A stretch of 64,000 bases of DNA from a bacterium. Lineage in GTDB: Bacteria > Myxococcota > UBA727 > JAUIJE01. Below are positions 1-64,000 of this stretch, in pieces (within the stretch, counting starts at the first letter, position 1; each line of letters opens with the position of its first letter). Under the pieces are notes generated by a model. That model was given only the letters and a program-made list of their open reading frames with translations. It was not told where the DNA came from and did not search any database. Location: NCBI GenBank assembly GCA_030431455.1, contig JAUIJE010000003.1, positions 514,360 through 578,359 of the forward strand. The letters run 5' to 3'. Made by a program: the position numbers and the translations under genes.

Positions 1-2
1 TC

Positions 3-452
3 TCGTCGGTGCACCGGTCCGACGGCGCCTTGGCCGACGGGATGGTCACCGGGGTGCAGGGCAAACATTGGCACGACGAGGGCAAGGTGCGCGCCTACGT
101 GCGCGACGGGCTCCAGACCCGCACGGTGTTTTTGAGCTTGCTCGACTACGCCAAGGAGGTGGTGCCGGCGGCGGTGGCGCAAGCCGGGCTCGGCCTCGAG
201 GACGTGACCTTTTATGCGTCGCACCAGGCCACCTCGTGGCTGCGGCGGGGATCGCAGGCGTACATCGGGCTCGAGCACGCCAAGACCGTGGACACCTTCC
301 CCTTCACCGCGACCTTGAGCGCGGCCAATCTCCCCATGGTGATGGCCACCGCGCTGTCCGAAGGGCTGCTCGAAGACGGCGACGTGGTCGCGATGTTTTC
401 AGGCGGAACCGGAATCTCCTATTCTGGATCGGTGCTTCGATGGGGAAGGTGA
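3..452 (+). CDS. 3-oxoacyl-ACP synthase III-like protein, C-terminal part only
   Basis: The gene is cut by the left window edge; the reading frame is open from base 3 and ends at TGA 450-452. The visible 150 or so residues look like the C-terminal half of a KAS III/FabH-type thiolase-fold enzyme. A YASHQATSW segment stands where FabH has its HQANxRI motif, so the catalytic His is present (codon 222-224) but the usual following Asn is Thr. A later TLSAANLP segment fits the Asn-loop region, and a C-terminal GGTGIS strand fits the fold. The nucleophilic Cys would lie upstream, outside the window. The next gene, a hybrid kinase, starts on the very next base, so the two are probably co-transcribed. 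The substrate cannot be told; it could be a specialised-lipid or signalling KAS III rather than the housekeeping FabH. Confidence 0.75.
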   Translation, partial: SSVHRSDGALADGMVTGVQGKHWHDEGKVRAYVRDGLQTRTVFLSLLDYAKEVVPAAVAQAGLGLEDVTFYASHQATSWLRRGSQAYIGLEHAKTVDTFPFTATLSAANLPMVMATALSEGLLEDGDVVAMFSGGTGISYSGSVLRWGR

Positions 453-3440
453 GTGAGCAACGAGCTGGCCTGCGGTCCACTTGATGTGTTCTTTCGAGGG
501 GCCGCCGCCAAAGGCGTGCCCCTCGAAGAGCTGACCCGCGGCGTCGGCTATCCCCTCGACCATTTGCAGAAGGCCTCCGCCCGCATCGATTGGGATGCGG
601 CGGTGGTCTTTTTTCGCAACGCCGAGCGGCACTTCAGCGACGAGGAGCTCGAAGAGCTCGGGTATCGGTTTTTGTCCGCGCCGCTGCTGCGCAAGTTCGC
701 GGTGATCCCGCGGCTGCTGTTCACCATTCAGGAGACGTACCACTGGCTGTCGACGAGCTCGGCGGGCGCAGGGATGAACACCGCGATGAAGCCCCACGCC
801 CACGAGCCCGGGCCGGGGCACTTCGTGTTGCGGTTGCGGATGGAGCCCGGCTTTCAGCCCTCGCGGCCGTTCTTTCTTGTGAGCAAGGGGATCATGCGCA
901 GCATCCCGGTCTATTTGGGCCAAGCGGACGCGGCCCAGGTGGACATGCAGGAACATGCGGACGGGGTCACCTTCGACATCAAGTACCCGATGGGCGGGGG
1001 GCGCTTGTCTTGGTTGCGCCGCTTGGCGTTGTGGCCGCTGGCCGCGTTTCGGGTGGCCCGCGAGCTCGACGTGGCCAACAAAGAGATCTTCGAGCGCACC
1101 CATGAGCTGGCCATGGCCGACCAGCAGATCACGTTCCAGGGGCGGCAGCTGCACACCGCCTACGAGATCTCCCGGCTGGTCAACGAGGACGTCGACCCCC
1201 AAGCCGCGGCCGAGGTCATCGCCCGCCACATGGTCGAGTGGGGGGGGCTGCGGGCGGTGGCGGTGTCGCTCGACACCGTGCTCACCGATCGCGACGTGGT
1301 GTGGCACTCGGAGGAGGGCGCGCACCGGGCGGACGAGCCGGGACAGGTCCACGTGCTGCGCAACCGGGGCGAGCGCACCGGCACCCTCACGGTGTGGGGG
1401 GCCGAGGACGACCAGAAGCAGGCCCTGGTCGAGCTGCTGCTCCCCACCGTCGAGATGGCGCTCGCCCACGCCATCCAGTTCGACACCGCGGCCCGGCAGC
1501 GCAGCGACCTCGAACGGCAGCTCGCGTTGCGCACCCGCGAACTCAAGAACGCCAAAGAGACCCACCGCCGCAACCTCACCGAGCTCGAGGACACGGTGGC
1601 CGCGCGCGAACGGTTCTTCGCCGACATCAACCACGAAATCCGCAACCCCTTGTCGCTGTCCCTGCTTTGCCTCGACCAACTCGACCCGCTGGCCGCGCCC
1701 GATCCCGACGCCGCCCGGCGGTTGCAGACCGTGCGCGAGGCCCATCACCAGGTGCTCGACCTCGTCGACCGCATGCTGCACCTCGCCGCCGACACCGAAG
1801 CCGACCCCGTGGCCCGGCGCCGGCGCGTCGACCTCGGGGAGCTGCTGGCCCGGCTCGCCCGCTCGTGGGAGGCCGCGGCCAAACACGCGGGGGTCACCCT
1901 CACCTTTCGGCCCCCCGACGACATCGTGGTGCGCGGGGATGAAAAAGAGCTCGGCCGGGTGTTCGCCAACCTGATCTCCAACGCGCTCAAGTTCACCCCC
2001 GCCCAAGGCACGGTGAGCATCGAGGCCCGGACCGGCGGCGACCACCACGTCATCGATGTGCGCGACTCGGGGGTGGGCATCGCCGAGGCGGACAAGGCCC
2101 GCATCTTCGAACGTTTCGTGCAGGGGCCGGAGGCGGTGCGTCCCGGGGCACGAGGCAGTGGCATTGGGTTGGCGATCGTGCGCGAGCTGGTCGAGCAGCA
2201 CGGCGGCGACATCGCGGTGCACGACGCGGCCGGGGGGGGCAGCATCTTCCGGGTCCGGCTCCCGGTGGCCGCCGACCAAGCCCCGGTCGCGGCCCCGCCG
2301 GCCCCGCCGCCCGGCCCCGCCCGGGCCCCCGAGCCCCGGCGCCTCGAGGACCGTTCGCGGGTGTTGGTGGCCGAAGACAACGACGCGATGCGCGCGGAGC
2401 TCGCGGCGTTGCTCAGCCCCCGCTACGACGTGATCACCGCGCAAAACGGTCACGTGGCCCTGGTGCTCGCCGAGCAGCACCGGCCCGACCTGCTGCTGTC
2501 CGACGTCGAGATGCCGCTGATGAACGGGCTGGAGCTCGCCCAACGTTTTCGCCGCCTGCCCGGCAACCAGCTGCGCCCGGTGTTGCTCCTCACCGCCCGG
2601 CCGGACGTGCACACCGTGCGCCGCGGGTTCGAGGCGGGGGCGGTGGATTACATCCGCAAACCCGTGAACAGCGTCGAGCTGCTCGCGCGCATCGAGGCCC
2701 AGCTCCAGGTGCGCCAGCTCGCGGCCCGGCTCGCCGACCGCGAACGCCTGGGCGCCCTCGGGCTGTTGGTGTCCAGCTTGGCCCACGAGATTCGCAACCC
2801 GGTCAACGGGGTGGCCAACGCCATCGCCCCCTTGCGCGAGCTGTTGCCCGCGTTGCAGGACGAGCCCGACCACCCCGCCAACCAATTGCTGGACGTCGTC
2901 GAGGTCTGCGCCGAACAGCTCCGCTCCCTCGCCGAACAGCTCTTGGGGTTTGCCCACGACGACGGCCTCGCCCTGTCCCCCACCCCCCTCGGGGGCGTGC
3001 TGGATCGGGCCAGATCCATCGTGCACCACCGCAACAAGGCTACAATCAACCTCATGTTGTCCCGCCCCATCGAGGTCATGGCGTCACGGTCGTTGTTGAC
3101 CCAGGTGTTCGTCAACCTGTTCGAAAACGCCATCGATGCGCGCGCGGACACCACCATCGACGTGCACGCGGACCTCGACGACGAGCACGTGGTGATCGAG
3201 ATCTCCGACGACGGGCCGGGCATTCCCCCCGCGTTGCGCAGCAGCGTGTTTGACCCGTTTTTCACCACCAAGGGCCACGACGGCACCGGCCTCGGCCTGC
3301 ACACCGTGCGGCAGGTCCTCGACCAACACCGGGGCCACATCGAGCTCATCGACCTCGGGACCGGCCCCGGCACCCACTTCCGCATCACCTTGCCCCGCGT
3401 GCCACCTGCCGCCACCGTCGCCGAGGAGGTGCGCCCGTGA
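453..3440 (+). CDS. Hybrid sensor histidine kinase with two kinase cores around one receiver
   Basis: This is a 995-residue cytoplasmic-looking protein starting with GTG directly after the previous stop. Residues 1 to about 180 form an N-terminal domain I do not recognise, probably sensory. A GAF-like and coiled-coil stretch follows (about 215-380). The first kinase core has its H-box at H394 (INHEIRNP), N-box NLISNALKF near 510, and G-boxes DSGVGIAE and GSGIGLAIV near 537 and 568. A receiver follows, with phospho-acceptor D684 in SDVEMP and the conserved Lys near 735 (RKPVN). A second complete kinase core has H778 (LAHEIRNP), an N-box near 890, DDGPGIPP near 919 and GTGLGL near 944. No membrane segment is visible, so it should sense an internal signal. 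It overlaps the next receiver-kinase gene by 4 bp (GTGA). Having two intact kinase cores in one chain is unusual. Confidence 0.93.
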   Translation: MSNELACGPLDVFFRGAAAKGVPLEELTRGVGYPLDHLQKASARIDWDAAVVFFRNAERHFSDEELEELGYRFLSAPLLRKFAVIPRLLFTIQETYHWLSTSSAGAGMNTAMKPHAHEPGPGHFVLRLRMEPGFQPSRPFFLVSKGIMRSIPVYLGQADAAQVDMQEHADGVTFDIKYPMGGGRLSWLRRLALWPLAAFRVARELDVANKEIFERTHELAMADQQITFQGRQLHTAYEISRLVNEDVDPQAAAEVIARHMVEWGGLRAVAVSLDTVLTDRDVVWHSEEGAHRADEPGQVHVLRNRGERTGTLTVWGAEDDQKQALVELLLPTVEMALAHAIQFDTAARQRSDLERQLALRTRELKNAKETHRRNLTELEDTVAARERFFADINHEIRNPLSLSLLCLDQLDPLAAPDPDAARRLQTVREAHHQVLDLVDRMLHLAADTEADPVARRRRVDLGELLARLARSWEAAAKHAGVTLTFRPPDDIVVRGDEKELGRVFANLISNALKFTPAQGTVSIEARTGGDHHVIDVRDSGVGIAEADKARIFERFVQGPEAVRPGARGSGIGLAIVRELVEQHGGDIAVHDAAGGGSIFRVRLPVAADQAPVAAPPAPPPGPARAPEPRRLEDRSRVLVAEDNDAMRAELAALLSPRYDVITAQNGHVALVLAEQHRPDLLLSDVEMPLMNGLELAQRFRRLPGNQLRPVLLLTARPDVHTVRRGFEAGAVDYIRKPVNSVELLARIEAQLQVRQLAARLADRERLGALGLLVSSLAHEIRNPVNGVANAIAPLRELLPALQDEPDHPANQLLDVVEVCAEQLRSLAEQLLGFAHDDGLALSPTPLGGVLDRARSIVHHRNKATINLMLSRPIEVMASRSLLTQVFVNLFENAIDARADTTIDVHADLDDEHVVIEISDDGPGIPPALRSSVFDPFFTTKGHDGTGLGLHTVRQVLDQHRGHIELIDLGTGPGTHFRITLPRVPPAATVAEEVRP

Positions 3441-4654
3441 GCGACGACGCCTCGGCCCACCCCCAGGACGGTCCGGTGCTGCTCTACGTCGACGACGAAC
3501 ACCCCAACCGCGTGGTGTTCAAGCAGTCCTTCGGGCGGCACTTCCCCATCGTCACCGCGGCCTCGGGGGCCGAAGCCAAGGACATCATGCAAAGCCGGGA
3601 GGTCGCGGTCCTGGTCACCGACCAACGCATGCCCGGCATGAGCGGCAACGAGCTGCTCCAATGGGCGCTCGAGCACCACCCCCGCGCGGTGCGCATCGTG
3701 ATCACCGCCTACTCCGACCTCGACGCGATCCTGCAAGCGATCAACCGCGGGCTCGTCGCCCGCTACCTGGTCAAACCCTGGAGCCGCCCCGAGGTCCACG
3801 CCCTGCTCGACTGGGCGCTGCAAGCGTACGGGGTGGGCAACCAAAACGCCGCCCTGCAGATCCGGGTCCTCGAGAACGAACGCCTGGCCACCCTCGGCAG
3901 CGTCGCCGCCGCGGTCTTCCACGACCTCGCCCACCCCGTGTCTTACCTGCTCACCAATTCCGAGATCCTCGACGACATGTCGCGGGACACCCTCCCCGAG
4001 CTGCAAGCGCTGATGCGCGAACGCGCGGACATCATCCCCAGCGACCTCGCCGACCGCCTCAACCACTTCTGCACCGAGCTGCTCGAGCTGTCCGCGGACA
4101 TGGTGCACGGCGCCCACACCTTGGTGGAGACCACCGCGGCCATGCGCCGCATGCTCATGGCCGAACACGCCAAGGAGTCCTCGGGGTGCGAACCCATCCG
4201 CGTCGTCCGCTACGTCACCGGCCTGTGTGAACAGCTGGCCCAACAGGCCAACTGCCGCCTGCAGTTCGATGGGCCCGCCGACCTCCCCCGGGTGTCCATC
4301 GCCTCCAGCGCCCTGACCCGCGTGTTGATCAACGTGATCAACAACGGCATCGAGTCTTGCCGCGAGCGCACCGACCTGCCCCGCGAGGTCAAGGTCTACG
4401 CCGAGGTCCGCGGCCACATGGTGCACCTCGACGTCATCGACAACGGGCTGGGCATGGACAAGGACCTCATCCGCCGCCTGCAGAGCCACCAGGTCACCAC
4501 CAAGACCGGCGGCTCGGGCATCGGGGTGCAACAGAGCCGCAAGCTCGTCGAGGAAGTCGGCGGTTCGCTCGCGTTTGAGAGCGAACGCGGGCACGGCACG
4601 CGGGTGTCGATCGAAGTGCCGGTCGAAGCCGCGGGCTCGCCCCCCCAGATGTAG
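3437..4654 (+). CDS. Receiver-histidine kinase protein
   Basis: A 405-residue protein with a GTG start inside the GTGA overlap with the preceding hybrid kinase. Residues 1-125 are a receiver with D62 (TDQRMPGMSG) as likely phospho-acceptor and the conserved Lys near 113 (LVKPWS). A kinase follows: the candidate H-box is FHDLAHP with H162, the N-box is NVINNGIESC near 300, and the ATP-lid motifs are DNGLGMD (about 336) and GSGIGVQQSRK (about 360). There is no DNA-binding domain, so the output is another phosphotransfer or an ATPase-type change. With the upstream protein it makes a likely phosphorelay (kinase, receiver, kinase, then receiver, kinase). It is followed by a terminator-like hairpin. 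Confidence 0.9.
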   Translation: MSDDASAHPQDGPVLLYVDDEHPNRVVFKQSFGRHFPIVTAASGAEAKDIMQSREVAVLVTDQRMPGMSGNELLQWALEHHPRAVRIVITAYSDLDAILQAINRGLVARYLVKPWSRPEVHALLDWALQAYGVGNQNAALQIRVLENERLATLGSVAAAVFHDLAHPVSYLLTNSEILDDMSRDTLPELQALMRERADIIPSDLADRLNHFCTELLELSADMVHGAHTLVETTAAMRRMLMAEHAKESSGCEPIRVVRYVTGLCEQLAQQANCRLQFDGPADLPRVSIASSALTRVLINVINNGIESCRERTDLPREVKVYAEVRGHMVHLDVIDNGLGMDKDLIRRLQSHQVTTKTGGSGIGVQQSRKLVEEVGGSLAFESERGHGTRVSIEVPVEAAGSPPQM

Positions 4655-4735
4655 GCAACACACCGACAAAGTGGTGGCCCGGCCCCGGTGTCCCGCTCCC
4701 GGACCTCGGGGGATCTTTCCGGATCTTTCGGGCGC

Positions 4736-4755
4736 AAAACGGCGACCGTTTTTTT
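4736..4755 (+). terminator. Rho-independent terminator of the kinase operon
   Basis: A perfect 7-bp stem AAAACGG / CCGTTTT with a 3-nt loop (CGA) runs into seven consecutive T residues (4749-4755). It sits about 80 nt after the stop of the receiver-kinase gene, in an otherwise GC-rich stretch. Confidence 0.7.
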
Positions 4756-4782
4756 GACTTCGACCCGGGCCCACGCGATGAC
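4754..4782 (+). promoter_or_regulatory. Possible sigma-70-type promoter for the cell-wall operon
   Basis: TTGACT (4754-4759) is one base from the -35 consensus. A 17-nt spacer leads to GATGAC (4777-4782), a weak -10 (3 of 6). It lies 48 nt before the TTG start of the M23 peptidase gene, right after the terminator. It rests on sequence likeness only. Confidence 0.3.
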
Positions 4783-4829
4783 TGTGGACGCGCCAGTGGG
4801 GGCGTTCGTTTCCTGTGTGAGGCCCGGTC

Positions 4830-6317
4830 TTGAGTTTCCTGCGTTACGCCAAGAGCAAATATCGCAACCAACAACCGCCGCTGAACCGACGCAAGAAGCG
4901 ACGACCGCTCGTGGTGGTGGGGGTGCTCGCCGCCGCCATGTCACTGCTGGTGTTGGCGGTGTCCGCGTTTTCCAAACCCGCCGACGCCGGCATCCCCGCG
5001 GCCGCGGCGCCGCCGCCCCTCGAGGACATCGACGACGTGATCCGGCGGGCCGAAGCCCTGCACCGGCAAAACCTCGAGGACGACGACGACGCCCTGCCCG
5101 ACGGTGACGAGAGCGAGGCCCCCACCGCGGCGGCGCCCGGTGGCGCGACGACGCCGGAGCCGGCCCCGACCAAAGTCGCCGCGGCCCCGCCCCCGGTGCA
5201 GGCGATCGAAGGCGAGATCGCCCGGGGCGAGGCCTTGAGCCTGGCGTTGCAGCGACATGGGGCGACGATGGACGACGTGGGCCCGCTCATCCAAGCGCTG
5301 AAAAAAGAGTTCGACCCGCGGCACGTGCGCCCCGGGGACACCTACCGGCTCGAACACCACGCCGACGCGGCCGGCAAATGGACCCTCGACCGCTTCGAGC
5401 TGCGCCCCCACCGGACCACCGGGGCCCCCAAGCGCTACCAGGCCGAACGCCAAGCCGGGGACAACGGGCAGGTGGCGTACGTGGTGAAAAAACTCGTGCC
5501 CGAGGTGACCACCAAGGTCGACGCGGTGAGCGGCGAGGTCAACTCCAGCCTCTACGTGGCGATGAAGAACCAAGGCGAAGGCTCGGGGCTGGTGAGCCGC
5601 TTCGTCGACGTGTTCGCCTGGAACATCGACTTCTACCGCGAGACCCAAAAAGGGGATACCTACAAGGTCATCGTCGAGAAAAAGTACGCTGACGGCAATT
5701 TCATTGGCTACGGCAAGGTCCTGGCCGCGGAGTACGTCAACGCCGGGCACATCCACCGGGGCTACGATTTCAAGTCCCAGGACGGGAAGTTCCAGGGCAT
5801 CTACGACGACAAAGGCGATTCGTTGGAGCGCACGTTCTTGAAAAGCCCCCTCGAGGTCGCCCGCATCACCTCGCGCTTTGGCCAGCGCTTCCACCCGGTG
5901 CTCAAGCGCTGGCGGGCCCACAACGGGGTGGACTACGGCGCCGCCACCGGCACCCCCTTCTGGTCGGTGGCCGACGGGGTGGTGATCGAGAAGAAATACA
6001 GCCGCACCGCCGGCAACATGATCGTGGTGCGGCACGCGCAGGGCTACACCACCGAGTACTTCCACGCCTCGAAGTTCAAAAAGGGCCTCAAGGTGGGCCA
6101 GAAGGTGCGCCAGCGCGACGTCATCGGCTACGTCGGCACCACCGGGCGCAGCACCGGCCCCCACCTGCACTTCGGCATGCGGCGCAACGGCAAACACGTG
6201 GCCCCGTCGAAGCAGAAGTTCCCCAACGCCAAACCGATTCCGAAGAAGTACGTCCAGGAGTTCACCCGGTTCATCGCGCCGTTGCGGGCCGAGCTGAAGG
6301 CGCTGCCCATTTCTTGA
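4830..6317 (+). CDS. M23 family murein endopeptidase (membrane-anchored)
   Basis: A 495-residue protein starting with TTG, preceded by GAGG at a usable distance. A basic N-terminus and one membrane segment (about 26-48) place the rest in the periplasm. An Ala/Pro/Asp-rich linker follows. Next is an OapA/LysM-like segment (about 125-180, with ALSLALQRHG and RPGDTYRLE) of the type seen before M23 domains in MepM/YebA proteins. The C-terminal M23 domain holds the zinc ligands H364 and D368 (HNGVDY) and H447 of HLHFG, plus the TEYFHAS motif. Members cut D,D-crosslinks or other peptide bonds in peptidoglycan. It stands first in a run with the GH3 hexosaminidase gene 61 bp downstream, which suggests shared expression in wall remodelling. 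All catalytic residues are present. Confidence 0.92.
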   Translation: MSFLRYAKSKYRNQQPPLNRRKKRRPLVVVGVLAAAMSLLVLAVSAFSKPADAGIPAAAAPPPLEDIDDVIRRAEALHRQNLEDDDDALPDGDESEAPTAAAPGGATTPEPAPTKVAAAPPPVQAIEGEIARGEALSLALQRHGATMDDVGPLIQALKKEFDPRHVRPGDTYRLEHHADAAGKWTLDRFELRPHRTTGAPKRYQAERQAGDNGQVAYVVKKLVPEVTTKVDAVSGEVNSSLYVAMKNQGEGSGLVSRFVDVFAWNIDFYRETQKGDTYKVIVEKKYADGNFIGYGKVLAAEYVNAGHIHRGYDFKSQDGKFQGIYDDKGDSLERTFLKSPLEVARITSRFGQRFHPVLKRWRAHNGVDYGAATGTPFWSVADGVVIEKKYSRTAGNMIVVRHAQGYTTEYFHASKFKKGLKVGQKVRQRDVIGYVGTTGRSTGPHLHFGMRRNGKHVAPSKQKFPNAKPIPKKYVQEFTRFIAPLRAELKALPIS

Positions 6318-6378
6318 TTCCCGACGACGAATGCGGGCGCAGGTCCGCTCGTCGCACTGAAGGCGCGGAGGGCCGGTT

Positions 6379-8172
6379 TTGGGCAAGATTTTCGCAACCC
6401 TGGGCACCATCACCCTGCTCGGCACCGCGGCCGCGGTGTGGGCCACCGTCGACGACGGACGGGGCCGGGTGGTCAAGCCCGCCCAGGCCAAGACCGCGCC
6501 GCCACCGGCGCCGGCGAAGGGCCCGCCCCCCGCCGAACAAGACGCGCCCCCCGCGCTCGACCCCGCCATCGAGGCCCGGGTCGACGGGTTGATGGCGAAG
6601 ATGAGCTTCGAAGAGAAGATCGGCCAGCTGTTGTTCCTCGGCTTTGGGGGCACGGTGATGGACCAGACCATCGCCTCGTTCCTCGACGAGAAGAAGCCGG
6701 GGGCGGTGGCGCTGTTCGCGCGCAACGTCAAACACCTGGGCCAGACCATGCGCCTCATCCGCGAGGTGCGCAAACACGACCCGGGGGGCATCCCCATGTT
6801 CGTGTCCGTGGACCAAGAGGGCGGCAACGTGGTGCGGCTCAAGCGCCACGTCACCGTGCTGCCCAGTGCCATGGCATTGGGCGCGGCCGACGACGTGGCC
6901 CTGGCCGAAGAGGCGGGGGCCGCGCTGGGGCGGGACCTGTCCTGGATGGGGTTCAACATGAACCTCGCCCCCGTCCTCGACGTGAACAGCAACCCGAACA
7001 ACCCCGTGATCGGCACCCGCTCCTTCGGCGAAGACCCCGCCCAGGTGGGCCGCCTCGGCCTCGCCTACGTCAAAGGGCTGCAGAGCCAGGGGGTGTCCGC
7101 GGTGGCCAAACACTTCCCCGGCCACGGGGACACCGCCGCGGACAGCCACCACGCACTGCCCGTGCTCGACCACGACAAAAAGCGTCTCGACGAGGTGGAG
7201 CTGGTGCCCTTCCGCATGGTGTTGCCCCGCGGGCTCGACGCGTTGATGACCGCGCACATCTCGCTCCCGAAGATCGCCGAAGAAAAGGGCATGCCGGCCA
7301 CGGTGTCGGCCAACGTGTTGACCAAGATTCTCCGCGAAGAGATCGGCTACGACGGGCTGCTCGTCACCGACGGGCTGGAGATGGCCGGCATCGTCGACCG
7401 CTACGGGTCGGGCGAGGCCGCGGTGCGCGCGGTGGTGGCGGGCGCGGACATGGTGATGGTCCTGTGGTTCAAAGAGAAAAAGAACGAAGTGCACCACGCG
7501 CTGGAAAAAGCGGTGCAGACCGGACGCATCTCGAAGGCCCGGCTGGACCAATCCGTACGGCGGATTTTGCGCACCAAGGTGCAGCGCGGTCTGTTCGAGC
7601 AGGAGCTGATGGACATCGACGAGGCCGCGGCCGCGCTCAAGCGGGAGAAGCCGTCGGTGGCGTTGAAGATCGCCAAGCGTGCCATGACATTGGTGAAGAA
7701 TGACCGCGCGGCGTTGCCCCTCGCCCCCGGCCAAAAGGTGGTGGTGGCGAGCACCGAGCCGGTGTTCCTCAAAGAGATGAAGAAGCGTTACCCCACCGCG
7801 GACACCATCCGGCTCAAGGCCGCGCCCACCAAAGGGCAGACCCGGCGGGCCCGCGACCAGATCGTGCGCGCGGCCCAAGGCGCCGACGCGGTGGTGCTCG
7901 GGGTGCTCGACGGCAACAACCTGTCGTTGCCCAAGATGGTGCAACCAAAGCTCAAACCCGAGACCAAGGTCGCGGTGGTCAACTTCGGTTCGCCCTACGC
8001 GCTGGAGCGGTTCCCCGACGTGGACGCGTACCTGCTCGCGTTTGGGTTTCGCTGGGAGAGCGAGTACGCCGCCGCGCAGGCGGTGGTCGGCGACCTCTCG
8101 CCCACGGGCAAGCTCCCGGTGACGGTGGGCCCGACGTACAAAGTCGGCCACGGGTTGCGGTACCCCCGCTGA
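6379..8172 (+). CDS. Glycoside hydrolase family 3 beta-N-acetylhexosaminidase-like protein
   Basis: A 597-residue protein with a TTG start after GGAGG. The N-terminus (about 1-22) is a hydrophobic signal or anchor, so export is likely. The GH3 barrel carries the NagZ-type signature KHFPGHGDTAADSHHALP at about 244-261, whose His/Asp pair serves as acid/base in NagZ enzymes. The nucleophile is D331 in VTDGLEM. Residues from about 420 to the end form a second, GH3 C-terminal-type domain that short NagZ proteins such as that of E. coli lack. The predicted reaction is removal of N-acetylglucosamine from muropeptides or related glycans. Its place next to an M23 endopeptidase gene supports peptidoglycan turnover. 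The predicted export contrasts with cytoplasmic NagZ of enteric bacteria. Confidence 0.88.
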   Translation: MGKIFATLGTITLLGTAAAVWATVDDGRGRVVKPAQAKTAPPPAPAKGPPPAEQDAPPALDPAIEARVDGLMAKMSFEEKIGQLLFLGFGGTVMDQTIASFLDEKKPGAVALFARNVKHLGQTMRLIREVRKHDPGGIPMFVSVDQEGGNVVRLKRHVTVLPSAMALGAADDVALAEEAGAALGRDLSWMGFNMNLAPVLDVNSNPNNPVIGTRSFGEDPAQVGRLGLAYVKGLQSQGVSAVAKHFPGHGDTAADSHHALPVLDHDKKRLDEVELVPFRMVLPRGLDALMTAHISLPKIAEEKGMPATVSANVLTKILREEIGYDGLLVTDGLEMAGIVDRYGSGEAAVRAVVAGADMVMVLWFKEKKNEVHHALEKAVQTGRISKARLDQSVRRILRTKVQRGLFEQELMDIDEAAAALKREKPSVALKIAKRAMTLVKNDRAALPLAPGQKVVVASTEPVFLKEMKKRYPTADTIRLKAAPTKGQTRRARDQIVRAAQGADAVVLGVLDGNNLSLPKMVQPKLKPETKVAVVNFGSPYALERFPDVDAYLLAFGFRWESEYAAAQAVVGDLSPTGKLPVTVGPTYKVGHGLRYPR

Positions 8173-8222
8173 GCCGGGTGCGGGCCCGGACCCGCGCGTC
8201 GCAAACGCGGGGATCCCTACCG

Positions 8223-9245
8223 ATGACGGCCGAGAGGGTGTACACCAACGTTGTGCGCCGCATGTGGGTCGTCTGGTTGGTTCTCGTCGGGGTGATGCCT
8301 GCAGGCAGCACCTTGGCACAGTCTCCCGCGTCTCCCGCGCCCCCCGCGGACGCCGGCGCCACCACCGCGGCGCCGGCGGTGGACGACGAGGAAGAGGGCG
8401 CCCCCGACGAAAACCCGGACATGCTCGAAGACGATGCGATCTTCTTCGACGAGCCCGCGCCCCCGGCCGGCGACGCCGCCCCCGCCGACGACGCGCCCCC
8501 GGCCGGCGATGCCCCGCCCGCGGCGGGGGGCGACGACCCGGCCCCGGCCCCGGCCGATGCCCCGCCGGGCGAAGGCGGTGTGGCCGCCTCCACCGACGAG
8601 GCCCCGCTCACCTACGACGAGGAGGACGCCAGCTCCTGGAGCATTGTGTCCTCGACCACCCTCGGGCTGTCGAGCGCGATGGCGGCCACGGTGGTGACCG
8701 CGCTCGTGGCCCTGCTCGCCAACCCCGCGATGGTGGCCTACGTCGGGGTGAACTTTTTTGCCCCCCGCGTCGACGTGCCCGTGGCCGGCGGCACGGTGGC
8801 GCTTCCGGTGACATTGTTGGTCTCGACCCTGTACGCCGCCGCGTTCGCCGCCCCGTTGGCCGCGGTGGCGGCGGCGGCGACGTCCGGGCTCGGCGCCCTC
8901 GGCTTGGTGCTCGACGAGCGCGGCGGCTGGGCCGCCGCCGGTCTGTACCTCGCGGGCGGGGTGGCCGGCGGCGCGCTGGCCGCGCTCTCGGGGGCGCTGA
9001 TGCTCGGCGGGGTGGCGATGTTGCTGCAGGTCCAGCACCTCGACGTGCCCAAGGTGCTCGACGGCCAGACCGAGGTCGTCTACCTCGAGCCGGTGCCGGC
9101 GATCTTCGCGGGTTCGTTGTTGCTGGTCGGGGGGTTCGCGGGGGTGGCCGCGCCCCTGCTCGCGGCCTCGGTGGGCAACGCGGTGGCCCAGTTCGCCCCC
9201 GACGAGACCGCGGCGGCGACGACGACGACGGGAGGGTTGGAATGA
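8223..9245 (+). CDS. Membrane protein of unknown function
   Basis: About 340 residues from ATG 8223; an internal ATG at 8262 would begin directly at a signal-like segment (MWVVWLVLVGVMPAG). The first third is a low-complexity Ala/Pro/Asp/Glu region, probably outside the cytoplasm. Four hydrophobic segments follow: around SAMAATVVTALVALL, ALPVTLLVSTLYAAAF, GLYLAGGVAGGALAAL and AIFAGSLLLVGGFAG. I recognise no family. The stop overlaps the start of the next gene by 4 bp (ATGA), so the two are translationally coupled. It may anchor or escort the Cys-rich secreted neighbour, but that is a guess. Confidence 0.75.
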   Translation: MTAERVYTNVVRRMWVVWLVLVGVMPAGSTLAQSPASPAPPADAGATTAAPAVDDEEEGAPDENPDMLEDDAIFFDEPAPPAGDAAPADDAPPAGDAPPAAGGDDPAPAPADAPPGEGGVAASTDEAPLTYDEEDASSWSIVSSTTLGLSSAMAATVVTALVALLANPAMVAYVGVNFFAPRVDVPVAGGTVALPVTLLVSTLYAAAFAAPLAAVAAAATSGLGALGLVLDERGGWAAAGLYLAGGVAGGALAALSGALMLGGVAMLLQVQHLDVPKVLDGQTEVVYLEPVPAIFAGSLLLVGGFAGVAAPLLAASVGNAVAQFAPDETAAATTTTGGLE

Positions 9246-10573
9246 GCAAGCGCCTGCGCCGTCGCTGGCTGCCCCGGTTGTGCGCTCTCGGGTTGGCCGC
9301 CTTCGGCCTCTCCGCGCCGGGGTGCGGCACCCTGGACCCGTCGGGTTTTCACGGGTGGATGCTGTCCTTCGAGGGCTACTTCGACGCGGAGAATGAAGCC
9401 GGCGCGCTCGAGGAGTTCGTGCAGACCAGTCACTTTCCCTGCGTGGACTGCTACCAGGTCGGCACCGAGCTCTCCCGCCGCGAAATCTCGATGCGGTTCG
9501 TCAACCAACGCGGCCACCGGGTCCGCCTGCGCTTCTCCCTCGAGAACCTCAACGAGGATGGCGCGCTGCTGTCGTTCACCGACATTCCCCAGCCCGTGGT
9601 CAACGAGTCCTTCGCCAGCGCCGACCCCCCCGCGCCCGGTCACGCCGCGATGTACATCAACGGCGTGCCCGTCGACGAGGGGGGCGAGCTCGAGGTGTTC
9701 AACGGCAACTGGCCCCTCTACCCCGGCGACCAGGGCCGCACCACGTTGCGGTTTCACGACGTGACCTTCGAGGGACGGGCCATCGACGCCGCGTTTGTGG
9801 TCGGCCTGTACGTGACCGAAGGCAGTGACATTCCGCCGGACATCGGGGGCCTCAACCAACCCTGCGCCGGCTATGTCTGCAACGACGACGCGGCCCGCTG
9901 CGTCGAGGAGGACATGCTCATGTGCCGCCGGGCCTGCGACCCGGGGTACATCAACCCCGGCTGCGAGGACGGGCAGTTCTGTGTGGCCATCGGCACGGTG
10001 GCGGGGGTGTGCCGCGACGGCGACGAGCGCGGCACCCGGGACCGGCCCTGCCGCGGCGGCAACTGCGACGACGACATGCGCTGCAATGGCGAGGTCATCG
10101 GCAACGAGCAGGTCGCGATCTGCCGCGTGCGCTGCGACACCGACGACGAGTGCGGGCCCGGGGCGGAATGTGACGGCACCGGGTTCTGCAAACCCACCTT
10201 CGGCCTCGGCTTTCGCGACGGCCCGTGTGTGGGCCAGATTTGCGTGACCGGTGATTTGGTGTGCGTCGACGAGCCCGCGGGCGACACCTGCCGGCAGCTG
10301 TGCACCCCCGGGGGCGACGACGTGTGCGGGTTTCGCAGCCGGTGCATCGACCTGCCCGGCGAGCTCGACGGGGCGTGTTTCCCCGCGTCGGGGCAAGACG
10401 GGCCGTGCCCGTGCGACGACGGCTTCACCTGCGCCACCGTGAGCGAGCCCCTCGGCCCCCTCTGCTACACCTCCTGCGCGCCGGCCGACGCGGACCCCGG
10501 CTGCCCCACCGACCGGCCGGTCTGCGCGCCGCTGGTCGAGGACCCGGCGCGCGGCATCTGCCTCCAGGGCTGA
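9242..10573 (+). CDS. Cys-rich secreted protein or lipoprotein
   Basis: A 443-residue protein whose ATG lies in the ATGA overlap with the membrane-protein gene. It has a twin-Arg-rich N-terminus and a hydrophobic stretch ending at SAPGCGTL; this resembles a lipobox, though the -3 position is not typical. Residues about 25-195 form a beta-rich domain without Cys repeats. From about 205 to the end it is a string of short disulphide-type repeats (CNDDAARC, CRRACDPG, CDTDDECGPG) such as are common in myxobacterial surface proteins. Binding or structural roles are more likely than catalysis. No family can be named. Confidence 0.75.
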   Translation: MSKRLRRRWLPRLCALGLAAFGLSAPGCGTLDPSGFHGWMLSFEGYFDAENEAGALEEFVQTSHFPCVDCYQVGTELSRREISMRFVNQRGHRVRLRFSLENLNEDGALLSFTDIPQPVVNESFASADPPAPGHAAMYINGVPVDEGGELEVFNGNWPLYPGDQGRTTLRFHDVTFEGRAIDAAFVVGLYVTEGSDIPPDIGGLNQPCAGYVCNDDAARCVEEDMLMCRRACDPGYINPGCEDGQFCVAIGTVAGVCRDGDERGTRDRPCRGGNCDDDMRCNGEVIGNEQVAICRVRCDTDDECGPGAECDGTGFCKPTFGLGFRDGPCVGQICVTGDLVCVDEPAGDTCRQLCTPGGDDVCGFRSRCIDLPGELDGACFPASGQDGPCPCDDGFTCATVSEPLGPLCYTSCAPADADPGCPTDRPVCAPLVEDPARGICLQG

Positions 10574-11229
10574 TCCCGAAGCGCGCAAGCGGTTGATCAC
10601 AAAGCTGAATTGGGCCGCCCCCGCACATCGGGGGGCGCGCCTCCGGACACAGTACAGAGGGTCGACCACCTCCCGGTTCCGGAGGGGGGGGCGGTCGGTG
10701 CCAGCACTGCGGTTGTCCTGCGCCCCGGCGCGCGGGACCGGACGGGTTTGTCCGCTGAGGGGGCCGCGGCGGTGGTGGGGGTGGGCCCTCGGGGAGGGTC
10801 TCGCAAGCCATTAATTTTGTTGGCTTTTTTGCGCCCGTCGGGATGCGGACACATGGGGCCCACCATCCGGGCCGCGCCGCCCGCGGGCCGCGCACCGCGC
10901 GCCGCGTTGCGCGCGCAGGTGGTCATGCAGTTTCACTGTTGGAGGAGCATCCTGACCAACCCTTGCCGCGGAAGCTCTTCGTCCATCCGGGGTGCGCCGC
11001 GGCGCCGACGACGCGACGCGCCCTCGGGCCACGCCGGGCCCGGTGCACGTGACGCGGTCCCGATCGGTGGCGGTGCGGTGGCAGATCGTGGTCATGCCCC
11101 CGGTGAAGAAGCCCGCGGTCGCCCCGCTGCAGGCCGGCGCGCCCGGTCCGATGGCATTGCGTGGCCAGGCCAGGTAAAACCTCGGCTGCGACCTGCGCGG
11201 CTCGACGCGCAGACCGCAACGAGGTGCCC
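10574..11229 (+). other. Long intergenic region (656 bp)
   Basis: This is the only gap above 300 bp in the window. I find no convincing gene in either strand; a 62-codon reading frame ending at 11177 looks accidental. The stretch holds several GC-rich inverted repeats and one AT-rich terminator-like hairpin at 10805-10830. The last 400 bp before the histone-fold gene may carry its promoter, but no clear -35/-10 pair is visible. It shows no match that I can see to 4.5S, 6S, tmRNA or RNase P RNA signatures. Confidence 0.6.
10805..10830 (+). terminator. Terminator-like hairpin in the intergenic gap
   Basis: AAGCCA (10805-10810) and TGGCTT (10821-10826) pair around an AT-rich 10-nt loop, and the second arm runs into six T residues (10825-10830). 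It is 230 nt after the Cys-rich gene, so it either ends a long 3' untranslated region or an unrecognised small RNA. Confidence 0.5.
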
Positions 11230-11916
11230 ATGGCCGAGACGTGGCGACGTTGCTCCACCTGTAAAAAAGAAATCGCCTACGGGGCACCCATCGTGTTGTG
11301 CAGCGTGAGCACGTGCAACCGGCCGCGCACCGGCATGGTGTTCTGCAGCGAGCCGTGCTGGGACGCCCACGTGCCGATCATGCGGCACCGCGATTGTTGG
11401 TACGAAGAAAAGCGCGCCCCGCGGACCGCCGACGAGGCCGCCGACCGGGCCGCCCAGAGCCGACCGGCCAAGGGTGCGTCCTCGACGACGGACAAGCCCC
11501 CCACCGAGCTCAAAGAGGCCGCGCACGTGCCGCGCGAGGTGCTGATCGTGGCCTCCCGGCTCAAGAGCTACGTCAAGGACCGCTCCGAGATGAACACCTC
11601 GGACAAGGCGATGTCGCCGCTGTCCGACCGCGTGCGGGAGTTGTGCAACGCGGCCATCGCCCGGGCCGCGGCCGACGCCCGCAAGACGGTCTTGGACCGG
11701 GACTTCATGTTGCCCCCCAGCAGCGAAGGGGGCGAGGTGCTGATCGTGGGCTCTCGCTTGAAAAACTACATCAAGGCCAAGAGCGGTCTGCGCACGTCGG
11801 ACACGGTGTTCGACCCGTTGTCCGACTGGGTCCGGCACTACGCCAAAGAGTCCATCCGGGCCGCGGGCATGGACGATCGCAAAACCGTCCTCGACCGGGA
11901 CGTCCCGACGTCGTAA
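11230..11916 (+). CDS. Zinc-finger protein with two tandem histone-fold-like domains
   Basis: A 228-residue protein; ATG 11230 follows a GAGGTG ribosome-binding site. Residues 8-56 hold a likely zinc-binding cluster: C8-x2-C11, C24-x4-C29, C39-x3-C43-x3-H47, H53, C56 (MYND/ZZ-like spacing, not a perfect match to either). After a polar linker come two copies of one module. Copy 1 (about 103-159) begins VLIVASRLKSYVKD and ends RKTVLDRDF. Copy 2 (about 169-225) begins VLIVGSRLKNYIKA and ends RKTVLDRD. Each reads as short helix, loop, long helix, then an R-K-T-V loop, which is the order and signature of archaeal histones (RKTI/V before helix 3) and of short bacterial histones with truncated helix 3. 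I infer a DNA-binding doublet with a zinc-finger tail. The gene is 8 bp upstream of a membrane-protein gene. Family assignment is by eye. Confidence 0.75.
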   Translation: MAETWRRCSTCKKEIAYGAPIVLCSVSTCNRPRTGMVFCSEPCWDAHVPIMRHRDCWYEEKRAPRTADEAADRAAQSRPAKGASSTTDKPPTELKEAAHVPREVLIVASRLKSYVKDRSEMNTSDKAMSPLSDRVRELCNAAIARAAADARKTVLDRDFMLPPSSEGGEVLIVGSRLKNYIKAKSGLRTSDTVFDPLSDWVRHYAKESIRAAGMDDRKTVLDRDVPTS

Positions 11917-11924
11917 GGGGCTGC

Positions 11925-12989
11925 ATGCTGCTGCCCCTCGCTTTGTGCGCTTTGTCGCTGTCCGCGGCGCAGACCGATCCGGCCGGCGCGGTGTCCCCTC
12001 CCCCGCCGACGGCGATGGCGCCCGAGGCCACCTTCCGCCGGGAAGCCCTGAGCGTGGCCCTCGGCGACGACGGGGAGCCCCAGTTTTTCCGTGGCGACGG
12101 GCAACTGCCCATCGAGAGCGAGGAGTTCTACACCCGGGTCGGCCGCGCCGACCTCGGCCAGAACGCGTGGCTGCGCCAGAGCGTCCGGGCCTACGCCCCC
12201 GAGGTGGGCTGGGGCGTGGGCATCCTCGGCGTGGTGGCCGCGGTGGGCATCTGGGCGCTCGGGGAGCAATACATTCCCGCCACCCCATCACAGTTCGACG
12301 GCTTGCCCTTTTCCGAGTCCTATCCCCTGTTGCTGCTCATCGGCGGCATCGGCGGCACCGCCGCCCTCGTCGGCCTGGCCATCGGCCTCGGCGCCCCGTT
12401 TTTGATGCAGGAGCCGCCGCTGCCCGAGCTCAAGGGCATGGCCCGGGCGCACAACCAACAGCTCGCAGAGAAGCTCGGGGTCGACCCCACCATCGTGAGC
12501 GAACAGGCCGCGCCCCCCGTCGAGGCACCCGCCGCCGCCCCCACCGGGGCGGTGACCCCGCGCCGCGCGGACGAGTACCTCACCCGCGACGTGGAGTCGG
12601 ACACCACCGTGCGCGTCGCGGTGCTCAGCCTCGACGAAGCGGTGTCGGCCCAGGGCGCCCTCCTCGAGGACAACCTCACCCAGGCGATCAGCGACCTCGA
12701 CGACGTGCGCGGCATCTCGACCCTCGCGCTGCCCTTTTCCCGGGAGCCGCTCACCACCTGCGGCACCGAGCCGGTGTGCTTGGCCCAATCCGCGGCCACG
12801 GTGCGGGCCAAGCTCGCCCTCGGCGTGCATCTGCTGCCCACCGAAGGCGCGGTCTCGGTGACGTTTATTCTCGTCGACCGGCGCGGCCGGGTGCTGCACC
12901 AAGACCAAGTGCAAGCCGAGACCCTCGAGCTGGCCATGAATGCGGCGGGACAGAAAGCCCAAGAGCTGCTTCGTCCGCTCAGCCAGTAG
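11925..12989 (+). CDS. Membrane protein with C-terminal CsgG-like domain
   Basis: 354 residues from ATG 11925; the ribosome-binding site AAGGGG overlaps the stop of the histone-fold gene. It has a signal-like N-terminus (LLPLALCALSLSAAQ), then a polar region. Two membrane segments lie near residues 88-112 (VGILGVVAAVGIWALG) and 126-155 (LLLLIGGIGGTAALVGLAIG). The C-terminal part (about 220-350, starting VRVAVLSLDEA) resembles the CsgG/TolB-N-type fold found in two other genes of this window (45426 and 58011): a beta-strand, ordered helices and a VFILVDRRGRVLH-like strand pair. Function is unknown; such domains often occur in envelope lipoprotein systems. Confidence 0.7.
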   Translation: MLLPLALCALSLSAAQTDPAGAVSPPPPTAMAPEATFRREALSVALGDDGEPQFFRGDGQLPIESEEFYTRVGRADLGQNAWLRQSVRAYAPEVGWGVGILGVVAAVGIWALGEQYIPATPSQFDGLPFSESYPLLLLIGGIGGTAALVGLAIGLGAPFLMQEPPLPELKGMARAHNQQLAEKLGVDPTIVSEQAAPPVEAPAAAPTGAVTPRRADEYLTRDVESDTTVRVAVLSLDEAVSAQGALLEDNLTQAISDLDDVRGISTLALPFSREPLTTCGTEPVCLAQSAATVRAKLALGVHLLPTEGAVSVTFILVDRRGRVLHQDQVQAETLELAMNAAGQKAQELLRPLSQ

Positions 12990-13066
12990 CCGACCACCGC
13001 GCCGCGCGGCCCGCCCTCGTTTGTCCACGTCGGGTCTGGTAGACCGTCCCCAGGCAAGGAGCGCGC

Positions 13067-14494
<1,428 letters not shown>

Positions 14495-14543
14495 GGAACA
14501 GCGGGGGCGAAGGCGGCCCGAACGCGGGCGCCCGGCACCGGAC

Positions 14544-14975
14544 CTAGGCCGGGGGCCGCAGCGCGGCGAGCAGCGCGTCGGCCCGCCGCGTGGGCAGGCG
14601 CACGGTGCGGCCATCGTCGAGACCGACCTCGACCACGGTGCGGCGGGGGTCTTCCTCGGGGGCGTGCTCGGGGGTCAGTTTTTGAATCGCAGAAATATCG
14701 AAGTGTTCGCCCCGCCGGCCCAGGGGGCGGCGCAGCACCGTCACCGCCGTGCCCTCGATGCGCACCTCGGTGCGCCAGCTGACGTAGGCCATGGCGATGG
14801 CGGTACACAGCAAAAACGTGCCCACCGCGCTGACCGCGGGCAGCGAGGAGAACGGCGCCCAAGGCAGGATGAACTTGCCAAACAGGGCCAAGCCCCCCGC
14901 CCCCCCGACGAGAATGAACCCCGCCGACCACCGGATGTGCGGCCGGGTGAACTCGAGGAAACGCACCGACCCCAT
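14544..14975 (-). CDS. Small membrane protein with PH-like cytoplasmic domain
   Basis: 143 residues; the ATG is chosen because it overlaps the stop of the FHA/TPR gene in TGATG, a coupling arrangement. Two membrane segments (about 17-34, FILVGGAGGLALFG, and 44-64, AVGTFLLCTAIAMAY) precede a beta-rich tail (VRIEGTAVTVLRRPLG to VRLPTRRADALLAAL) that looks like a bacterial PH/bPH2-type domain. No family name can be given with confidence. It is the last gene of the dnaX operon and ends tail-to-tail with the NtrC-type gene. Confidence 0.7.
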   Translation of the reverse strand: MGSVRFLEFTRPHIRWSAGFILVGGAGGLALFGKFILPWAPFSSLPAVSAVGTFLLCTAIAMAYVSWRTEVRIEGTAVTVLRRPLGRRGEHFDISAIQKLTPEHAPEEDPRRTVVEVGLDDGRTVRLPTRRADALLAALRPPA

Positions 14976-16852
14976 CAGCGCGCCAGCCTCGCCAGCGCCT
15001 TGCCCACCTTGGACGACGACCGGGCGTAACAGGCGTTGTCTTGGGCGATGCGCTTGGCCTCGGCGGGTTTTTGATCTTGGCGGGCCTTGGCCCGCTCGAG
15101 GGCGGCCTGGGCGGTGTCGTCGACCTTGCGGCGCTGGGCTTTGATCTTGCTGTCCCCGGGGTCGAGGGCCGAGGCCTGGAGGATGCGACGCCCCCAGCCA
15201 CACCCCGCGCCGCGGGCCTTGTCGATCATCGCGGACAAATACAATGCATCTGCATAGTGGGCGCCCACCTTGCGCAGATAGGTCCGGCCCTTGGCCCCCG
15301 AAAGCACCCGGGCCAGCCGGTAGGCCTCGGCGAGCTGGGACTCGGCGGGGCCGGCGTTTTTTCGTCCCAGCTGCCGTTGGCCCTCGTCGTAAGCGGCGGT
15401 GAAGCGGTCCACGCTCTCGACGTAGGCCTGGGCTTTGCCCGTGCCCCGGGCGGCCTCGGCCGCGGCCACCACCCGGGCTTGCTTGACGTTGCCCACCGCG
15501 AACGCTTTGCGGGCCCGCTCGAGGGCGGGATTTTTCGGGGCCGGGCGGCTGGCGATCTCCTCGAGGCGGGCGAGCAGGGCGAGGGCTTTTTCGTTCTTGG
15601 GGTCGCGCTTGAGCAGCGCCTTCAGCTTCTTGCGGGCCTCGTCGAGCTCGCCCAGATCGAGGAGCGCGGCGACGTCCGCGAGCAACTTGTCGTCGAGGTC
15701 GGTGACAAACTTGCGCAACAGGGCGTCCCGGGCGGGGGCAAAGCCCGAGGAGTCGGGGATCTTGCCCAGCTCGTCTTTGGCCCCGGCGACGTCGCCTTTT
15801 TTGTACAGGGCCTCGGCCCGCGCCAGCACCGCCTTGGCCTCGACCTCGCTCTCCCAGATGCGAAGCAGGCTCTGGGCCTCCTCATCGTCCGGATCCAGGG
15901 CGAACACGGCATCGATGCGCGCCTTGGCGTCGTCGAGCTGCAGCGCCTTCAACAACGCCTGGGCCTCGTCGAGGAGCGTCCGCTTCTGGGCGAGGAGGAC
16001 CTCGGGGGCTTGGTTCATGCGGTAGATGACGTAGCCCCCGACGCCCCCGCCCACCACCAGCAGCAACAGGGCAAAGCCGGCCGCGATCGCCACCCACGGG
16101 AGCGGCTTTTTCGGTCCTTTGTCTTTGTCCTTCGCTTTTTTGGTCTTGTCTTTCTTGGCCTTGTCTTTTTTGCCCTTCTTGCCCTTTTTCCCGTCGTCGA
16201 CGGCGGCGAGTCGCGACACCGCGGTCTTGGCGTCGATGGCGGTGGGCTCTCGGTCTTCGCCCCCGGTGAGGGTGGAGACGATGGCGGCCTTGGCCGGCAC
16301 CGTCGGGTCCATGCGGTACCGCAAGCTGATGGTGCCAATGTCGATGAGGTCACCGTGCTTGAGCTTGGTGGGCGCGCTCAGCCACTTGCCGTTGAGCACC
16401 GTCCCCGACGTCGAGCCGGCGTCCTCCACCACCCAGCGCCCCTCACGGTCGAGGTAGGTCAAAAAGAGGTGGGCGCGGGACACCGTCGGCTCCTCTTCGA
16501 ACTGGAGCTGGCAGTGGGTGCCCCGGCCGACCAAGAACGGCGCCTCGTGCAACGGGACGCGGTCGCCGGTGGCGAGGTTGACCAGGGCGCCACCGGGGGG
16601 CATCGGCTTGTCGGGACGGACCCGGGGCTGGGTGTTCTCCACCGCGTGGCCCTCGAGGCTGTCCCCGGTGACGTGGCTGTCGAGGTCCCCGAGGGCGGCG
16701 TCGACGATGGGCTCCCCCCCGATCTTGGTGAGGTCCCCGGGGGTGGCGCCCCGGGTGCGGTCACCGGGATCGGCGTCGGCCACGTCGTCCATGCGGGACC
16801 GCTGCTCCCTGGCCCGCCGGCGTTCGGACGCGCGCCGTCCCTTCTCGCTCAC
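14975..16852 (-). CDS. FHA domain, single-pass membrane protein with TPR-like repeats
   Basis: 625 residues from a GTG inside the GTGA overlap with dnaX; a later ATG (residue 21) is an alternative start. The FHA domain (about 90-165) shows FLVGRGTHCQL, SRAHLFL and GSTSGTVLNGK, matching the GR, SxxH and NG phosphothreonine-binding elements. A Lys/Asp linker (about 212-245) and one membrane segment (249-276) follow. The remaining 350 residues are helical, with TPR-like helix pairs (KALLKRDPKNEKALALLARLEE). It therefore links a cytoplasmic phosphopeptide reader to an external or periplasmic helical scaffold. Translational coupling to the replication gene dnaX is odd, and I know of no functional link. 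Confidence 0.88.
   Translation of the reverse strand: MSEKGRRASERRRAREQRSRMDDVADADPGDRTRGATPGDLTKIGGEPIVDAALGDLDSHVTGDSLEGHAVENTQPRVRPDKPMPPGGALVNLATGDRVPLHEAPFLVGRGTHCQLQFEEEPTVSRAHLFLTYLDREGRWVVEDAGSTSGTVLNGKWLSAPTKLKHGDLIDIGTISLRYRMDPTVPAKAAIVSTLTGGEDREPTAIDAKTAVSRLAAVDDGKKGKKGKKDKAKKDKTKKAKDKDKGPKKPLPWVAIAAGFALLLLVVGGGVGGYVIYRMNQAPEVLLAQKRTLLDEAQALLKALQLDDAKARIDAVFALDPDDEEAQSLLRIWESEVEAKAVLARAEALYKKGDVAGAKDELGKIPDSSGFAPARDALLRKFVTDLDDKLLADVAALLDLGELDEARKKLKALLKRDPKNEKALALLARLEEIASRPAPKNPALERARKAFAVGNVKQARVVAAAEAARGTGKAQAYVESVDRFTAAYDEGQRQLGRKNAGPAESQLAEAYRLARVLSGAKGRTYLRKVGAHYADALYLSAMIDKARGAGCGWGRRILQASALDPGDSKIKAQRRKVDDTAQAALERAKARQDQKPAEAKRIAQDNACYARSSSKVGKALARLAR
15242..15254 (+). repeat. 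Copy of the dispersed 13-base motif
   Basis: CAATGCATCTGCA inside the FHA/TPR gene. It is identical to the inverted copy at 54084-54096, almost 39 kb away, in a gene of unrelated function. It is one of many similar sites described under findings. Confidence 0.6.
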
Positions 16853-18768
16853 CGGTCGGCCCCTTGGCGCACACCGCGGATCTCACCGCCGAACAACGTG
16901 AGCGCTTTCTGCACGATGGGGTGCTCCCGGGCGTGGGCCTCGAGGGCCGACTGCAACGCCCGCACCGCGGTGTCCTGGGCCTCGGCGATGCTCGGCCCCT
17001 CGTCACCGGGGGCGGCGTCGGTGACCTCGAGGCGCGCCCCGGGGCCGAACACCGACAGGGCCTCGACGATGGCGGGGTGCTTGACGTGGGACGCGACCTG
17101 CTCGCGGGGGACGGTCTTTTCAATGAATACGCACACCACCGGGACATCACCGTCACGGCGGGTGCCGAGGTACTTGCCGTGCGCGAGGTCGCCCCCCAGC
17201 CGGTAAGCCCTTCGTCCCACTTTTTGCACGAACGCCAACCAGGTCTCGTCGATGCCTTCGAGGGGCAGCGGGAAGTCGTCGTCGGCCTCGTCGAGGGGCT
17301 CGCCCTCGCCGGACATCGACACGTCGCCGGTGGGGCCCTCGGTCGAGACCGGCGCGGCCGGCGGGGGGGCGGCCTTCGGGGCCGGCTTCGCGGGCGGGGC
17401 CGGCGCGCGCGGGGGCGGGGCGGCGTCAATGCCCGCCGCGGGCGGCGGGGATGGCTTGTCCCTTTTTGGGGGGGGCGCGGCGGCGGCCAGGGCCGGCTCG
17501 GGCTCCGGGGCGGGGGGCGCCGCGGGGGATGACGACGACGACGCGCTTTGTTCGCGGGCGCCGCGCACGATGTCGGCCGCCGGCGATGTGGCCCGCGGCC
17601 CCAAGGGCGGTACCGCACGGCCTTTGGCCAGGGCGTCGAGCCGCACCAAGGCCTCGCTCACCGCCTGGGCATCGAGCGGCGAGGGCCGCTGGCAGAGGCG
17701 AATCACGAGCAGCTCGAGGGCGAGGCGCTCATTTTCCGCCTCGAAGATGCGCTCTTGGCCGTCGAGAACCGCTTGGAACAAGCGCTGGAGGTCGCGCCCG
17801 TCGGTGGCCGCGGCCCGGGCGTCGATGTGGGCGAGATCGTCCTCGGCGAGATCGGCAAAGCCGACCACGCTGCCCGCGGCCTTGGCCACGTTGAGGTGGC
17901 GGATCTCCCGGGCGAGCAGGTCCGTGAGCTCGAGCAGGTTGAAGCCGCCTTCGTACACCGCCTGAACAATGGATAGCGCGTCCTTGCCGCGCCGATCGAG
18001 AATGGCGTCGCACAGCTCGACGATGGAGCGGCGATCGATCATGCCCAGCGCGTCGCGCACCATCGACGCGGTGGCGGGGGAGCCGGCGAACGAGAGCACC
18101 TGGTCGGTGAGTGACAGCGCGTCCCGCATGCCCCCCTCGGCCGCGCGGGCAATGAGGCGGAGGCCCTCGTCGTCGACGGAGAGGTCCTCGGCCGCGAGCA
18201 CCGACTTGAGGCGGTCGGTGATGACGTCGCTCTTGATGCGCCGGAAGTCGTAGCGCTGACAGCGGGACAGAATCGTGACCGGGATCTTGTGCGGCTCGGT
18301 GGTGGCGAAGATGAACTTCACGTGCGGGGGCGGCTCCTCGAGCGTCTTGAGCAGCGCATTGAACGCGCTGGTCGAGAGCATGTGCACCTCGTCGATGATG
18401 AACACCTTGAACCGGCACGACTGGGGCTGAAACCGTGTCGCCTCCCGCAGGTCACGGATGTCGTCGACCCCGGTGTGGCTCGCGCCGTCGATCTCGACGA
18501 CGTCCACCGCCGAGCCGGCCGCGATTTCGCGACAGTGCACGCAGGTCCCGTCGGGGGCGTCGGTGATGCCCTTCTCGCAGCACAGGGCCTTGGCCATCAA
18601 CCGCGCCACCGTGGTCTTGCCGATGCCCCGCGAACCGGTGAACAAAAACGCGTGGGCCACGCGCTCGGTGCTCAACGCCCGCTTGAGGGTCGACACGACG
18701 GTGTCCTGCCCCACGACATCGTCGAAGGTCTGGGGACGCCATTTCCGGGCGAGCACTTCGTAGGCCAT
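16849..18768 (-). CDS. dnaX: DNA polymerase III subunit gamma/tau
   Basis: A 639-residue AAA+ clamp-loader subunit. Walker A is GSRGIGKTT near 45-53, and a zinc module uses the Cys residues around CCEKG and CVHC (about 64-80). The box EIDGASHTGVDDIR, Walker B FIIDEVHML and sensor motif SRCQRYDF are all present. Domain III ends near 370. A Pro/Ala-rich linker (about 390-480) leads to a tau-type C-terminal region (about 490-639) that should contact the polymerase and helicase. A -1 slippery site at codons 434-435 could make a shorter gamma form (described separately). It is the first gene of a three-gene operon with the FHA/TPR and small membrane proteins. It diverges from the KAS III gene across 195 bp. 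Confidence 0.97.
   Translation of the reverse strand: MAYEVLARKWRPQTFDDVVGQDTVVSTLKRALSTERVAHAFLFTGSRGIGKTTVARLMAKALCCEKGITDAPDGTCVHCREIAAGSAVDVVEIDGASHTGVDDIRDLREATRFQPQSCRFKVFIIDEVHMLSTSAFNALLKTLEEPPPHVKFIFATTEPHKIPVTILSRCQRYDFRRIKSDVITDRLKSVLAAEDLSVDDEGLRLIARAAEGGMRDALSLTDQVLSFAGSPATASMVRDALGMIDRRSIVELCDAILDRRGKDALSIVQAVYEGGFNLLELTDLLAREIRHLNVAKAAGSVVGFADLAEDDLAHIDARAAATDGRDLQRLFQAVLDGQERIFEAENERLALELLVIRLCQRPSPLDAQAVSEALVRLDALAKGRAVPPLGPRATSPAADIVRGAREQSASSSSSPAAPPAPEPEPALAAAAPPPKRDKPSPPPAAGIDAAPPPRAPAPPAKPAPKAAPPPAAPVSTEGPTGDVSMSGEGEPLDEADDDFPLPLEGIDETWLAFVQKVGRRAYRLGGDLAHGKYLGTRRDGDVPVVCVFIEKTVPREQVASHVKHPAIVEALSVFGPGARLEVTDAAPGDEGPSIAEAQDTAVRALQSALEAHAREHPIVQKALTLFGGEIRGVRQGADR
17426..17470 (-). 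promoter_or_regulatory. dnaX: Candidate programmed -1 frameshift site in dnaX
   Basis: On the coding strand the frame-0 codons CCC CCA AAA AGG contain the heptamer C-CCA-AAA (form X-XXY-YYZ) with AAA as codon 435. After a -1 slip the new frame reads 12 codons and stops at TGA (17428-17426), giving a 447-residue product. That is close to the 431-residue gamma of E. coli. Fourteen nt after the heptamer, CCCGCCG-CCCG-CGGCGGG (17449-17432) can form a perfect 7-bp hairpin. No well-placed upstream Shine-Dalgarno-like stimulator is seen. Confidence 0.45.
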
Positions 18769-18963
18769 GGGCCGGGCATATCACTGGAGTTTTCCGACGG
18801 GAAAGCCCCCTTCGGTCGCCCCCGGGGGGCGACGCCTGACGCGCCGCGGGCCGCGGCGGGTCGTCGGGAAGGCCGCAATTGTCTTATGCAAACGGGACGG
18901 GTTTGCTAACCGCTATGATCCGTGAACGGCCCCCCCGGCCACCGCGACCGACAGGAGCGCTCT

Positions 18964-19962
18964 ATGTCGCAGATCCGTACCCGCATCGCCGGCACCGGCA
19001 TGAACGTCCCCGAGCGGGTGGTCACCAACGACGACCTCGCCCAGCGCATGGACACGTCCGACGAGTGGATCACCCAGCGGTCCGGCATCAAGACCCGGCG
19101 CCACGCTGATCACGGCACCACCCCCACCGACATCGCCCTCCCCGCCATCGAGCGTGCGCTGGAGATGGCGGAGACCAAAAAAGAAGACATCGACTGCATC
19201 ATCGCGGCCACGTTGAGCTCGCAGCATTATTTCCCCGGCACCGCGTTCTTTGTGCAACGCGCCCTCGGGCACAACAGCATTCCGGCCATCGATTTGCGCG
19301 CCCAGTGCTCGGGCTTTTTGTACGGGCTGCAGGTCGCGGACAGTTTCATTCGCGCGGGCACGTACAAGAAGATTCTCCTCGTCGGCATCGAGCTGCACAG
19401 CCACGCGCTGGAGTTCGCAGATCGGGGCCGGGACGTGGCGGTGCTGTTCGGCGATGGGTGCGGCGCGGCGGTGCTCGAGCCCACCACCGACGGCAGCGGC
19501 GTGCTTTCGGTGCATTTGCATTCCGAAGGCACCCACGCCGAGCGGCTGTGGTTGCAGGTGCCGGCCCTGGGCAACGACCCCTGCATCACCCACCAGGACC
19601 TCGAGGAGGGTCGCCAATACCCGAAGATGGACGGGCGCTTCGTGTTCAAACACGCGTGTACGCGCCTGCCTGAGGCGATCATGGAAGCGATGTCGACCAA
19701 CGAGCTCACCCTCGACGACGTCAACGTGTTCTTCTTCCACCAGGCCAACCTGCGCATCAACGAGCTGGTGGGCAAGATGATGGGCATCCCCGCGGAGAAG
19801 GCGCCCTTCAACATCGATAAGTACGGCAACTGCAGCGCGGCCTCGATCCCCATGCTCCTCGACGAATGTGTGCGCGACGGCCGCTTCAAACGCGGGGACC
19901 TCGGGGTGATGGCCGCGTTTGGTTCTGGCTTCACCTGGGCGTCGGCGGCGGTGCGCTTCTAG
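18964..19962 (+). CDS. 3-oxoacyl-ACP synthase III family protein
   Basis: A 332-residue KAS III; ATG 18964 follows AGGAG at a 6-nt spacing. The Cys-His-Asn triad is complete: C115 in RAQCSGF, H259 in FFHQANLRIN, and N289 in KYGNCSAASIP. The motif around the nucleophile (QCSGF rather than the usual ACAGF/ACSGF) is slightly off the housekeeping enzyme. The family condenses an acyl-CoA or acyl group with malonyl-ACP to start fatty-acid synthesis. It stands alone rather than in a fab cluster, between dnaX and a signalling gene, so a specialised starter unit or a duplicate FabH is possible. A TATGAT at 18914-18919 could be its -10, but no matching -35 is seen. Confidence 0.9.
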   Translation: MSQIRTRIAGTGMNVPERVVTNDDLAQRMDTSDEWITQRSGIKTRRHADHGTTPTDIALPAIERALEMAETKKEDIDCIIAATLSSQHYFPGTAFFVQRALGHNSIPAIDLRAQCSGFLYGLQVADSFIRAGTYKKILLVGIELHSHALEFADRGRDVAVLFGDGCGAAVLEPTTDGSGVLSVHLHSEGTHAERLWLQVPALGNDPCITHQDLEEGRQYPKMDGRFVFKHACTRLPEAIMEAMSTNELTLDDVNVFFFHQANLRINELVGKMMGIPAEKAPFNIDKYGNCSAASIPMLLDECVRDGRFKRGDLGVMAAFGSGFTWASAAVRF

Positions 19963-19986
19963 GCCACGTCGGCGCGCGGCCGCGAA

Positions 19987-21816
19987 TCAGCTTTTCTTGA
20001 GCAGCTCGAAGGCCCGGGTGATCTTGTCCCGGAGCTCGTCGATGCGCGCCACCATCAGTTGGCGGGCGGAGCCCTCAGGCACCTGGGCGGGGTCCAGCGA
20101 CCGCATGCGTTCGCGGTAGGCGGCCTCGAGCACGGCGTTGTCGGCTTGGGCGCTGACCCCGAGCACCGCCGCGGGGTCGGTGAGGGGCTTGAGCCGCATG
20201 TAGAGGTTGAAGATCTCGTCCCGGGCCCGTTGCTCCTCTTCGGAGTCGGCGTCCTCGATCTCCGACGACGGCACGGTGAACCGTCCGGTGCCCGGGCTCA
20301 CCTGGGTGGCTTCGCTCAGCTCCACGGTGTCGAACGACTCCCGGGGGTCGTCGTGCAGCGTCACCAACCCGCCGTCGACGAGGGTCAGGATCAACAGGGT
20401 GCCCATCAAGGGGTCGAACCCGAGGTCGCCGAGGGTGGTCTTGACCCGCTTTTGCCCGGTGATGAGCGTGGCCAGGTCATTGCCGCGCACGAAGGGCCGG
20501 AGCCGCAAAGACGCCGGGCCCAAGCCCGCGGTGGGATGAACGTACGTCCACTCCATGTCTTGGTGTCGACGCAACAGCTCGGTGGGGGGGGTCTGGGCCC
20601 GCCGCTCGTTAAGCAACAATCCAAATGCATTGACCCGCACCAACGGCAGGGTGTCGAGGTAGGTCGCGTCCTCGAAGAACGCGTAGGCCCCGTCGGACTG
20701 CTTGATCAGAGCGTGAATGCGATCCCGGATCGCGTTGCGCATGAACGCGTGCAGCTCTTGGCCGGTGGCGTGGCCGGCTGCGATCAGCGCCGCGAACAGG
20801 TCCGGGTGCTCGGCCGGGTCATAGGCGAAGTGCACCGGGGCGTGGCCCAGGCGCTTGAGGTCGCGCAGCATGCCCGCGGGCCCGTCGTCGTAGTGCACCC
20901 ACACCGGGTCCCCGCCGAACACCACCAACTCCCCCGCCCCCGGCCCGTCCGAGACCACCAGGCGCCCGGTGAGCTCTTGGGACGCAATGCTCATGATCAG
21001 CGCGGGACCGCCGTCGGCGAGGTCACCTTCAAACAGCGGCTCGAGGGGCGCGCTCCCCGCCGCCCACAGAATATCCACGTCCACCGCGGTGTCGACGTCC
21101 TCGGGGCGCGGCCCGGTGCCCGGCCCGTCGCTCGACCCCGACGACGAGCTGCTGGGCAAGCGATAGGCGGGCAAGGTCTTGGGCTCGAGCACCTGCGGCC
21201 CGGGCATCGGGGTGTGGGGAACGGGCGCATCAAAACGCACCGCCGCCGGCACCCGGGCGGCTTCGTCCGAGCTGCTCGAGGACGCGGCCGGCTCGGCGGT
21301 GGGCAACGTCGAGGGCCCGGGCGCGACGGTGTAGGGCGCGGTGGGCTCGTCCGGGGCCAACGGCACGATGGGCTCGGCCGACGCCGCGAACGCGGCCTCC
21401 TCCTGGTCGACGAGACCGGGGATGTGGATGCGGGCGGTGGGGGCCTCGTTGAGGTAGTTGAGGGGCATGTCCTGCGCGGCCACCCGCTCGGCGATGGCGG
21501 CGTTGGTGGTCCCCGGGGGGAAAAGCTCGATCTCGACCCCGAACCCGGTGGGGTCGAACGGCGCGTCTTCGGGGTGTTGCAGGGCGAGCAAGAGGATGTG
21601 GGGGTGGCGCTTTTTGGCGAGTTGGCAAAAGCCGCGCAGCGCGAGCTGGCGCACGCCCACCGCGAACACCACCGCCGAAAAATCCGCGCGCCCGAGGGCG
21701 CTCATGCCCTCGAAGGGATCGTTGACCTCGTAGGTGAGGATGTCGCGTTCAGAAAAAGCGTTCCGCAGAAGGAGGCGCCGCGCGCTGTCTGATTCGACGA
21801 CCAATACCGCGTGCAT
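19987..21816 (-). CDS. Degenerate receiver, PATAN/DUF4388-like and J-like domain protein
   Basis: 609 residues from ATG. Residues 1-120 fold like a receiver (VLVVESDSARRLLL), but the strand that should carry the phospho-Asp reads SAVVFAVGV with no Asp, so it is a pseudo-receiver. An acidic and Pro-rich linker follows. The middle (about 265-400; MSIASQELTGRLVVSD, VVFGGDPVWVHYDD) matches the DUF4388/PATAN pattern of Myxococcota signalling proteins. The end (about 530-609; ILGVSAQADNAVLEAAYRER) resembles a J-domain start but has no HPD tripeptide. Such proteins usually act as protein-interaction hubs in motility or development signalling. It is downstream of the hydratase gene on the same strand, 57 bp away. 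Confidence 0.75.
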   Translation of the reverse strand: MHAVLVVESDSARRLLLRNAFSERDILTYEVNDPFEGMSALGRADFSAVVFAVGVRQLALRGFCQLAKKRHPHILLLALQHPEDAPFDPTGFGVEIELFPPGTTNAAIAERVAAQDMPLNYLNEAPTARIHIPGLVDQEEAAFAASAEPIVPLAPDEPTAPYTVAPGPSTLPTAEPAASSSSSDEAARVPAAVRFDAPVPHTPMPGPQVLEPKTLPAYRLPSSSSSGSSDGPGTGPRPEDVDTAVDVDILWAAGSAPLEPLFEGDLADGGPALIMSIASQELTGRLVVSDGPGAGELVVFGGDPVWVHYDDGPAGMLRDLKRLGHAPVHFAYDPAEHPDLFAALIAAGHATGQELHAFMRNAIRDRIHALIKQSDGAYAFFEDATYLDTLPLVRVNAFGLLLNERRAQTPPTELLRRHQDMEWTYVHPTAGLGPASLRLRPFVRGNDLATLITGQKRVKTTLGDLGFDPLMGTLLILTLVDGGLVTLHDDPRESFDTVELSEATQVSPGTGRFTVPSSEIEDADSEEEQRARDEIFNLYMRLKPLTDPAAVLGVSAQADNAVLEAAYRERMRSLDPAQVPEGSARQLMVARIDELRDKITRAFELLKKS

Positions 21817-21873
21817 AAAGGGCGACTGTCTCCCGGACCGCGCCCCACCACCGTCGGTGAGGCTGGTCGAACC

Positions 21874-22668
21874 TTACCCCATCGCCGGGGGGCTCGACAT
21901 CCGCAGCCCGACGGTGCCCAACTGATCCACCCGAACCTGGACACGGCTGCCGGCGTCGAAGGGAATCGCCTGGGTCGCGCCCCCGGCCAACACCACCGCG
22001 CCCGCCGGGAGGGACATCGAACGCTCGGCCATCATGTTGCAAAGCTCGACCAACGAGCGGAGCGGGTGCTCGAGGATGGCCGCAGAGTTGCCCACCGCGG
22101 CCACCGCCCCGTCTTTTTCCATCACCATCCCGAGGTTGCCGAGGTCGATGTCCCCGGGGCGACGCGCGACCTCGCCGAGCACAAAGTAGCTGGAGCTCGC
22201 GTTGTCCGCGACCACGTCTTCGAGGGTGAACTTGAAGTTTGCGTAGCGCGAGTTGATGACCTCGAGGGCCGCGTGCACGGTCGAGACCGCGGCCTCGGCC
22301 CGGGCCAACGTGGTGGGTCCGGACAAGGGCTGCCCGAGGACAAACGCGATCTCAGGTTCGATCCGGGGCTGGCTCAGCGTCGTGCGATCGACCTCTTGGT
22401 CGGGATGCAGTTGCATGTCGGCGGTGAGCACACCGTAGATGGGATGGGGCACGCCCATCTGCTCCATCTTCGCCTTGGAGGTGAGCCCCATCTTGTACCC
22501 CACCACCGCGTGGCCCTCGGCCACCCGGTGGGCGATGTTGCGTTGCTGGATGTCGTACGCGGCGGCCACGTCGAAGGGCGTGGTCGTCGACGGTTGGGCC
22601 ACCAAGCGGACCTTCCGGGCCGCGTGGTGCAAGGTCAGGGCGATGTCGTCGCGATCCACGGCGGTCAT
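21874..22668 (-). CDS. 2-keto-4-pentenoate hydratase / 4-oxalocrotonate decarboxylase family enzyme
   Basis: 264 residues, the usual length for this fumarylacetoacetate-hydrolase-like family. The core motif GYKMGLTSKAKMEQMGV and the metal-site segment RIEPEIAFVLG carry the expected Glu pair. VINSRYANFKFTLEDVVADN fits the VxDNxSS region. Relatives act in meta-cleavage degradation of aromatics (hydration of 2-hydroxypentadienoate, or decarboxylation of 4-oxalocrotonate). No other degradation gene is nearby, so the physiological substrate is open. The ATG overlaps the stop of the giant TPR gene by 4 bp, which couples their translation despite unrelated roles. Confidence 0.85.
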   Translation of the reverse strand: MTAVDRDDIALTLHHAARKVRLVAQPSTTTPFDVAAAYDIQQRNIAHRVAEGHAVVGYKMGLTSKAKMEQMGVPHPIYGVLTADMQLHPDQEVDRTTLSQPRIEPEIAFVLGQPLSGPTTLARAEAAVSTVHAALEVINSRYANFKFTLEDVVADNASSSYFVLGEVARRPGDIDLGNLGMVMEKDGAVAAVGNSAAILEHPLRSLVELCNMMAERSMSLPAGAVVLAGGATQAIPFDAGSRVQVRVDQLGTVGLRMSSPPAMG

Positions 22669-25600
22669 GGCTGCTCCCGGTCTTTGGTGCGGGGGTCGGC
22701 GGCCAACAGCTGAGCCCCCGCCTCAGGCGACAGGGCCAGACCCAACCGCTCCCGCAGGGCCAGGTAGTCGCTGCCGATGGAAAAAGAGATGAGCTCGGTG
22801 ACCAACCGCCGGGCGTTCTTTTCGGTGGCCCGCAACCGCTGGGTGGCCATCAGAATGTCACTGCACAAGAGCAATCCGGTGCGGTGCCCGGTGTATTCCA
22901 CCCCGCGCACGAAGTGATTGATGGGGAGCTTTTGGCGCGCGTGGGCGTACTGCCGCACCGCGTCCTCGACGCGGCGGCGGCCGTCGTCGCCGGCCTGGGC
23001 GAGGGCGGCGTCCACCGAGCGGCGCAACCGGCTGGCGAGCTTTTGGTCATGTACCGGCACGTCGGCTTCGCGGGTGGCGTAGGCCGCCACCAGCGCGAGC
23101 AGGGCCTGCTTCAATGTCTCTGGATCGGTCGCCGCCACCACCCGGCCATACGACGACAGCGACCCCGTGGCCCGCCCCAGGTCGAACGCCCGGGTGGGGG
23201 TCATGCCCCCCTTCATCACCTGCGCGCCCACCGCCAAGGTGGGCCGGGCCGCGTGCACGGGGTGAAAGCCGTCGTCGTGGGCGGACTCGACGAGGAGAAT
23301 CTCGCCGTCCACGCCGACCAACGCCTGGGCCGCGCGCAACGCTTGTTGCACCGACCGGGGCAGGCGGTGCTCGGCGACCTTGGGCCGGCCCGCCTCGAAG
23401 GTGGGCCCGAGCTCGCGCACGAGGATGTCCGACAACAACGTCAACACCGTGCGGATTGGCGTGCGCACGTCGGGGTGGGCCAACCGGCGGTGCACGTCGC
23501 TCATGTCTTTGGCCGGGGTGGGCCACTGGGGGAACGGGGGCCGGGTGTTGCGGTGCGCGGCCCGGTGCCCGTCGGAGGCGAGGTCCGACGCGCACATCGC
23601 GGCCAACACCACGAACACCCCGTCGGGCCGGTCCGCGCGGCGCATGAGGTTGAGCAAGGCGCGCCACGCGTCGGGGGAGAACGGATCGAGCGCGAGCACC
23701 TCGCGCCACTTGTCCGTGGCCTGGTTGAGCGCGCCGATCTCCGCGTAGATGCGGGCGGCGTCCTCCCGCGCCTTGACCGCGCCCTTGTCCTGGGCCGCGA
23801 TGGCCTCGAGGGCCTCGGCCGCGCCGCGCAGGTCGCGCAGGTCGTAGCGGCGCACCTGGCTCAGCCGCTCGAGCAGCGACACGCGCCCCTCGGTGTCGGT
23901 GTTGCTCAGGAGCTTGAGCTGGGTGAGGTAGAGGTTCTCCAAGCCCCGGGCGTCGGTCTGCGCGGTGAACACCGCCTCGGCCATGTCCAGGGCCCGCGCG
24001 TTGGTCGGGTCCTCGTCGATGGACCGGCGCAGCTCGTCGGCGGCGCGGGCCTCGTCGCCCAGCTTGCGGAACAGCGCCGCTTTCTCGACGTGCAGCGCGC
24101 TCGCCTCCGGGCCACCCCCGATGCGGGCGAGGAGCTCGTCGAGGGACGTGAGCACGTCCTCGGTCTTGCCCTCGTCGATGTCGAGCTCCACCATGCGCTC
24201 GCGCGGCTCTTTGGCGTCGTTGTCGAGGGCCGAGGCCTCCTCGTACAACGCCCGGGCCAAGCCCCGGTCCGAGAGCCGCCCGTGGGCCAGCCGCCCCGCC
24301 TCGGTGAGGTCGCGGGCCGCGCCCCGGCTGTCTTTGTGTTTGGCCCGGGCCTGGAGAAAGCGCACCCGGTGGCGCACGTCGTCGTCGTTGTCGTCGCGGA
24401 AGATGTGCAGCCCGAGGTCGAGGGCCGCGGGGCTGAGCGCGTCCGCCCCCTCGCGCACCGCCTGGGTCGCGGCCTTGCCGATGGCGAGGCGGGCCCCCTC
24501 GTCGTCGTGCTCGGCGGCGCGGGCCACCGCCAAATCCCCCCACAGCCGGGCCCGCTCGTCGGCGGTGAGGTTGTCCCCGTGGTGCACCAAGTACCGCTCA
24601 AGCAGGTCGCGCCGGCGATCGCCGGGGGTGCTCTCGCTGTCCAGCCTCAAAATGTGGCTGAGTGCCACCGGGTCTTGGGGACGCTCGTCGAGCAAGGCGG
24701 AAAAATCGTTGCGGGCCCGGCCATCGCCCCGGTCGGCCCGGCACAGGGCCCGGAGCCGGCGCACCTCGAAGGGGGCCGCGGACAGGTCCGCCTCGTCGAG
24801 CAGGGGCCCAACCTCGTCGAGAAAGCCCCGGCTCGGCTTGGCCCAGGTGGGGTCTTGTTCGCCGTGCACCGCCGAGGCTTGGGCCAGCCACGCGGTGAGC
24901 AGCGCGGGGTCGTCGGGGGCCGCGCGCACCGCCCCCGCATAGGCCGCGGCCGCGGCCGCGGCCTGGCCTTGCTCCGACTCGAACGCGGCGAGGGCCACAA
25001 ACGCCTCCGCCTGCGCCGGCCCGGGGGGACTCGCGGCGGCCAGGCCCCGGAGCGCCCGGCCTTGGGCCGCCCCCTCGCCCTGCCGCGCGGCCAGGTCCCG
25101 CAATGATATCCATGCTTGCAGATTTGTCGAATCGAGCTCCGCGGCGACCTCGTAGCGCCGCAGCGCGTCGGGGGCGCGCAGCAGATGCTCCTCGAGCAAC
25201 ACCCCGATCCGGTGGTGGATCTGGGCCCGCTCCTTCTTGTCCGCGGTGTGGGCGGCGAGCCGCTCCAGCGGCTGCAGCGCGCCCGCGGGGTCGCCCACGT
25301 CGACCGCGAGCTCGGCCCGGAGCAGCAACGCGGGGATGTGGTGGGGGGACAGCTCGAGGGCGCGGTCCAAAAAGGCCTGGGCGCGCTTGCGCTTTTTCAG
25401 TCGGTCCCGGGACAGGGTCGCGGCCCGGACCCAGAACGGGGCCCGCTCCTCGGCGGGGGCCCGCCGGGCCGCCTCGTCGAGAATCGACACCGCCTCGGCC
25501 ACCTCCGCGGTCTCGAGCAGGTGGCTGAGCAACGCCTCGCGCGGCCCCTCGTGGTCGGGGTGGGTCCGCACCTCGGCGCGCAAGGCCTCGAGGGCCTCGT

Positions 25601-28600
25601 CGTGCGCGCCCCGGCGCGTGAGCAGGTCGTGCAGCCGGTTGAACAGCGCGCGCCGGGTGTCCTCGTCCCGGTCGGTGACCGCGACCTGCATGCGGCGCCG
25701 CAGCCAGGTCTCGTGTTCGGCCGCGTCGGGGCCGGGCCGGTCCGTGAGCTCGACGAGCACATCGAGCGCGGCCTTGTGGTGGGCATCGAAATCGAGCAAC
25801 GCCTTGGCCGCCTGCTCTTTGCCCACCGCGTCGGAGAGCGCGTCGCGGTCGCTGAGCAGCTGCTCCCACACACCGTGGGCGCGGGGGGCGGGCAGGTGCC
25901 GCACGATCCGGCCGTACACCCGGGCCCGCTCGTCGGGCGGGCTTTGGCTGAACACCTCCACCGCCCCCGCGAGCACCTCCTCGTCGCGCAGCCGCAATGT
26001 CACAGCAAGCTCTTCGAACACCGCCTGCCGCTCGCGCAGATCGTCGGACAGCCGCGCCACCACCCGCAACGGGCCCTCCCGGCGGGCGCCGGTCAAATGG
26101 GCCAAGCGGCGGCGGGCGAGGTCGAGCCGAAGGCCGTCGCGGCCCCCGTCGGCCAAACGGTCGTCGAGGTAGCGCGCGACGATCTCGTCCTCGGCCGCGA
26201 TGGGGGCCAAGAAGCTGAACACGTCGTCAACGTCGTCCTGGACCCGCGCGATCAGGATCCAGAAATCGGGCACCCCCTGGACCACCGCGGCGGGGGCGGC
26301 GTCGTACAAGCGGCGGCCCCAGACCAAGCTGAGCTCGGGGTGGTCGGGGGACAGCCGCACAAACCCTCGTTGGGCGTCTTCGCTCAGGGTGCCGAGCTGG
26401 CTCGCCTGCAGCTCGAGGGCCCGGCCGTAGAGGGCGAGCCGCTCGGCGCTGGCCACCGAGTCGTCCTGCGCCCAGGTCAGCGGCACCGCCGCGTCCTCGT
26501 CGGAAAACGCCGCCGCGACCTCGGGCCGAAGCGCGCCTTCCGACGGCGGCCACGCCGGGGTGGTGGCCTCCTCGTCGGCTTGGCTGTGATCGAACGGCTC
26601 CTGGGCCAAGGGCGACGCGTGGGCGTCCGCGGCCACCAAGGCGCCCCGGGCGGACAGCTCGATCTCGGGGGCGGGCGAGCGGATGGTCTCCTCCTCGTCG
26701 TCATCCGGCGAGAACGCCGCGGTGGGGTCATCGAGCGACAAAGGCTCGGCCGGCGCCGCCCCCGGTGCCTCCTCCCCGGACACAGGCGACTCGTCCGACG
26801 ACGACGACGAGTCCGACGACGATGAGTCCGACGACGACGACGAGGACGACGTGACCTGGGCCTCGGCGGTGACGCTCACCAACGGGCGGGCCGGGCCGGT
26901 GGGCTCGTCGAGGGAAAAGGCGTCCGCGGCCTCGTCCATGCCCGGCGGGGGCGGCCCCGCCGGCTCCGCGCTGGCGATCTCCGCCACCGGGATGGCCGCC
27001 ACCGCGGTCTCGGGGGCAGGCTCGGCCGCGGGCTCGGCCGGGGCGGGCTCCTCGACGACGGGCGCGGCGGCCCGCTGGCTCTTGCGCGACCGGGGCCGGG
27101 CGTCGTCGGTGGTGGGCGCGGAGGGCACGGAGTCGTCCACCGACGTGGCGGTGTCGGCGCCGGGCTCGTCGTCCCGCTCGTCGGCGTACGCGCGGGCCTT
27201 CTCCGACGGCCCCGACGCCCGGTCGGCCAACAGCGGGGTCGCTTCGCCCTGGGGCAGGCTCGATTCGTCCGAGACCTGGTCGACGAGCGAAGGCGTGGCC
27301 TGCTCCAGCAACGCAGGGAGCGGCGCCCCCGGCACGGTGGTCTCGAGGGAGTCCGGCTCCGGCGCCCCCGGGGGCGCGCTCGGGGGCAACGAAGTCGCGG
27401 GGATGGTCGGGACCGGGGTGGGGGTGGGGGTGGGGGTGGACGGCTCGTCGGCGAACACGCCCCCGTCGTCGGACAGGCTGCGCGCGTCCTCGAGGCTGGG
27501 GCCGCTGGAGAACGTGGGGGCCGGGGTGAGGGTGGTCTCGATGGCCGCGGCGGACGGCGCCGGGGTCAGGGCCTCGTCGGGGGCGGCGCGCATCGGCATG
27601 GAGACGTCCGCGGGCACCACCGGGCCGTCCTCTTCGCTTTTGGACACCGGGTGGGCCCCCGCGCTCTCGTCCCACGGGCTCTCGCTGTCCTGCTCGGTGG
27701 GGGCCGGCGCCGGTTGCCGCCGGTCAATTTCGGTTTCGTCCTCGACGCTGGGAAACGACACCGCCACCGGCGCGGGCCCGGGCGCGGCCTGGTCCTCGTC
27801 CCGGCTTTGCTCCCAGGTGGACTGGTCCTCGTCGTCGCCCGCCGCGGTGTCGACCTCCTCGTAGGGGGGCGGCTCGGCTGGGCCCTCTTGGGACGGGGTG
27901 GGCGCAGGCGGCGGCAATCCCAATGCATTGCTCAGGCGGATCGCGTGGCGGCGCGCGGCTTTGCTCTTGTTGTCGATGGCGAGCGCTTTCAAGAACGCGT
28001 CCCGGGCCGCGTCTTGGTCGTCGAGCCCGCGCTCATAGAGCACGCCGAGCTTGGTGCAGATCTGGGCCCGAGCGGCGTCGGACAGGTCCTCGGCGTCGCT
28101 GAGCTCGCCGAGCACCGCGGTCAGCTCGGTGAACCGTTCGGTCTCCATCGCCAGCCGCACCGCCTCGTCGACGCTGGCGGCCCGGGACGGGGCCGCGCGC
28201 AAGAGCTTGAGCGACTCCAAAAACGCGCGGTCCTTGTCCCCGAAGCGCTCGGACAGGCCGATCAACGCCTCCCGGTAGCCGAGCTGGCGCTCGGTGCCCT
28301 TGACCTGCGGGGCCCGCGCCGCCTTGCGCAAGGCGTCCAGCAACATGGTGGGGCCCCCCGCGGCCTCGAGCAGGTCGTCCACGTCGGGCACCACCGGGGC
28401 CTCGGCGAGCAAGATGGCCGCGACCTCGGCGGTGCCGCGCTCGTCGCCGAGCACCTTGGTGTAGATGTCCAACGCCCGTTCCCAGTGGGGCATGCGGGCC
28501 TCGGTGTCGGCGGCGGCTTCGGCCGCCCGGAGCTCGAGGCCGGCCAGGGTGCGGTACCGCGCCTGCACCTCTTGGCCGGGAACGAGGGCGAGCTGGAGCT

Positions 28601-28736
28601 TTTCGATCCACGCGTCCACGCAGGCGATGGCCGCGACCGGCCCGCCGTCCTGCTCGATGCCGTCGAGCAAGGCCGCCAGCGCCTCGGGGTCTTGCCCCTC
28701 GTCCACCGCGGCCAAAAAACGCTCGGTCTCCTGCAC
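22665..28736 (-). CDS. Giant TPR-repeat protein (2023 residues)
   Basis: The start is set at GTG 28736 because GGGAGG precedes it at about 9 nt and nearly all upstream codons run into the divergent VOC gene. Residues 1-290 and about 780-1750 are helical, with repeated TPR-type pairs (for example AREDAARIYAEIGALNQATDKW). Residues about 300-760 are acidic, Pro/Ser-rich and of low complexity, including a Ser/Asp tract near 629-650. The last 270 residues form a separate domain (VQQALRAAQALVGVDGEIL to LLLCSDILMATQRL). I recognise it only as the C-terminal module of other very large myxobacterial TPR proteins. No signal peptide or membrane segment is seen, so it is a cytoplasmic scaffold. It is coupled to the hydratase gene. 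Confidence 0.85.
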   Translation of the reverse strand: MQETERFLAAVDEGQDPEALAALLDGIEQDGGPVAAIACVDAWIEKLQLALVPGQEVQARYRTLAGLELRAAEAAADTEARMPHWERALDIYTKVLGDERGTAEVAAILLAEAPVVPDVDDLLEAAGGPTMLLDALRKAARAPQVKGTERQLGYREALIGLSERFGDKDRAFLESLKLLRAAPSRAASVDEAVRLAMETERFTELTAVLGELSDAEDLSDAARAQICTKLGVLYERGLDDQDAARDAFLKALAIDNKSKAARRHAIRLSNALGLPPPAPTPSQEGPAEPPPYEEVDTAAGDDEDQSTWEQSRDEDQAAPGPAPVAVSFPSVEDETEIDRRQPAPAPTEQDSESPWDESAGAHPVSKSEEDGPVVPADVSMPMRAAPDEALTPAPSAAAIETTLTPAPTFSSGPSLEDARSLSDDGGVFADEPSTPTPTPTPVPTIPATSLPPSAPPGAPEPDSLETTVPGAPLPALLEQATPSLVDQVSDESSLPQGEATPLLADRASGPSEKARAYADERDDEPGADTATSVDDSVPSAPTTDDARPRSRKSQRAAAPVVEEPAPAEPAAEPAPETAVAAIPVAEIASAEPAGPPPPGMDEAADAFSLDEPTGPARPLVSVTAEAQVTSSSSSSSDSSSSDSSSSSDESPVSGEEAPGAAPAEPLSLDDPTAAFSPDDDEEETIRSPAPEIELSARGALVAADAHASPLAQEPFDHSQADEEATTPAWPPSEGALRPEVAAAFSDEDAAVPLTWAQDDSVASAERLALYGRALELQASQLGTLSEDAQRGFVRLSPDHPELSLVWGRRLYDAAPAAVVQGVPDFWILIARVQDDVDDVFSFLAPIAAEDEIVARYLDDRLADGGRDGLRLDLARRRLAHLTGARREGPLRVVARLSDDLRERQAVFEELAVTLRLRDEEVLAGAVEVFSQSPPDERARVYGRIVRHLPAPRAHGVWEQLLSDRDALSDAVGKEQAAKALLDFDAHHKAALDVLVELTDRPGPDAAEHETWLRRRMQVAVTDRDEDTRRALFNRLHDLLTRRGAHDEALEALRAEVRTHPDHEGPREALLSHLLETAEVAEAVSILDEAARRAPAEERAPFWVRAATLSRDRLKKRKRAQAFLDRALELSPHHIPALLLRAELAVDVGDPAGALQPLERLAAHTADKKERAQIHHRIGVLLEEHLLRAPDALRRYEVAAELDSTNLQAWISLRDLAARQGEGAAQGRALRGLAAASPPGPAQAEAFVALAAFESEQGQAAAAAAAYAGAVRAAPDDPALLTAWLAQASAVHGEQDPTWAKPSRGFLDEVGPLLDEADLSAAPFEVRRLRALCRADRGDGRARNDFSALLDERPQDPVALSHILRLDSESTPGDRRRDLLERYLVHHGDNLTADERARLWGDLAVARAAEHDDEGARLAIGKAATQAVREGADALSPAALDLGLHIFRDDNDDDVRHRVRFLQARAKHKDSRGAARDLTEAGRLAHGRLSDRGLARALYEEASALDNDAKEPRERMVELDIDEGKTEDVLTSLDELLARIGGGPEASALHVEKAALFRKLGDEARAADELRRSIDEDPTNARALDMAEAVFTAQTDARGLENLYLTQLKLLSNTDTEGRVSLLERLSQVRRYDLRDLRGAAEALEAIAAQDKGAVKAREDAARIYAEIGALNQATDKWREVLALDPFSPDAWRALLNLMRRADRPDGVFVVLAAMCASDLASDGHRAAHRNTRPPFPQWPTPAKDMSDVHRRLAHPDVRTPIRTVLTLLSDILVRELGPTFEAGRPKVAEHRLPRSVQQALRAAQALVGVDGEILLVESAHDDGFHPVHAARPTLAVGAQVMKGGMTPTRAFDLGRATGSLSSYGRVVAATDPETLKQALLALVAAYATREADVPVHDQKLASRLRRSVDAALAQAGDDGRRRVEDAVRQYAHARQKLPINHFVRGVEYTGHRTGLLLCSDILMATQRLRATEKNARRLVTELISFSIGSDYLALRERLGLALSPEAGAQLLAADPRTKDREQP
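26788..26850 (-). repeat. Low-complexity Ser/Asp-coding tract
   Basis: A run of GAC/TCC-type triplets encodes about 20 residues that are nearly all Ser with interspersed Asp (residues about 629-650 of the TPR protein). It is likely a flexible linker and could vary in copy number between strains. Confidence 0.7.
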
Positions 28737-28789
28737 GCTCCATTTCCTCCCGCGTGGCGCGGCGGTAGCACCTCTTGAGGGGGTGCGAA

Positions 28790-29200
28790 ATGACCAACCG
28801 GCCTGACCCACACCCGCCGGCACCGCCGCGGGTACACCATCTCGCCCTGGGCGCCGTCGACGTAGAGCGCGTGGCGGGCTTCTACGCGTCGCTGTTCGGC
28901 CTGCGCGAACGCACCCGGCACCACGACGGCGACGGGGCCCTGCGGTCCATCTGGCTGGAGCTCGACGGGGGGGCGGTGCTCATGATCGAACGACGCAGCG
29001 CGGCGCCGCGGCCCAAGCCCGCCGGCGTCGACGACGGACTGTTCTTGTTGGCCTTCTCCGGCGACGAAGCCGACCGCGAGGCGTTCGCCGCCCGCTGCCA
29101 AGGGAGGGGCGTCGCCATCGAGGACCGCACCGCCCACACCCTCTACGTGCGCGACCCCGAGGACAACCGGGTCGCGTTCAGCAGCCACCCGCTGCGCTGA
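28790..29200 (+). CDS. VOC (glyoxalase/dioxygenase-fold) family protein
   Basis: 136 residues; ATG 28790 follows GAGGGGG. It is a single paired beta-alpha-beta-beta-beta unit: VHHLALGAVDVERVAGFYASLF at the start, LRSIWLELDGGAVLMIE in the middle and TLYVRDPEDNRVAF at the end. His near the first strand and Glu in LMIE could be metal ligands. The family includes glyoxalase I, dioxygenases and antibiotic-binding proteins; the substrate cannot be told. It is transcribed away from the giant TPR gene with only 53 bp between the starts, so their promoters must overlap coding sequence or each other. Confidence 0.85.
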   Translation: MTNRPDPHPPAPPRVHHLALGAVDVERVAGFYASLFGLRERTRHHDGDGALRSIWLELDGGAVLMIERRSAAPRPKPAGVDDGLFLLAFSGDEADREAFAARCQGRGVAIEDRTAHTLYVRDPEDNRVAFSSHPLR

Positions 29201-29206
29201 GGGCGC

Positions 29207-32200
29207 TCACGCCGCCCGCACAAACTGCCCCGACAGACGGCTCCCCCGCGGGGTGCGCACGACCTCGATGCGGGTCGAGATGCGCTCTTTGAGTTCGCCC
29301 ACGTGGGAAATGATGCCGACCATGCGACCGGCGGCGTGCAACCGCGACAGCGCGTCCAGGGCGAGGTCGAGCGATTCGGGGTCGAGGCCGCCAAAGCCCT
29401 CGTCGACGAAGATCGCCTCCATGGCCCGGCCCCCCGCCCGCGCGCTCACCGCGTCGGCCAAGCCGAGGGCCAACGCCAAGGCGGCGAGAAAACTCTCGCC
29501 CCCCGACAGCGTGTGCACCCCGCGCTCGGTGCCGAGCACCCGATCGAACACCAGAAGCTCCAACCCCCGCGCCCGTCGACGAGAAGGCTCGTCGCTGCGG
29601 GCCCGGGCGAGCTCGTACCGGTCGCGGGTCATCGAGCGCAGCCGGCGGCTGGCGTTTTCCAACACCTCGTCGAGCAGCGTGGCCAGCACGAACCGCTGAA
29701 AGGTCATGCCCAGGGGGTTGTCGCCGAGGGCCACCGCGGTCAGCTCGCCCCAGGCGAGGTGTTTGTCCTGCAGCGCGGCCTCGCCCTGTTCGGTCTCGGT
29801 CAATCCCGACAACCACAACGAGAGCTGTTTGGCCTCGGCCTTGAGCTCGCCGAGCCGGCGCGCCCCGTCGATGTGGGCGCGCTCGAGCTGGACGAGCTTT
29901 TGTTTTTCCTCGTCGGCGACCAGGGCGGGTGCCTCCGCCAAGGTCTCGGCCAGCCGGGCGGTCTCCGCGGTCACCCGGTCGAGCCGCTCTTGGTGGGCGG
30001 TGACCGCGGCGAACAGTCCCTCGGCCTCCCCCGACGCGGCCGCGTCGTGGGCGAGGTCGTCGAGGTCGGCGAACCCCTCGGCCGCGGCCCGGGTGAGCAG
30101 GGCCGCGCGCCGATCGGCGGCGAGGGCGGTGCGCTCTTTTTGTTCGCTCTCGGTCTGGGCCAGCTGCCCCTTGAGCTCGGCGAGGGCGCGCTCTTTGTCG
30201 AGGACCGCGTCTTGTTTTTCGCGGCGGCCGTGGTCGAGCGCGACGATGGCCGCGTCGAGGGCGCGCAGCCTCTCGCCGAGGGCGGCGGCGTCGGTGGGCA
30301 GTCCCTGGCTGAGCTGTTCGTATTGGCCCCGGGCCCGATCGTGTTGGGCCCGGGCCGCGGCTTCGGCCTCGGCGGCGGCGGCGGCGGCCTGTTCGGCGCC
30401 CGACAGAATGGCACTGCACTGTTGGGCCCGGGCGGCCAGCTCGTCGAGGTGTTCTTCGGCGTGCTCGGCCTTGGCCAGCGCGTCTTCGGCTTTGCTGAGC
30501 GCGTCTTGCAGCACGGTGAGGTCGCGTTCGCCAAGGTCCTCCTCGAGGTCGCGGCACTGTTCGGCCGCGCGCTCGATGCGCCAGGACAGGGTCTGGTCTT
30601 GGTGGGTGAGGGCGGCGAGGTCGGCCTCGAGCTGTTCGACCTCGCGGGTGCGGGTGCGCCACGTGCGCTCGCTGCCTTGCTCGGTGCCCGCGGTGGCGGG
30701 CGCGGGGTGGTCGTGGGCCCCGCACACCGGACAGGGCGCACCGTCCTCGAGGGTCTGGGCGAGATGCGCGGCCTGGGCGGACAAGAACACCCGCTCGGCG
30801 TGGGCCCGGGCCGCGCGCTTTTCGTCGAGGGCGCGCCGGGTCTCGGCCACCTGGGCGGCGAGCTTGGTCCGGGCCGCCTCGTCGTCGCTGCGCTCCTGGG
30901 CAAGCTCGCGAAACCGCCGCAGGGCCTTTTGCTCTTGCAACAAGCGCAGCAGCTGTCCCCGGCGGGCCTCGAACTTCGCCGCGTCGAGGCGCGCTTGCTG
31001 CAACGCCTTGTCCGCGGCCTGTCGGTTCTGCTGGGCCTGTTGCCGGCCCTCGTCGGCGGCGGCGCGGGCCTTGGTCGCGTTTTGGGCCTGTACCGCCAAG
31101 GTCTCGACCTCGGCCGCGAGCCGCTGGGCCTTTCCCAATGCTTCTTCATGCACGGCGAGCGCGGCCCGCTCGGTGGCCAGCGCGGCCCGCTTGTGATCGT
31201 GGTCCTCGTCGGTACCGAGCGCGGCCTTGGCCGCGGTCAACGCTCGTTCGGCCGCGCCGCAATCCTGCTGCACCTGGGCGGCCCGGGCCGCGGCCCCGTC
31301 CCGTTCGCGCTCGGCCTCCTGCAGCAGCGACAGGTCGGGCCCGAGGGCCTTGGCCCGGGTCAGGCGCTCGGCCCGGGCGCGCTTTTGCGCCATCTGTTCC
31401 TGCTCGGCCAACAGACCGTCCCGCTCGGCGGTGGCCGCGCGCTGGCGCCGGTGGAGCTCGGCCCACCGCTCGGCTTCGGCCACCCGGTCCCGCAGGGCCT
31501 TGAGCTGCGCGGCCTGCGCGGTCTGCTCTTCGGTCAACGCCACCAGCCGGGCGTCGACGTCGTCGCGTCGTTGCCGGAGAGCGGCCTCGCCGCTGACCGC
31601 GGCCTGCTCGAGGATAAACGCCCGGCGGTCCCGCTCCCGGTTGAGCGCGTCTTGCAACGCGTCCTTGCGGCGGCGCATCTCCTCCTCGATATTGCGGTAC
31701 CGCTCGGTGTGAAACAGCGACTCCAAGATCTCTTGTCGCTCCCGCGACGGGGCGAGCAAAAACTCGCGAAACCGGCCCTGGGGCAACACCACCACCTGGC
31801 GAAACTGGTCGGCGTCGAGACCGATGAGGGCGTCGACGTGCTCGGCCACCCCCCCGGCCTTTTCGCTCAGCGACCGCCAGCTCTCGAGCCCCAGCGCCAA
31901 CAGCGGCTGGGACTCGTCCGACGGCCCGTCGCCTTCGCGCACCGACAGCTCCACCGCCGCCCGCTCGGTGGTGACCTTGCCCCGGGCCTTGGCCTTCTCC
32001 TGCTCGGGGCTGCGGCGGATGCGGTACCGCTTTCGGTCGACGTCAAACTCGAACATCACATACGTCCGCGAGCGCGGGCTCGCCCCTTGGCACCGCAGGT
32101 CTTTGGCCCGGCGCTCGCCCCCCGCGCTCACCCCATATAGGGCATAGCAGATGCCGTCCAAGATCGTGCTCTTGCCCGCCCCGGTGGCGCCGTGGATCAA

Positions 32201-32290
32201 GAACAGCTCGTCGCCGACCTTGGAGAAGTCGACCTCCACCACCCCGCGAAACGGGCCGAACGCGCTCAGGGTCAGGCGCACCGGTCTCAT
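29207..32290 (-). CDS. sbcC: DNA double-strand-break nuclease subunit SbcC
   Basis: 1027 residues, the usual size of SbcC. Walker A is GATGAGKST (34-42). Two long coiled coils flank a zinc hook CPVC near 520. The ABC signature is LSGGESF near 930, followed by a D-loop region (FVDEGFGGLDPESL). SbcC works with SbcD as the bacterial Rad50/Mre11 pair, cutting hairpins and protein-blocked DNA ends. Its ATG lies in a 4-bp overlap with sbcD, the standard arrangement. All functional motifs are intact. Confidence 0.97.
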   Translation of the reverse strand: MRPVRLTLSAFGPFRGVVEVDFSKVGDELFLIHGATGAGKSTILDGICYALYGVSAGGERRAKDLRCQGASPRSRTYVMFEFDVDRKRYRIRRSPEQEKAKARGKVTTERAAVELSVREGDGPSDESQPLLALGLESWRSLSEKAGGVAEHVDALIGLDADQFRQVVVLPQGRFREFLLAPSRERQEILESLFHTERYRNIEEEMRRRKDALQDALNRERDRRAFILEQAAVSGEAALRQRRDDVDARLVALTEEQTAQAAQLKALRDRVAEAERWAELHRRQRAATAERDGLLAEQEQMAQKRARAERLTRAKALGPDLSLLQEAERERDGAAARAAQVQQDCGAAERALTAAKAALGTDEDHDHKRAALATERAALAVHEEALGKAQRLAAEVETLAVQAQNATKARAAADEGRQQAQQNRQAADKALQQARLDAAKFEARRGQLLRLLQEQKALRRFRELAQERSDDEAARTKLAAQVAETRRALDEKRAARAHAERVFLSAQAAHLAQTLEDGAPCPVCGAHDHPAPATAGTEQGSERTWRTRTREVEQLEADLAALTHQDQTLSWRIERAAEQCRDLEEDLGERDLTVLQDALSKAEDALAKAEHAEEHLDELAARAQQCSAILSGAEQAAAAAAEAEAAARAQHDRARGQYEQLSQGLPTDAAALGERLRALDAAIVALDHGRREKQDAVLDKERALAELKGQLAQTESEQKERTALAADRRAALLTRAAAEGFADLDDLAHDAAASGEAEGLFAAVTAHQERLDRVTAETARLAETLAEAPALVADEEKQKLVQLERAHIDGARRLGELKAEAKQLSLWLSGLTETEQGEAALQDKHLAWGELTAVALGDNPLGMTFQRFVLATLLDEVLENASRRLRSMTRDRYELARARSDEPSRRRARGLELLVFDRVLGTERGVHTLSGGESFLAALALALGLADAVSARAGGRAMEAIFVDEGFGGLDPESLDLALDALSRLHAAGRMVGIISHVGELKERISTRIEVVRTPRGSRLSGQFVRAA

Positions 32291-33465
32291 GTGCTCGCCT
32301 CGCGCCGGCTTTGCTCCACCCGCTCGACCACGCTGGCGAGCAGCTCCTTTTGTTGCTTCGTCATCTCTTTGCCGAGCACATCCTCGAAGAACGCCTCGAA
32401 CAGCTGCACGTCGCTGAGCCGCCCGGGCACCACCGGCACACTCGCGGCCGCGGGGGGCCGGGCCAGCCGGGCCTGGGACACCTCGAGGAGGTTCTCGAAC
32501 CGTTCGCGCAGACGCCCCATGGGGTCGAGCACCGGCACCTCATCGGACAACACGATCCGCAACAGGTCATCCCGGGCCCCGACCTCGGCGTCGTCGGCCA
32601 GCAACGCCGCGAACGCCCCCTCGATGATGCGCACGTCGCGCAAGGGGGTGAGCGGCACGTGGGTGGTCTCCACCGCCCCCTGGGCGTCGACCTCGACCAC
32701 GGTCACGCCCTTTTGATCCTGCGCCTCCGAGAACGAATACTTCAACAATGAGCCTGGATACCGCACATCGGGCCGCAGGCTCTGCGGCCGGTGGTGATGC
32801 CCCAGCGCGGCGTACACAAACCCGTCGAACGCCTCCACCGCCGCCGCCGAACCCACCCCCACCGACAGCGGCCGCTCGCTCTCGACCGCGGCGGTGCCCG
32901 CCACCGAGCCGTGGGCCACCACCACCCGGCGCGCCCCCTCGACGGTGGCCGCCGCCCGCCGCACCATGTGGGTGAGGGCCGGCCCCGGCTTGTGCACCGT
33001 CTCGGCGCTGCCCAGGCCCGGCACCCCCCGGGCCCGGGCGAAGGCGTGACGCACCACCCCGGGCTCGGCGTAGGGCAACAAAACGAAGTGTACGCGTCCA
33101 TGCTCGTCGTCGAGACCCACCACCATCGGCGCTTGGCGCAGCGCCCCCGACACGTGCAGGCCGGCCCGGGCCGAGACCCGTCCCCCCAGCTCGATCCGCT
33201 CGGGGCTGTCGTGGTTGCCGGCGATGACCAGCACTGGGATCTCGAGCCCGATCACCAGCTGGTGCCAGGTGTCGTCCAACAGTGCCACTGCATCCGGAGG
33301 CGGGACCGCGCGGTCGAACACGTCCCCCGCCACCACCACCGCATCGACCTTCTCCGCGGCCGCGATCTCGACCACCTGGGCCAGCGCGTGCGCTTGGTCC
33401 TCGAGCAGCGACACCCCGTGAAAGATGCGCCCCAGGTGCCAATCGGCGGTGTGGACAAACCGCAT
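32287..33465 (-). CDS. sbcD: DNA double-strand-break nuclease subunit SbcD
   Basis: 392 residues from ATG 33465, chosen because the protein then begins MRFVHTADWHLGR as in other SbcD proteins. The calcineurin-type metal site is complete: D8-x-H10, VVAGDVFDRA, AGNHDSPERI, and a later VVAHGSV and LGHHHRPQ. It is the Mre11-like nuclease partner of SbcC, with Mn-dependent exo- and endonuclease activity. It is the first gene of the sbcDC operon and diverges from the MBL-like gene at 33553. Confidence 0.97.
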   Translation of the reverse strand: MRFVHTADWHLGRIFHGVSLLEDQAHALAQVVEIAAAEKVDAVVVAGDVFDRAVPPPDAVALLDDTWHQLVIGLEIPVLVIAGNHDSPERIELGGRVSARAGLHVSGALRQAPMVVGLDDEHGRVHFVLLPYAEPGVVRHAFARARGVPGLGSAETVHKPGPALTHMVRRAAATVEGARRVVVAHGSVAGTAAVESERPLSVGVGSAAAVEAFDGFVYAALGHHHRPQSLRPDVRYPGSLLKYSFSEAQDQKGVTVVEVDAQGAVETTHVPLTPLRDVRIIEGAFAALLADDAEVGARDDLLRIVLSDEVPVLDPMGRLRERFENLLEVSQARLARPPAAASVPVVPGRLSDVQLFEAFFEDVLGKEMTKQQKELLASVVERVEQSRREAST

Positions 33466-33552
33466 GTGGTGTTCATGCCGGCTCCGCCGCGCCTTGGCAA
33501 CGCGGGGCATTCACGCCCCAGACGCGCTACAGTGTCCGGCCAGGGGGCGATC

Positions 33553-34263
33553 ATGACCGCGACGTCGACATTGTGGTTGGTATTGGAGCACGGGCCCCTC
33601 GAGCAACTCGGCCCCGACCTCTGGCGGGTGGAAGGCTCTCTGCCCAAGATGGCCCTCCGGCGCCACATGATCGTGGCCCGGCTCAAGGGCGGCGGGCTGT
33701 GGGTGCACAACGCCATCGGGGTCGACGACAAGACCCGCTTGGCCCTCGAGGCCCTGGGCGAGGTCAAATACATTGTGGTGCCCAACCACTACCACCGGCT
33801 CGACGGGGGCGCGTTCTCGGCCCGGTACCCCGACGCCCAGGTGGTGGCCCCCAAAGGCGCCCGCCACAAGATCGAAGAGCGGGTCAAGGTGCACCTCACC
33901 TACGACGAGTTCCCGGTGCTCGACGAGCTGCGGGTCGCGTACGTGGCCGGGGGCAAGGACCTCGAGGGCGTGTGGCGCTTTCACAGCGACGAGGGCACCA
34001 CCCTGGTGTTCAACGACGCGCTGTTCAACCAGCCGCACCTGGCGGGCATGGAGGGGTTTGTGTTCCGCCTGCTGGGAAGCTCGGGCCCGCCCAAGGTCAC
34101 CCGGGTCGCGCGCATGGCGCTCATCGGCAAGAAGAAGGCGTTTCGGGCTCAGCTCGAGGAGCTGGCCGCGATTCCCGACCTGGTGCGGGTCATCCCCGGT
34201 CACATCGATGTCATCGACGAGGACCCCGCCGGGGTCCTGCAACAGGTCGCCGCTCGCTTGTGA
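33553..34263 (+). CDS. MBL-fold-like (DUF4336-type) protein
   Basis: 236 residues; ATG 33553 follows AGGGGGCGA. The layout (VEGSLPKMALRRHMIVARL, GGLWVHNAIGVDD, VKYIVVPNHYHRLDGGAFS, then VIPGHIDVI) follows the DUF4336 branch of the metallo-beta-lactamase fold. The usual HxHxDH motif is replaced by NHYHRLD, so the metal site is reduced or different. Enzymatic activity is therefore unsure. It diverges from sbcD and ends toward the TonB-like gene; the 133 bp after it hold GC-rich inverted repeats but no T-tract terminator. Confidence 0.7.
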   Translation: MTATSTLWLVLEHGPLEQLGPDLWRVEGSLPKMALRRHMIVARLKGGGLWVHNAIGVDDKTRLALEALGEVKYIVVPNHYHRLDGGAFSARYPDAQVVAPKGARHKIEERVKVHLTYDEFPVLDELRVAYVAGGKDLEGVWRFHSDEGTTLVFNDALFNQPHLAGMEGFVFRLLGSSGPPKVTRVARMALIGKKKAFRAQLEELAAIPDLVRVIPGHIDVIDEDPAGVLQQVAARL

Positions 34264-34396
34264 CCTCGGGCCCGGGAAGAACCCAGCGCCGCCCCCCACG
34301 CCGCAACCAAGAATGCTCGGGCCGTCCTCGGCCCGGCCACACCGGGCCCGCCGGCTATCCTCTATTGTGAACCACCGCGGGCCGCGGGATTCTGAC

Positions 34397-35425
34397 CTAG
34401 CCGCCCACGCCGGGCTCGATCCTGACCCGTCGTTTGGTGCGGGCCCCGAGGGGCTTGACGCGAAAACCATCGCGAGCGGTGAGGTCCCAGTCGACGGAGC
34501 ACCCCAGGCCAGGGCTTTCGTCGCTCGTCTTCAGGGCCCGGCAAGAGGGGTGCTCGAGGTGGAGGTCCTCGTGGAGCTCGACCCGGAAGGCGATGTCCGG
34601 TGGGGCGCGGGCCCCGACGGTGTCCATCACCCGGCGTGCCGCTTGGTTGAGTTCCGCGGTGGCGTTCTGCTCGCCACAGATGTGCGGCTCACGGCCAGGC
34701 GCAAAGCACACGTACACCGACGACGACAACGTGGTGGTGCGCGGTTCGGCGGCGGCGGCCTGCGTTCGCAGGAGGTGGTCGACCCCGTGATCGCTGAGGT
34801 CGCCGATGGCCCGGCGCTTGGGCCACGTCTGCAGCAGCACGGGGAGGTCGAGCGCGGCCAACCGGGCCGCCACGGCATCGATTGGTTCGTGGCGCGCGCC
34901 AGACCAGAGCGTGTGCAAGTCCTCGGCGAGCGAAGACCGAAGCTCTGCCAACGCGAGGGCGGGCAAGGTGGACGTCGGGCGCTGGCGCGGGGTGGGGGCA
35001 GCGAGGGCGGCGAAGCCGTCGGCGTAGGAGAGGCGCAGCGGAATCGGTCGGTGCGCCAGGCTGCGGGTCGGGGGCGGCTCACCCTGCGCGGTTGATTGCG
35101 CGCCGGACGACACGTCGGGCGAGGCCGCGTCGGCGCCGGCGGGGGGCGGCGCCGGAGGGCGAGGCGACGACGGGGGGGCCGGCCTCTGGGCGGCCACGGG
35201 CTGGGGCATCGGCGGCGGGGGAGGAGGGCCCGGGGGGGGTTTTGGCCACCGCACCAAAAGCTCGATCACCGGGTCGGTCGTCGGGGCGGGGTCGACGGCG
35301 GGCGAGGAGGGGACCATGACGACGAGGAGCGCAGCGTGGCACGCGACGGACACCACCAGGCCCGCGAGCCAGGTCGTCGGCAAACGCCATCGGCGCGTGT
35401 TGGGCTCGGGGGGGTCGATCGCCAT
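34397..35425 (-). CDS. TonB-like Pro-rich inner-membrane protein
   Basis: 342 residues. There is one N-terminal membrane segment (about 17-38, LAGLVVSVACHAALLVV) with a short cytoplasmic leader. A Pro-rich periplasmic linker (about 60-100, with PPPGPPPPPPMPQP) follows, an arrangement typical of TonB and TonB-like energy transducers. The C-terminal part (about 130-342) contains three Cys residues and lacks a recognisable TonB YP-box, so a true TonB role is doubtful. No exbB/exbD or receptor gene is nearby. It could be a species-specific envelope protein of the same shape. Confidence 0.6.
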   Translation of the reverse strand: MAIDPPEPNTRRWRLPTTWLAGLVVSVACHAALLVVMVPSSPAVDPAPTTDPVIELLVRWPKPPPGPPPPPPMPQPVAAQRPAPPSSPRPPAPPPAGADAASPDVSSGAQSTAQGEPPPTRSLAHRPIPLRLSYADGFAALAAPTPRQRPTSTLPALALAELRSSLAEDLHTLWSGARHEPIDAVAARLAALDLPVLLQTWPKRRAIGDLSDHGVDHLLRTQAAAAEPRTTTLSSSVYVCFAPGREPHICGEQNATAELNQAARRVMDTVGARAPPDIAFRVELHEDLHLEHPSCRALKTSDESPGLGCSVDWDLTARDGFRVKPLGARTKRRVRIEPGVGG

Positions 35426-35483
35426 GCGCCCTCGAGCGTATCAGGGCCCACCGCGTGTTCCGTGCCCCAGGTGGAGCGCGACG

Positions 35484-36110
35484 CTATTCCCGGTTGCGGG
35501 CCGGGGCATCAGATGCCGCGACCAGGTCGAAAAAGCCCAGCTGCCCGGCCACAAAGCCGCCGAGGGCGCCCGCGCCGACGGCGGCGGGGAGCGACATGTA
35601 CACCACCGCGCCGGCGGCGATGCCAAACATGCCGGCTTGGTCGAGCTGTCGCTCCTTGGTCCGGCCGAGCACACCGGGCTGCGCCGCCAGCCGCTGGGCA
35701 AGTCCGCTCAGGGCGAGCAACGAGGCCAGGCCCACGACGTGCAGACCCGCGAGCAAGCCCCCCGCGAGGGCCACGGCGGCGTGCACCGGCCCCTCGAGCG
35801 CGCCGCTGCCAAGCGTCGCCAAGCCGAGCAGGCCGGCGGACGTGGCCGCCGGGAGCGCGCCCACGACCGCGACCATGAGCCAGGCCTGGCGTTGGGTGTA
35901 CGGCAGCGCGCCCGACCACATGGTGTGCGCCACCGCGCCCACCGCGTAGTACGTCGCGCCGGCGGTGACCGCGCCCCCGAGGGCCGCGGCCACAACCGCC
36001 TCCACGTCGACGCTGGCCCAGTCCACGACCGCCGGCGCGGGCCGGGCCGGCGCCGTCTCGGGCGCGACCAGCGAGACGGACAACAACACAAAGACGGAGG
36101 CAGCGGTCAT
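35484..36110 (-). CDS. Multi-pass membrane protein of unknown function
   Basis: The start is set at ATG 36110, which has GGAG 7 nt upstream; the longer reading from 36149 has no ribosome-binding site. That gives 208 residues with about five hydrophobic segments: a signal-like N-terminus (MTAASVFVLLSVSLVA), AAALGGAVTAGATYYAVG, QAWLMVAVVGALPAATSAG, AVALAGGLLAGLHVVGLA and MFGIAAGAVVYMSLPAAVG. No family is recognised. Confidence 0.65.
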   Translation of the reverse strand: MTAASVFVLLSVSLVAPETAPARPAPAVVDWASVDVEAVVAAALGGAVTAGATYYAVGAVAHTMWSGALPYTQRQAWLMVAVVGALPAATSAGLLGLATLGSGALEGPVHAAVALAGGLLAGLHVVGLASLLALSGLAQRLAAQPGVLGRTKERQLDQAGMFGIAAGAVVYMSLPAAVGAGALGGFVAGQLGFFDLVAASDAPARNRE

Positions 36111-36228
36111 CCAATGCTCCAGGACGGCCGTTCCGGCGGTCCCGGACATGGCGCTGGGACATGATTCTGACGCCCCGCGCGGCCGGGCTCAAGTGTCCCG
36201 GTCGCCGCTCGCTTGTGGCCCCCGCGGA

Positions 36229-37593
36229 CTACCGACCGAGGGTGAAGCGCAACATGTCCTCGAGGGTGCGGTGCCGAAAACGATGGCCCAGCCCCTCGAG
36301 CACCCCGGGGCGCACCTTGGCCCCGGTGAGGACCAACGCGTCGGCTTGTTCTTTTCCGAGCGCGGCCCGCACCGCAAAGCCGGGGGCGGGGGTGATCGCG
36401 GGCCGGCCCAGCACCCTGGCCAATGTCTCTGCAAACTCATGCTGGCGCACCGGCTCTGGCCCCACCGCGTTCACCGGCCCGGACAGTTGCTCGTCGAACA
36501 ACGCCCGCAAGTAGATGTCGAGCACGTCGTCCAGGCCGATCACCGATTGCCACTGCTGGCCGCTGCCGACCTTGCCCCCGAGCCCCGCCTTGAACAGCGG
36601 CAGCTGCTTTTTGAGCGCGCCCCCCGCGGCGGTGAGCACCACCCCGGTGCGCACCATCACCACCCGGGTCCCGAGCGCGCGCAGCCCGTCGAGGGCCCCC
36701 TCCCAGGCTTCGACCACGTCGGCCAGAAAGCCATCGCCCCGGGGCGCCTGCTCGTCGAGGTCGGCGTCGCCCCCATCCCCGTACCACCCAATGGCACTGG
36801 CACACACGAACACCTTGGGCGGCGCCGCGCAGGCCTGACAGGCCTCGACCAGCGCGCGGGTGCCGCGCACCCGCGACTCGAGGATGCGGCGCTTCTTGTC
36901 CGCCGACCACCGATCGCCGAACACCGACTCGCCCGCGAGGTGCACCACCGCGTGCCGCCCCTCGAGCGCCCGGGGGTTGGCCCACCCCCCCTCGACGTCG
37001 AGCACGGCGGCGTCGGCGCCGGCTTCGTCTTGGGCCTTGCGCGCCACCGGCACCACGGTGTGGCCGCCGGTGGTGAGCAACGCGGACAGCGCCCGGCCGA
37101 TGAGCCCGCTCGCCCCGGTGATCGCGACCTCGGCTTGTCGCCCGAAGCCCCACGCCCGGTGGGCGCGGAGGTCGTCGACGAACAGCGCGTGCCGGTAGGC
37201 AAACATCTGCTCGAGCATGCCTTTGACCGCGCCCGCGGACGCGAACGACAGCGGCGCCTCAAACGTGATGTCGTCGCTGAGCGTGCTCGTCTCCGCGGTG
37301 AGCGGGGCGAATCGATGCTCGTGGCGCCAGGACGTAAACGGCCCCGACTTCTGCACGTCGACGAACCGGTGCGGCGGCTCGACGTCTTGGTGCACCGCCA
37401 CCCAGGGCACGGGGACGGGTCCGAGCTTGATGACAAATTTGGCTTCACGCCCCTCTTCCACGACGGGGGGCACCACGATCTCGGTGTCGGAGAACGGGGG
37501 CGACAACCGGCCAAACGCCCCCGGGCGAACATGCCACGCGAACGCCTCGGCGGCGGGCACGGGCAGTTCGGTCTCGAAGAGCAGCCGGGTCAT
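36229..37593 (-). CDS. SRPBCC domain fused to TIGR01777-type NAD-dependent epimerase
   Basis: 454 residues. Residues 1-150 are a START/SRPBCC ligand-binding domain (ETELPVPAAEAFAWHVRPG; FVDVQKSGPFTSWRHEHRF). Residues from about 157 form a Rossmann-fold nucleotide-sugar-epimerase-like domain of the TIGR01777 (SulA/YfcH-like) type. It has a GASGLIG dinucleotide motif, VVHLAGESVFGDRW, and SAIGWYGDGG, where Tyr matches the catalytic position. The domain ends with the family's GLGHRFRHRTLEDML tail. The fused form is known in several phyla; the reaction is unknown. It lies 48 bp after the aminopeptidase gene on the same strand. Confidence 0.88.
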   Translation of the reverse strand: MTRLLFETELPVPAAEAFAWHVRPGAFGRLSPPFSDTEIVVPPVVEEGREAKFVIKLGPVPVPWVAVHQDVEPPHRFVDVQKSGPFTSWRHEHRFAPLTAETSTLSDDITFEAPLSFASAGAVKGMLEQMFAYRHALFVDDLRAHRAWGFGRQAEVAITGASGLIGRALSALLTTGGHTVVPVARKAQDEAGADAAVLDVEGGWANPRALEGRHAVVHLAGESVFGDRWSADKKRRILESRVRGTRALVEACQACAAPPKVFVCASAIGWYGDGGDADLDEQAPRGDGFLADVVEAWEGALDGLRALGTRVVMVRTGVVLTAAGGALKKQLPLFKAGLGGKVGSGQQWQSVIGLDDVLDIYLRALFDEQLSGPVNAVGPEPVRQHEFAETLARVLGRPAITPAPGFAVRAALGKEQADALVLTGAKVRPGVLEGLGHRFRHRTLEDMLRFTLGR

Positions 37594-37641
37594 GGGGGTC
37601 CGATGCCGGCGCGCGGCCCGACGTGACAGCGCGCCGCGGGA

Positions 37642-39018
<1,377 letters not shown>

Positions 39019-39054
39019 AAATGCTCCTGGAAGGGGAACGCGTCGGGGAACGGA

Positions 39055-39825
39055 TCAGGACCGGCGACGGCGGCGGCGGGCGAGGAGCCCGGTCGCCAGC
39101 AGGGGCAACAGGGTGCCGGCCGGGAGGGCGGCGCACGACGAGGACGGCTCGGCCGGGGCCGGGGTCTTCTCGGCATCCAGCGCCGGGGTCTTGGCCGGCT
39201 CGTCGCCCCCAGACGGGTCCTGGGCGCCCCCGGCGGCGGCGGGGGTGTCCGACGCGGCGGCGGGTTTTTCCCCGGTGTCGCCGGCGGCGGCTTCGGCGCC
39301 TTCGGGGGCTGGGTCTTTGCCCGCGGGGTCCACCGCGCCGTGGGCGGGCCCTTGGGGGGAGGCCTCGGGAACTTTCAGTTCTTTGCCGTCGGCGATCCAT
39401 TTTTCGATCGCTGCGAGGTGGGCGTGGGCCCCTTTGTCGTCGAGCATGGCCGAGGCCGAGCAACTGTTGTCGTACCAGTTGCCGTCCCGGGCCCCCACGA
39501 ACAGGATGTACTTCTTGCCCGCTTCGTACTTGCGGCCGCAGGCGGCCGACGACGCCGCGGTGACCAGCGGCTGGGTCTTGCCCACCTCGCCTTTGCCCTT
39601 GAACATCTTTTCGATCTTCGCCTGGTAGGCGATGTTGGTCCGGGCGAGCCGGACCTCCTCGTCGGTGGGCACTTTGGCGATGTTCACCAACGCGATGGCT
39701 TCGGACGCTTTGATCGCCATGTCGATGTCGATCGGGCCACACCGGCAGGCCGCGGCCTCTGGGGCGTAGGCCCACACCAGAGCCCCCAGCGAGGCGGCAC
39801 AGAGCAGAGTCGTAGATCGGGTCAT
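39055..39825 (-). CDS. Secreted TIMP/netrin-like protein with MYXO-CTERM-like tail
   Basis: 256 residues; ATG follows GGAGG at 5 nt. A signal peptide ends at EAAA|CRCGP, so the mature protein would begin with Cys27-Arg-Cys29. This free N-terminal CxC is the hallmark of the NTR/TIMP fold (a lipobox reading is also possible). Further Cys residues follow at AACGRKY and NSCSASAM. Residues about 150-225 are an Ala/Pro/Glu linker. The C-terminus reads SSSC, a hydrophobic helix (LPAGTLLPLLATGLLA) and six Arg, the pattern of MYXO-CTERM sorting signals that are cut and lipid-anchored at the Cys. I infer a surface-held NTR-domain protein. Animal TIMPs inhibit metalloproteases; the bacterial role is unknown. 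Confidence 0.8.
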   Translation of the reverse strand: MTRSTTLLCAASLGALVWAYAPEAAACRCGPIDIDMAIKASEAIALVNIAKVPTDEEVRLARTNIAYQAKIEKMFKGKGEVGKTQPLVTAASSAACGRKYEAGKKYILFVGARDGNWYDNSCSASAMLDDKGAHAHLAAIEKWIADGKELKVPEASPQGPAHGAVDPAGKDPAPEGAEAAAGDTGEKPAAASDTPAAAGGAQDPSGGDEPAKTPALDAEKTPAPAEPSSSCAALPAGTLLPLLATGLLARRRRRRS

Positions 39826-39929
39826 GGGGTCCTCCGGACGCTTGCTTTAGCGCACTTGGCCGGCCGGACTCAATCCGCCGGCGGTGGTGCCGACGAGAAA
39901 AGCCGCGCGCGGTTGGTTACCCTGGCGTC

Positions 39930-42900
39930 ATGAAGCGTTTCGCGCCGTGGTGGAGGTTGTGGTGGTGTCTTCCCTGCTTGTGGGGCGGGGCGTGCACCCT
40001 CGTGGTCGGGGTCCACAACGCGAGCGAGACCGGCGACGGGGATGGCGACGGAGATGGCGACGGCGACGGCGACGGCGACGGGGATGGTGACGGCGACGGC
40101 GACGGGGATGGTGACGGCGACGGCGACGGCGACGGCGACCCGGGGGGCCCGCCGCCCCGGCTGAACGAATGGATGGCGGACAACGATGGCACGTTGCTCG
40201 ACGAGGACGGGGACGAGAGCGACTGGATCGAACTGTTCAATCCCGAGGCGGTGCCGATCTCCCTCGACGGGTTTTTCCTGTCTGACGACGAACGCGAGCC
40301 GGACAAGTGGCGTTTCCCCGACGTGACCATGCCGGCCAAGAGCCACCTGGTGGTGTTCGCCTCGCGCAAAAACCGCCGGGTGCCGGGCCAGCCGCTGCAC
40401 ACCAACTTCGCCCTGTCCAACGACGGGGACGACGACCTGGTGCTCACCCGCCCCGACGGGCTCACCGTGGTCGAAGCCTACGCGCCATTCCCGTTTCAGG
40501 TCGAAGACATCTCCTACGGCCGGTCCGGCCCGGCCGAGACCCGCACCGCTGTCGCCGCCGGCGCCACCGCGTCCTACACCACGTCGTTCCCCCCGGTGGA
40601 CTTCGCCGCCCCGGGCTTCGACGACAGCGCATGGCCCACCGCCCCCCTCCCCCTCGGCTTCGGCCACCCCGGCATCGCGCCCGCGAGCGACCTGTCCGCG
40701 GCCATGCTCGGCGCCACCGCGCTTTTGACCGTGCGCGTGCCCTTCACCATCGACGCCGACCTCACCCCCGCGGCCTTGGACCTCGAGGTGGTCGGCCAGG
40801 ACGGCCTCATCGTGCGCGTCGATGGCGCCGAGGTGTTCCGCCACTTCGCGCCCCTGGACGTTCAGCCCGATTCCCGCGCCACCGCCGCCCTCCCCGACGA
40901 GGACCACGCCGTGTTCGAGCGGCTCGCGCTCTCCCCCGACCTCGCCCCCGGCCCCCACGTCATCGCGCTCAGCGTGCTCAACGACGCCCTCGACTCCCCC
41001 ACGTTGTTTGCCGACCTGCGCCTCGACGTCGTCTACGGCGACGCCGACGCCGCCCCCGGCCCCCCGGGGTATCTCGAACGCCCCACCCCCGGCGCCCCCA
41101 ATGTCGCTGCGCTTCCCGGCATCGTGGCCCCCCTCACCTTCGACCCGCCCCGGGGCCACCACGACGCCCCCTTCGAGCTCGCCATCACCTGCCCCACCCC
41201 CGGGGCCACCATCCACTACACCCTCGACGGCACCGATCCCCGCGACCCGGGGGCCCTGGTCTACACCGGCCCGCTGCCCATCGCGGGCACCTCGGTCGTC
41301 CGCGCCTACGCCACCGAAGGCGACCAGTGGCCCACCGCCCCGGTGACCCACACCCATCTGTTCGCCGGCGACATCGCGACCCAGTTCGCCGACGGCAGCG
41401 CGCCCCCCGGCTTCCCCTCTGGCAATGTCAATGGACAGGTCCTTGACTACGGCATGGACCCCGACGTCACCGGCCCCGCGGGGGCCGCGGCGGTGCGAGA
41501 CGCGCTCCTCGCGATTCCTTCCCTCTCGTTGGTCACCGATCCCGCCCACCTGTTCGACCCCGACGACGGCATCTACACCCACCCCGGCAACCGCGGCCGG
41601 GCCTGGGAGCGCCCGGTGTCCATCGAGGTGTTGCCCCACCAGGGCGACGCCGGCTTTCACCAACCCGGGGGGGTGCGCATCCGGGGCGGCTATTCACGAT
41701 CTCCCCAGAACCCCAAACACGCCTTTCGGCTCTTCTTCCGCGCCGAATACGGCGACGGCTGGCTCAACCACCCCTGGTTCGGCCCCGACGAAGTCGATCG
41801 CTTCAAGAACATCGACCTGCGCACCGCCCAGAACTACTCCTGGTCATTCCAGGGGTCGGGGGAGAACACATTTTTGCGGGAGGTGTTCGCCCGGGACTCC
41901 CAACGTGACATCGGCCAGCCCTACACCCGCAGCCGCTTCCACCATCTCTTCATCAACGGCGTGTACTGGGGGCTGTACATGACCCAAGAGCGCGCCGAGG
42001 CCGCCTACGGCCAGACCCACCTCGGCGGTCACCGCGACGATTACGACGTTGTCAAATCGTCCGGCGCGGCCGGGGGCTACACCACCGAGGCCACCGACGG
42101 CGACCTCTACGGGGCCTGGGCCGCGCTTCACGACCTCAGCCAGCAGCAGCGACTGGACGGCGACCTCGACCGCTATTTCCTGATGCAAGGGCTCCTCCCC
42201 GACGGCACCGACGACCCCGCCGCCCCCGCGCTGCTCGACGTCGACAACCTCATCGATTACATGCTGATCATTTTCTACACCGGAAGCTACGACGCGCCGC
42301 TCTCCACATTTTTGGGCGGCGCGTCCAACAACTGGTACGGGATGCGCGACCGGCTCGGCGACCGCGGCTTTGCCTTTTTCCTGCACGACGCCGAACACGC
42401 CATGGGCGCCGGGGGCCAAGGGCCCGAACAACAAAACCGGGTCGGGCCCTACTACGAAGGCCAACAGGGCGTGTTCGAGCGCAGCAACCCGCAGTACTTT
42501 CACCAAGACCTGCTCGCCACCGACGAGTACCGCGTGCGCTTCGCCGATCGCGCCCACCGCGCGCTGTTCGATGGCGGGGTGCTCACCGTGCCCGCGGTGA
42601 CCGCCCGGCTCGAGACCCGGCGCGCCACCGTGGCCGGCGCGATCCTGGCCGAGTCCGCCCGCTGGGGCGACGCCCAATCCGCGGTGCCGTTCACCGTCGA
42701 CGACTGGACCGCCGCGGTGAACGACCTGGTGCAAAACCACGTGCCCGGCCGCACCGCGGTGGTCGTCCAGCAGCTGCGCGACGGGGGCCTCTACCCGCTC
42801 ATCGACGCCCCGGTGGTGGCCCCCACCGACGACACCGTGCCCGCGGGCAGCACCCTGACCCTGAGCGCCCCGTCGGGGGTCATCCACTACACCCTCGACG

Positions 42901-43058
42901 GCACCGATCCCCGCGCCATCGGGGGCGCGGTCGCCGCCACCGCCCAGACCTGGACCGGCACCCCCGTGCTGCTGCAACAGAACCTGCCGGTACGCGCCCG
43001 CGTGCTCGACGGGGGCACCTGGAGCGCCTTGGTCGCGCGCGACTTCGTCGTCGAGTGA
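39930..43058 (+). CDS. CotH kinase-like protein with lamin-tail and chitobiase-type domains
   Basis: 1042 residues. The signal segment (RLWWCLPCLWGGAC) ends in a weak lipobox, and 18 Gly-Asp pairs (35-70) follow as a surface spacer. Next comes a lamin-tail domain (about 75-170; RLNEWMADND, DWIELFNPEAVPISL, DGFFLSDD). A beta-rich domain (about 195-370) follows, then a CHB_HEX-type module (about 400-470, IHYTLDGTDPRDPG). The CotH region (about 540-930) includes RIRGGYSRSPQNPKHAFRL, RFHHLFINGVYWGLYMTQE and FFLHDAEHAMG. A second IHYTLDGTDPR module ends the protein. CotH proteins are atypical protein kinases in spore coats and elsewhere; activity here is inferred only. It is preceded by a short divergent region shared with the TIMP-like gene. 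Confidence 0.85.
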   Translation: MKRFAPWWRLWWCLPCLWGGACTLVVGVHNASETGDGDGDGDGDGDGDGDGDGDGDGDGDGDGDGDGDGDPGGPPPRLNEWMADNDGTLLDEDGDESDWIELFNPEAVPISLDGFFLSDDEREPDKWRFPDVTMPAKSHLVVFASRKNRRVPGQPLHTNFALSNDGDDDLVLTRPDGLTVVEAYAPFPFQVEDISYGRSGPAETRTAVAAGATASYTTSFPPVDFAAPGFDDSAWPTAPLPLGFGHPGIAPASDLSAAMLGATALLTVRVPFTIDADLTPAALDLEVVGQDGLIVRVDGAEVFRHFAPLDVQPDSRATAALPDEDHAVFERLALSPDLAPGPHVIALSVLNDALDSPTLFADLRLDVVYGDADAAPGPPGYLERPTPGAPNVAALPGIVAPLTFDPPRGHHDAPFELAITCPTPGATIHYTLDGTDPRDPGALVYTGPLPIAGTSVVRAYATEGDQWPTAPVTHTHLFAGDIATQFADGSAPPGFPSGNVNGQVLDYGMDPDVTGPAGAAAVRDALLAIPSLSLVTDPAHLFDPDDGIYTHPGNRGRAWERPVSIEVLPHQGDAGFHQPGGVRIRGGYSRSPQNPKHAFRLFFRAEYGDGWLNHPWFGPDEVDRFKNIDLRTAQNYSWSFQGSGENTFLREVFARDSQRDIGQPYTRSRFHHLFINGVYWGLYMTQERAEAAYGQTHLGGHRDDYDVVKSSGAAGGYTTEATDGDLYGAWAALHDLSQQQRLDGDLDRYFLMQGLLPDGTDDPAAPALLDVDNLIDYMLIIFYTGSYDAPLSTFLGGASNNWYGMRDRLGDRGFAFFLHDAEHAMGAGGQGPEQQNRVGPYYEGQQGVFERSNPQYFHQDLLATDEYRVRFADRAHRALFDGGVLTVPAVTARLETRRATVAGAILAESARWGDAQSAVPFTVDDWTAAVNDLVQNHVPGRTAVVVQQLRDGGLYPLIDAPVVAPTDDTVPAGSTLTLSAPSGVIHYTLDGTDPRAIGGAVAATAQTWTGTPVLLQQNLPVRARVLDGGTWSALVARDFVVE
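40032..40139 (+). repeat. Gly-Asp codon repeat, (GD)18
   Basis: GGN-GAY pairs repeat 18 times. Within it a 24-bp unit containing GGGGATGGTGAC is present twice. The result is a flexible, acidic, possibly calcium-binding spacer right after the secretion signal. Copy number is likely to vary. Confidence 0.85.
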
Positions 43059-43106
43059 GCCGCGCACCCCGGACGGTTTGCATCCTGCACCAGGAATGCG
43101 CGATTT

Positions 43107-43742
43107 TTGTTGTTCGCGATGCCGCCCCCCCCGCCACCTGGTTTTGCTTTGCCCGATTGGACCGGGCCGCTCGAGCTCGACGCCCAGCTCGCCGCCACCC
43201 CCGACGACATCATGGTGCGGGGGGTGCTCATCGAGGGCTTGCGTCGACGGGCGATCACCATGGGGGTCGACCTCGGGCTTGACCGGTTTATTCCGTTCAA
43301 GGGCTATCCCATCCGGGCCCAGCTCGAGATCTTGGTGCAGGCCTCGGAGCGACTCAATCCCGACCGGCCCCGGGAGGGCCTGCGCTGGATCGGCCAGTTG
43401 GCGATGCCCAGCGTGCTCGAGACCATGCTCGGCAAGGTCATGCTCGGGGTGTTGGGCAAAAATCCGCGCAGCGTGTTCGAGCGGGCCCAGCACGCGTTCA
43501 AGAGCTTTGGGGCCAAGACCACCATCAAGCTGCACAGCCAGAGCGACGATCATGTACATATGCACTATATCGACGCCTACGCGTTCCCTCGTTGGTACCA
43601 CGTCGGCTTCATCGAAGGCACGGTCAGCGCCTTGCACCACACCCCGTCGGTGTGGACCAAGATCCACTCCCTCACCGAGGTGGAGTACTGGTGCACCTGG
43701 GTCCCCGACGCGCCCCTCGACGAGGGACCCGCCCCGGCCTAA
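43107..43742 (+). CDS. DUF2378 (TIGR02265) family protein
   Basis: 211 residues from TTG 43107, which has AGGAA 10 nt upstream; ATG 43119 is the alternative but lacks a ribosome-binding site. The segments VRGVLIEGLRRRAITMGVDLG, YPIRAQLEILVQASERLNP and ALHHTPSVWTKIHSLTEVEYWCTW match the family first described from Myxococcus xanthus and largely confined to myxobacteria. Function is unknown, and no enzyme motif is visible. Its stop TAA shares bases with the stop of the convergent amine oxidase gene. Confidence 0.8.
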   Translation: MLFAMPPPPPPGFALPDWTGPLELDAQLAATPDDIMVRGVLIEGLRRRAITMGVDLGLDRFIPFKGYPIRAQLEILVQASERLNPDRPREGLRWIGQLAMPSVLETMLGKVMLGVLGKNPRSVFERAQHAFKSFGAKTTIKLHSQSDDHVHMHYIDAYAFPRWYHVGFIEGTVSALHHTPSVWTKIHSLTEVEYWCTWVPDAPLDEGPAPA

Positions 43743-45142
43743 GACGCGGTGAGGGCCATGACCCGGTCCGCTTCACGCATTCCGCTCATCATCGCCCCGT
43801 GCACGGACTGGAAGTGGTGGGGCATGGTCGCCTCCCCCGCGAACAACAACCGTTGGCGCCATTCCGGGGCCGCCACCGCGCGGTAGTCGTCCGGCACCGC
43901 CCCCTGGGGCACATGCGAGTACGCTCCCAATGCATAGGGATCGTCGCCCCACCGCGTGAGCCGGGCCGCCACCGGCGCGGCCGGGGCCCGATCCCCGAAC
44001 AGCCCCGCGAGGCGCGCGTGGGCCGCGGCCAAGATGTCGTCGTCGGTGCGGGTGGACAGACAGGGCCGGGCGCTGGGCCCGCCGATCCAGCCCACCCAGG
44101 TCGGCGCCCCGGTGTGGTCGGAGTACTCGTCAAATACTGCATAGGCACGGTCGAGAGGGGCGGGGCCGGTGACCTGGCACAGGCGGTGGGTGTCCACCGG
44201 CGGGTCCCACCAGCGCCGGTCGTAGACGAGCACGGCCTTTTCGAGCTGGCCCACCCCGAGCCGGCCCACCGCCCGGACCTTGGCCGCGGAGAGACCAGGC
44301 CACATCTCGACGCTGCGCGCCTTGAGCACGGCCAGCGGCAAGGTGCACACCACCCGGTCCACGACCAGCGCGGGCCCGTCGTCGAAGGTGAGCTCAACGT
44401 CGTGACCGCGCCCCGAAAGCTTCCGCACCGGCCGGCCCAAGGTGATGTGCAGCCCGGTGGCGAGATGCCTGACGATGGGGCCGTAGCCGCCGTCCGGAAT
44501 GTGATTGCTTCCGTCGAGGTCGTCGTAGGCCCCGATCCCGGCGGCGGTCATCTCCGTGACCGGCCCCGCGGGGTCGGTCTCGAACAACACGGTGGCGAAG
44601 TGACGAAACGCCGCCGGGTCGAGCCCGGGGGCCGCCCATCCCGACAGGTGCTGTTCGATGACGTCGGACACCGTGGCCTGGGGGTCTTGCCCGACCAGGC
44701 GCTCGCCGGTGTGCCACAGGGCGGAAAGTTGCTGGATGTAGGCGCGGCGGGTGGGCAGGTCGAAGGCCGCGCCGTCGGCCCCGAACAAATGGGGCAAGCC
44801 AAAGCGACGCGGGCGCCAGCGCACGCCATGGGCGGCGGCGAAGGTGGCCACGGGGTTGTCGCGAATGCCGTGAAAGGTCGCGGCCCCGAGGTCCACCCGG
44901 GCCGGGCCCACGTCCACGGTGTGGACCCGACCGCCGATGCGGTCCCGCGCCTCGATGACCGAGACCCGGTGGCCGGCGTCGTGCAGGAGCCGGGCAGCGG
45001 TGAGGCCCGCCACCCCCGCGCCCACCACCGCGATGTGTTCGATGCGGGCGGGGGCCGGCGCCCGCCAGGCAATGCCTTTGGTTTTGCCGGGGCTCCACCA
45101 CGTCGCCAGGCGGGTGCGCCACGGCACCCGGGCCAAGCGCAC
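43739..45142 (-). CDS. FAD-dependent amine oxidase family protein
   Basis: 467 residues from GTG 45142. The dinucleotide-binding motif is VVGAGVAGLTAARLL (about 38-52), with E at the end of the second strand (VSVIEARDRIGGRVH). The substrate domain has DGGYGPIVRHLA, and the C-terminal FAD motif is LLFAGEATMPHHFQSVHGAMMSG. These mark the monoamine/polyamine oxidase family, which oxidises amines (or protoporphyrinogen or carotenoid-type substrates in side branches). No secretion signal is present. It starts one base after the stop of a 56-residue zinc-ribbon gene, with which it must be co-translated. Confidence 0.9.
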   Translation of the reverse strand: MRLARVPWRTRLATWWSPGKTKGIAWRAPAPARIEHIAVVGAGVAGLTAARLLHDAGHRVSVIEARDRIGGRVHTVDVGPARVDLGAATFHGIRDNPVATFAAAHGVRWRPRRFGLPHLFGADGAAFDLPTRRAYIQQLSALWHTGERLVGQDPQATVSDVIEQHLSGWAAPGLDPAAFRHFATVLFETDPAGPVTEMTAAGIGAYDDLDGSNHIPDGGYGPIVRHLATGLHITLGRPVRKLSGRGHDVELTFDDGPALVVDRVVCTLPLAVLKARSVEMWPGLSAAKVRAVGRLGVGQLEKAVLVYDRRWWDPPVDTHRLCQVTGPAPLDRAYAVFDEYSDHTGAPTWVGWIGGPSARPCLSTRTDDDILAAAHARLAGLFGDRAPAAPVAARLTRWGDDPYALGAYSHVPQGAVPDDYRAVAAPEWRQRLLFAGEATMPHHFQSVHGAMMSGMREADRVMALTAS

Positions 45143-45143
45143 G

Positions 45144-45314
45144 TCAGCCGCCTTTCCACTCCATCATGTCCATCATCGCCGCCTGGGCCCCGCCTTCGAT
45201 CTCGGCTTGCTCGCGGCGTACATCGGCGCAGTCCTCGCACAACTTCAGCGTACGCCGCCCTACCTTCACCTTCACGACCTCGTCGATCTCGTCACCGCAA
45301 TCGGCACACTGCAT
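45144..45314 (-). CDS. 56-residue zinc-ribbon-like small protein
   Basis: A short gene with strong context: ATG 45314 follows GGAGG at about 6 nt, and its TGA is separated by one base from the GTG of the amine oxidase gene. The protein begins MQCADCGDEIDEVVKVKVG, has a second pair CEDC at residues 28-31 and ends EWKGG. Two CxxC pairs (C3/C6, C28/C31) suit one zinc ion in a DksA/TraR-like ribbon with a short acidic helical tail. Regulation of, or a scaffold role beside, the oxidase is possible. I do not recognise a named family. Confidence 0.75.
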   Translation of the reverse strand: MQCADCGDEIDEVVKVKVGRRTLKLCEDCADVRREQAEIEGGAQAAMMDMMEWKGG

Positions 45315-45342
45315 GCGGGCCCTCCGTCATGGTTTGGGTGGC

Positions 45343-45372
45343 ATCATAATGTGACCGCACCGCGCTCACCAA
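45343..45372 (-). promoter_or_regulatory. Likely promoter of the zinc-ribbon/amine oxidase operon
   Basis: Read on the minus strand, TTGGTG (45372-45367) and TATGAT (45348-45343, 5 of 6 to consensus) are 18 nt apart. The -10 ends 28 nt before the ATG at 45314. The -35 match is weak. Confidence 0.4.
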
Positions 45373-45425
45373 CGGGATAGTTCCGCGGTAGCCTCGGACT
45401 CGTCTTTTCGTTTGGGGGAGTTCGA

Positions 45426-46646
45426 ATGGCGATCACACCGAGCCTGTTGGCCTGTTCGTTTGTGCTGTTGGCGGGACAACTTCCCCCCGACCCGGTCCCG
45501 CCCGCCGACAACACCGCCCCGCCCGCCGACCACACCGCACCGCCCGCCGACAACCCCGCACCGCCCGCCCACGCCGACCCGGCCCCCGCGCCCGCGGCGC
45601 CGGTCCCGGCGACCACCACCGCCCCCGCGCCGTCCGCCCCCGAGGTCGCGGTCGACACCGACGCCGACCGCATCCCCATCGTGGTGCTCAACCTCAAGCC
45701 CCTCGGGGCGAGCCCCGCGTTGGCCGAGACCGTCACCGCGCACCTCGCCGCGCACCTCGACGACCTCGGGGTGTTCCAGGTGCTCACCCAAAACGACATC
45801 CAAAACCTCGTCGACTTCGACGCCACCCGCCTCACCCTGTCCGACGAATCGGCGCGCTCGCGGCTCACGGATTTGGGCAAAGCCCTGGGGGTGCAGTACC
45901 TGATGTTCGGTCAACTCTCCAAGACCGACGCCGGGTTTGTCGTCGAGGTGGTCCTGGTCGATGCCCAGGCCACCACCGTGCTCCGGCGCGAATCCATCGC
46001 CCCCAAGAACTCGACCACCCTGCTCGCGGACAGCAACCGCGCGGTGGACACGGTGGTGCGCGGGTTGCTCGACGCCCGCCGGGGCGAGCTGTTTGTGCTC
46101 AGCGAGCAAGAAGGCGCGACCCTCTACGTCGACGGCACCGCCATCGGCGCGCTGCCCATGGCCCCGCTGTCCATCGGCGCCGGCCCCCACCGCGTAGAGG
46201 TCAAAAAGGACCTCTACGTCGCCGAGACCGTCGACGTCACCGTGCAGCCCGGCCGCCGCCTGACCAAACAAGTGGTGCTCGTGCCCACCGCGGAATGGGT
46301 CGCGAGCTACAACCGCACCGCCTGGCTCTGGGTCGCGGCCGGTTCGTTGGCCGCGGCGGTGGCGGTCGCGACCTTCGCCGCCGGCGCGGGCATCTGGGCC
46401 CTGCAGCGCATCGAGGTCGCGGGCTACCAAGCCGACCCCGATTGGCCCCGGGGCAACGAGAACCGCGACGCGATCATCCTCAAGAGCGAAGCCGACCACA
46501 CCCGCCTCACCGTCATGCGCCTCGGCGGCTATTCCCTGATGATGCTGTCCGCCATCCCCGTGGCCGCGGCCGCGGTCATCTTCGTCGCCGCCGACTACCC
46601 CGGCCGGTACGACCACCTCCTCGACCAATCCGGGACCGCCGAATGA
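45426..46646 (+). CDS. CsgG-like and PEGA domain membrane protein
   Basis: 406 residues; ATG follows GGGGGAG. The N-terminus is hydrophobic (a weak signal), followed by a 7-residue Pro-Pro-Ala-Asp repeat. Residues about 78-210 (RIPIVVLNLKPLG, VFQVLTQNDIQNLV, ALGVQYLMFGQLSKTD) resemble CsgG/TolB-N-type domains. A PEGA surface-layer motif follows (about 215-285; GATLYVDGTAIGALPMAPLS, GPHRVEVKKDLY). Two membrane segments close the protein (about 300-328 and 370-390). It is the first gene of a four-gene operon, overlapping the next gene by 4 bp. It may anchor or assemble the giant lipoproteins encoded downstream; that is inference from order and architecture. Confidence 0.8.
   Translation: MAITPSLLACSFVLLAGQLPPDPVPPADNTAPPADHTAPPADNPAPPAHADPAPAPAAPVPATTTAPAPSAPEVAVDTDADRIPIVVLNLKPLGASPALAETVTAHLAAHLDDLGVFQVLTQNDIQNLVDFDATRLTLSDESARSRLTDLGKALGVQYLMFGQLSKTDAGFVVEVVLVDAQATTVLRRESIAPKNSTTLLADSNRAVDTVVRGLLDARRGELFVLSEQEGATLYVDGTAIGALPMAPLSIGAGPHRVEVKKDLYVAETVDVTVQPGRRLTKQVVLVPTAEWVASYNRTAWLWVAAGSLAAAVAVATFAAGAGIWALQRIEVAGYQADPDWPRGNENRDAIILKSEADHTRLTVMRLGGYSLMMLSAIPVAAAAVIFVAADYPGRYDHLLDQSGTAE
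45498..45569 (+). repeat. 21-bp tandem repeat coding PPADxxA
   Basis: Three full 21-bp units (PPADNTA, PPADHTA, PPADNPA) and a partial fourth lie in frame near the N-terminus of the CsgG/PEGA protein. They form a Pro-rich extracytoplasmic spacer. Confidence 0.75.
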
Positions 46647-49600
46647 CCGCGCGCGGCATGTTCGCCCCCGTCGTGGGGCTCGCCCTGGGCCTGGGCCTGG
46701 GTTGTGACCCCCAACTGTTGCCCCCGCCCCCCGCGGTGAACTTCCTCGTCACCGGCCCGGCGGAGATTCACGAGCTCACCGCCCACGGGCGGCTCGCGGT
46801 CACCGTCACCATCCCCGGCCTGCTCGCGGAAAGCCCCTTGGTGCTCACCACCGACGAGACCGGCCTGTCCGCGAGCGGCTTTTTCGAGATCGCCCTCGAG
46901 GAACAACAACAGAGCACCGCCGAGGTCCGCCTCTACGGCACCGACGACAACACCGTCACCACCCCCGACGTGCTGCTCCTCGAGCAGACCACCGCGGTGA
47001 CCCTCGAGTTTGCCCTCAACGCCATCGAGGTCGTGTTCGACCCGGCCGCCGACGGCGCGTTCGCCGACGACCCCCGCTTCGACCTCAACCAAAATCAACG
47101 CTCCAACTACGACGACCTCAAGGCCGCCTGCACCCCCGGCATCCCTCCCCCGTTGCTCGCGCTGTCCTCGCCGCTGCTGCAGTTCTCCGCGGTGGGCACC
47201 GACACCGACCGCGCGGTGGTGGTCTTTTCCAATGCCCAGTCGAGCGGCAACAGCCCCGCCGATGTCGACACCCCCACCTGCGGCGCGGTCCATCCAGAAG
47301 CATTGCGGGTGTCGGCCAAGCTGCTTGACGCGCCGGGGGTGGTGTTCGAGACCTTCGTGGCCGAGACCGGCGACGCCGGGGGCAGCGCCCTCATCCGCAG
47401 CGAGCTCACCGACACGGTGGACGACCTCATCGTGCGCCCCCGTGAGCAGACCTTGCTCAACACCGCGTTCACCAGCCCCGACAACGTGCGCGTGACCGGC
47501 GCGGTCCTGCTCTCGGCCGAACATTGTCGCTGCGGCTACGCCACCCAGAGCTACGCCGCGGTGGTGGCCAACGCCCAGTTCCCCCCCCAGGTGGTGCCCC
47601 TCGACTACGTGCCCGGGGTGCTCCCCGACGACGATGCCCTCGCGTACCTGGCGTTCCCGGCCCCGTTGCTGTTCTCGGGCCAGGGGCTGCCCATCAACGT
47701 GCCCGCCAACGTGGCCACCGTCGACGGCTTTGACGCCGCGGTGGCGTACGTGGCCACCATCCCCGCGTCCCACCAAGTCAGTGTGCTCCTGTCCGATGCC
47801 GACGCCGACCTCGACCTCGCGGTGTTCAGCGTAGACGGGGCTGGCGCGTTGGCCCCCCTCGACGACGCGCGCTCGGCCTTCATCGGGCCCGCGTCGGTGG
47901 AGGGGCTCGAGCTGTCCTTCGACACCACCACCCAGATCGCGGTCCTCATCGGGCACAAGCCCGGCCAAGCCCTCGGCGACGATGCCGGGGCCAACCTCGT
48001 GGTCCACGCCTATGGCGGGCCCGCGCTCGCCGGCATCAGCCCGTTTGGGGGCGCGGTCGCGGGGGGCACTGAAGTCACATTGCGGGGGGCGCGGTTCGAC
48101 GCCGCCAGCCAAGTGCTGTTCGGGGGGGTGCTCGCGGATGACGTCGAGGTCGCGCCCGACGGGCAGACCCTCACCTGCACCACCCCCGCGGGCAGCCTGC
48201 TCCCCGGGCTCAACCCCGCCGCGGTCACGGTGCAAAATCCCGGGGGGCAAAGCAGCACGCTTCCGTCGTCGTTCGTGTATTGGCCCGGCACCCCCACGCT
48301 GTCCTCGCTGAACCCCTTGGCGGTGGCCCCGGGGGGCGTGGTCACGCTCTCGGGGAGCGGGTTTTCCAATGTGTTTGGAACCCCCGCGGTCACCGTCGAC
48401 GACAACCCCGCGCAGGTCATCGGGGTGTCGGCCTCGGAGCTTCTGTTCGTGGCCCCCGACGGTCCTGCCGCGGGGGACGCCCACGACGTCAGCGTGCAAA
48501 ATCGAGTGCCCCAGGGCCAAACCGCCGAACCCGCCGCGACCTTGGCCGCGGCCCTGACCTACATCGACGCGCTGTCGCCGCCGCCGGTGCTCGCGTCCCT
48601 CGATCCCACCATCGGGCCCCAATCCGGCGGGTTTGTGCTCACCGCGGTGGGGGCCGATTTTGCCCCTGGCGCCGAGCTCCTCGTCGGGCCCTTGGCGTTG
48701 ATCTCCAACGTCATCGACCCCACCACCCTCACCGCCGCGGTCCCCCCGTTGGCCCTCAGCGGCGTGCTCGACGTCCGGGTCCGCAACCCCGACGGCCTCA
48801 CCTCCGATCCTTTGCCTCTCGTCATCGAGCCCACCGTGCTCCAAGGGGCCCCCAGCATCGAACTGGTGACCTCCCAGAACGGGGTCCACGCCGCCGTCGC
48901 CGGCGACGTGCTTCAGCTGTTCGGGAGCAACCTCAACCTCTCGGACGCGGTGCTGTGCACCATTTCCGATGGCACCGGCACCTACCTCGCCGCGGTGGGG
49001 GGCCAGGCCGGGCTGTCGGTGTCCTGTGTCGTCGTCGACCCACTGCCCGAGGGGCTTCCGCTCACCGCCCGGGTGGACTTCGCGGGCGGCCAGAGCGCGA
49101 CCTCGCCGGTGTTTTTCGCCGAGGCCCCGCGGGTGACCGCGATCCAGACCGTGGGCACGCCGGTGAGCGGGGCCGATTTTTCGGTGATCGTCACCGGCCA
49201 GCACCTGTTCGGCAGCCAGGTCACCGGGGTCGCGTTCGAGCGGCCGGACGGCACCCGCACCACCCTGGTGCCCACCGCCACCGCCAGCGAGACCGTGCTC
49301 AGCCTCGACATCCCTGCAGGCACATTGGCTCAGGCCAGCCACCAGGTGTTCGTGACCTACCCCGGCGGCTTTGAGGCCGGGGCCCCCCTGCCCTTCACCG
49401 TGGGGGGCAGCTGCGGCAACAACGTGGCCGAGGGCATCGAGCAATGTGACGGCATGGACCTCAACGACACCACCTGCCAGACCCTGGGCTACGAGACCGG
49501 GGCGCTGTCCTGCGCGGCCGCGACCTGCCAGTTCGACACCGCGCTGTGCGGCAGCTGCCAGGACGGCAAGCACGACCCGGGCGAACAGTGCGACCAGCAA

Positions 49601-52600
49601 GACCTCGGCGGCCAATCGTGCCTCACCCTGGGCTACGACAAGGGTGTGCTCGGGTGCGCGGACACTTGCTTTTTTGACCTCGCCGACTGCTCGTTCGGGG
49701 TGTGTGGGGACAACATCTGTGACCCCGACGAGACCGGGGCGAGCTGCGCCAATGACTGCACCGCGGACTGCGGTGACGACGTGTGCGCGGGGGGCGAGAC
49801 CTGCCTCGACTGCGCCAACGACTGTGGCCTGTGCGTGCTCGAGCTTGTCAGCGGCGGCGATGTGAACATCCCCGCCTACGCCCCCGCCGCCACCCCGCCC
49901 CAGGTGCGGGTCATCACCGGGCCCACCGGGGTCCCGGTCACGCACAACGACGTGGACCTCGAGATCCAATCGTTCCCCACCGCGTGGACCGCGTCGGTGA
50001 CCGAGACCGGGGCCAATGCCGATGGATTGTACAACGTCAACATCACCGCCGGCCGCGCGGCGGGGGTCGACGGGGTGGTGACCGTGGCCGGCGCGGCCGG
50101 GGCCCCCATCGCTTCAGCCCTCGACATCCCCGTGCACAGCGTCGACATCCCCGTCGGCAACATCGTGGCGGTGTTCAACCGGTCCAACTTCCAAGTCACG
50201 TCCCCGGCCGGGATCGACGGGGACTACCCCGCGGCCTATGCCTACAAGCAGTCCAATGAGCAGATCAGCTCGTTCGCCCTCGCCCCCGGTGGTGACATCT
50301 ACTTTGCCCGCGAAGAGCCCAACGACCGGGGCTATGTCATGCGCATCGATGCCCAGGGCATCATGCACCGCATCGGTTCGCTGGACCCGAGCGGGGACTT
50401 CGCCGGCGTGCCTGGCCCCGCCGGCCAGGCCTCGGTGGGCCGCATCGACGACCTGGACCTCGGCCCCGACGGCACGCTCTACGCGTTCGTGACCCCCGCC
50501 AATGTCAGTGACCCGGTCATCGTCGCCTACACCCCCAGCACCCCCGGCGGGGTCATCGACCAGACCGCGACCGTGACCCGCATTCCCTTCACCGTGTTGA
50601 GCGGGTCCACCACCACCAAGGCCTTGCGGGTGATGCCCGATGGCCGGCTGCTGGTGGCCGGCTCCCTCATCTTCAACGGAGAGGTCTACCTGCTCGACCC
50701 CGTGACCGGCGTGCAGCGCCAGCTGCGACCTCCTTGCACCGACGACAGCAACAACCACATTGCGCGTATGCTCCCCGCCCTCGACGTGGCCAGCAACGGC
50801 ACGTTCCTGTACGGCAGCGACGAGCCCAGCCACTGCCTCGGGTCCCGCGGGATCTACGCGTACAACCCCAGCGATGGCTTCACCGCCCGCATCGACACCT
50901 ACACTCCGATCTCCCTCGCCCCCGCCCGGGGCTTCGCCTACTCCGTCGACGAGACCGCGGTGCTGGTCGCGCCGCCCTCACACCACGTGTTCCGGTACGA
51001 CGCCGCCGGCCACGCCCAGCGGGTGGTCGGGCCCCCGTCCAGCAGCGCCGACTACCAGGGCAACAATGGCCCGGCCACGTCCGCGCGCATCAATTCCGCC
51101 AGCGACCTGCATGTGCACGATGCCACCGGCGACCTCTATTTCATCGACCAGAACCAAAGCGTGATCCGCATGGTGCGCGGGGTCGCCCTCACTGGCCGCA
51201 CCCTCGTGGCCGACGCCAGCCCCGACACCTCGGGGGGCGATCCCGGCGACGACCAGACCGTGCTCCCCACCGAGCGGTTGCCGTTGGCGCTGCGCGTCCA
51301 CATCGACGCCACCCTCGACGGGGCCCCCATCGACGCGGAGTACACCCCGGTGCGCATCACCAGCAACCTGCCCGGGCTGAGCGTGCTGCCCACCACCCCG
51401 TGGGCCCGCAATGTCTTTGGAGCGGGCAACACCCAGGCGCTGATCACCCCCGGCCCCACCGCCGGCGCCGGCACCCTCACCGCCACCGCGGTCGATTTCG
51501 CGGGCCGCGACGCCGGCGCCCCCCACGTCTTCACCTTCACCGTCGACGACCCGCCCGCGGGCACCGTGCTCCGGCGGGCCAACCACGACGTCCAGTCCGG
51601 GGCCGACCTGGCCCCGTTGCCCCCGGCCTCGCGGCTGCGGTTCGATTTCAAAAACCTCGAACGCACCCCGGTGGCCGCCCACAGCACCGGCATCTACATC
51701 GGGGAGACAAACCGCGACCGCGTCATCCGTCTTTTCCCCGACGGCTCCGCCGAGGTGTTCGGCGGGGGCGGGACCGTCACCACCAACGGCACCCCGGTGG
51801 CCGACCTCGCCCTCCCCGACCTGCGCGGGCTGGCCGTCGACGGTGACACCCTCTACATCGCCACCGCGGGGGACGACCAAATCCGCAAGGTCGACCTCAC
51901 CGACCCCGACCACATCGCCACCGCCGCGGTGGGGGGCGGGCCGGGTGCCCCCCTCTCGGTGGCCAACGTGCTCAACGACCGCAACCTCGCGGTGGACGCT
52001 TTGAGCGTGAACCTGCCCAACCCCGACGCTCTCACCGCCCACAACGGCCGGCTCTACTTCACCGCCGCGGGCGACACCAACGACGTGTTCGCCTACGAGG
52101 GGGGCGTGCTCTGGCGCTACATCGCCGACGTGGGCTGTACCTACGACGGCGGGTTCCCCGCCGCGCTCACCATTCACGACCTCGCCACCGACCCGGTGGA
52201 CGGGACCCTGTACCTCGGCGGTCTTTGCAACGACCTTTGCTCGCGCGACGAGTCCATCACCCGGCTCATCGACACCAACGACGTGGGCGTCTACGACGAG
52301 ACCATCTCCATCGACGGCGACAACTGCGGACTCAACGGGCGCGTCGGCCTCACCGCCGGGCCCGATCAGGGCCTGTACGCCACCGTCACCACCGAGCACC
52401 GGGTCAAGCGCCTGGTGTGGCCCGACCCGGTGAGCCTCACCACCCTGGTGGGCACCGGGGTGGCGGGACAAGGCCCGGTCGGGCCCCGGGCCACCTGCGC
52501 CCTCAGCGAACCCGAGGGCTTGGCCTTCGACGGGAACGACCTTGTCATCGCCGACAACGACAACTTCGGGGTGCGGGTGGTCCATGACTTGATCGGGGAT

Positions 52601-52609
52601 TTGCCATGA
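46643..52609 (+). CDS. Giant IPT/TIG and beta-propeller lipoprotein A (1988 residues)
   Basis: The ATG lies in a 4-bp overlap with the CsgG/PEGA gene. The signal peptide ends at LGLGC with Cys21 as the lipidation site. Residues 25-450 are a beta-rich region shared with the next gene (LLAESPL, RLYGTDD). IPT/TIG-type Ig domains follow (about 455-900; ISPFGGAVAGGTEVTLRGA, LNPLAVAPGGVVTLSGSG, LDPTIGPQSGGFVLTAVG). A Cys-rich block (about 921-1069; CGNNVAEGIEQCDG, CGDDVCAGGETC) comes next. The rest looks like NHL/SMP-30-type propeller blades (VFGGGGTVTTNGTPVADLAL, GDDQIRKVDLT). The whole is outer-surface in design: ligand or polysaccharide binding is more likely than catalysis. The 3' end resembles that of its neighbour at DNA level (GACTTGATCGG then TTGCCATGA). 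Confidence 0.85.
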   Translation: MTARGMFAPVVGLALGLGLGCDPQLLPPPPAVNFLVTGPAEIHELTAHGRLAVTVTIPGLLAESPLVLTTDETGLSASGFFEIALEEQQQSTAEVRLYGTDDNTVTTPDVLLLEQTTAVTLEFALNAIEVVFDPAADGAFADDPRFDLNQNQRSNYDDLKAACTPGIPPPLLALSSPLLQFSAVGTDTDRAVVVFSNAQSSGNSPADVDTPTCGAVHPEALRVSAKLLDAPGVVFETFVAETGDAGGSALIRSELTDTVDDLIVRPREQTLLNTAFTSPDNVRVTGAVLLSAEHCRCGYATQSYAAVVANAQFPPQVVPLDYVPGVLPDDDALAYLAFPAPLLFSGQGLPINVPANVATVDGFDAAVAYVATIPASHQVSVLLSDADADLDLAVFSVDGAGALAPLDDARSAFIGPASVEGLELSFDTTTQIAVLIGHKPGQALGDDAGANLVVHAYGGPALAGISPFGGAVAGGTEVTLRGARFDAASQVLFGGVLADDVEVAPDGQTLTCTTPAGSLLPGLNPAAVTVQNPGGQSSTLPSSFVYWPGTPTLSSLNPLAVAPGGVVTLSGSGFSNVFGTPAVTVDDNPAQVIGVSASELLFVAPDGPAAGDAHDVSVQNRVPQGQTAEPAATLAAALTYIDALSPPPVLASLDPTIGPQSGGFVLTAVGADFAPGAELLVGPLALISNVIDPTTLTAAVPPLALSGVLDVRVRNPDGLTSDPLPLVIEPTVLQGAPSIELVTSQNGVHAAVAGDVLQLFGSNLNLSDAVLCTISDGTGTYLAAVGGQAGLSVSCVVVDPLPEGLPLTARVDFAGGQSATSPVFFAEAPRVTAIQTVGTPVSGADFSVIVTGQHLFGSQVTGVAFERPDGTRTTLVPTATASETVLSLDIPAGTLAQASHQVFVTYPGGFEAGAPLPFTVGGSCGNNVAEGIEQCDGMDLNDTTCQTLGYETGALSCAAATCQFDTALCGSCQDGKHDPGEQCDQQDLGGQSCLTLGYDKGVLGCADTCFFDLADCSFGVCGDNICDPDETGASCANDCTADCGDDVCAGGETCLDCANDCGLCVLELVSGGDVNIPAYAPAATPPQVRVITGPTGVPVTHNDVDLEIQSFPTAWTASVTETGANADGLYNVNITAGRAAGVDGVVTVAGAAGAPIASALDIPVHSVDIPVGNIVAVFNRSNFQVTSPAGIDGDYPAAYAYKQSNEQISSFALAPGGDIYFAREEPNDRGYVMRIDAQGIMHRIGSLDPSGDFAGVPGPAGQASVGRIDDLDLGPDGTLYAFVTPANVSDPVIVAYTPSTPGGVIDQTATVTRIPFTVLSGSTTTKALRVMPDGRLLVAGSLIFNGEVYLLDPVTGVQRQLRPPCTDDSNNHIARMLPALDVASNGTFLYGSDEPSHCLGSRGIYAYNPSDGFTARIDTYTPISLAPARGFAYSVDETAVLVAPPSHHVFRYDAAGHAQRVVGPPSSSADYQGNNGPATSARINSASDLHVHDATGDLYFIDQNQSVIRMVRGVALTGRTLVADASPDTSGGDPGDDQTVLPTERLPLALRVHIDATLDGAPIDAEYTPVRITSNLPGLSVLPTTPWARNVFGAGNTQALITPGPTAGAGTLTATAVDFAGRDAGAPHVFTFTVDDPPAGTVLRRANHDVQSGADLAPLPPASRLRFDFKNLERTPVAAHSTGIYIGETNRDRVIRLFPDGSAEVFGGGGTVTTNGTPVADLALPDLRGLAVDGDTLYIATAGDDQIRKVDLTDPDHIATAAVGGGPGAPLSVANVLNDRNLAVDALSVNLPNPDALTAHNGRLYFTAAGDTNDVFAYEGGVLWRYIADVGCTYDGGFPAALTIHDLATDPVDGTLYLGGLCNDLCSRDESITRLIDTNDVGVYDETISIDGDNCGLNGRVGLTAGPDQGLYATVTTEHRVKRLVWPDPVSLTTLVGTGVAGQGPVGPRATCALSEPEGLAFDGNDLVIADNDNFGVRVVHDLIGDLP

Positions 52610-55600
52610 GACGAATTGTGTGCGCCGCCGCCCTGGTGGCCTGCCTGACCGGGTGCGACCCCGAGCTCTTGCCGCCCCCCGCCGCGGTGTCGTTCGTGGT
52701 CACCGGAGACAATGCTCTTGCGTCGCTCTCTGAGCGGGCCCGGTTGCGGCTCACGGTGGGGATCGATGGCCTGCTCGCGGAGAGTCCCCTCACCCTCGAG
52801 GTGGCCGACGGGTCCCTCACCGGCCGGGGCTACTTTGAGATCTCCATCGAGAGCCAGCAACAATCGACGCTGGCGGTGCGGCTTTACGGCACCGACGACG
52901 ATCGCGTGCTCGATCCCAACGTCATTCTCCTCGAGCGCAGCGGGCCGCTCACCCTCGAGCAAGCCCTCAACACCGTCGAGCTGTCCATCGCCCCCGACGA
53001 CGCGGAGGTGATCAGCGCCGGCACCCCGGTGTTCGACCAGAACAACAACGGCGACAGCAACCTCGTCGACCTGCAGAACGGCTGCAGCCCGGGCGCCCCC
53101 CCGCCGTTGGTTCGGCTCGCCAACGGCCTGGTCGACTTCCCCACCGCGGGCGACGCCACCGTGCGCAGCTTGGTGGTGCCCCAGAGCGGCCTGCTCCAGG
53201 CCGTCGACGCCACCCCCGTCGACACCGCCGCCTGCGGCACGGTGCACCCCGAAGCGGTGCGGGTGGAGAGCCGGATTTTCGACGCCCCGGGCACGATGTT
53301 CGAGCGGTTGGTCAACGAGGCCACCAGCGACGGCCCCCCCGTGACCCGGAGCGAGCTCAGCCGCAGTCTCGTGGGCGACAGCGCGGCCTTGCTCGACCCG
53401 TTGCAACAAGACATCGCCAACGTCGTGTTCAACAGCCCCCAGGACGCGCGGGTCACCGGGGGCATCTTTTTCGAGGCCACCCACTGCCGTTGCCGCTACA
53501 CCACCCAGGTGCGCGCCACGGTGGTGGCCAACGCGCAGTTCCCCCCGGGGTTACCGCCGCCGGGGTATGTGCCCGCCGATGACGTGACCACCCTGCCGGA
53601 CAGCGCGGTGTTGCCGGTGGCCTTCCCCACCGATCTGCTCTTCTCCGGGGGCCCGCTGCCCGTGACCGTCGGGCCCGCGGCGGCCACGGTGGGCTCGCTG
53701 CCCGCGGGCACGGTGTACGCGGTGGACGTGCCCGCCGGCCACGTGGTCAACGCGTTGCTCACCGACGTGTCCGGTGACCTCGACCTCGCGGCCATCCCGG
53801 TGGGGCCGGACGGGGGGCTGCTGGTGGCCGACGAGGTGCTCAGCCAACACGTCGGCGCGTCCGACGAGGCGGTACAAGCACCGGCCGCGTCTGCGCCGCG
53901 CATCGTGCTCATCGTCGTGGGCCGGCCCGCTTACGACGCGGACGACCGCAACCGGGTGGCCAACTTGGTGATCCACGCCTACGGCGGGCCCGAGCTTTTC
54001 GGCGCCCCGGTGCCGTTCGCCCTCGCCGCCACCGACGACGGCAGCACGGATCGAACCGTGACCGTGAGCGGCGCGCGACTCGATGCAGATGCATTGGTGT
54101 TCCTGGGCGGACAGCTCGCGCCGAACGTGGCGGTGGACGAAACCGGGTCGACCATGACCTTCACCGCCCCCAGCGTAGACCTCCTGTCGACCCCGGTGCC
54201 CGCGGATGTGCGGGTCGAGCACCCCGGCGGGCTGTCGGCCACGCTGCCCGCGAGCTTCGTGTTCGGGCCGGGCGGCATCGAGCTCACCGGCGTGTCCCCC
54301 CCGTCGGTGGTGCCGGGGGGCACCTTCCATCTGTTCGCGAACAACATCAGCGACCTCTACGGCCGGCCCCTGGTCCGGGTGGGCGGGGTCGACGCCCCGG
54401 TGTTGCAGGTCACGGACACCTTTTTGCTCGTGGCCGCGCCGGTGGGGCCCGGGCCCGGGCTGGTCGAGGTCGAAGCCGAGAACGTGTCCGTGGCTGGGCT
54501 TTCCTCCGCGCCGTCGACGTTGAGCGGGGCCTTGACCTACCTCGACGACGACATGCCCGGCGAGCCGCCCGCCTTGATCAGCATCGACCCGCCCACCGGC
54601 AACCGCTCGGGCAACTACCTGGTGGTGCTCACCGGCACCGGGTTTTTGCCCGGGGCCGAGGTGCTGTTCGGTCCCGAACAGGTGCCGGCCACGGTGCTCG
54701 ACGAGACCACGTTGCAGTTCACCGCCCCCGCGGTGGAACAGATCGGCCAGCTGTTCGTTTATGTGCGCAACCCGGGGGGCCTGACCAGCAACGCCCTGCC
54801 CTTTGTCGCCACCGGGGGCCTGTGCGGCAACGGCATCATCGACGGCACCGAGCAATGTGACTTGACGCAGCTCGGGCCCCATACCTGCCAGACCTTTGGC
54901 TACGAGGCCGGCGTGCTGAGCTGCAACCCCGCGACCTGCACGTTCAACTTCGCCAACTGCGGCGACTGTGGCGACGGCAAGCGCGACATCGGCGAACAAT
55001 GTGACGGCACCGATCTTGGGGGCTTTGGCTGCACGGACTTTGCGTTCGACAAAGGCCAGCTTGGCTGCGGGGACATGTGCACCTATGACTTCTCTCAATG
55101 CGCGTTTGGCTTTTGCGGGGACCAGCAGTGCGACGCCGACGAGGACGGCACGAGCTGCCCCGAGGATTGCCTGCCGAGCTGCGGGCAGAACGGCTGCACC
55201 ACCGGCGAGACCTGCGCGAGCTGCCCGGCGGAGTGCGGGGTCTGCACCATGGAGGTGGTGGGCGGCAACACCAGCGTGGTCGCGCCCATCTATGGCGCGC
55301 CGGTGGTGGCCCCCCAGGTGCGGGTGGTCACCCCCGCCACCGGCGGGGTCCTGCCCCACAACGCAGGGGTGAACCTCGAGGTGCAAAGCCAGCCGCTCGG
55401 CTGGGGGGCGTCGTTGGCCACCGCGGGCGCGGTCCCCGGCGGGCTCTACGACGTGAACATCGAGGCCGGCCGCATGGTGGGCCAGACCGGCGAGATCGTG
55501 GTCGGGGCCGGGCCCGGGGTCGCGGTCGCCGGATCAGTGACATTGTCGGTCCAGAGCGAGGACGTGCCGGTGGGCACGATCGTGAGCGTGCTCAACCCCG

Positions 55601-58014
55601 CCGCCGCCCTCCAGCACAGCACCGGCAACGATGTGGTGCGCGGTTTGGCCTACCGGCCGCAGTCCGCCACCGACGTGATCGAGCGCATCCACGTCGCGCC
55701 CAATGGTGACATTGTGTTCGCCCGCAGCGGCGATTCGTTCACCTCTGGGCAGCTGGTCCGCATTGACGGCAATGGCATTGTGCACCCCTTGGGCCTGGCC
55801 GGCACCGACCGCACCGGGGTGGGGGGCGTGGTGGCCAACAGCACCTTGGGTGATTTTGTGGACTTCTTCCTCGACCCCGACGGCAACGCGGTGGTGCTCA
55901 GCGTGGAGGCCACGTCCGGCCTGCCCGTGCTCTCGCGGGTGGGGGCCGACATAACCGGCGCCCTCGACAACGACGCATCCGACTTCGAGGCCGTGCCGTT
56001 CGACAACGCCAGCGCCACCACCCGGCAGATCGCGTTGCGACCTGACGGCGATGTGTTGCTCGTCGACCAAGGCAACCGGTGGTACGTGATGGGCCTCGAC
56101 ACCGGGACCGTGACCCAGACCGCCGGCCCCTGCAGCATCAACAGCACGCAGAACGGCTCGGTGACGCAGCACCTGGCGTACTCGCGCACCGGAGATCCCG
56201 AAGGGGAAGGCCTGCTGTTCTGGACCAGCGCCTGCGCCCAGCTGAGCGGGCTGTTTAGCCACCACGCCGGCCGGGGCGCGACCATCCGGCTCCTCGACGT
56301 GCTCCAGACCGGGGTGTCGGGCATGGTCTACGCGCCCGGCGCGGGCTCGGTCTTTGTGGCCACCAACGGCAACCAGGTCGCCCGGGTCTGGGTCGGCGGG
56401 TCGCTCACCCCCCTCACCGGCACCTTCAGCTCCCCCGGGGGCGACCACGGCCCCGCCCTCGACGCCCCGGTGTCCAGCCCCAGCGCCCTCGCCGTCGACG
56501 AGAACACCGGGGATGTGTACGTCGTGACCAACAACGCCCGTCGCATCCGCATGATCCGGGGCATCGGCCTCGAGCCCAGTCCCTTCACCCTCACCCTCAC
56601 CCCCAACGAAAACGGGGTCGACAGCGGGGACGGGCAATCGGACTTGCCCACGGTGCAACTGCCGGTGGCGCTCAAGACCCACCTCGACGGCACCGTGGAC
56701 GGCGCCCCGGCCAACGTGTCCGGCGCCCCCGTGCATTTCCGGGGCACGGCCTCGACGTACTTTGGCCGCACCGTGCCCTATGTCGACAGCGCTCTGGGCC
56801 TCGGCAACACCCAGGCGGTGGTCACGCTGGGCCTCGAGCCCGGCGCGCACGCCTTCACCGCGGCGGTGGTGGACCCGATGGCCCGTCCGATCAGCAACAT
56901 TGTGACGTTCGACATCACCATCGCCGACCCGCCCCCCGGCACCTTGCTCCGCGCGGTCAACCACGACGCGGTCGCGGGCATCAACGACATCATGCTCCCC
57001 CCCTTCCCCCCGGCCCCGATTTTTCGATTCAACAATTTCCTAGATGACGAAGTGGGCATGGTGACCCACCAAGGCACGGTGCTGCTGGCCGAGGGGTCGC
57101 GCAACCGCATTCTGCAGATGTTCCCCGACGGTCACCTCGACGTGTTCGGCGGCGGCGGCGTCGATCCCAGCAACGGCATCCCCCTCGACATCGCCCAGCT
57201 CCCCGGTCCCACCACCCTCGCCCTCGACGGTGACGTGCTCTACGTGATGGCCCGCGGCGACGACCAAGTCCGCCGCATCGACCTCAGCACCCCCGACCGC
57301 CTCGTGGAGGCGGCCTTCGGGGGGACCATCACCGCCCCCTTGGTGCTCGCCGACGTTCCCTCCGACCCCGGCCTCGCGGTGGACGCGTTCTCGGTGACGC
57401 TCAAGAACCTCGACAACAACGGCCACATCGCCGCTCTCGACGGGGCGCTCTACTATTCCCCCTCCACCGGCACCGACACCAACGCGGTGTTCAAGATCGA
57501 AAACGGGCTGGTGCACCGCTGGGCGGAAAACGTGGAGTGCGGCCCCAACCTGGACATCGTCCGCATCAGCCTGCGGGCGGACCCGGCGTCCGGTCGGCTC
57601 TTTGGCTACGGGACCTGCTTCAACAACGCGGTGTGCCCCGGGAGCACCCCCACCGTGTTCGAGCTCGTGGACGACGGCTTCAACCACGGCGTGATCGCCA
57701 ACCCCGTGCCCGTGGACGAGCCCGCCAGCTGTGGCGGCAACCTCGGCCGCTACGGGATCACCGTGGGCCCCGACGGGGCGGTGTACGTCGCCGAGACCGT
57801 GAGTGATGCCGTGTACCGAATCGATGTCGACGCGGGGACGTCCGACCGGGTGGTGGGCAACCTCAGCCAAGGCTACGGCCCGGTGGCCCACCGCCTGTCC
57901 ACCTCGATGTACGACCCCGCCGGGCTCGCCTTTTTGGGCAACGACCTCTACATCGCCGACACCCGCAACTATGGCATCCGGGTGGTGAAAGACTTGATCG
58001 GAGACTTGCCATGA
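52606..58014 (+). CDS. Giant IPT/TIG and beta-propeller lipoprotein B (1802 residues)
   Basis: Tandem paralogue of lipoprotein A, starting in a 4-bp ATGA overlap with it. The lipobox LTGC is ideal, with Cys17 lipidated. The order of parts is the same: a conserved N-terminal region (LLAESPLTLEVADG, RLYGTDD), TIG domains (about 460-735; SIDPPTGNRSGNYLVVLTGT), a Cys-rich block (about 738-882; CGNGIIDGTEQCDL, CGDGKRDIGEQCDGTD), an Ig-like part, and propeller blades with VFGGGGVDPSNGIPLDIAQL and RGDDQVRRIDLS. It ends RVVKDLIGDLP against RVVHDLIGDLP in A. The divergence seen in the visible segments points to an old duplication. The pair may form a hetero-complex. Confidence 0.85.
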   Translation: MRRIVCAAALVACLTGCDPELLPPPAAVSFVVTGDNALASLSERARLRLTVGIDGLLAESPLTLEVADGSLTGRGYFEISIESQQQSTLAVRLYGTDDDRVLDPNVILLERSGPLTLEQALNTVELSIAPDDAEVISAGTPVFDQNNNGDSNLVDLQNGCSPGAPPPLVRLANGLVDFPTAGDATVRSLVVPQSGLLQAVDATPVDTAACGTVHPEAVRVESRIFDAPGTMFERLVNEATSDGPPVTRSELSRSLVGDSAALLDPLQQDIANVVFNSPQDARVTGGIFFEATHCRCRYTTQVRATVVANAQFPPGLPPPGYVPADDVTTLPDSAVLPVAFPTDLLFSGGPLPVTVGPAAATVGSLPAGTVYAVDVPAGHVVNALLTDVSGDLDLAAIPVGPDGGLLVADEVLSQHVGASDEAVQAPAASAPRIVLIVVGRPAYDADDRNRVANLVIHAYGGPELFGAPVPFALAATDDGSTDRTVTVSGARLDADALVFLGGQLAPNVAVDETGSTMTFTAPSVDLLSTPVPADVRVEHPGGLSATLPASFVFGPGGIELTGVSPPSVVPGGTFHLFANNISDLYGRPLVRVGGVDAPVLQVTDTFLLVAAPVGPGPGLVEVEAENVSVAGLSSAPSTLSGALTYLDDDMPGEPPALISIDPPTGNRSGNYLVVLTGTGFLPGAEVLFGPEQVPATVLDETTLQFTAPAVEQIGQLFVYVRNPGGLTSNALPFVATGGLCGNGIIDGTEQCDLTQLGPHTCQTFGYEAGVLSCNPATCTFNFANCGDCGDGKRDIGEQCDGTDLGGFGCTDFAFDKGQLGCGDMCTYDFSQCAFGFCGDQQCDADEDGTSCPEDCLPSCGQNGCTTGETCASCPAECGVCTMEVVGGNTSVVAPIYGAPVVAPQVRVVTPATGGVLPHNAGVNLEVQSQPLGWGASLATAGAVPGGLYDVNIEAGRMVGQTGEIVVGAGPGVAVAGSVTLSVQSEDVPVGTIVSVLNPAAALQHSTGNDVVRGLAYRPQSATDVIERIHVAPNGDIVFARSGDSFTSGQLVRIDGNGIVHPLGLAGTDRTGVGGVVANSTLGDFVDFFLDPDGNAVVLSVEATSGLPVLSRVGADITGALDNDASDFEAVPFDNASATTRQIALRPDGDVLLVDQGNRWYVMGLDTGTVTQTAGPCSINSTQNGSVTQHLAYSRTGDPEGEGLLFWTSACAQLSGLFSHHAGRGATIRLLDVLQTGVSGMVYAPGAGSVFVATNGNQVARVWVGGSLTPLTGTFSSPGGDHGPALDAPVSSPSALAVDENTGDVYVVTNNARRIRMIRGIGLEPSPFTLTLTPNENGVDSGDGQSDLPTVQLPVALKTHLDGTVDGAPANVSGAPVHFRGTASTYFGRTVPYVDSALGLGNTQAVVTLGLEPGAHAFTAAVVDPMARPISNIVTFDITIADPPPGTLLRAVNHDAVAGINDIMLPPFPPAPIFRFNNFLDDEVGMVTHQGTVLLAEGSRNRILQMFPDGHLDVFGGGGVDPSNGIPLDIAQLPGPTTLALDGDVLYVMARGDDQVRRIDLSTPDRLVEAAFGGTITAPLVLADVPSDPGLAVDAFSVTLKNLDNNGHIAALDGALYYSPSTGTDTNAVFKIENGLVHRWAENVECGPNLDIVRISLRADPASGRLFGYGTCFNNAVCPGSTPTVFELVDDGFNHGVIANPVPVDEPASCGGNLGRYGITVGPDGAVYVAETVSDAVYRIDVDAGTSDRVVGNLSQGYGPVAHRLSTSMYDPAGLAFLGNDLYIADTRNYGIRVVKDLIGDLP
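54084..54096 (-). repeat. Copy of the dispersed 13-base motif
   Basis: On the minus strand this reads CAATGCATCTGCA, an exact match to 15242-15254. Here it lies in lipoprotein B and forces the codons GCA, GCA and TTG. Confidence 0.6.
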
Positions 58015-59258
58015 ACCGCAACCTGCTTTCGCTCGCCACAGTTTCGTTCACCACGCTGCTCGCCGCCGGTCTGTTCGCGGTCCCGGGCGCGGCCAAAGCC
58101 GACGGCCCGCGCCGCGTGTTCGTGGCCAGCTTCGACGCCGCCCCCGCCCACCGGGACTTGGCCCTGGCCTTGGCCCAGGAGGTGGCCCAGCGCATCGACG
58201 GGGACAAAGCCTTCAACGTCGTCACCGAGCGGGAGGTGGCGGGCCTGGTCAAGCACGCCGAGAAGAAGCTGCGTCTCGGCTGCGCCGACGAGGGCTGCGC
58301 GTTGGCGTCGTTCGCCGGTCTCGTCGACGTCCAGGAGGTGGTGATCGGCAACGTCTCCCAGCAGAACGGGACCGTGCTGCTGTTCTTGGCCCGGCTCGAC
58401 CCCACCGCCCAGCGGGTGCTCAGCCGGGCCAGCGCGAGCTTCGCCGCGGGGCAAGCCGCGGCCCGCAAGGCGGGGCTCACCACCGCGAGCCAGCAGCTGC
58501 TGTATCCCGGGGCCAACGCGGGCGATGACGTGCTCAAAGAGCTCAACATCGGGGTCATGGTGGACGAGGTCGAACCCGATGGGCAGAAGGCCGCGGCCAA
58601 CGCCATGGAGGCCTGCATCGCGGACGTGCTCGACCAAGCCGATGCCGACGTGGTCTCGCCCCTGCAAATGAACCGCGTGCGCAAGCTCGCCAACCCCGCC
58701 TCGGTCATCGACGGTGACGCCCTCAGCGCGGTGCGCCCGGAGGACGCGGACGTGCTGTTGGTGGGCACCACCGCGTGGAAAAAAGACAGCGGCCAAAACA
58801 CCGGGTTCCTCAAGCGGGGGCCGCAGTCGTTCTACGCCACCACCACGCTCTCCATGATTCGGGTCGACAGCGGACAGGTCATCGTCTCCAAGAACATCGC
58901 CAACCGCTTCCCCGGGCACAGCATCGAGCAGGTCAAACTCGAAAACCGCGACAAGATCTGCCAGGCGGTGACGCCGCTGCTGAAGGAACGACTCAACCAA
59001 CGCATCGACCGTGGCACCCGGATCGTCGTCGACGTCAAAGGCGTACAAGGGGGAAAGGCGGCCAACGAACTGCGCGCGAAGTTTGAGAAGCTCCCCCGGG
59101 TGGCCCGGGTCCGGCTGCGGGCCACCAAGGACGGCAGCGCCCGGTACAACGTGTGGATGCGCGGGGGCGATGGGGTGCGCTTCGCCATCGAAGCAGAACC
59201 ATTGGGCACGACCCTCGAGTCCAGCTCCGCGGCCCAGGTCGTGCTGCGCGCGCGCTGA
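58011..59258 (+). CDS. Secreted CsgG/TolB-N-like protein
   Basis: 415 residues; the ATG overlaps the stop of lipoprotein B by 4 bp. A signal peptide ends near residue 30 (GLFAVPGAAKADG). The mature protein begins VFVASFDAAPAHRDLALALAQEVAQRI and continues FNVVTEREVAGLVKHAEKKL, CADEGCALASFAGLVDVQEVVIG and VLLFLARLDP. This is the strand-helix order and the two-Cys CxxxxC segment common in CsgG/TolB-N-like proteins of Myxococcota. The C-terminal half has a second domain (LNIGVMVDEVEPDGQKAAAN, VLLVGTTAWKKDSG). It closes the four-gene operon. Confidence 0.75.
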   Translation: MNRNLLSLATVSFTTLLAAGLFAVPGAAKADGPRRVFVASFDAAPAHRDLALALAQEVAQRIDGDKAFNVVTEREVAGLVKHAEKKLRLGCADEGCALASFAGLVDVQEVVIGNVSQQNGTVLLFLARLDPTAQRVLSRASASFAAGQAAARKAGLTTASQQLLYPGANAGDDVLKELNIGVMVDEVEPDGQKAAANAMEACIADVLDQADADVVSPLQMNRVRKLANPASVIDGDALSAVRPEDADVLLVGTTAWKKDSGQNTGFLKRGPQSFYATTTLSMIRVDSGQVIVSKNIANRFPGHSIEQVKLENRDKICQAVTPLLKERLNQRIDRGTRIVVDVKGVQGGKAANELRAKFEKLPRVARVRLRATKDGSARYNVWMRGGDGVRFAIEAEPLGTTLESSSAAQVVLRAR

Positions 59259-59287
59259 CCCCGCCGACCACCGTCGCCCCACCCCGG

Positions 59288-60655
59288 CTACGGCGCGAGG
59301 TCGCGCCGCACCAGGTCTTCAAAGGTCTCGCGGCGCTGCACCAGCCGGTGGTCGCCGCGCTCGTCGATCATCACCACCGCGGGCCGGGGCCCGCCGAAGT
59401 TGCTCGAGGTGGAGCCGAAGTAGGCGCCCACGTCGAACACCGCGAGCACATCCCCGGGCCCCACGTCGGGAAGCTTGAGGTTGCGGTACACCGCGTCGAG
59501 GGGGCTCGGCACCCGCCCGAACACGTGGGCCGGTGCGAACGCACCCCGCACCGGCCCCGCCACCGCCACCGCGTGCAGCTCGGACAAGAACATGGGGCTG
59601 GTGCTCATCGCACCCCCATCGACGAACACACAACGCCCCGCGCCTTCCCGGTGGCGCACCGCCCCCACCGAGAGCAACAACACCTGGGCCGGCGAGGTCA
59701 ACGCGCGCCCGGGCTCGACGATGATGCGGGGGGGCGCGAGCCGCGCCTTCTCGGCGAGGCGCACCAAGGTCTGCCCCACCGCCTGGCCGTATGACTGGGT
59801 CAAGCCCGCGTCGTCGGATGGCTGGAGGGTGGGCAGCTTGCCGGTGGCGAGGTACCGCAACATCTCCATCGACGTAAACTCGCGGGACGTGCCCACGCCC
59901 AGCCCGCCGCCGAGGTCGATGGTGTCGGCCCCGAACCGGTCCACCAACGGCCGGTAGGCGGCGAACAGGCGCGCGCAGGATCGTTCGAACGCGCGCAGGT
60001 CATGAATGCCCGACCCGATGTGAGCGTGCACCCCCCGGAGCCGCAATGTGGTTGTGTCATCGAGAAATGACAGGCAGGCCTGGTACTCTTCGCTGTCCAC
60101 GATCATGCCGAAATGGCTCTTCTTGCCGCCGGTGGCGGTGGACGGGTTCATGCCCTTGGGCACCAAACCGGGGCGAAGCCGCAGCGCCACGTCGAGGGAG
60201 GTCCCGGCTTCGCTCGCGGCTGCCCCGAGCCGCTGGAGGTCGTCGAGACCCTCCGCCACCACCAGCCCCGGGGGGGTGCGCGCGATCGCCGCCACCTCGG
60301 CCGCGGACTTGTTGGGCCCCCCCACCACCACCCGGGAAGGCGGCACGCCCATGTGCGCGGTGGCCAGCCACAGCTCGTAGCCGTTGACCACCTCGGCCGC
60401 GATGTCCTCGTCGTGCAACACGCGCAGCACCGCGGGGGTGGGGTTGGTCTTGTACGAAAAACAGATCAACACCTCGCCGGGATAGCTGGCGAAGGCCCGC
60501 TTGAACCGTCGGGCCCGGGCCCGCAGGCTCGCCTCGCTCACCACATACAGCGGGGTCTCGTAGGCGGCGGCCAAGGCCAACGTCGACACGCCGTCGATGG
60601 CCATGGCCCCCGCGCCGTCGCGCGAAAAGCCCCAGGGGGCGCAGTCACCGTCCAT
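59288..60655 (-). CDS. PLP-dependent fold-III decarboxylase
   Basis: 455 residues from ATG 60655, which overlaps the end of the acyltransferase-fusion gene by 11 bp. The fold is that of diaminopimelate/ornithine decarboxylases. K69 in FSYKTNP is the PLP lysine, HIGSGIHD and TIDLGGGLGVG bind phosphate, and IIVEPGRALTSPAQVLL holds the conserved EPGR. The C-terminal beta domain includes VDGGAMSTSPMFL and GDVLAVFDVGAYFGSTSSNFGG. The substrate may be diaminopimelate or another amino acid carried through a specialised pathway. No other lysine gene is near, and its coupling to a lipid-type transferase points away from housekeeping LysA. Confidence 0.87.
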   Translation of the reverse strand: MDGDCAPWGFSRDGAGAMAIDGVSTLALAAAYETPLYVVSEASLRARARRFKRAFASYPGEVLICFSYKTNPTPAVLRVLHDEDIAAEVVNGYELWLATAHMGVPPSRVVVGGPNKSAAEVAAIARTPPGLVVAEGLDDLQRLGAAASEAGTSLDVALRLRPGLVPKGMNPSTATGGKKSHFGMIVDSEEYQACLSFLDDTTTLRLRGVHAHIGSGIHDLRAFERSCARLFAAYRPLVDRFGADTIDLGGGLGVGTSREFTSMEMLRYLATGKLPTLQPSDDAGLTQSYGQAVGQTLVRLAEKARLAPPRIIVEPGRALTSPAQVLLLSVGAVRHREGAGRCVFVDGGAMSTSPMFLSELHAVAVAGPVRGAFAPAHVFGRVPSPLDAVYRNLKLPDVGPGDVLAVFDVGAYFGSTSSNFGGPRPAVVMIDERGDHRLVQRRETFEDLVRRDLAP

Positions 60656-62225
60656 GTTCTGTCTCCCTCGTGGGCACATCGGGCCCCGCCGGCCCCGCCA
60701 TCTGCCGGGCGTGCTCGATGGCGCGCTGCACGCGCCACACGCTGCCCACGGCGGGGTCGGGAAAACGCGCCTGCACCATCCGGCCCCGGCGCAACCCGAG
60801 CTGCAATGTATCTGCACGCTCGGTGGTCACCGAGCGCACGTCGGACAGCGCGAGGTGACGATCCCCGAGCTCGAGCCCGGTGGGGCCGAGCCGCAACCCC
60901 CCGCGGCCCCGGGGGGTCAAGGGCGCGATCCCGGCCGCGCACTCCTCGAAGATGTGCACCCCCTCGACGGTGAGGCCGTGGGCGTCCACCGCGGCGGTGG
61001 CGTGCGAGGCCGCGCACGCGGCGGCCAAGGTGTCGCCGGGGCCGAGGGTCGCGGGCCGCCCGCACCCGGGGCAGGGCCAGGATGGGCCCGCGGCTTCGGC
61101 GCTTGCGCCGCACCCGGGACAAGCCCAGACCACCCGGCCGAGGCGGGCCTGGTCGTTGGCGTCCAGCGACACCTGTTGCTGCCGGTCCTCGTCGACCAAC
61201 GCTCGGATCGCGTCATCGATGCGGGTCTTGACCGCGGCGGGGTCGAGACCATGCACGCGCAGCGGAGCCCCCCAATGCACCTGCACCGGACCGCGCCGCA
61301 GGCGTTCGGCAAACCGCGGCCCACACGCGAACGACCCGGTCAGCCCCACCGGGACCACGTCGACCGGCAACCGGGCCAACAAGCGCGCGACTTTGTCGAC
61401 GCAGCCTTGGTACGCCCCCGTCCACGAGCGTTCGGTCTCGACAAAGATGCCCACCGCCTCGCCCGCGCTCAGGGCGGCGAGGAGTTCGCGCACCGCGGTG
61501 CGGTCGTCGCGGTAGCGGCGCAGGGGGATCATGCCCGCCCAGCGCAAGAGCCGGGCCAGCCAGCGACCCCGGAATGCTTCTGCGGTGGTCAGAAACGACA
61601 GCCGCCGGCGCGCGGTCGCGATCAAAAAGAACGGGTCCAGGTAACAAGCGTGGTTGGCCACCACCACCACCGGACCGGACGCAAGCCGCGGGCCCCGCCG
61701 CGAAAGGGGCCAGCCGAGGCCCAGCCCCAGCTGAACCCCCCACCGCCACGGCACCCGCGGCAGCAGGCCCACCGCCGCTTGGTACCGCCGGTAGTCGGGG
61801 CCGAACCGGCGCAGCAAACCGCGCTCCTCCAATCGTGCATAGGTGACCCACCCCGCGAGGAATCCAGGGCCGAGAACCAACACCCCCGCGGGCGAACCCA
61901 GGGCGGCGGAGAGGCCGCACACCAGCCCCCACGCGCCGACGTAGATCGGATGGCGCATCCACCGGTAAGGGCCCGAGCGCGCCAGGCGCGGCGGGGGGAG
62001 CGCGGTGATGGGCCAGCCCTTGCCCTCGACGAACAACATCGTGATCCCGCTCCCCAGCAGCAATGCCCCTGCAGCGGCGATGGCCCATCCCCAGGGCGTG
62101 GGCGATATCGTCCAGGGCAACGCGCCGTCCAGCCAACGCGCGGCCAGCACCAACGAGATGGGCAACATCACCCAGAACACGAGGATGTAGGCGAGGATGA
62201 TCACCGCCCGACGAGAAATGTGCAC
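60645..62225 (-). CDS. Fused ICMT-like methyltransferase, PlsC-type acyltransferase and zinc ribbon
   Basis: 526 residues from GTG 62225 with GGAGG 7 nt upstream. The N-terminal part (1-160) has about four membrane segments and RSGPYRWMRHPIYVG, the isoprenylcysteine/phospholipid methyltransferase signature. The middle (about 170-350) is an acyltransferase domain: ANHACYLDPFFL gives the HX4D motif, and FVETERSW replaces the usual FPEGTRS-type box. After a helical linker a zinc ribbon with two CPGC pairs lies at about 367-390. The last 100 residues (RLGPTGLELGDRHLALSDV) resemble a small PH-like beta-domain. The fusion suggests successive methyl and acyl transfer to one lipid at the inner membrane. 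It is coupled to the PLP decarboxylase gene downstream. Confidence 0.82.
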   Translation of the reverse strand: MHISRRAVIILAYILVFWVMLPISLVLAARWLDGALPWTISPTPWGWAIAAAGALLLGSGITMLFVEGKGWPITALPPPRLARSGPYRWMRHPIYVGAWGLVCGLSAALGSPAGVLVLGPGFLAGWVTYARLEERGLLRRFGPDYRRYQAAVGLLPRVPWRWGVQLGLGLGWPLSRRGPRLASGPVVVVANHACYLDPFFLIATARRRLSFLTTAEAFRGRWLARLLRWAGMIPLRRYRDDRTAVRELLAALSAGEAVGIFVETERSWTGAYQGCVDKVARLLARLPVDVVPVGLTGSFACGPRFAERLRRGPVQVHWGAPLRVHGLDPAAVKTRIDDAIRALVDEDRQQQVSLDANDQARLGRVVWACPGCGASAEAAGPSWPCPGCGRPATLGPGDTLAAACAASHATAAVDAHGLTVEGVHIFEECAAGIAPLTPRGRGGLRLGPTGLELGDRHLALSDVRSVTTERADTLQLGLRRGRMVQARFPDPAVGSVWRVQRAIEHARQMAGPAGPDVPTRETEHGR

Positions 62226-62317
62226 CCACGCCCTCCCCGGGGCCGAACATACCCCTTCGTCGCCGGAGCGGAAACGGCTAGCCTGCTCCTCGTCGAGGAC
62301 GGTGACCAGGAGGGGTC

Positions 62318-62797
62318 ATGACCACATTGTCACCCCACCGCCGCGTGTGGTGGTGGGTCTTGGCCGGGGTCTTTGTCGTCGGGGGGTGTGACCCGCGGGC
62401 GCCCGCCCCCGCGGGGGCGGTGGGACGCTTTTCGGGGTCGTGTCCGCTGATCGTGGCCTGGTCCGGTCTCGAGAGTGCGCCGATCTCCTATGACATTGCC
62501 GCGGACGGGTCGGTCACCGGTCGCATTGCCGCGGCGGACATCGTCCACGGCCAGCTCGAATACAATGACATGGTGTCGACCACTCTGGGGGCGGACCCGT
62601 ATCTCCTCCGGGGCGAGCTGGCGGGCGCGCTGGAGCCGGGCATCGACCGCGACAGTTTTGTGGCCAACGTCGAGGTCACGAGCCAAGGGCTGGTCACGTC
62701 GGTGACCTCCAACTTCACGTTCCCCACGTCCAACCGCCCTTCGGAATGGGACGAGTGGAAATGTGGCCCCGCGGACCTCGTGGCCGACCCGGGCTGA
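62318..62797 (+). CDS. Small lipoprotein
   Basis: 159 residues; ATG 62318 follows AGGAGG. The signal peptide (VWWWVLAGVFVVGGC) ends at a clear lipobox with Cys24 as the lipid site. The mature part is a short beta-rich domain (YDIAADGSVTGRIAAADI; LLRGELAGALEPGID) with two further Cys residues (GSCPL and WKCGP) that could pair. No family is recognised. It diverges from the acyltransferase-fusion gene and ends 3 bp from the end of the convergent diguanylate cyclase gene. Confidence 0.75.
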   Translation: MTTLSPHRRVWWWVLAGVFVVGGCDPRAPAPAGAVGRFSGSCPLIVAWSGLESAPISYDIAADGSVTGRIAAADIVHGQLEYNDMVSTTLGADPYLLRGELAGALEPGIDRDSFVANVEVTSQGLVTSVTSNFTFPTSNRPSEWDEWKCGPADLVADPG

Positions 62798-62800
62798 CCC

Positions 62801-63718
62801 TCAGCGGTCGTCGAGCGACGCGGACCGGACCTGGTCGCGCCCCTTGTGTTTGGCCTCGTACAAGAGCTCGTCCGCCCGGTGCAACAATGAATGTGCATCG
62901 ACGTCGTCGGCATCCTCCGAGACCCCCACCACGCCCACCGACACCGTCTGCCGCCCGGCCAAGGTCGCGCCGGTGGCGGCGAAGAACGCTTCCCGGATGC
63001 GGTTGGCCAACACCACCGCCCCCTCCACGTTGGTCTCGGGGGCAAACACCACGAACTCTTCGCCCCCAAAGCGGTAGGCGCGATCGCATTTGCGAATGGT
63101 CTGGCGCATCACCCGGCCGAGCACCCGCAGGACCTCGTCGCCCTCTTCGTGCCCGTAGGTGTCGTTGACCTTCTTGAAGTGGTCGACGTCGAACATCAGC
63201 AGGCTCATGGTGCGCTTGTACCGGGAAAACTCCGACTTGCGCCGGTCCCACTCCTGGTCGAACGCGTAGCGGTTGCCGATGCCGGTCAACGAATCGATGT
63301 GCGCCTGCTGGTGCAGGGCCATGGTCAGCCGCCGGATGCGCAACATCGCCGCCACCCGGGTGCGCAGCTCGAAGGGGTCGACGGGTTTGGACAAAAAATC
63401 ATCGGCCCCGGCGACCAGGCCCCGCTCCTTGGCGTCGGGATCGTCACGGCCGGTGACAAGCACCACCGGCACGTAGACCGAACTTTTCTGCCGCAGCAGC
63501 CGGGTCAGCTTGAACCCGTCCACGTCCGGCAAGATCACATCCATCAGCACCAAGTCGATCTCGGGCCGGAACATCCGGATCGCCGCGGTCCAGTCGTGGG
63601 CCAGCTCCACCTGGTGTCCGTAGCCCTCCAGCATCGCCGCCACCGCCCGCGCCCCCACCGGCTCGTCGTCGACGATGAGAATGCGCGCTCCGGTGGTCAG
63701 CTCGGCGGGGTAGGACAT
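62801..63718 (-). CDS. Diguanylate cyclase response regulator (REC-GGDEF)
   Basis: 305 residues; ATG 63718 has GGAG just upstream (a TTG three codons earlier is the alternative). The receiver (about 12-130) has acidic DDE, phospho-Asp in LVLMDVILPD, and Lys in LSKPVDPFEL. The GGDEF domain (about 145-300) has the intact active motif GGEEF and an inhibitory I-site R-K-C-D exactly five residues before it. It therefore should make c-di-GMP from GTP under feedback control. No kinase is adjacent. The architecture is that of PleD/WspR-type regulators with one receiver. Confidence 0.95.
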   Translation of the reverse strand: MSYPAELTTGARILIVDDEPVGARAVAAMLEGYGHQVELAHDWTAAIRMFRPEIDLVLMDVILPDVDGFKLTRLLRQKSSVYVPVVLVTGRDDPDAKERGLVAGADDFLSKPVDPFELRTRVAAMLRIRRLTMALHQQAHIDSLTGIGNRYAFDQEWDRRKSEFSRYKRTMSLLMFDVDHFKKVNDTYGHEEGDEVLRVLGRVMRQTIRKCDRAYRFGGEEFVVFAPETNVEGAVVLANRIREAFFAATGATLAGRQTVSVGVVGVSEDADDVDAHSLLHRADELLYEAKHKGRDQVRSASLDDR

Positions 63719-63796
63719 GGTCTCCAACTTGAACGGGGGCCCTGCCGGGCTATCGGCACGCCGCGCCGCGATCCGGACCGCAGCCGGCTCTCGCTA

Positions 63797-63825
63797 TTGA
63801 CAGCGCCCGCCTGCTCGCGTTTGGT
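63797..63825 (+). promoter_or_regulatory. Promoter of the tRNA-Thr gene
   Basis: A perfect TTGACA (63797-63802) stands 17 nt before TTTGGT (63820-63825), a poor -10. The tRNA begins 9 nt later, which fits a transcription start just ahead of it. Confidence 0.5.
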
Positions 63826-63834
63826 ACGGGGGTC

Positions 63835-63910
<76 letters not shown>

Positions 63911-63914
63911 CGCC

Positions 63915-63937
63915 CCCCGCCTCGGCGGGGCTTTTTT
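63915..63937 (+). terminator. Rho-independent terminator of the tRNA
   Basis: CCCCGC (63915-63920) pairs with GCGGGG (63925-63930) around the tetraloop CTCG. Six T residues follow at 63932-63937, five bases after the tRNA 3' end. Confidence 0.8.
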
Positions 63938-64000
63938 GTGCCCGGGTGCGGTGTACGAAGCGTCACACATCTGGCGGCCATCGCGGGGGCCGCTTGTCCC

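What the first reader, a model, noticed from the sequence alone, without database searches (positions are those of the whole stretch)
11230..11916. Bacterial protein combining a zinc finger with a tandem histone-fold doublet
The sequence shows two copies of a module of about 57 residues, each opening with VLIV(A/G)SRLK(S/N)Y and closing with RKTVLDRD, behind an eight-Cys/two-His cluster (C8, C11, C24, C29, C39, C43, H47, H53, C56 and nearby). Archaeal histones have the same helix-loop-long helix-RKT(I/V) layout, and short bacterial histones with a truncated third helix are known. Zinc-finger histone-fold proteins have been predicted in bacteria; a covalent doublet with a zinc-finger tail would bind DNA as a pre-formed pseudo-dimer and might have a new wrapping or bridging mode. 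The function here is inference.
Basis: partly seen in the sequence, partly recalled or inferred. Interest (0 to 1): 0.85.

Follow-up and report, generated by a model that had tools for sequence, protein, structure and literature searches.

The report
Zinc-finger bacterial histone with two folds
A bacterium carries a protein in which a zinc finger is joined to two histone modules in one chain, modelled to fold into a ready-made DNA-bending unit; zinc-finger bacterial histones were already described, but with a single histone module, so this is a new layout of a known kind.

Summary
HF1 matches the Bdellovibrio histone HBb (Bd0055) at E 7e-10. An AlphaFold2 model (pLDDT 88) gives both modules histone folds, and residues 101-228 superpose as one unit on single-chain H2A-H2B and on the Methanopyrus kandleri doublet: an intramolecular pseudodimer. 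Both modules keep most HBb DNA-contact residues. The protein is a doublet variant of the published 'ZZ histones' (alpha3 family), which were described with one histone domain. One other such doublet was found, in the same order; well over 100 related finger-histones in a second phylum showed none. In the window's genome it is the only histone found, beside three HU/IHF-type genes. Best reading: a covalent, HBb-like, non-specific DNA bender with one finger per bending unit, the finger recruiting a partner. DNA binding, zinc and the finger's target are inferred, not shown.

The parts
11230..11916 (+). Whole gene: zinc finger + histone-fold doublet, 228 aa
   Evidence: coding composition; homologues
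11230..11427 (+). N-terminal cross-brace zinc finger, aa 1-66; ligands C8, C11, C24, C29, C39, C43, H47, H53
   Evidence: Ligands conserved in 32 relatives; model pLDDT 88.9; best fold matches p62 ZZ and MYND fingers, weak
11428..11532 (+). Linker aa 67-101 (aa 82-88 pLDDT under 50)
11533..11706 (+). Histone fold 1, aa 102-159 (alpha1 108-119, alpha2 125-148, one-turn alpha3 156-158)
   Evidence: phmmer to HBb 8cmp E 7.4e-10; model; superposition on HBb 0.9-1.9 A
11707..11730 (+). Short inter-fold linker aa 160-167 (MLPPSSEG)
11731..11901 (+). Histone fold 2, aa 168-224 (alpha1 174-185, alpha2 191-214, one-turn alpha3 222-224)
   Evidence: 57% identity to HF1, E 1e-20; model; together with HF1 superposes on histone dimers

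Best explanation
A doublet variant of the ZZ (zinc-finger) alpha3 histones. Two HBb-like histone folds in one chain fold on each other into a pseudodimer that binds the DNA backbone through the alpha1 face and the L1-L2 loops and bends about 30 bp of DNA without sequence specificity, as HBb does as a homodimer. The zinc finger hangs on a flexible linker and most likely binds a protein partner, so the protein would recruit that partner to bent DNA (or the reverse). Compared with an ordinary ZZ histone, whose homodimer would carry two fingers, fusing the folds gives one finger per bending unit and makes the unit independent of protein concentration. Shown here: gene, ligand set, homology of both folds, modelled pseudodimer, conservation of DNA-contact residues, sole histone found in the genome. 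Inferred: DNA binding and bending, zinc content, monomeric state, finger as recruiter.
For: HF1 hits HBb and HLp by sequence. The model has mean pLDDT 88.3; aa 101-228 align as one unit to single-chain H2A-H2B (Z 10.4), M. kandleri 1f1e (Z 9.7, 126 aa, 2.9 A) and Sos1 (Z 9.6). Of the ten HBb residues with most DNA contacts in PMC11317129, HF1 keeps eight identical plus K10 to R; HF2 keeps seven identical plus K10 to R and N22 to R; the R-D clamp and RKT are intact in both. The finger ligands are conserved. A second genome of the same order, from another family, has the same finger + doublet layout, 37% identical over 241 aa. No other histone was found in the window's genome. Three HU/IHF-type genes are present, so the protein need not be the bulk packager.
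Against: The model is a monomer prediction from 30 sequences, of which only one other is a doublet; predicted aligned error was not available and pTM is 0.60. HBb's T8 contact is lost in both folds and A25 is D in both. Net charge is modest (+3 and +2). The finger's partner is unknown, and no conserved neighbour points to a pathway. In B. bacteriovorus the ZZ histone is reported as low-expressed (PMC11390915), so a role as genome packager is doubtful.
Confidence: 0.65

Rival explanations
1. Intermolecular pairing: the two folds of a chain pair with folds of other chains, so the doublet links two dimers and bridges or polymerises along DNA.
For: AlphaFold2 was run on a monomer only. The HF1 and HF2 sequences are similar enough that homotypic pairing is not excluded. 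The inter-fold linker is only about 8-13 residues.
Against: The monomer model already pairs HF1 with HF2 in a histone-dimer arrangement. A 2026 review states that no tandem histone-fold protein has so far been found to use the tandem for homodimerisation (PMC13088155).
Confidence: 0.15
2. A protein-interaction adaptor: the pseudodimer has turned from DNA binding to binding another protein, like SPT3 or Sos1, and the finger binds a second partner.
For: Some tandem histone folds do this (SPT3, Sos1), and Sos1 and SAGA Spt3 are among the structural matches. Modest positive charge, and A25 to D in both folds.
Against: Most HBb DNA-contact residues and the R-D clamp are conserved in both folds, unlike DUF1931 doublets, which are reported to lack them (PMC12701072).
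Confidence: 0.16
3. A finger that reads tails of another histone, as eukaryotic ZZ domains read H3.
For: Eukaryotic ZZ domains are among the closest folds to the finger (p62, p300, HERC2).
Against: No second histone was found in this genome. Schwab et al. [quoted passage not shown]
Confidence: 0.04

Closest known systems
ZZ histones (alpha3 family; Schwab et al. 2024, PMC11390915; e.g. D0LYE7 of Haliangium ochraceum)
   Different: The published description has one histone fold; this protein has two in tandem.
Bacterial dimer histone HBb / Bd0055 (PDB 8cmp, 8fvx, 9ezz, 9f0e)
   Same: Fold (0.9-1.9 A over HF1), about 40% identity, RKT, R-D clamp, most DNA-contact residues.
   Different: HBb is a single fold that homodimerises and has no finger.
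DUF1931 bacterial pseudodimers (1wwi Thermus thermophilus, 1r4v Aquifex aeolicus)
   Same: Two histone folds in one bacterial chain; the model superposes at Z 9.3 and 6.9.
   Different: DUF1931 proteins are reported to lack the DNA-binding residues; here they are kept in both folds. No sequence match to 1wwi or 1r4v was found.
Methanopyrus kandleri doublet histone (1f1e)
   Same: Covalent pseudodimer reported to bind DNA; Z 9.7, 126 residues, 2.9 A.
   Different: Archaeal nucleosomal-type folds, no finger.

Membership tests
alpha3 histones | Histone fold with truncated alpha3 (3-4 residues) and shortened alpha2 | tested here: met
   Model: alpha3 of 3 residues (156-158, 222-224) and alpha2 of 24 residues in both folds
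alpha3 histones, bacterial-dimer type | RKTxxxD / R-D clamp and basic alpha1 residues present | tested here: met
   RKT and the R-D clamp in both folds; R, K, K at HBb K10, K12, K16 in both
alpha3 histones, bacterial-dimer type | Lacks the face-to-face residues R48 and N52 | tested here: inconclusive
   N52 position is D in both folds; R48 position is R in HF1 and A in HF2 (read from the alignment; feature)
ZZ histones | N-terminal finger with C4 and C2H2 sites | tested here: met
   C8, C11, C39, C43 and C24, C29, H47, H53 conserved across 32 relatives; published ligands. Zinc itself not tested
ZZ histones | Finger has the ZZ-type fold | tested here: inconclusive
   p62 ZZ is the top Foldseek hit but E 0.14, VIA Z 4.2, with MYND and LIM fingers close by; no Pfam ZZ hit among 32 members
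ZZ histones | One histone domain at the C-terminus (as described) | tested here: not met
   Two histone folds; filed as a variant, not a plain member
DUF1931 pseudodimer histones | DNA-binding residues absent | tested here: not met
   Residues present in both folds; feature from PMC12701072
DNA-bending histones (HBb-like) | Binds and bends DNA | not testable with these tools
   Needs purified protein

The most novel reading that the evidence does not exclude
A single-chain, DNA-binding bacterial doublet histone with one zinc finger per bending unit, acting as a concentration-independent, partner-guided DNA bender; a DNA-competent bacterial doublet, unlike the DUF1931 doublets.
Probability: 0.4. 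Interest if true: 0.62.

Novelty: new variant of a known kind. Interest (0 to 1): 0.5.

Why it matters
The known bacterial doublet histones (DUF1931) are reported to lack DNA-binding residues, and the known bacterial DNA-binding histones are single folds. A bacterial doublet that keeps the DNA contacts in both halves shows the fusion step, familiar from archaea and giant viruses, in the alpha3 family. It is also practical: an obligate pseudodimer allows each half, and the finger, to be mutated separately to ask what the still unexplained finger of ZZ histones does.

Tried and rejected
Unrelated helical family: rejected; Pfam alone gives no hit over threshold (PF00808 14.6 bits; YutD-like and pepF hits are far below cut-off), but phmmer to solved histones and the model settle it. 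Phage or plasmid origin: no match to the protein in phages or plasmids, none confirmed in viral contigs. Conserved operon: the neighbourhoods of eight finger-histone genes share nothing except between two close relatives and a generic NtrC-type regulator. History of the doubling: trees of about 60 columns do not resolve it; the two G006 folds pair with each other (93/81), window HF1 sits with a single-fold relative (95/83) and window HF2 with another (88/82), which leans towards separate doublings, but no grouping tested is rejected (AU p 0.17-0.40). Finger class by sequence: no hit over a Pfam cut-off was sought further; weak hits only (zf-FLZ, C1_2, FCS). Supplementary tables of the Hocher and Schwab papers were not readable here, so a listed finger + doublet protein there cannot be excluded.

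Full report
What is there. The frame at 11230-11916 (+) starts at ATG, with GAGG a few bases upstream, and encodes 228 aa. Its composition by codon position (GC 0.58/0.52/0.90) is that of a real gene in this 70% GC genome. Two modules, aa 102-159 and 168-224, are 57% identical over 56 residues (E 1e-20) and far outside shuffles (148 against a maximum of 44). The finger region holds seven Cys, not eight. Across 32 relatives C8, C11, C24, C29, C43, H47 and H53 are invariant and C39 nearly so, while C56 is not conserved.

The modules are histone folds. phmmer against PDB sequences gives HBb of Bdellovibrio (8cmp E 7.4e-10; 8fvx 1e-9) and the Leptospira histone HLp (9qt0, 1e-4), all through HF1. 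Pfam alone stays below its cut-off. AlphaFold2 with 30 aligned window and locus proteins gives pLDDT 88.3, pTM 0.60, with helices 108-119 and 125-148, then 174-185 and 191-214, each pair followed by a one-turn alpha3. Foldseek and VIA-align match aa 101-228 as a whole to single-chain H2A-H2B (Z up to 10.4), M. kandleri HMk (Z 9.7, 126 residues, 2.9 A), Sos1 (9.6) and Thermus 1wwi (9.3); HF1 alone superposes on HBb at 0.9-1.9 A. So the two folds pair within one chain in the model. For helical proteins a Z near 10 can be unspecific; here the top rows are all tandem or fused histone dimers, the first unrelated (AAA+) rows sit at 6.4 and below, and sequence homology agrees.

DNA contacts. The HBb study names N22, R57, S9, T53, T8, S24, K10, K12, K52 and K16 as the residues with most DNA contacts, plus the R51-D58 clamp (PMC11317129). 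HF1 keeps eight of the ten and has R for K10; HF2 keeps seven and has R for K10 and N22. T8 is A or G, and A25 is D in both. The clamp and RKT are intact. The second doublet (G006) has lost K16 in both folds.

The finger. Alone it models at pLDDT 88.9. The closest folds are the p62 ZZ domain (Foldseek E 0.14, probability 0.89; VIA Z 4.2) and MYND and LIM fingers, none strongly; no member hits the Pfam ZZ family. The ligand order matches the C4 + C2H2 set that Schwab et al. describe for ZZ histones. I therefore use their name but hold the fold class as unproven. The same finger also occurs as a stand-alone protein of about 70 aa in several families of the phylum.

Distribution. In the 195 genomes held for the window's phylum, finger + histone proteins were found in the window genome, G006 (same order, different family), G020, G062 and G046; one more is in a Kofleriaceae MAG. 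Only the window and G006 have the doublet. Matches running clearly past that fold cross stop codons, and 13 long-frame candidates, read in full, contain one fold or only the finger. So the doublet looks confined to one order in this sample. Whether it arose once or twice is unresolved.

Genome setting. No other histone was found in the window's genome by three queries (sub-threshold profile hits were not followed). Three HU/IHF-type genes are present. The next gene (11925-12989, no family) begins 8 bases after the stop and may be co-transcribed; an NtrC-type regulator follows. Neighbourhoods are not conserved.

Mechanism. The best-supported reading is an HBb-like non-specific DNA bender whose dimer has been made covalent, with one flexible finger that binds a partner. 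Shown: sequence, homology, modelled pairing, conserved contacts. Inferred: DNA binding, bending, zinc, monomeric state and recruitment. An ordinary ZZ histone dimer would carry two fingers; the doublet carries one. This would remove finger-mediated bridging between two fingers of one unit and is directly testable.

Comparison and novelty. Finger + single alpha3 histone is published (PMC11390915). Bacterial doublets are published as DUF1931 pseudodimers that lack DNA-binding residues (PMC12701072; PMC13088155). I found no paper in the held library describing a finger + alpha3 doublet, but supplementary tables could not be read. I rate it a new variant of a known kind.

Noticed in passing
L032 and L053 (G195): This genome has the same zinc finger as a stand-alone 108-aa protein and an HBb-like histone as a separate gene: the two modules are split rather than fused.
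   Followed up: partly
L005-L007, L009, L035-L046: A stand-alone finger protein of about 65-75 aa (CxVCKKPI..C.VSTCNRKR..FCS..CWDAHNP..NHR) is widespread in several families of the phylum with no histone attached; no Pfam family clearly covers it.
   Followed up: partly
L013-L025: Stand-alone histones with R and N at the face-to-face positions (for example ...RCKANKRSTV), apparently face-to-face histones, are common in the same phylum.
   Followed up: no
window 11925-12989: Protein of 354 aa with no family match starts 8 bases after the doublet's stop codon; probably co-transcribed.
   Followed up: partly
window 46295-58014: Two adjacent giant proteins (2104 and 1802 aa) matching only IPT/TIG domains.
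   Followed up: no
window 22665-28823 (-): Frame of 2052 aa with no Pfam match at 1e-8; may or may not be a real gene.
   Followed up: no
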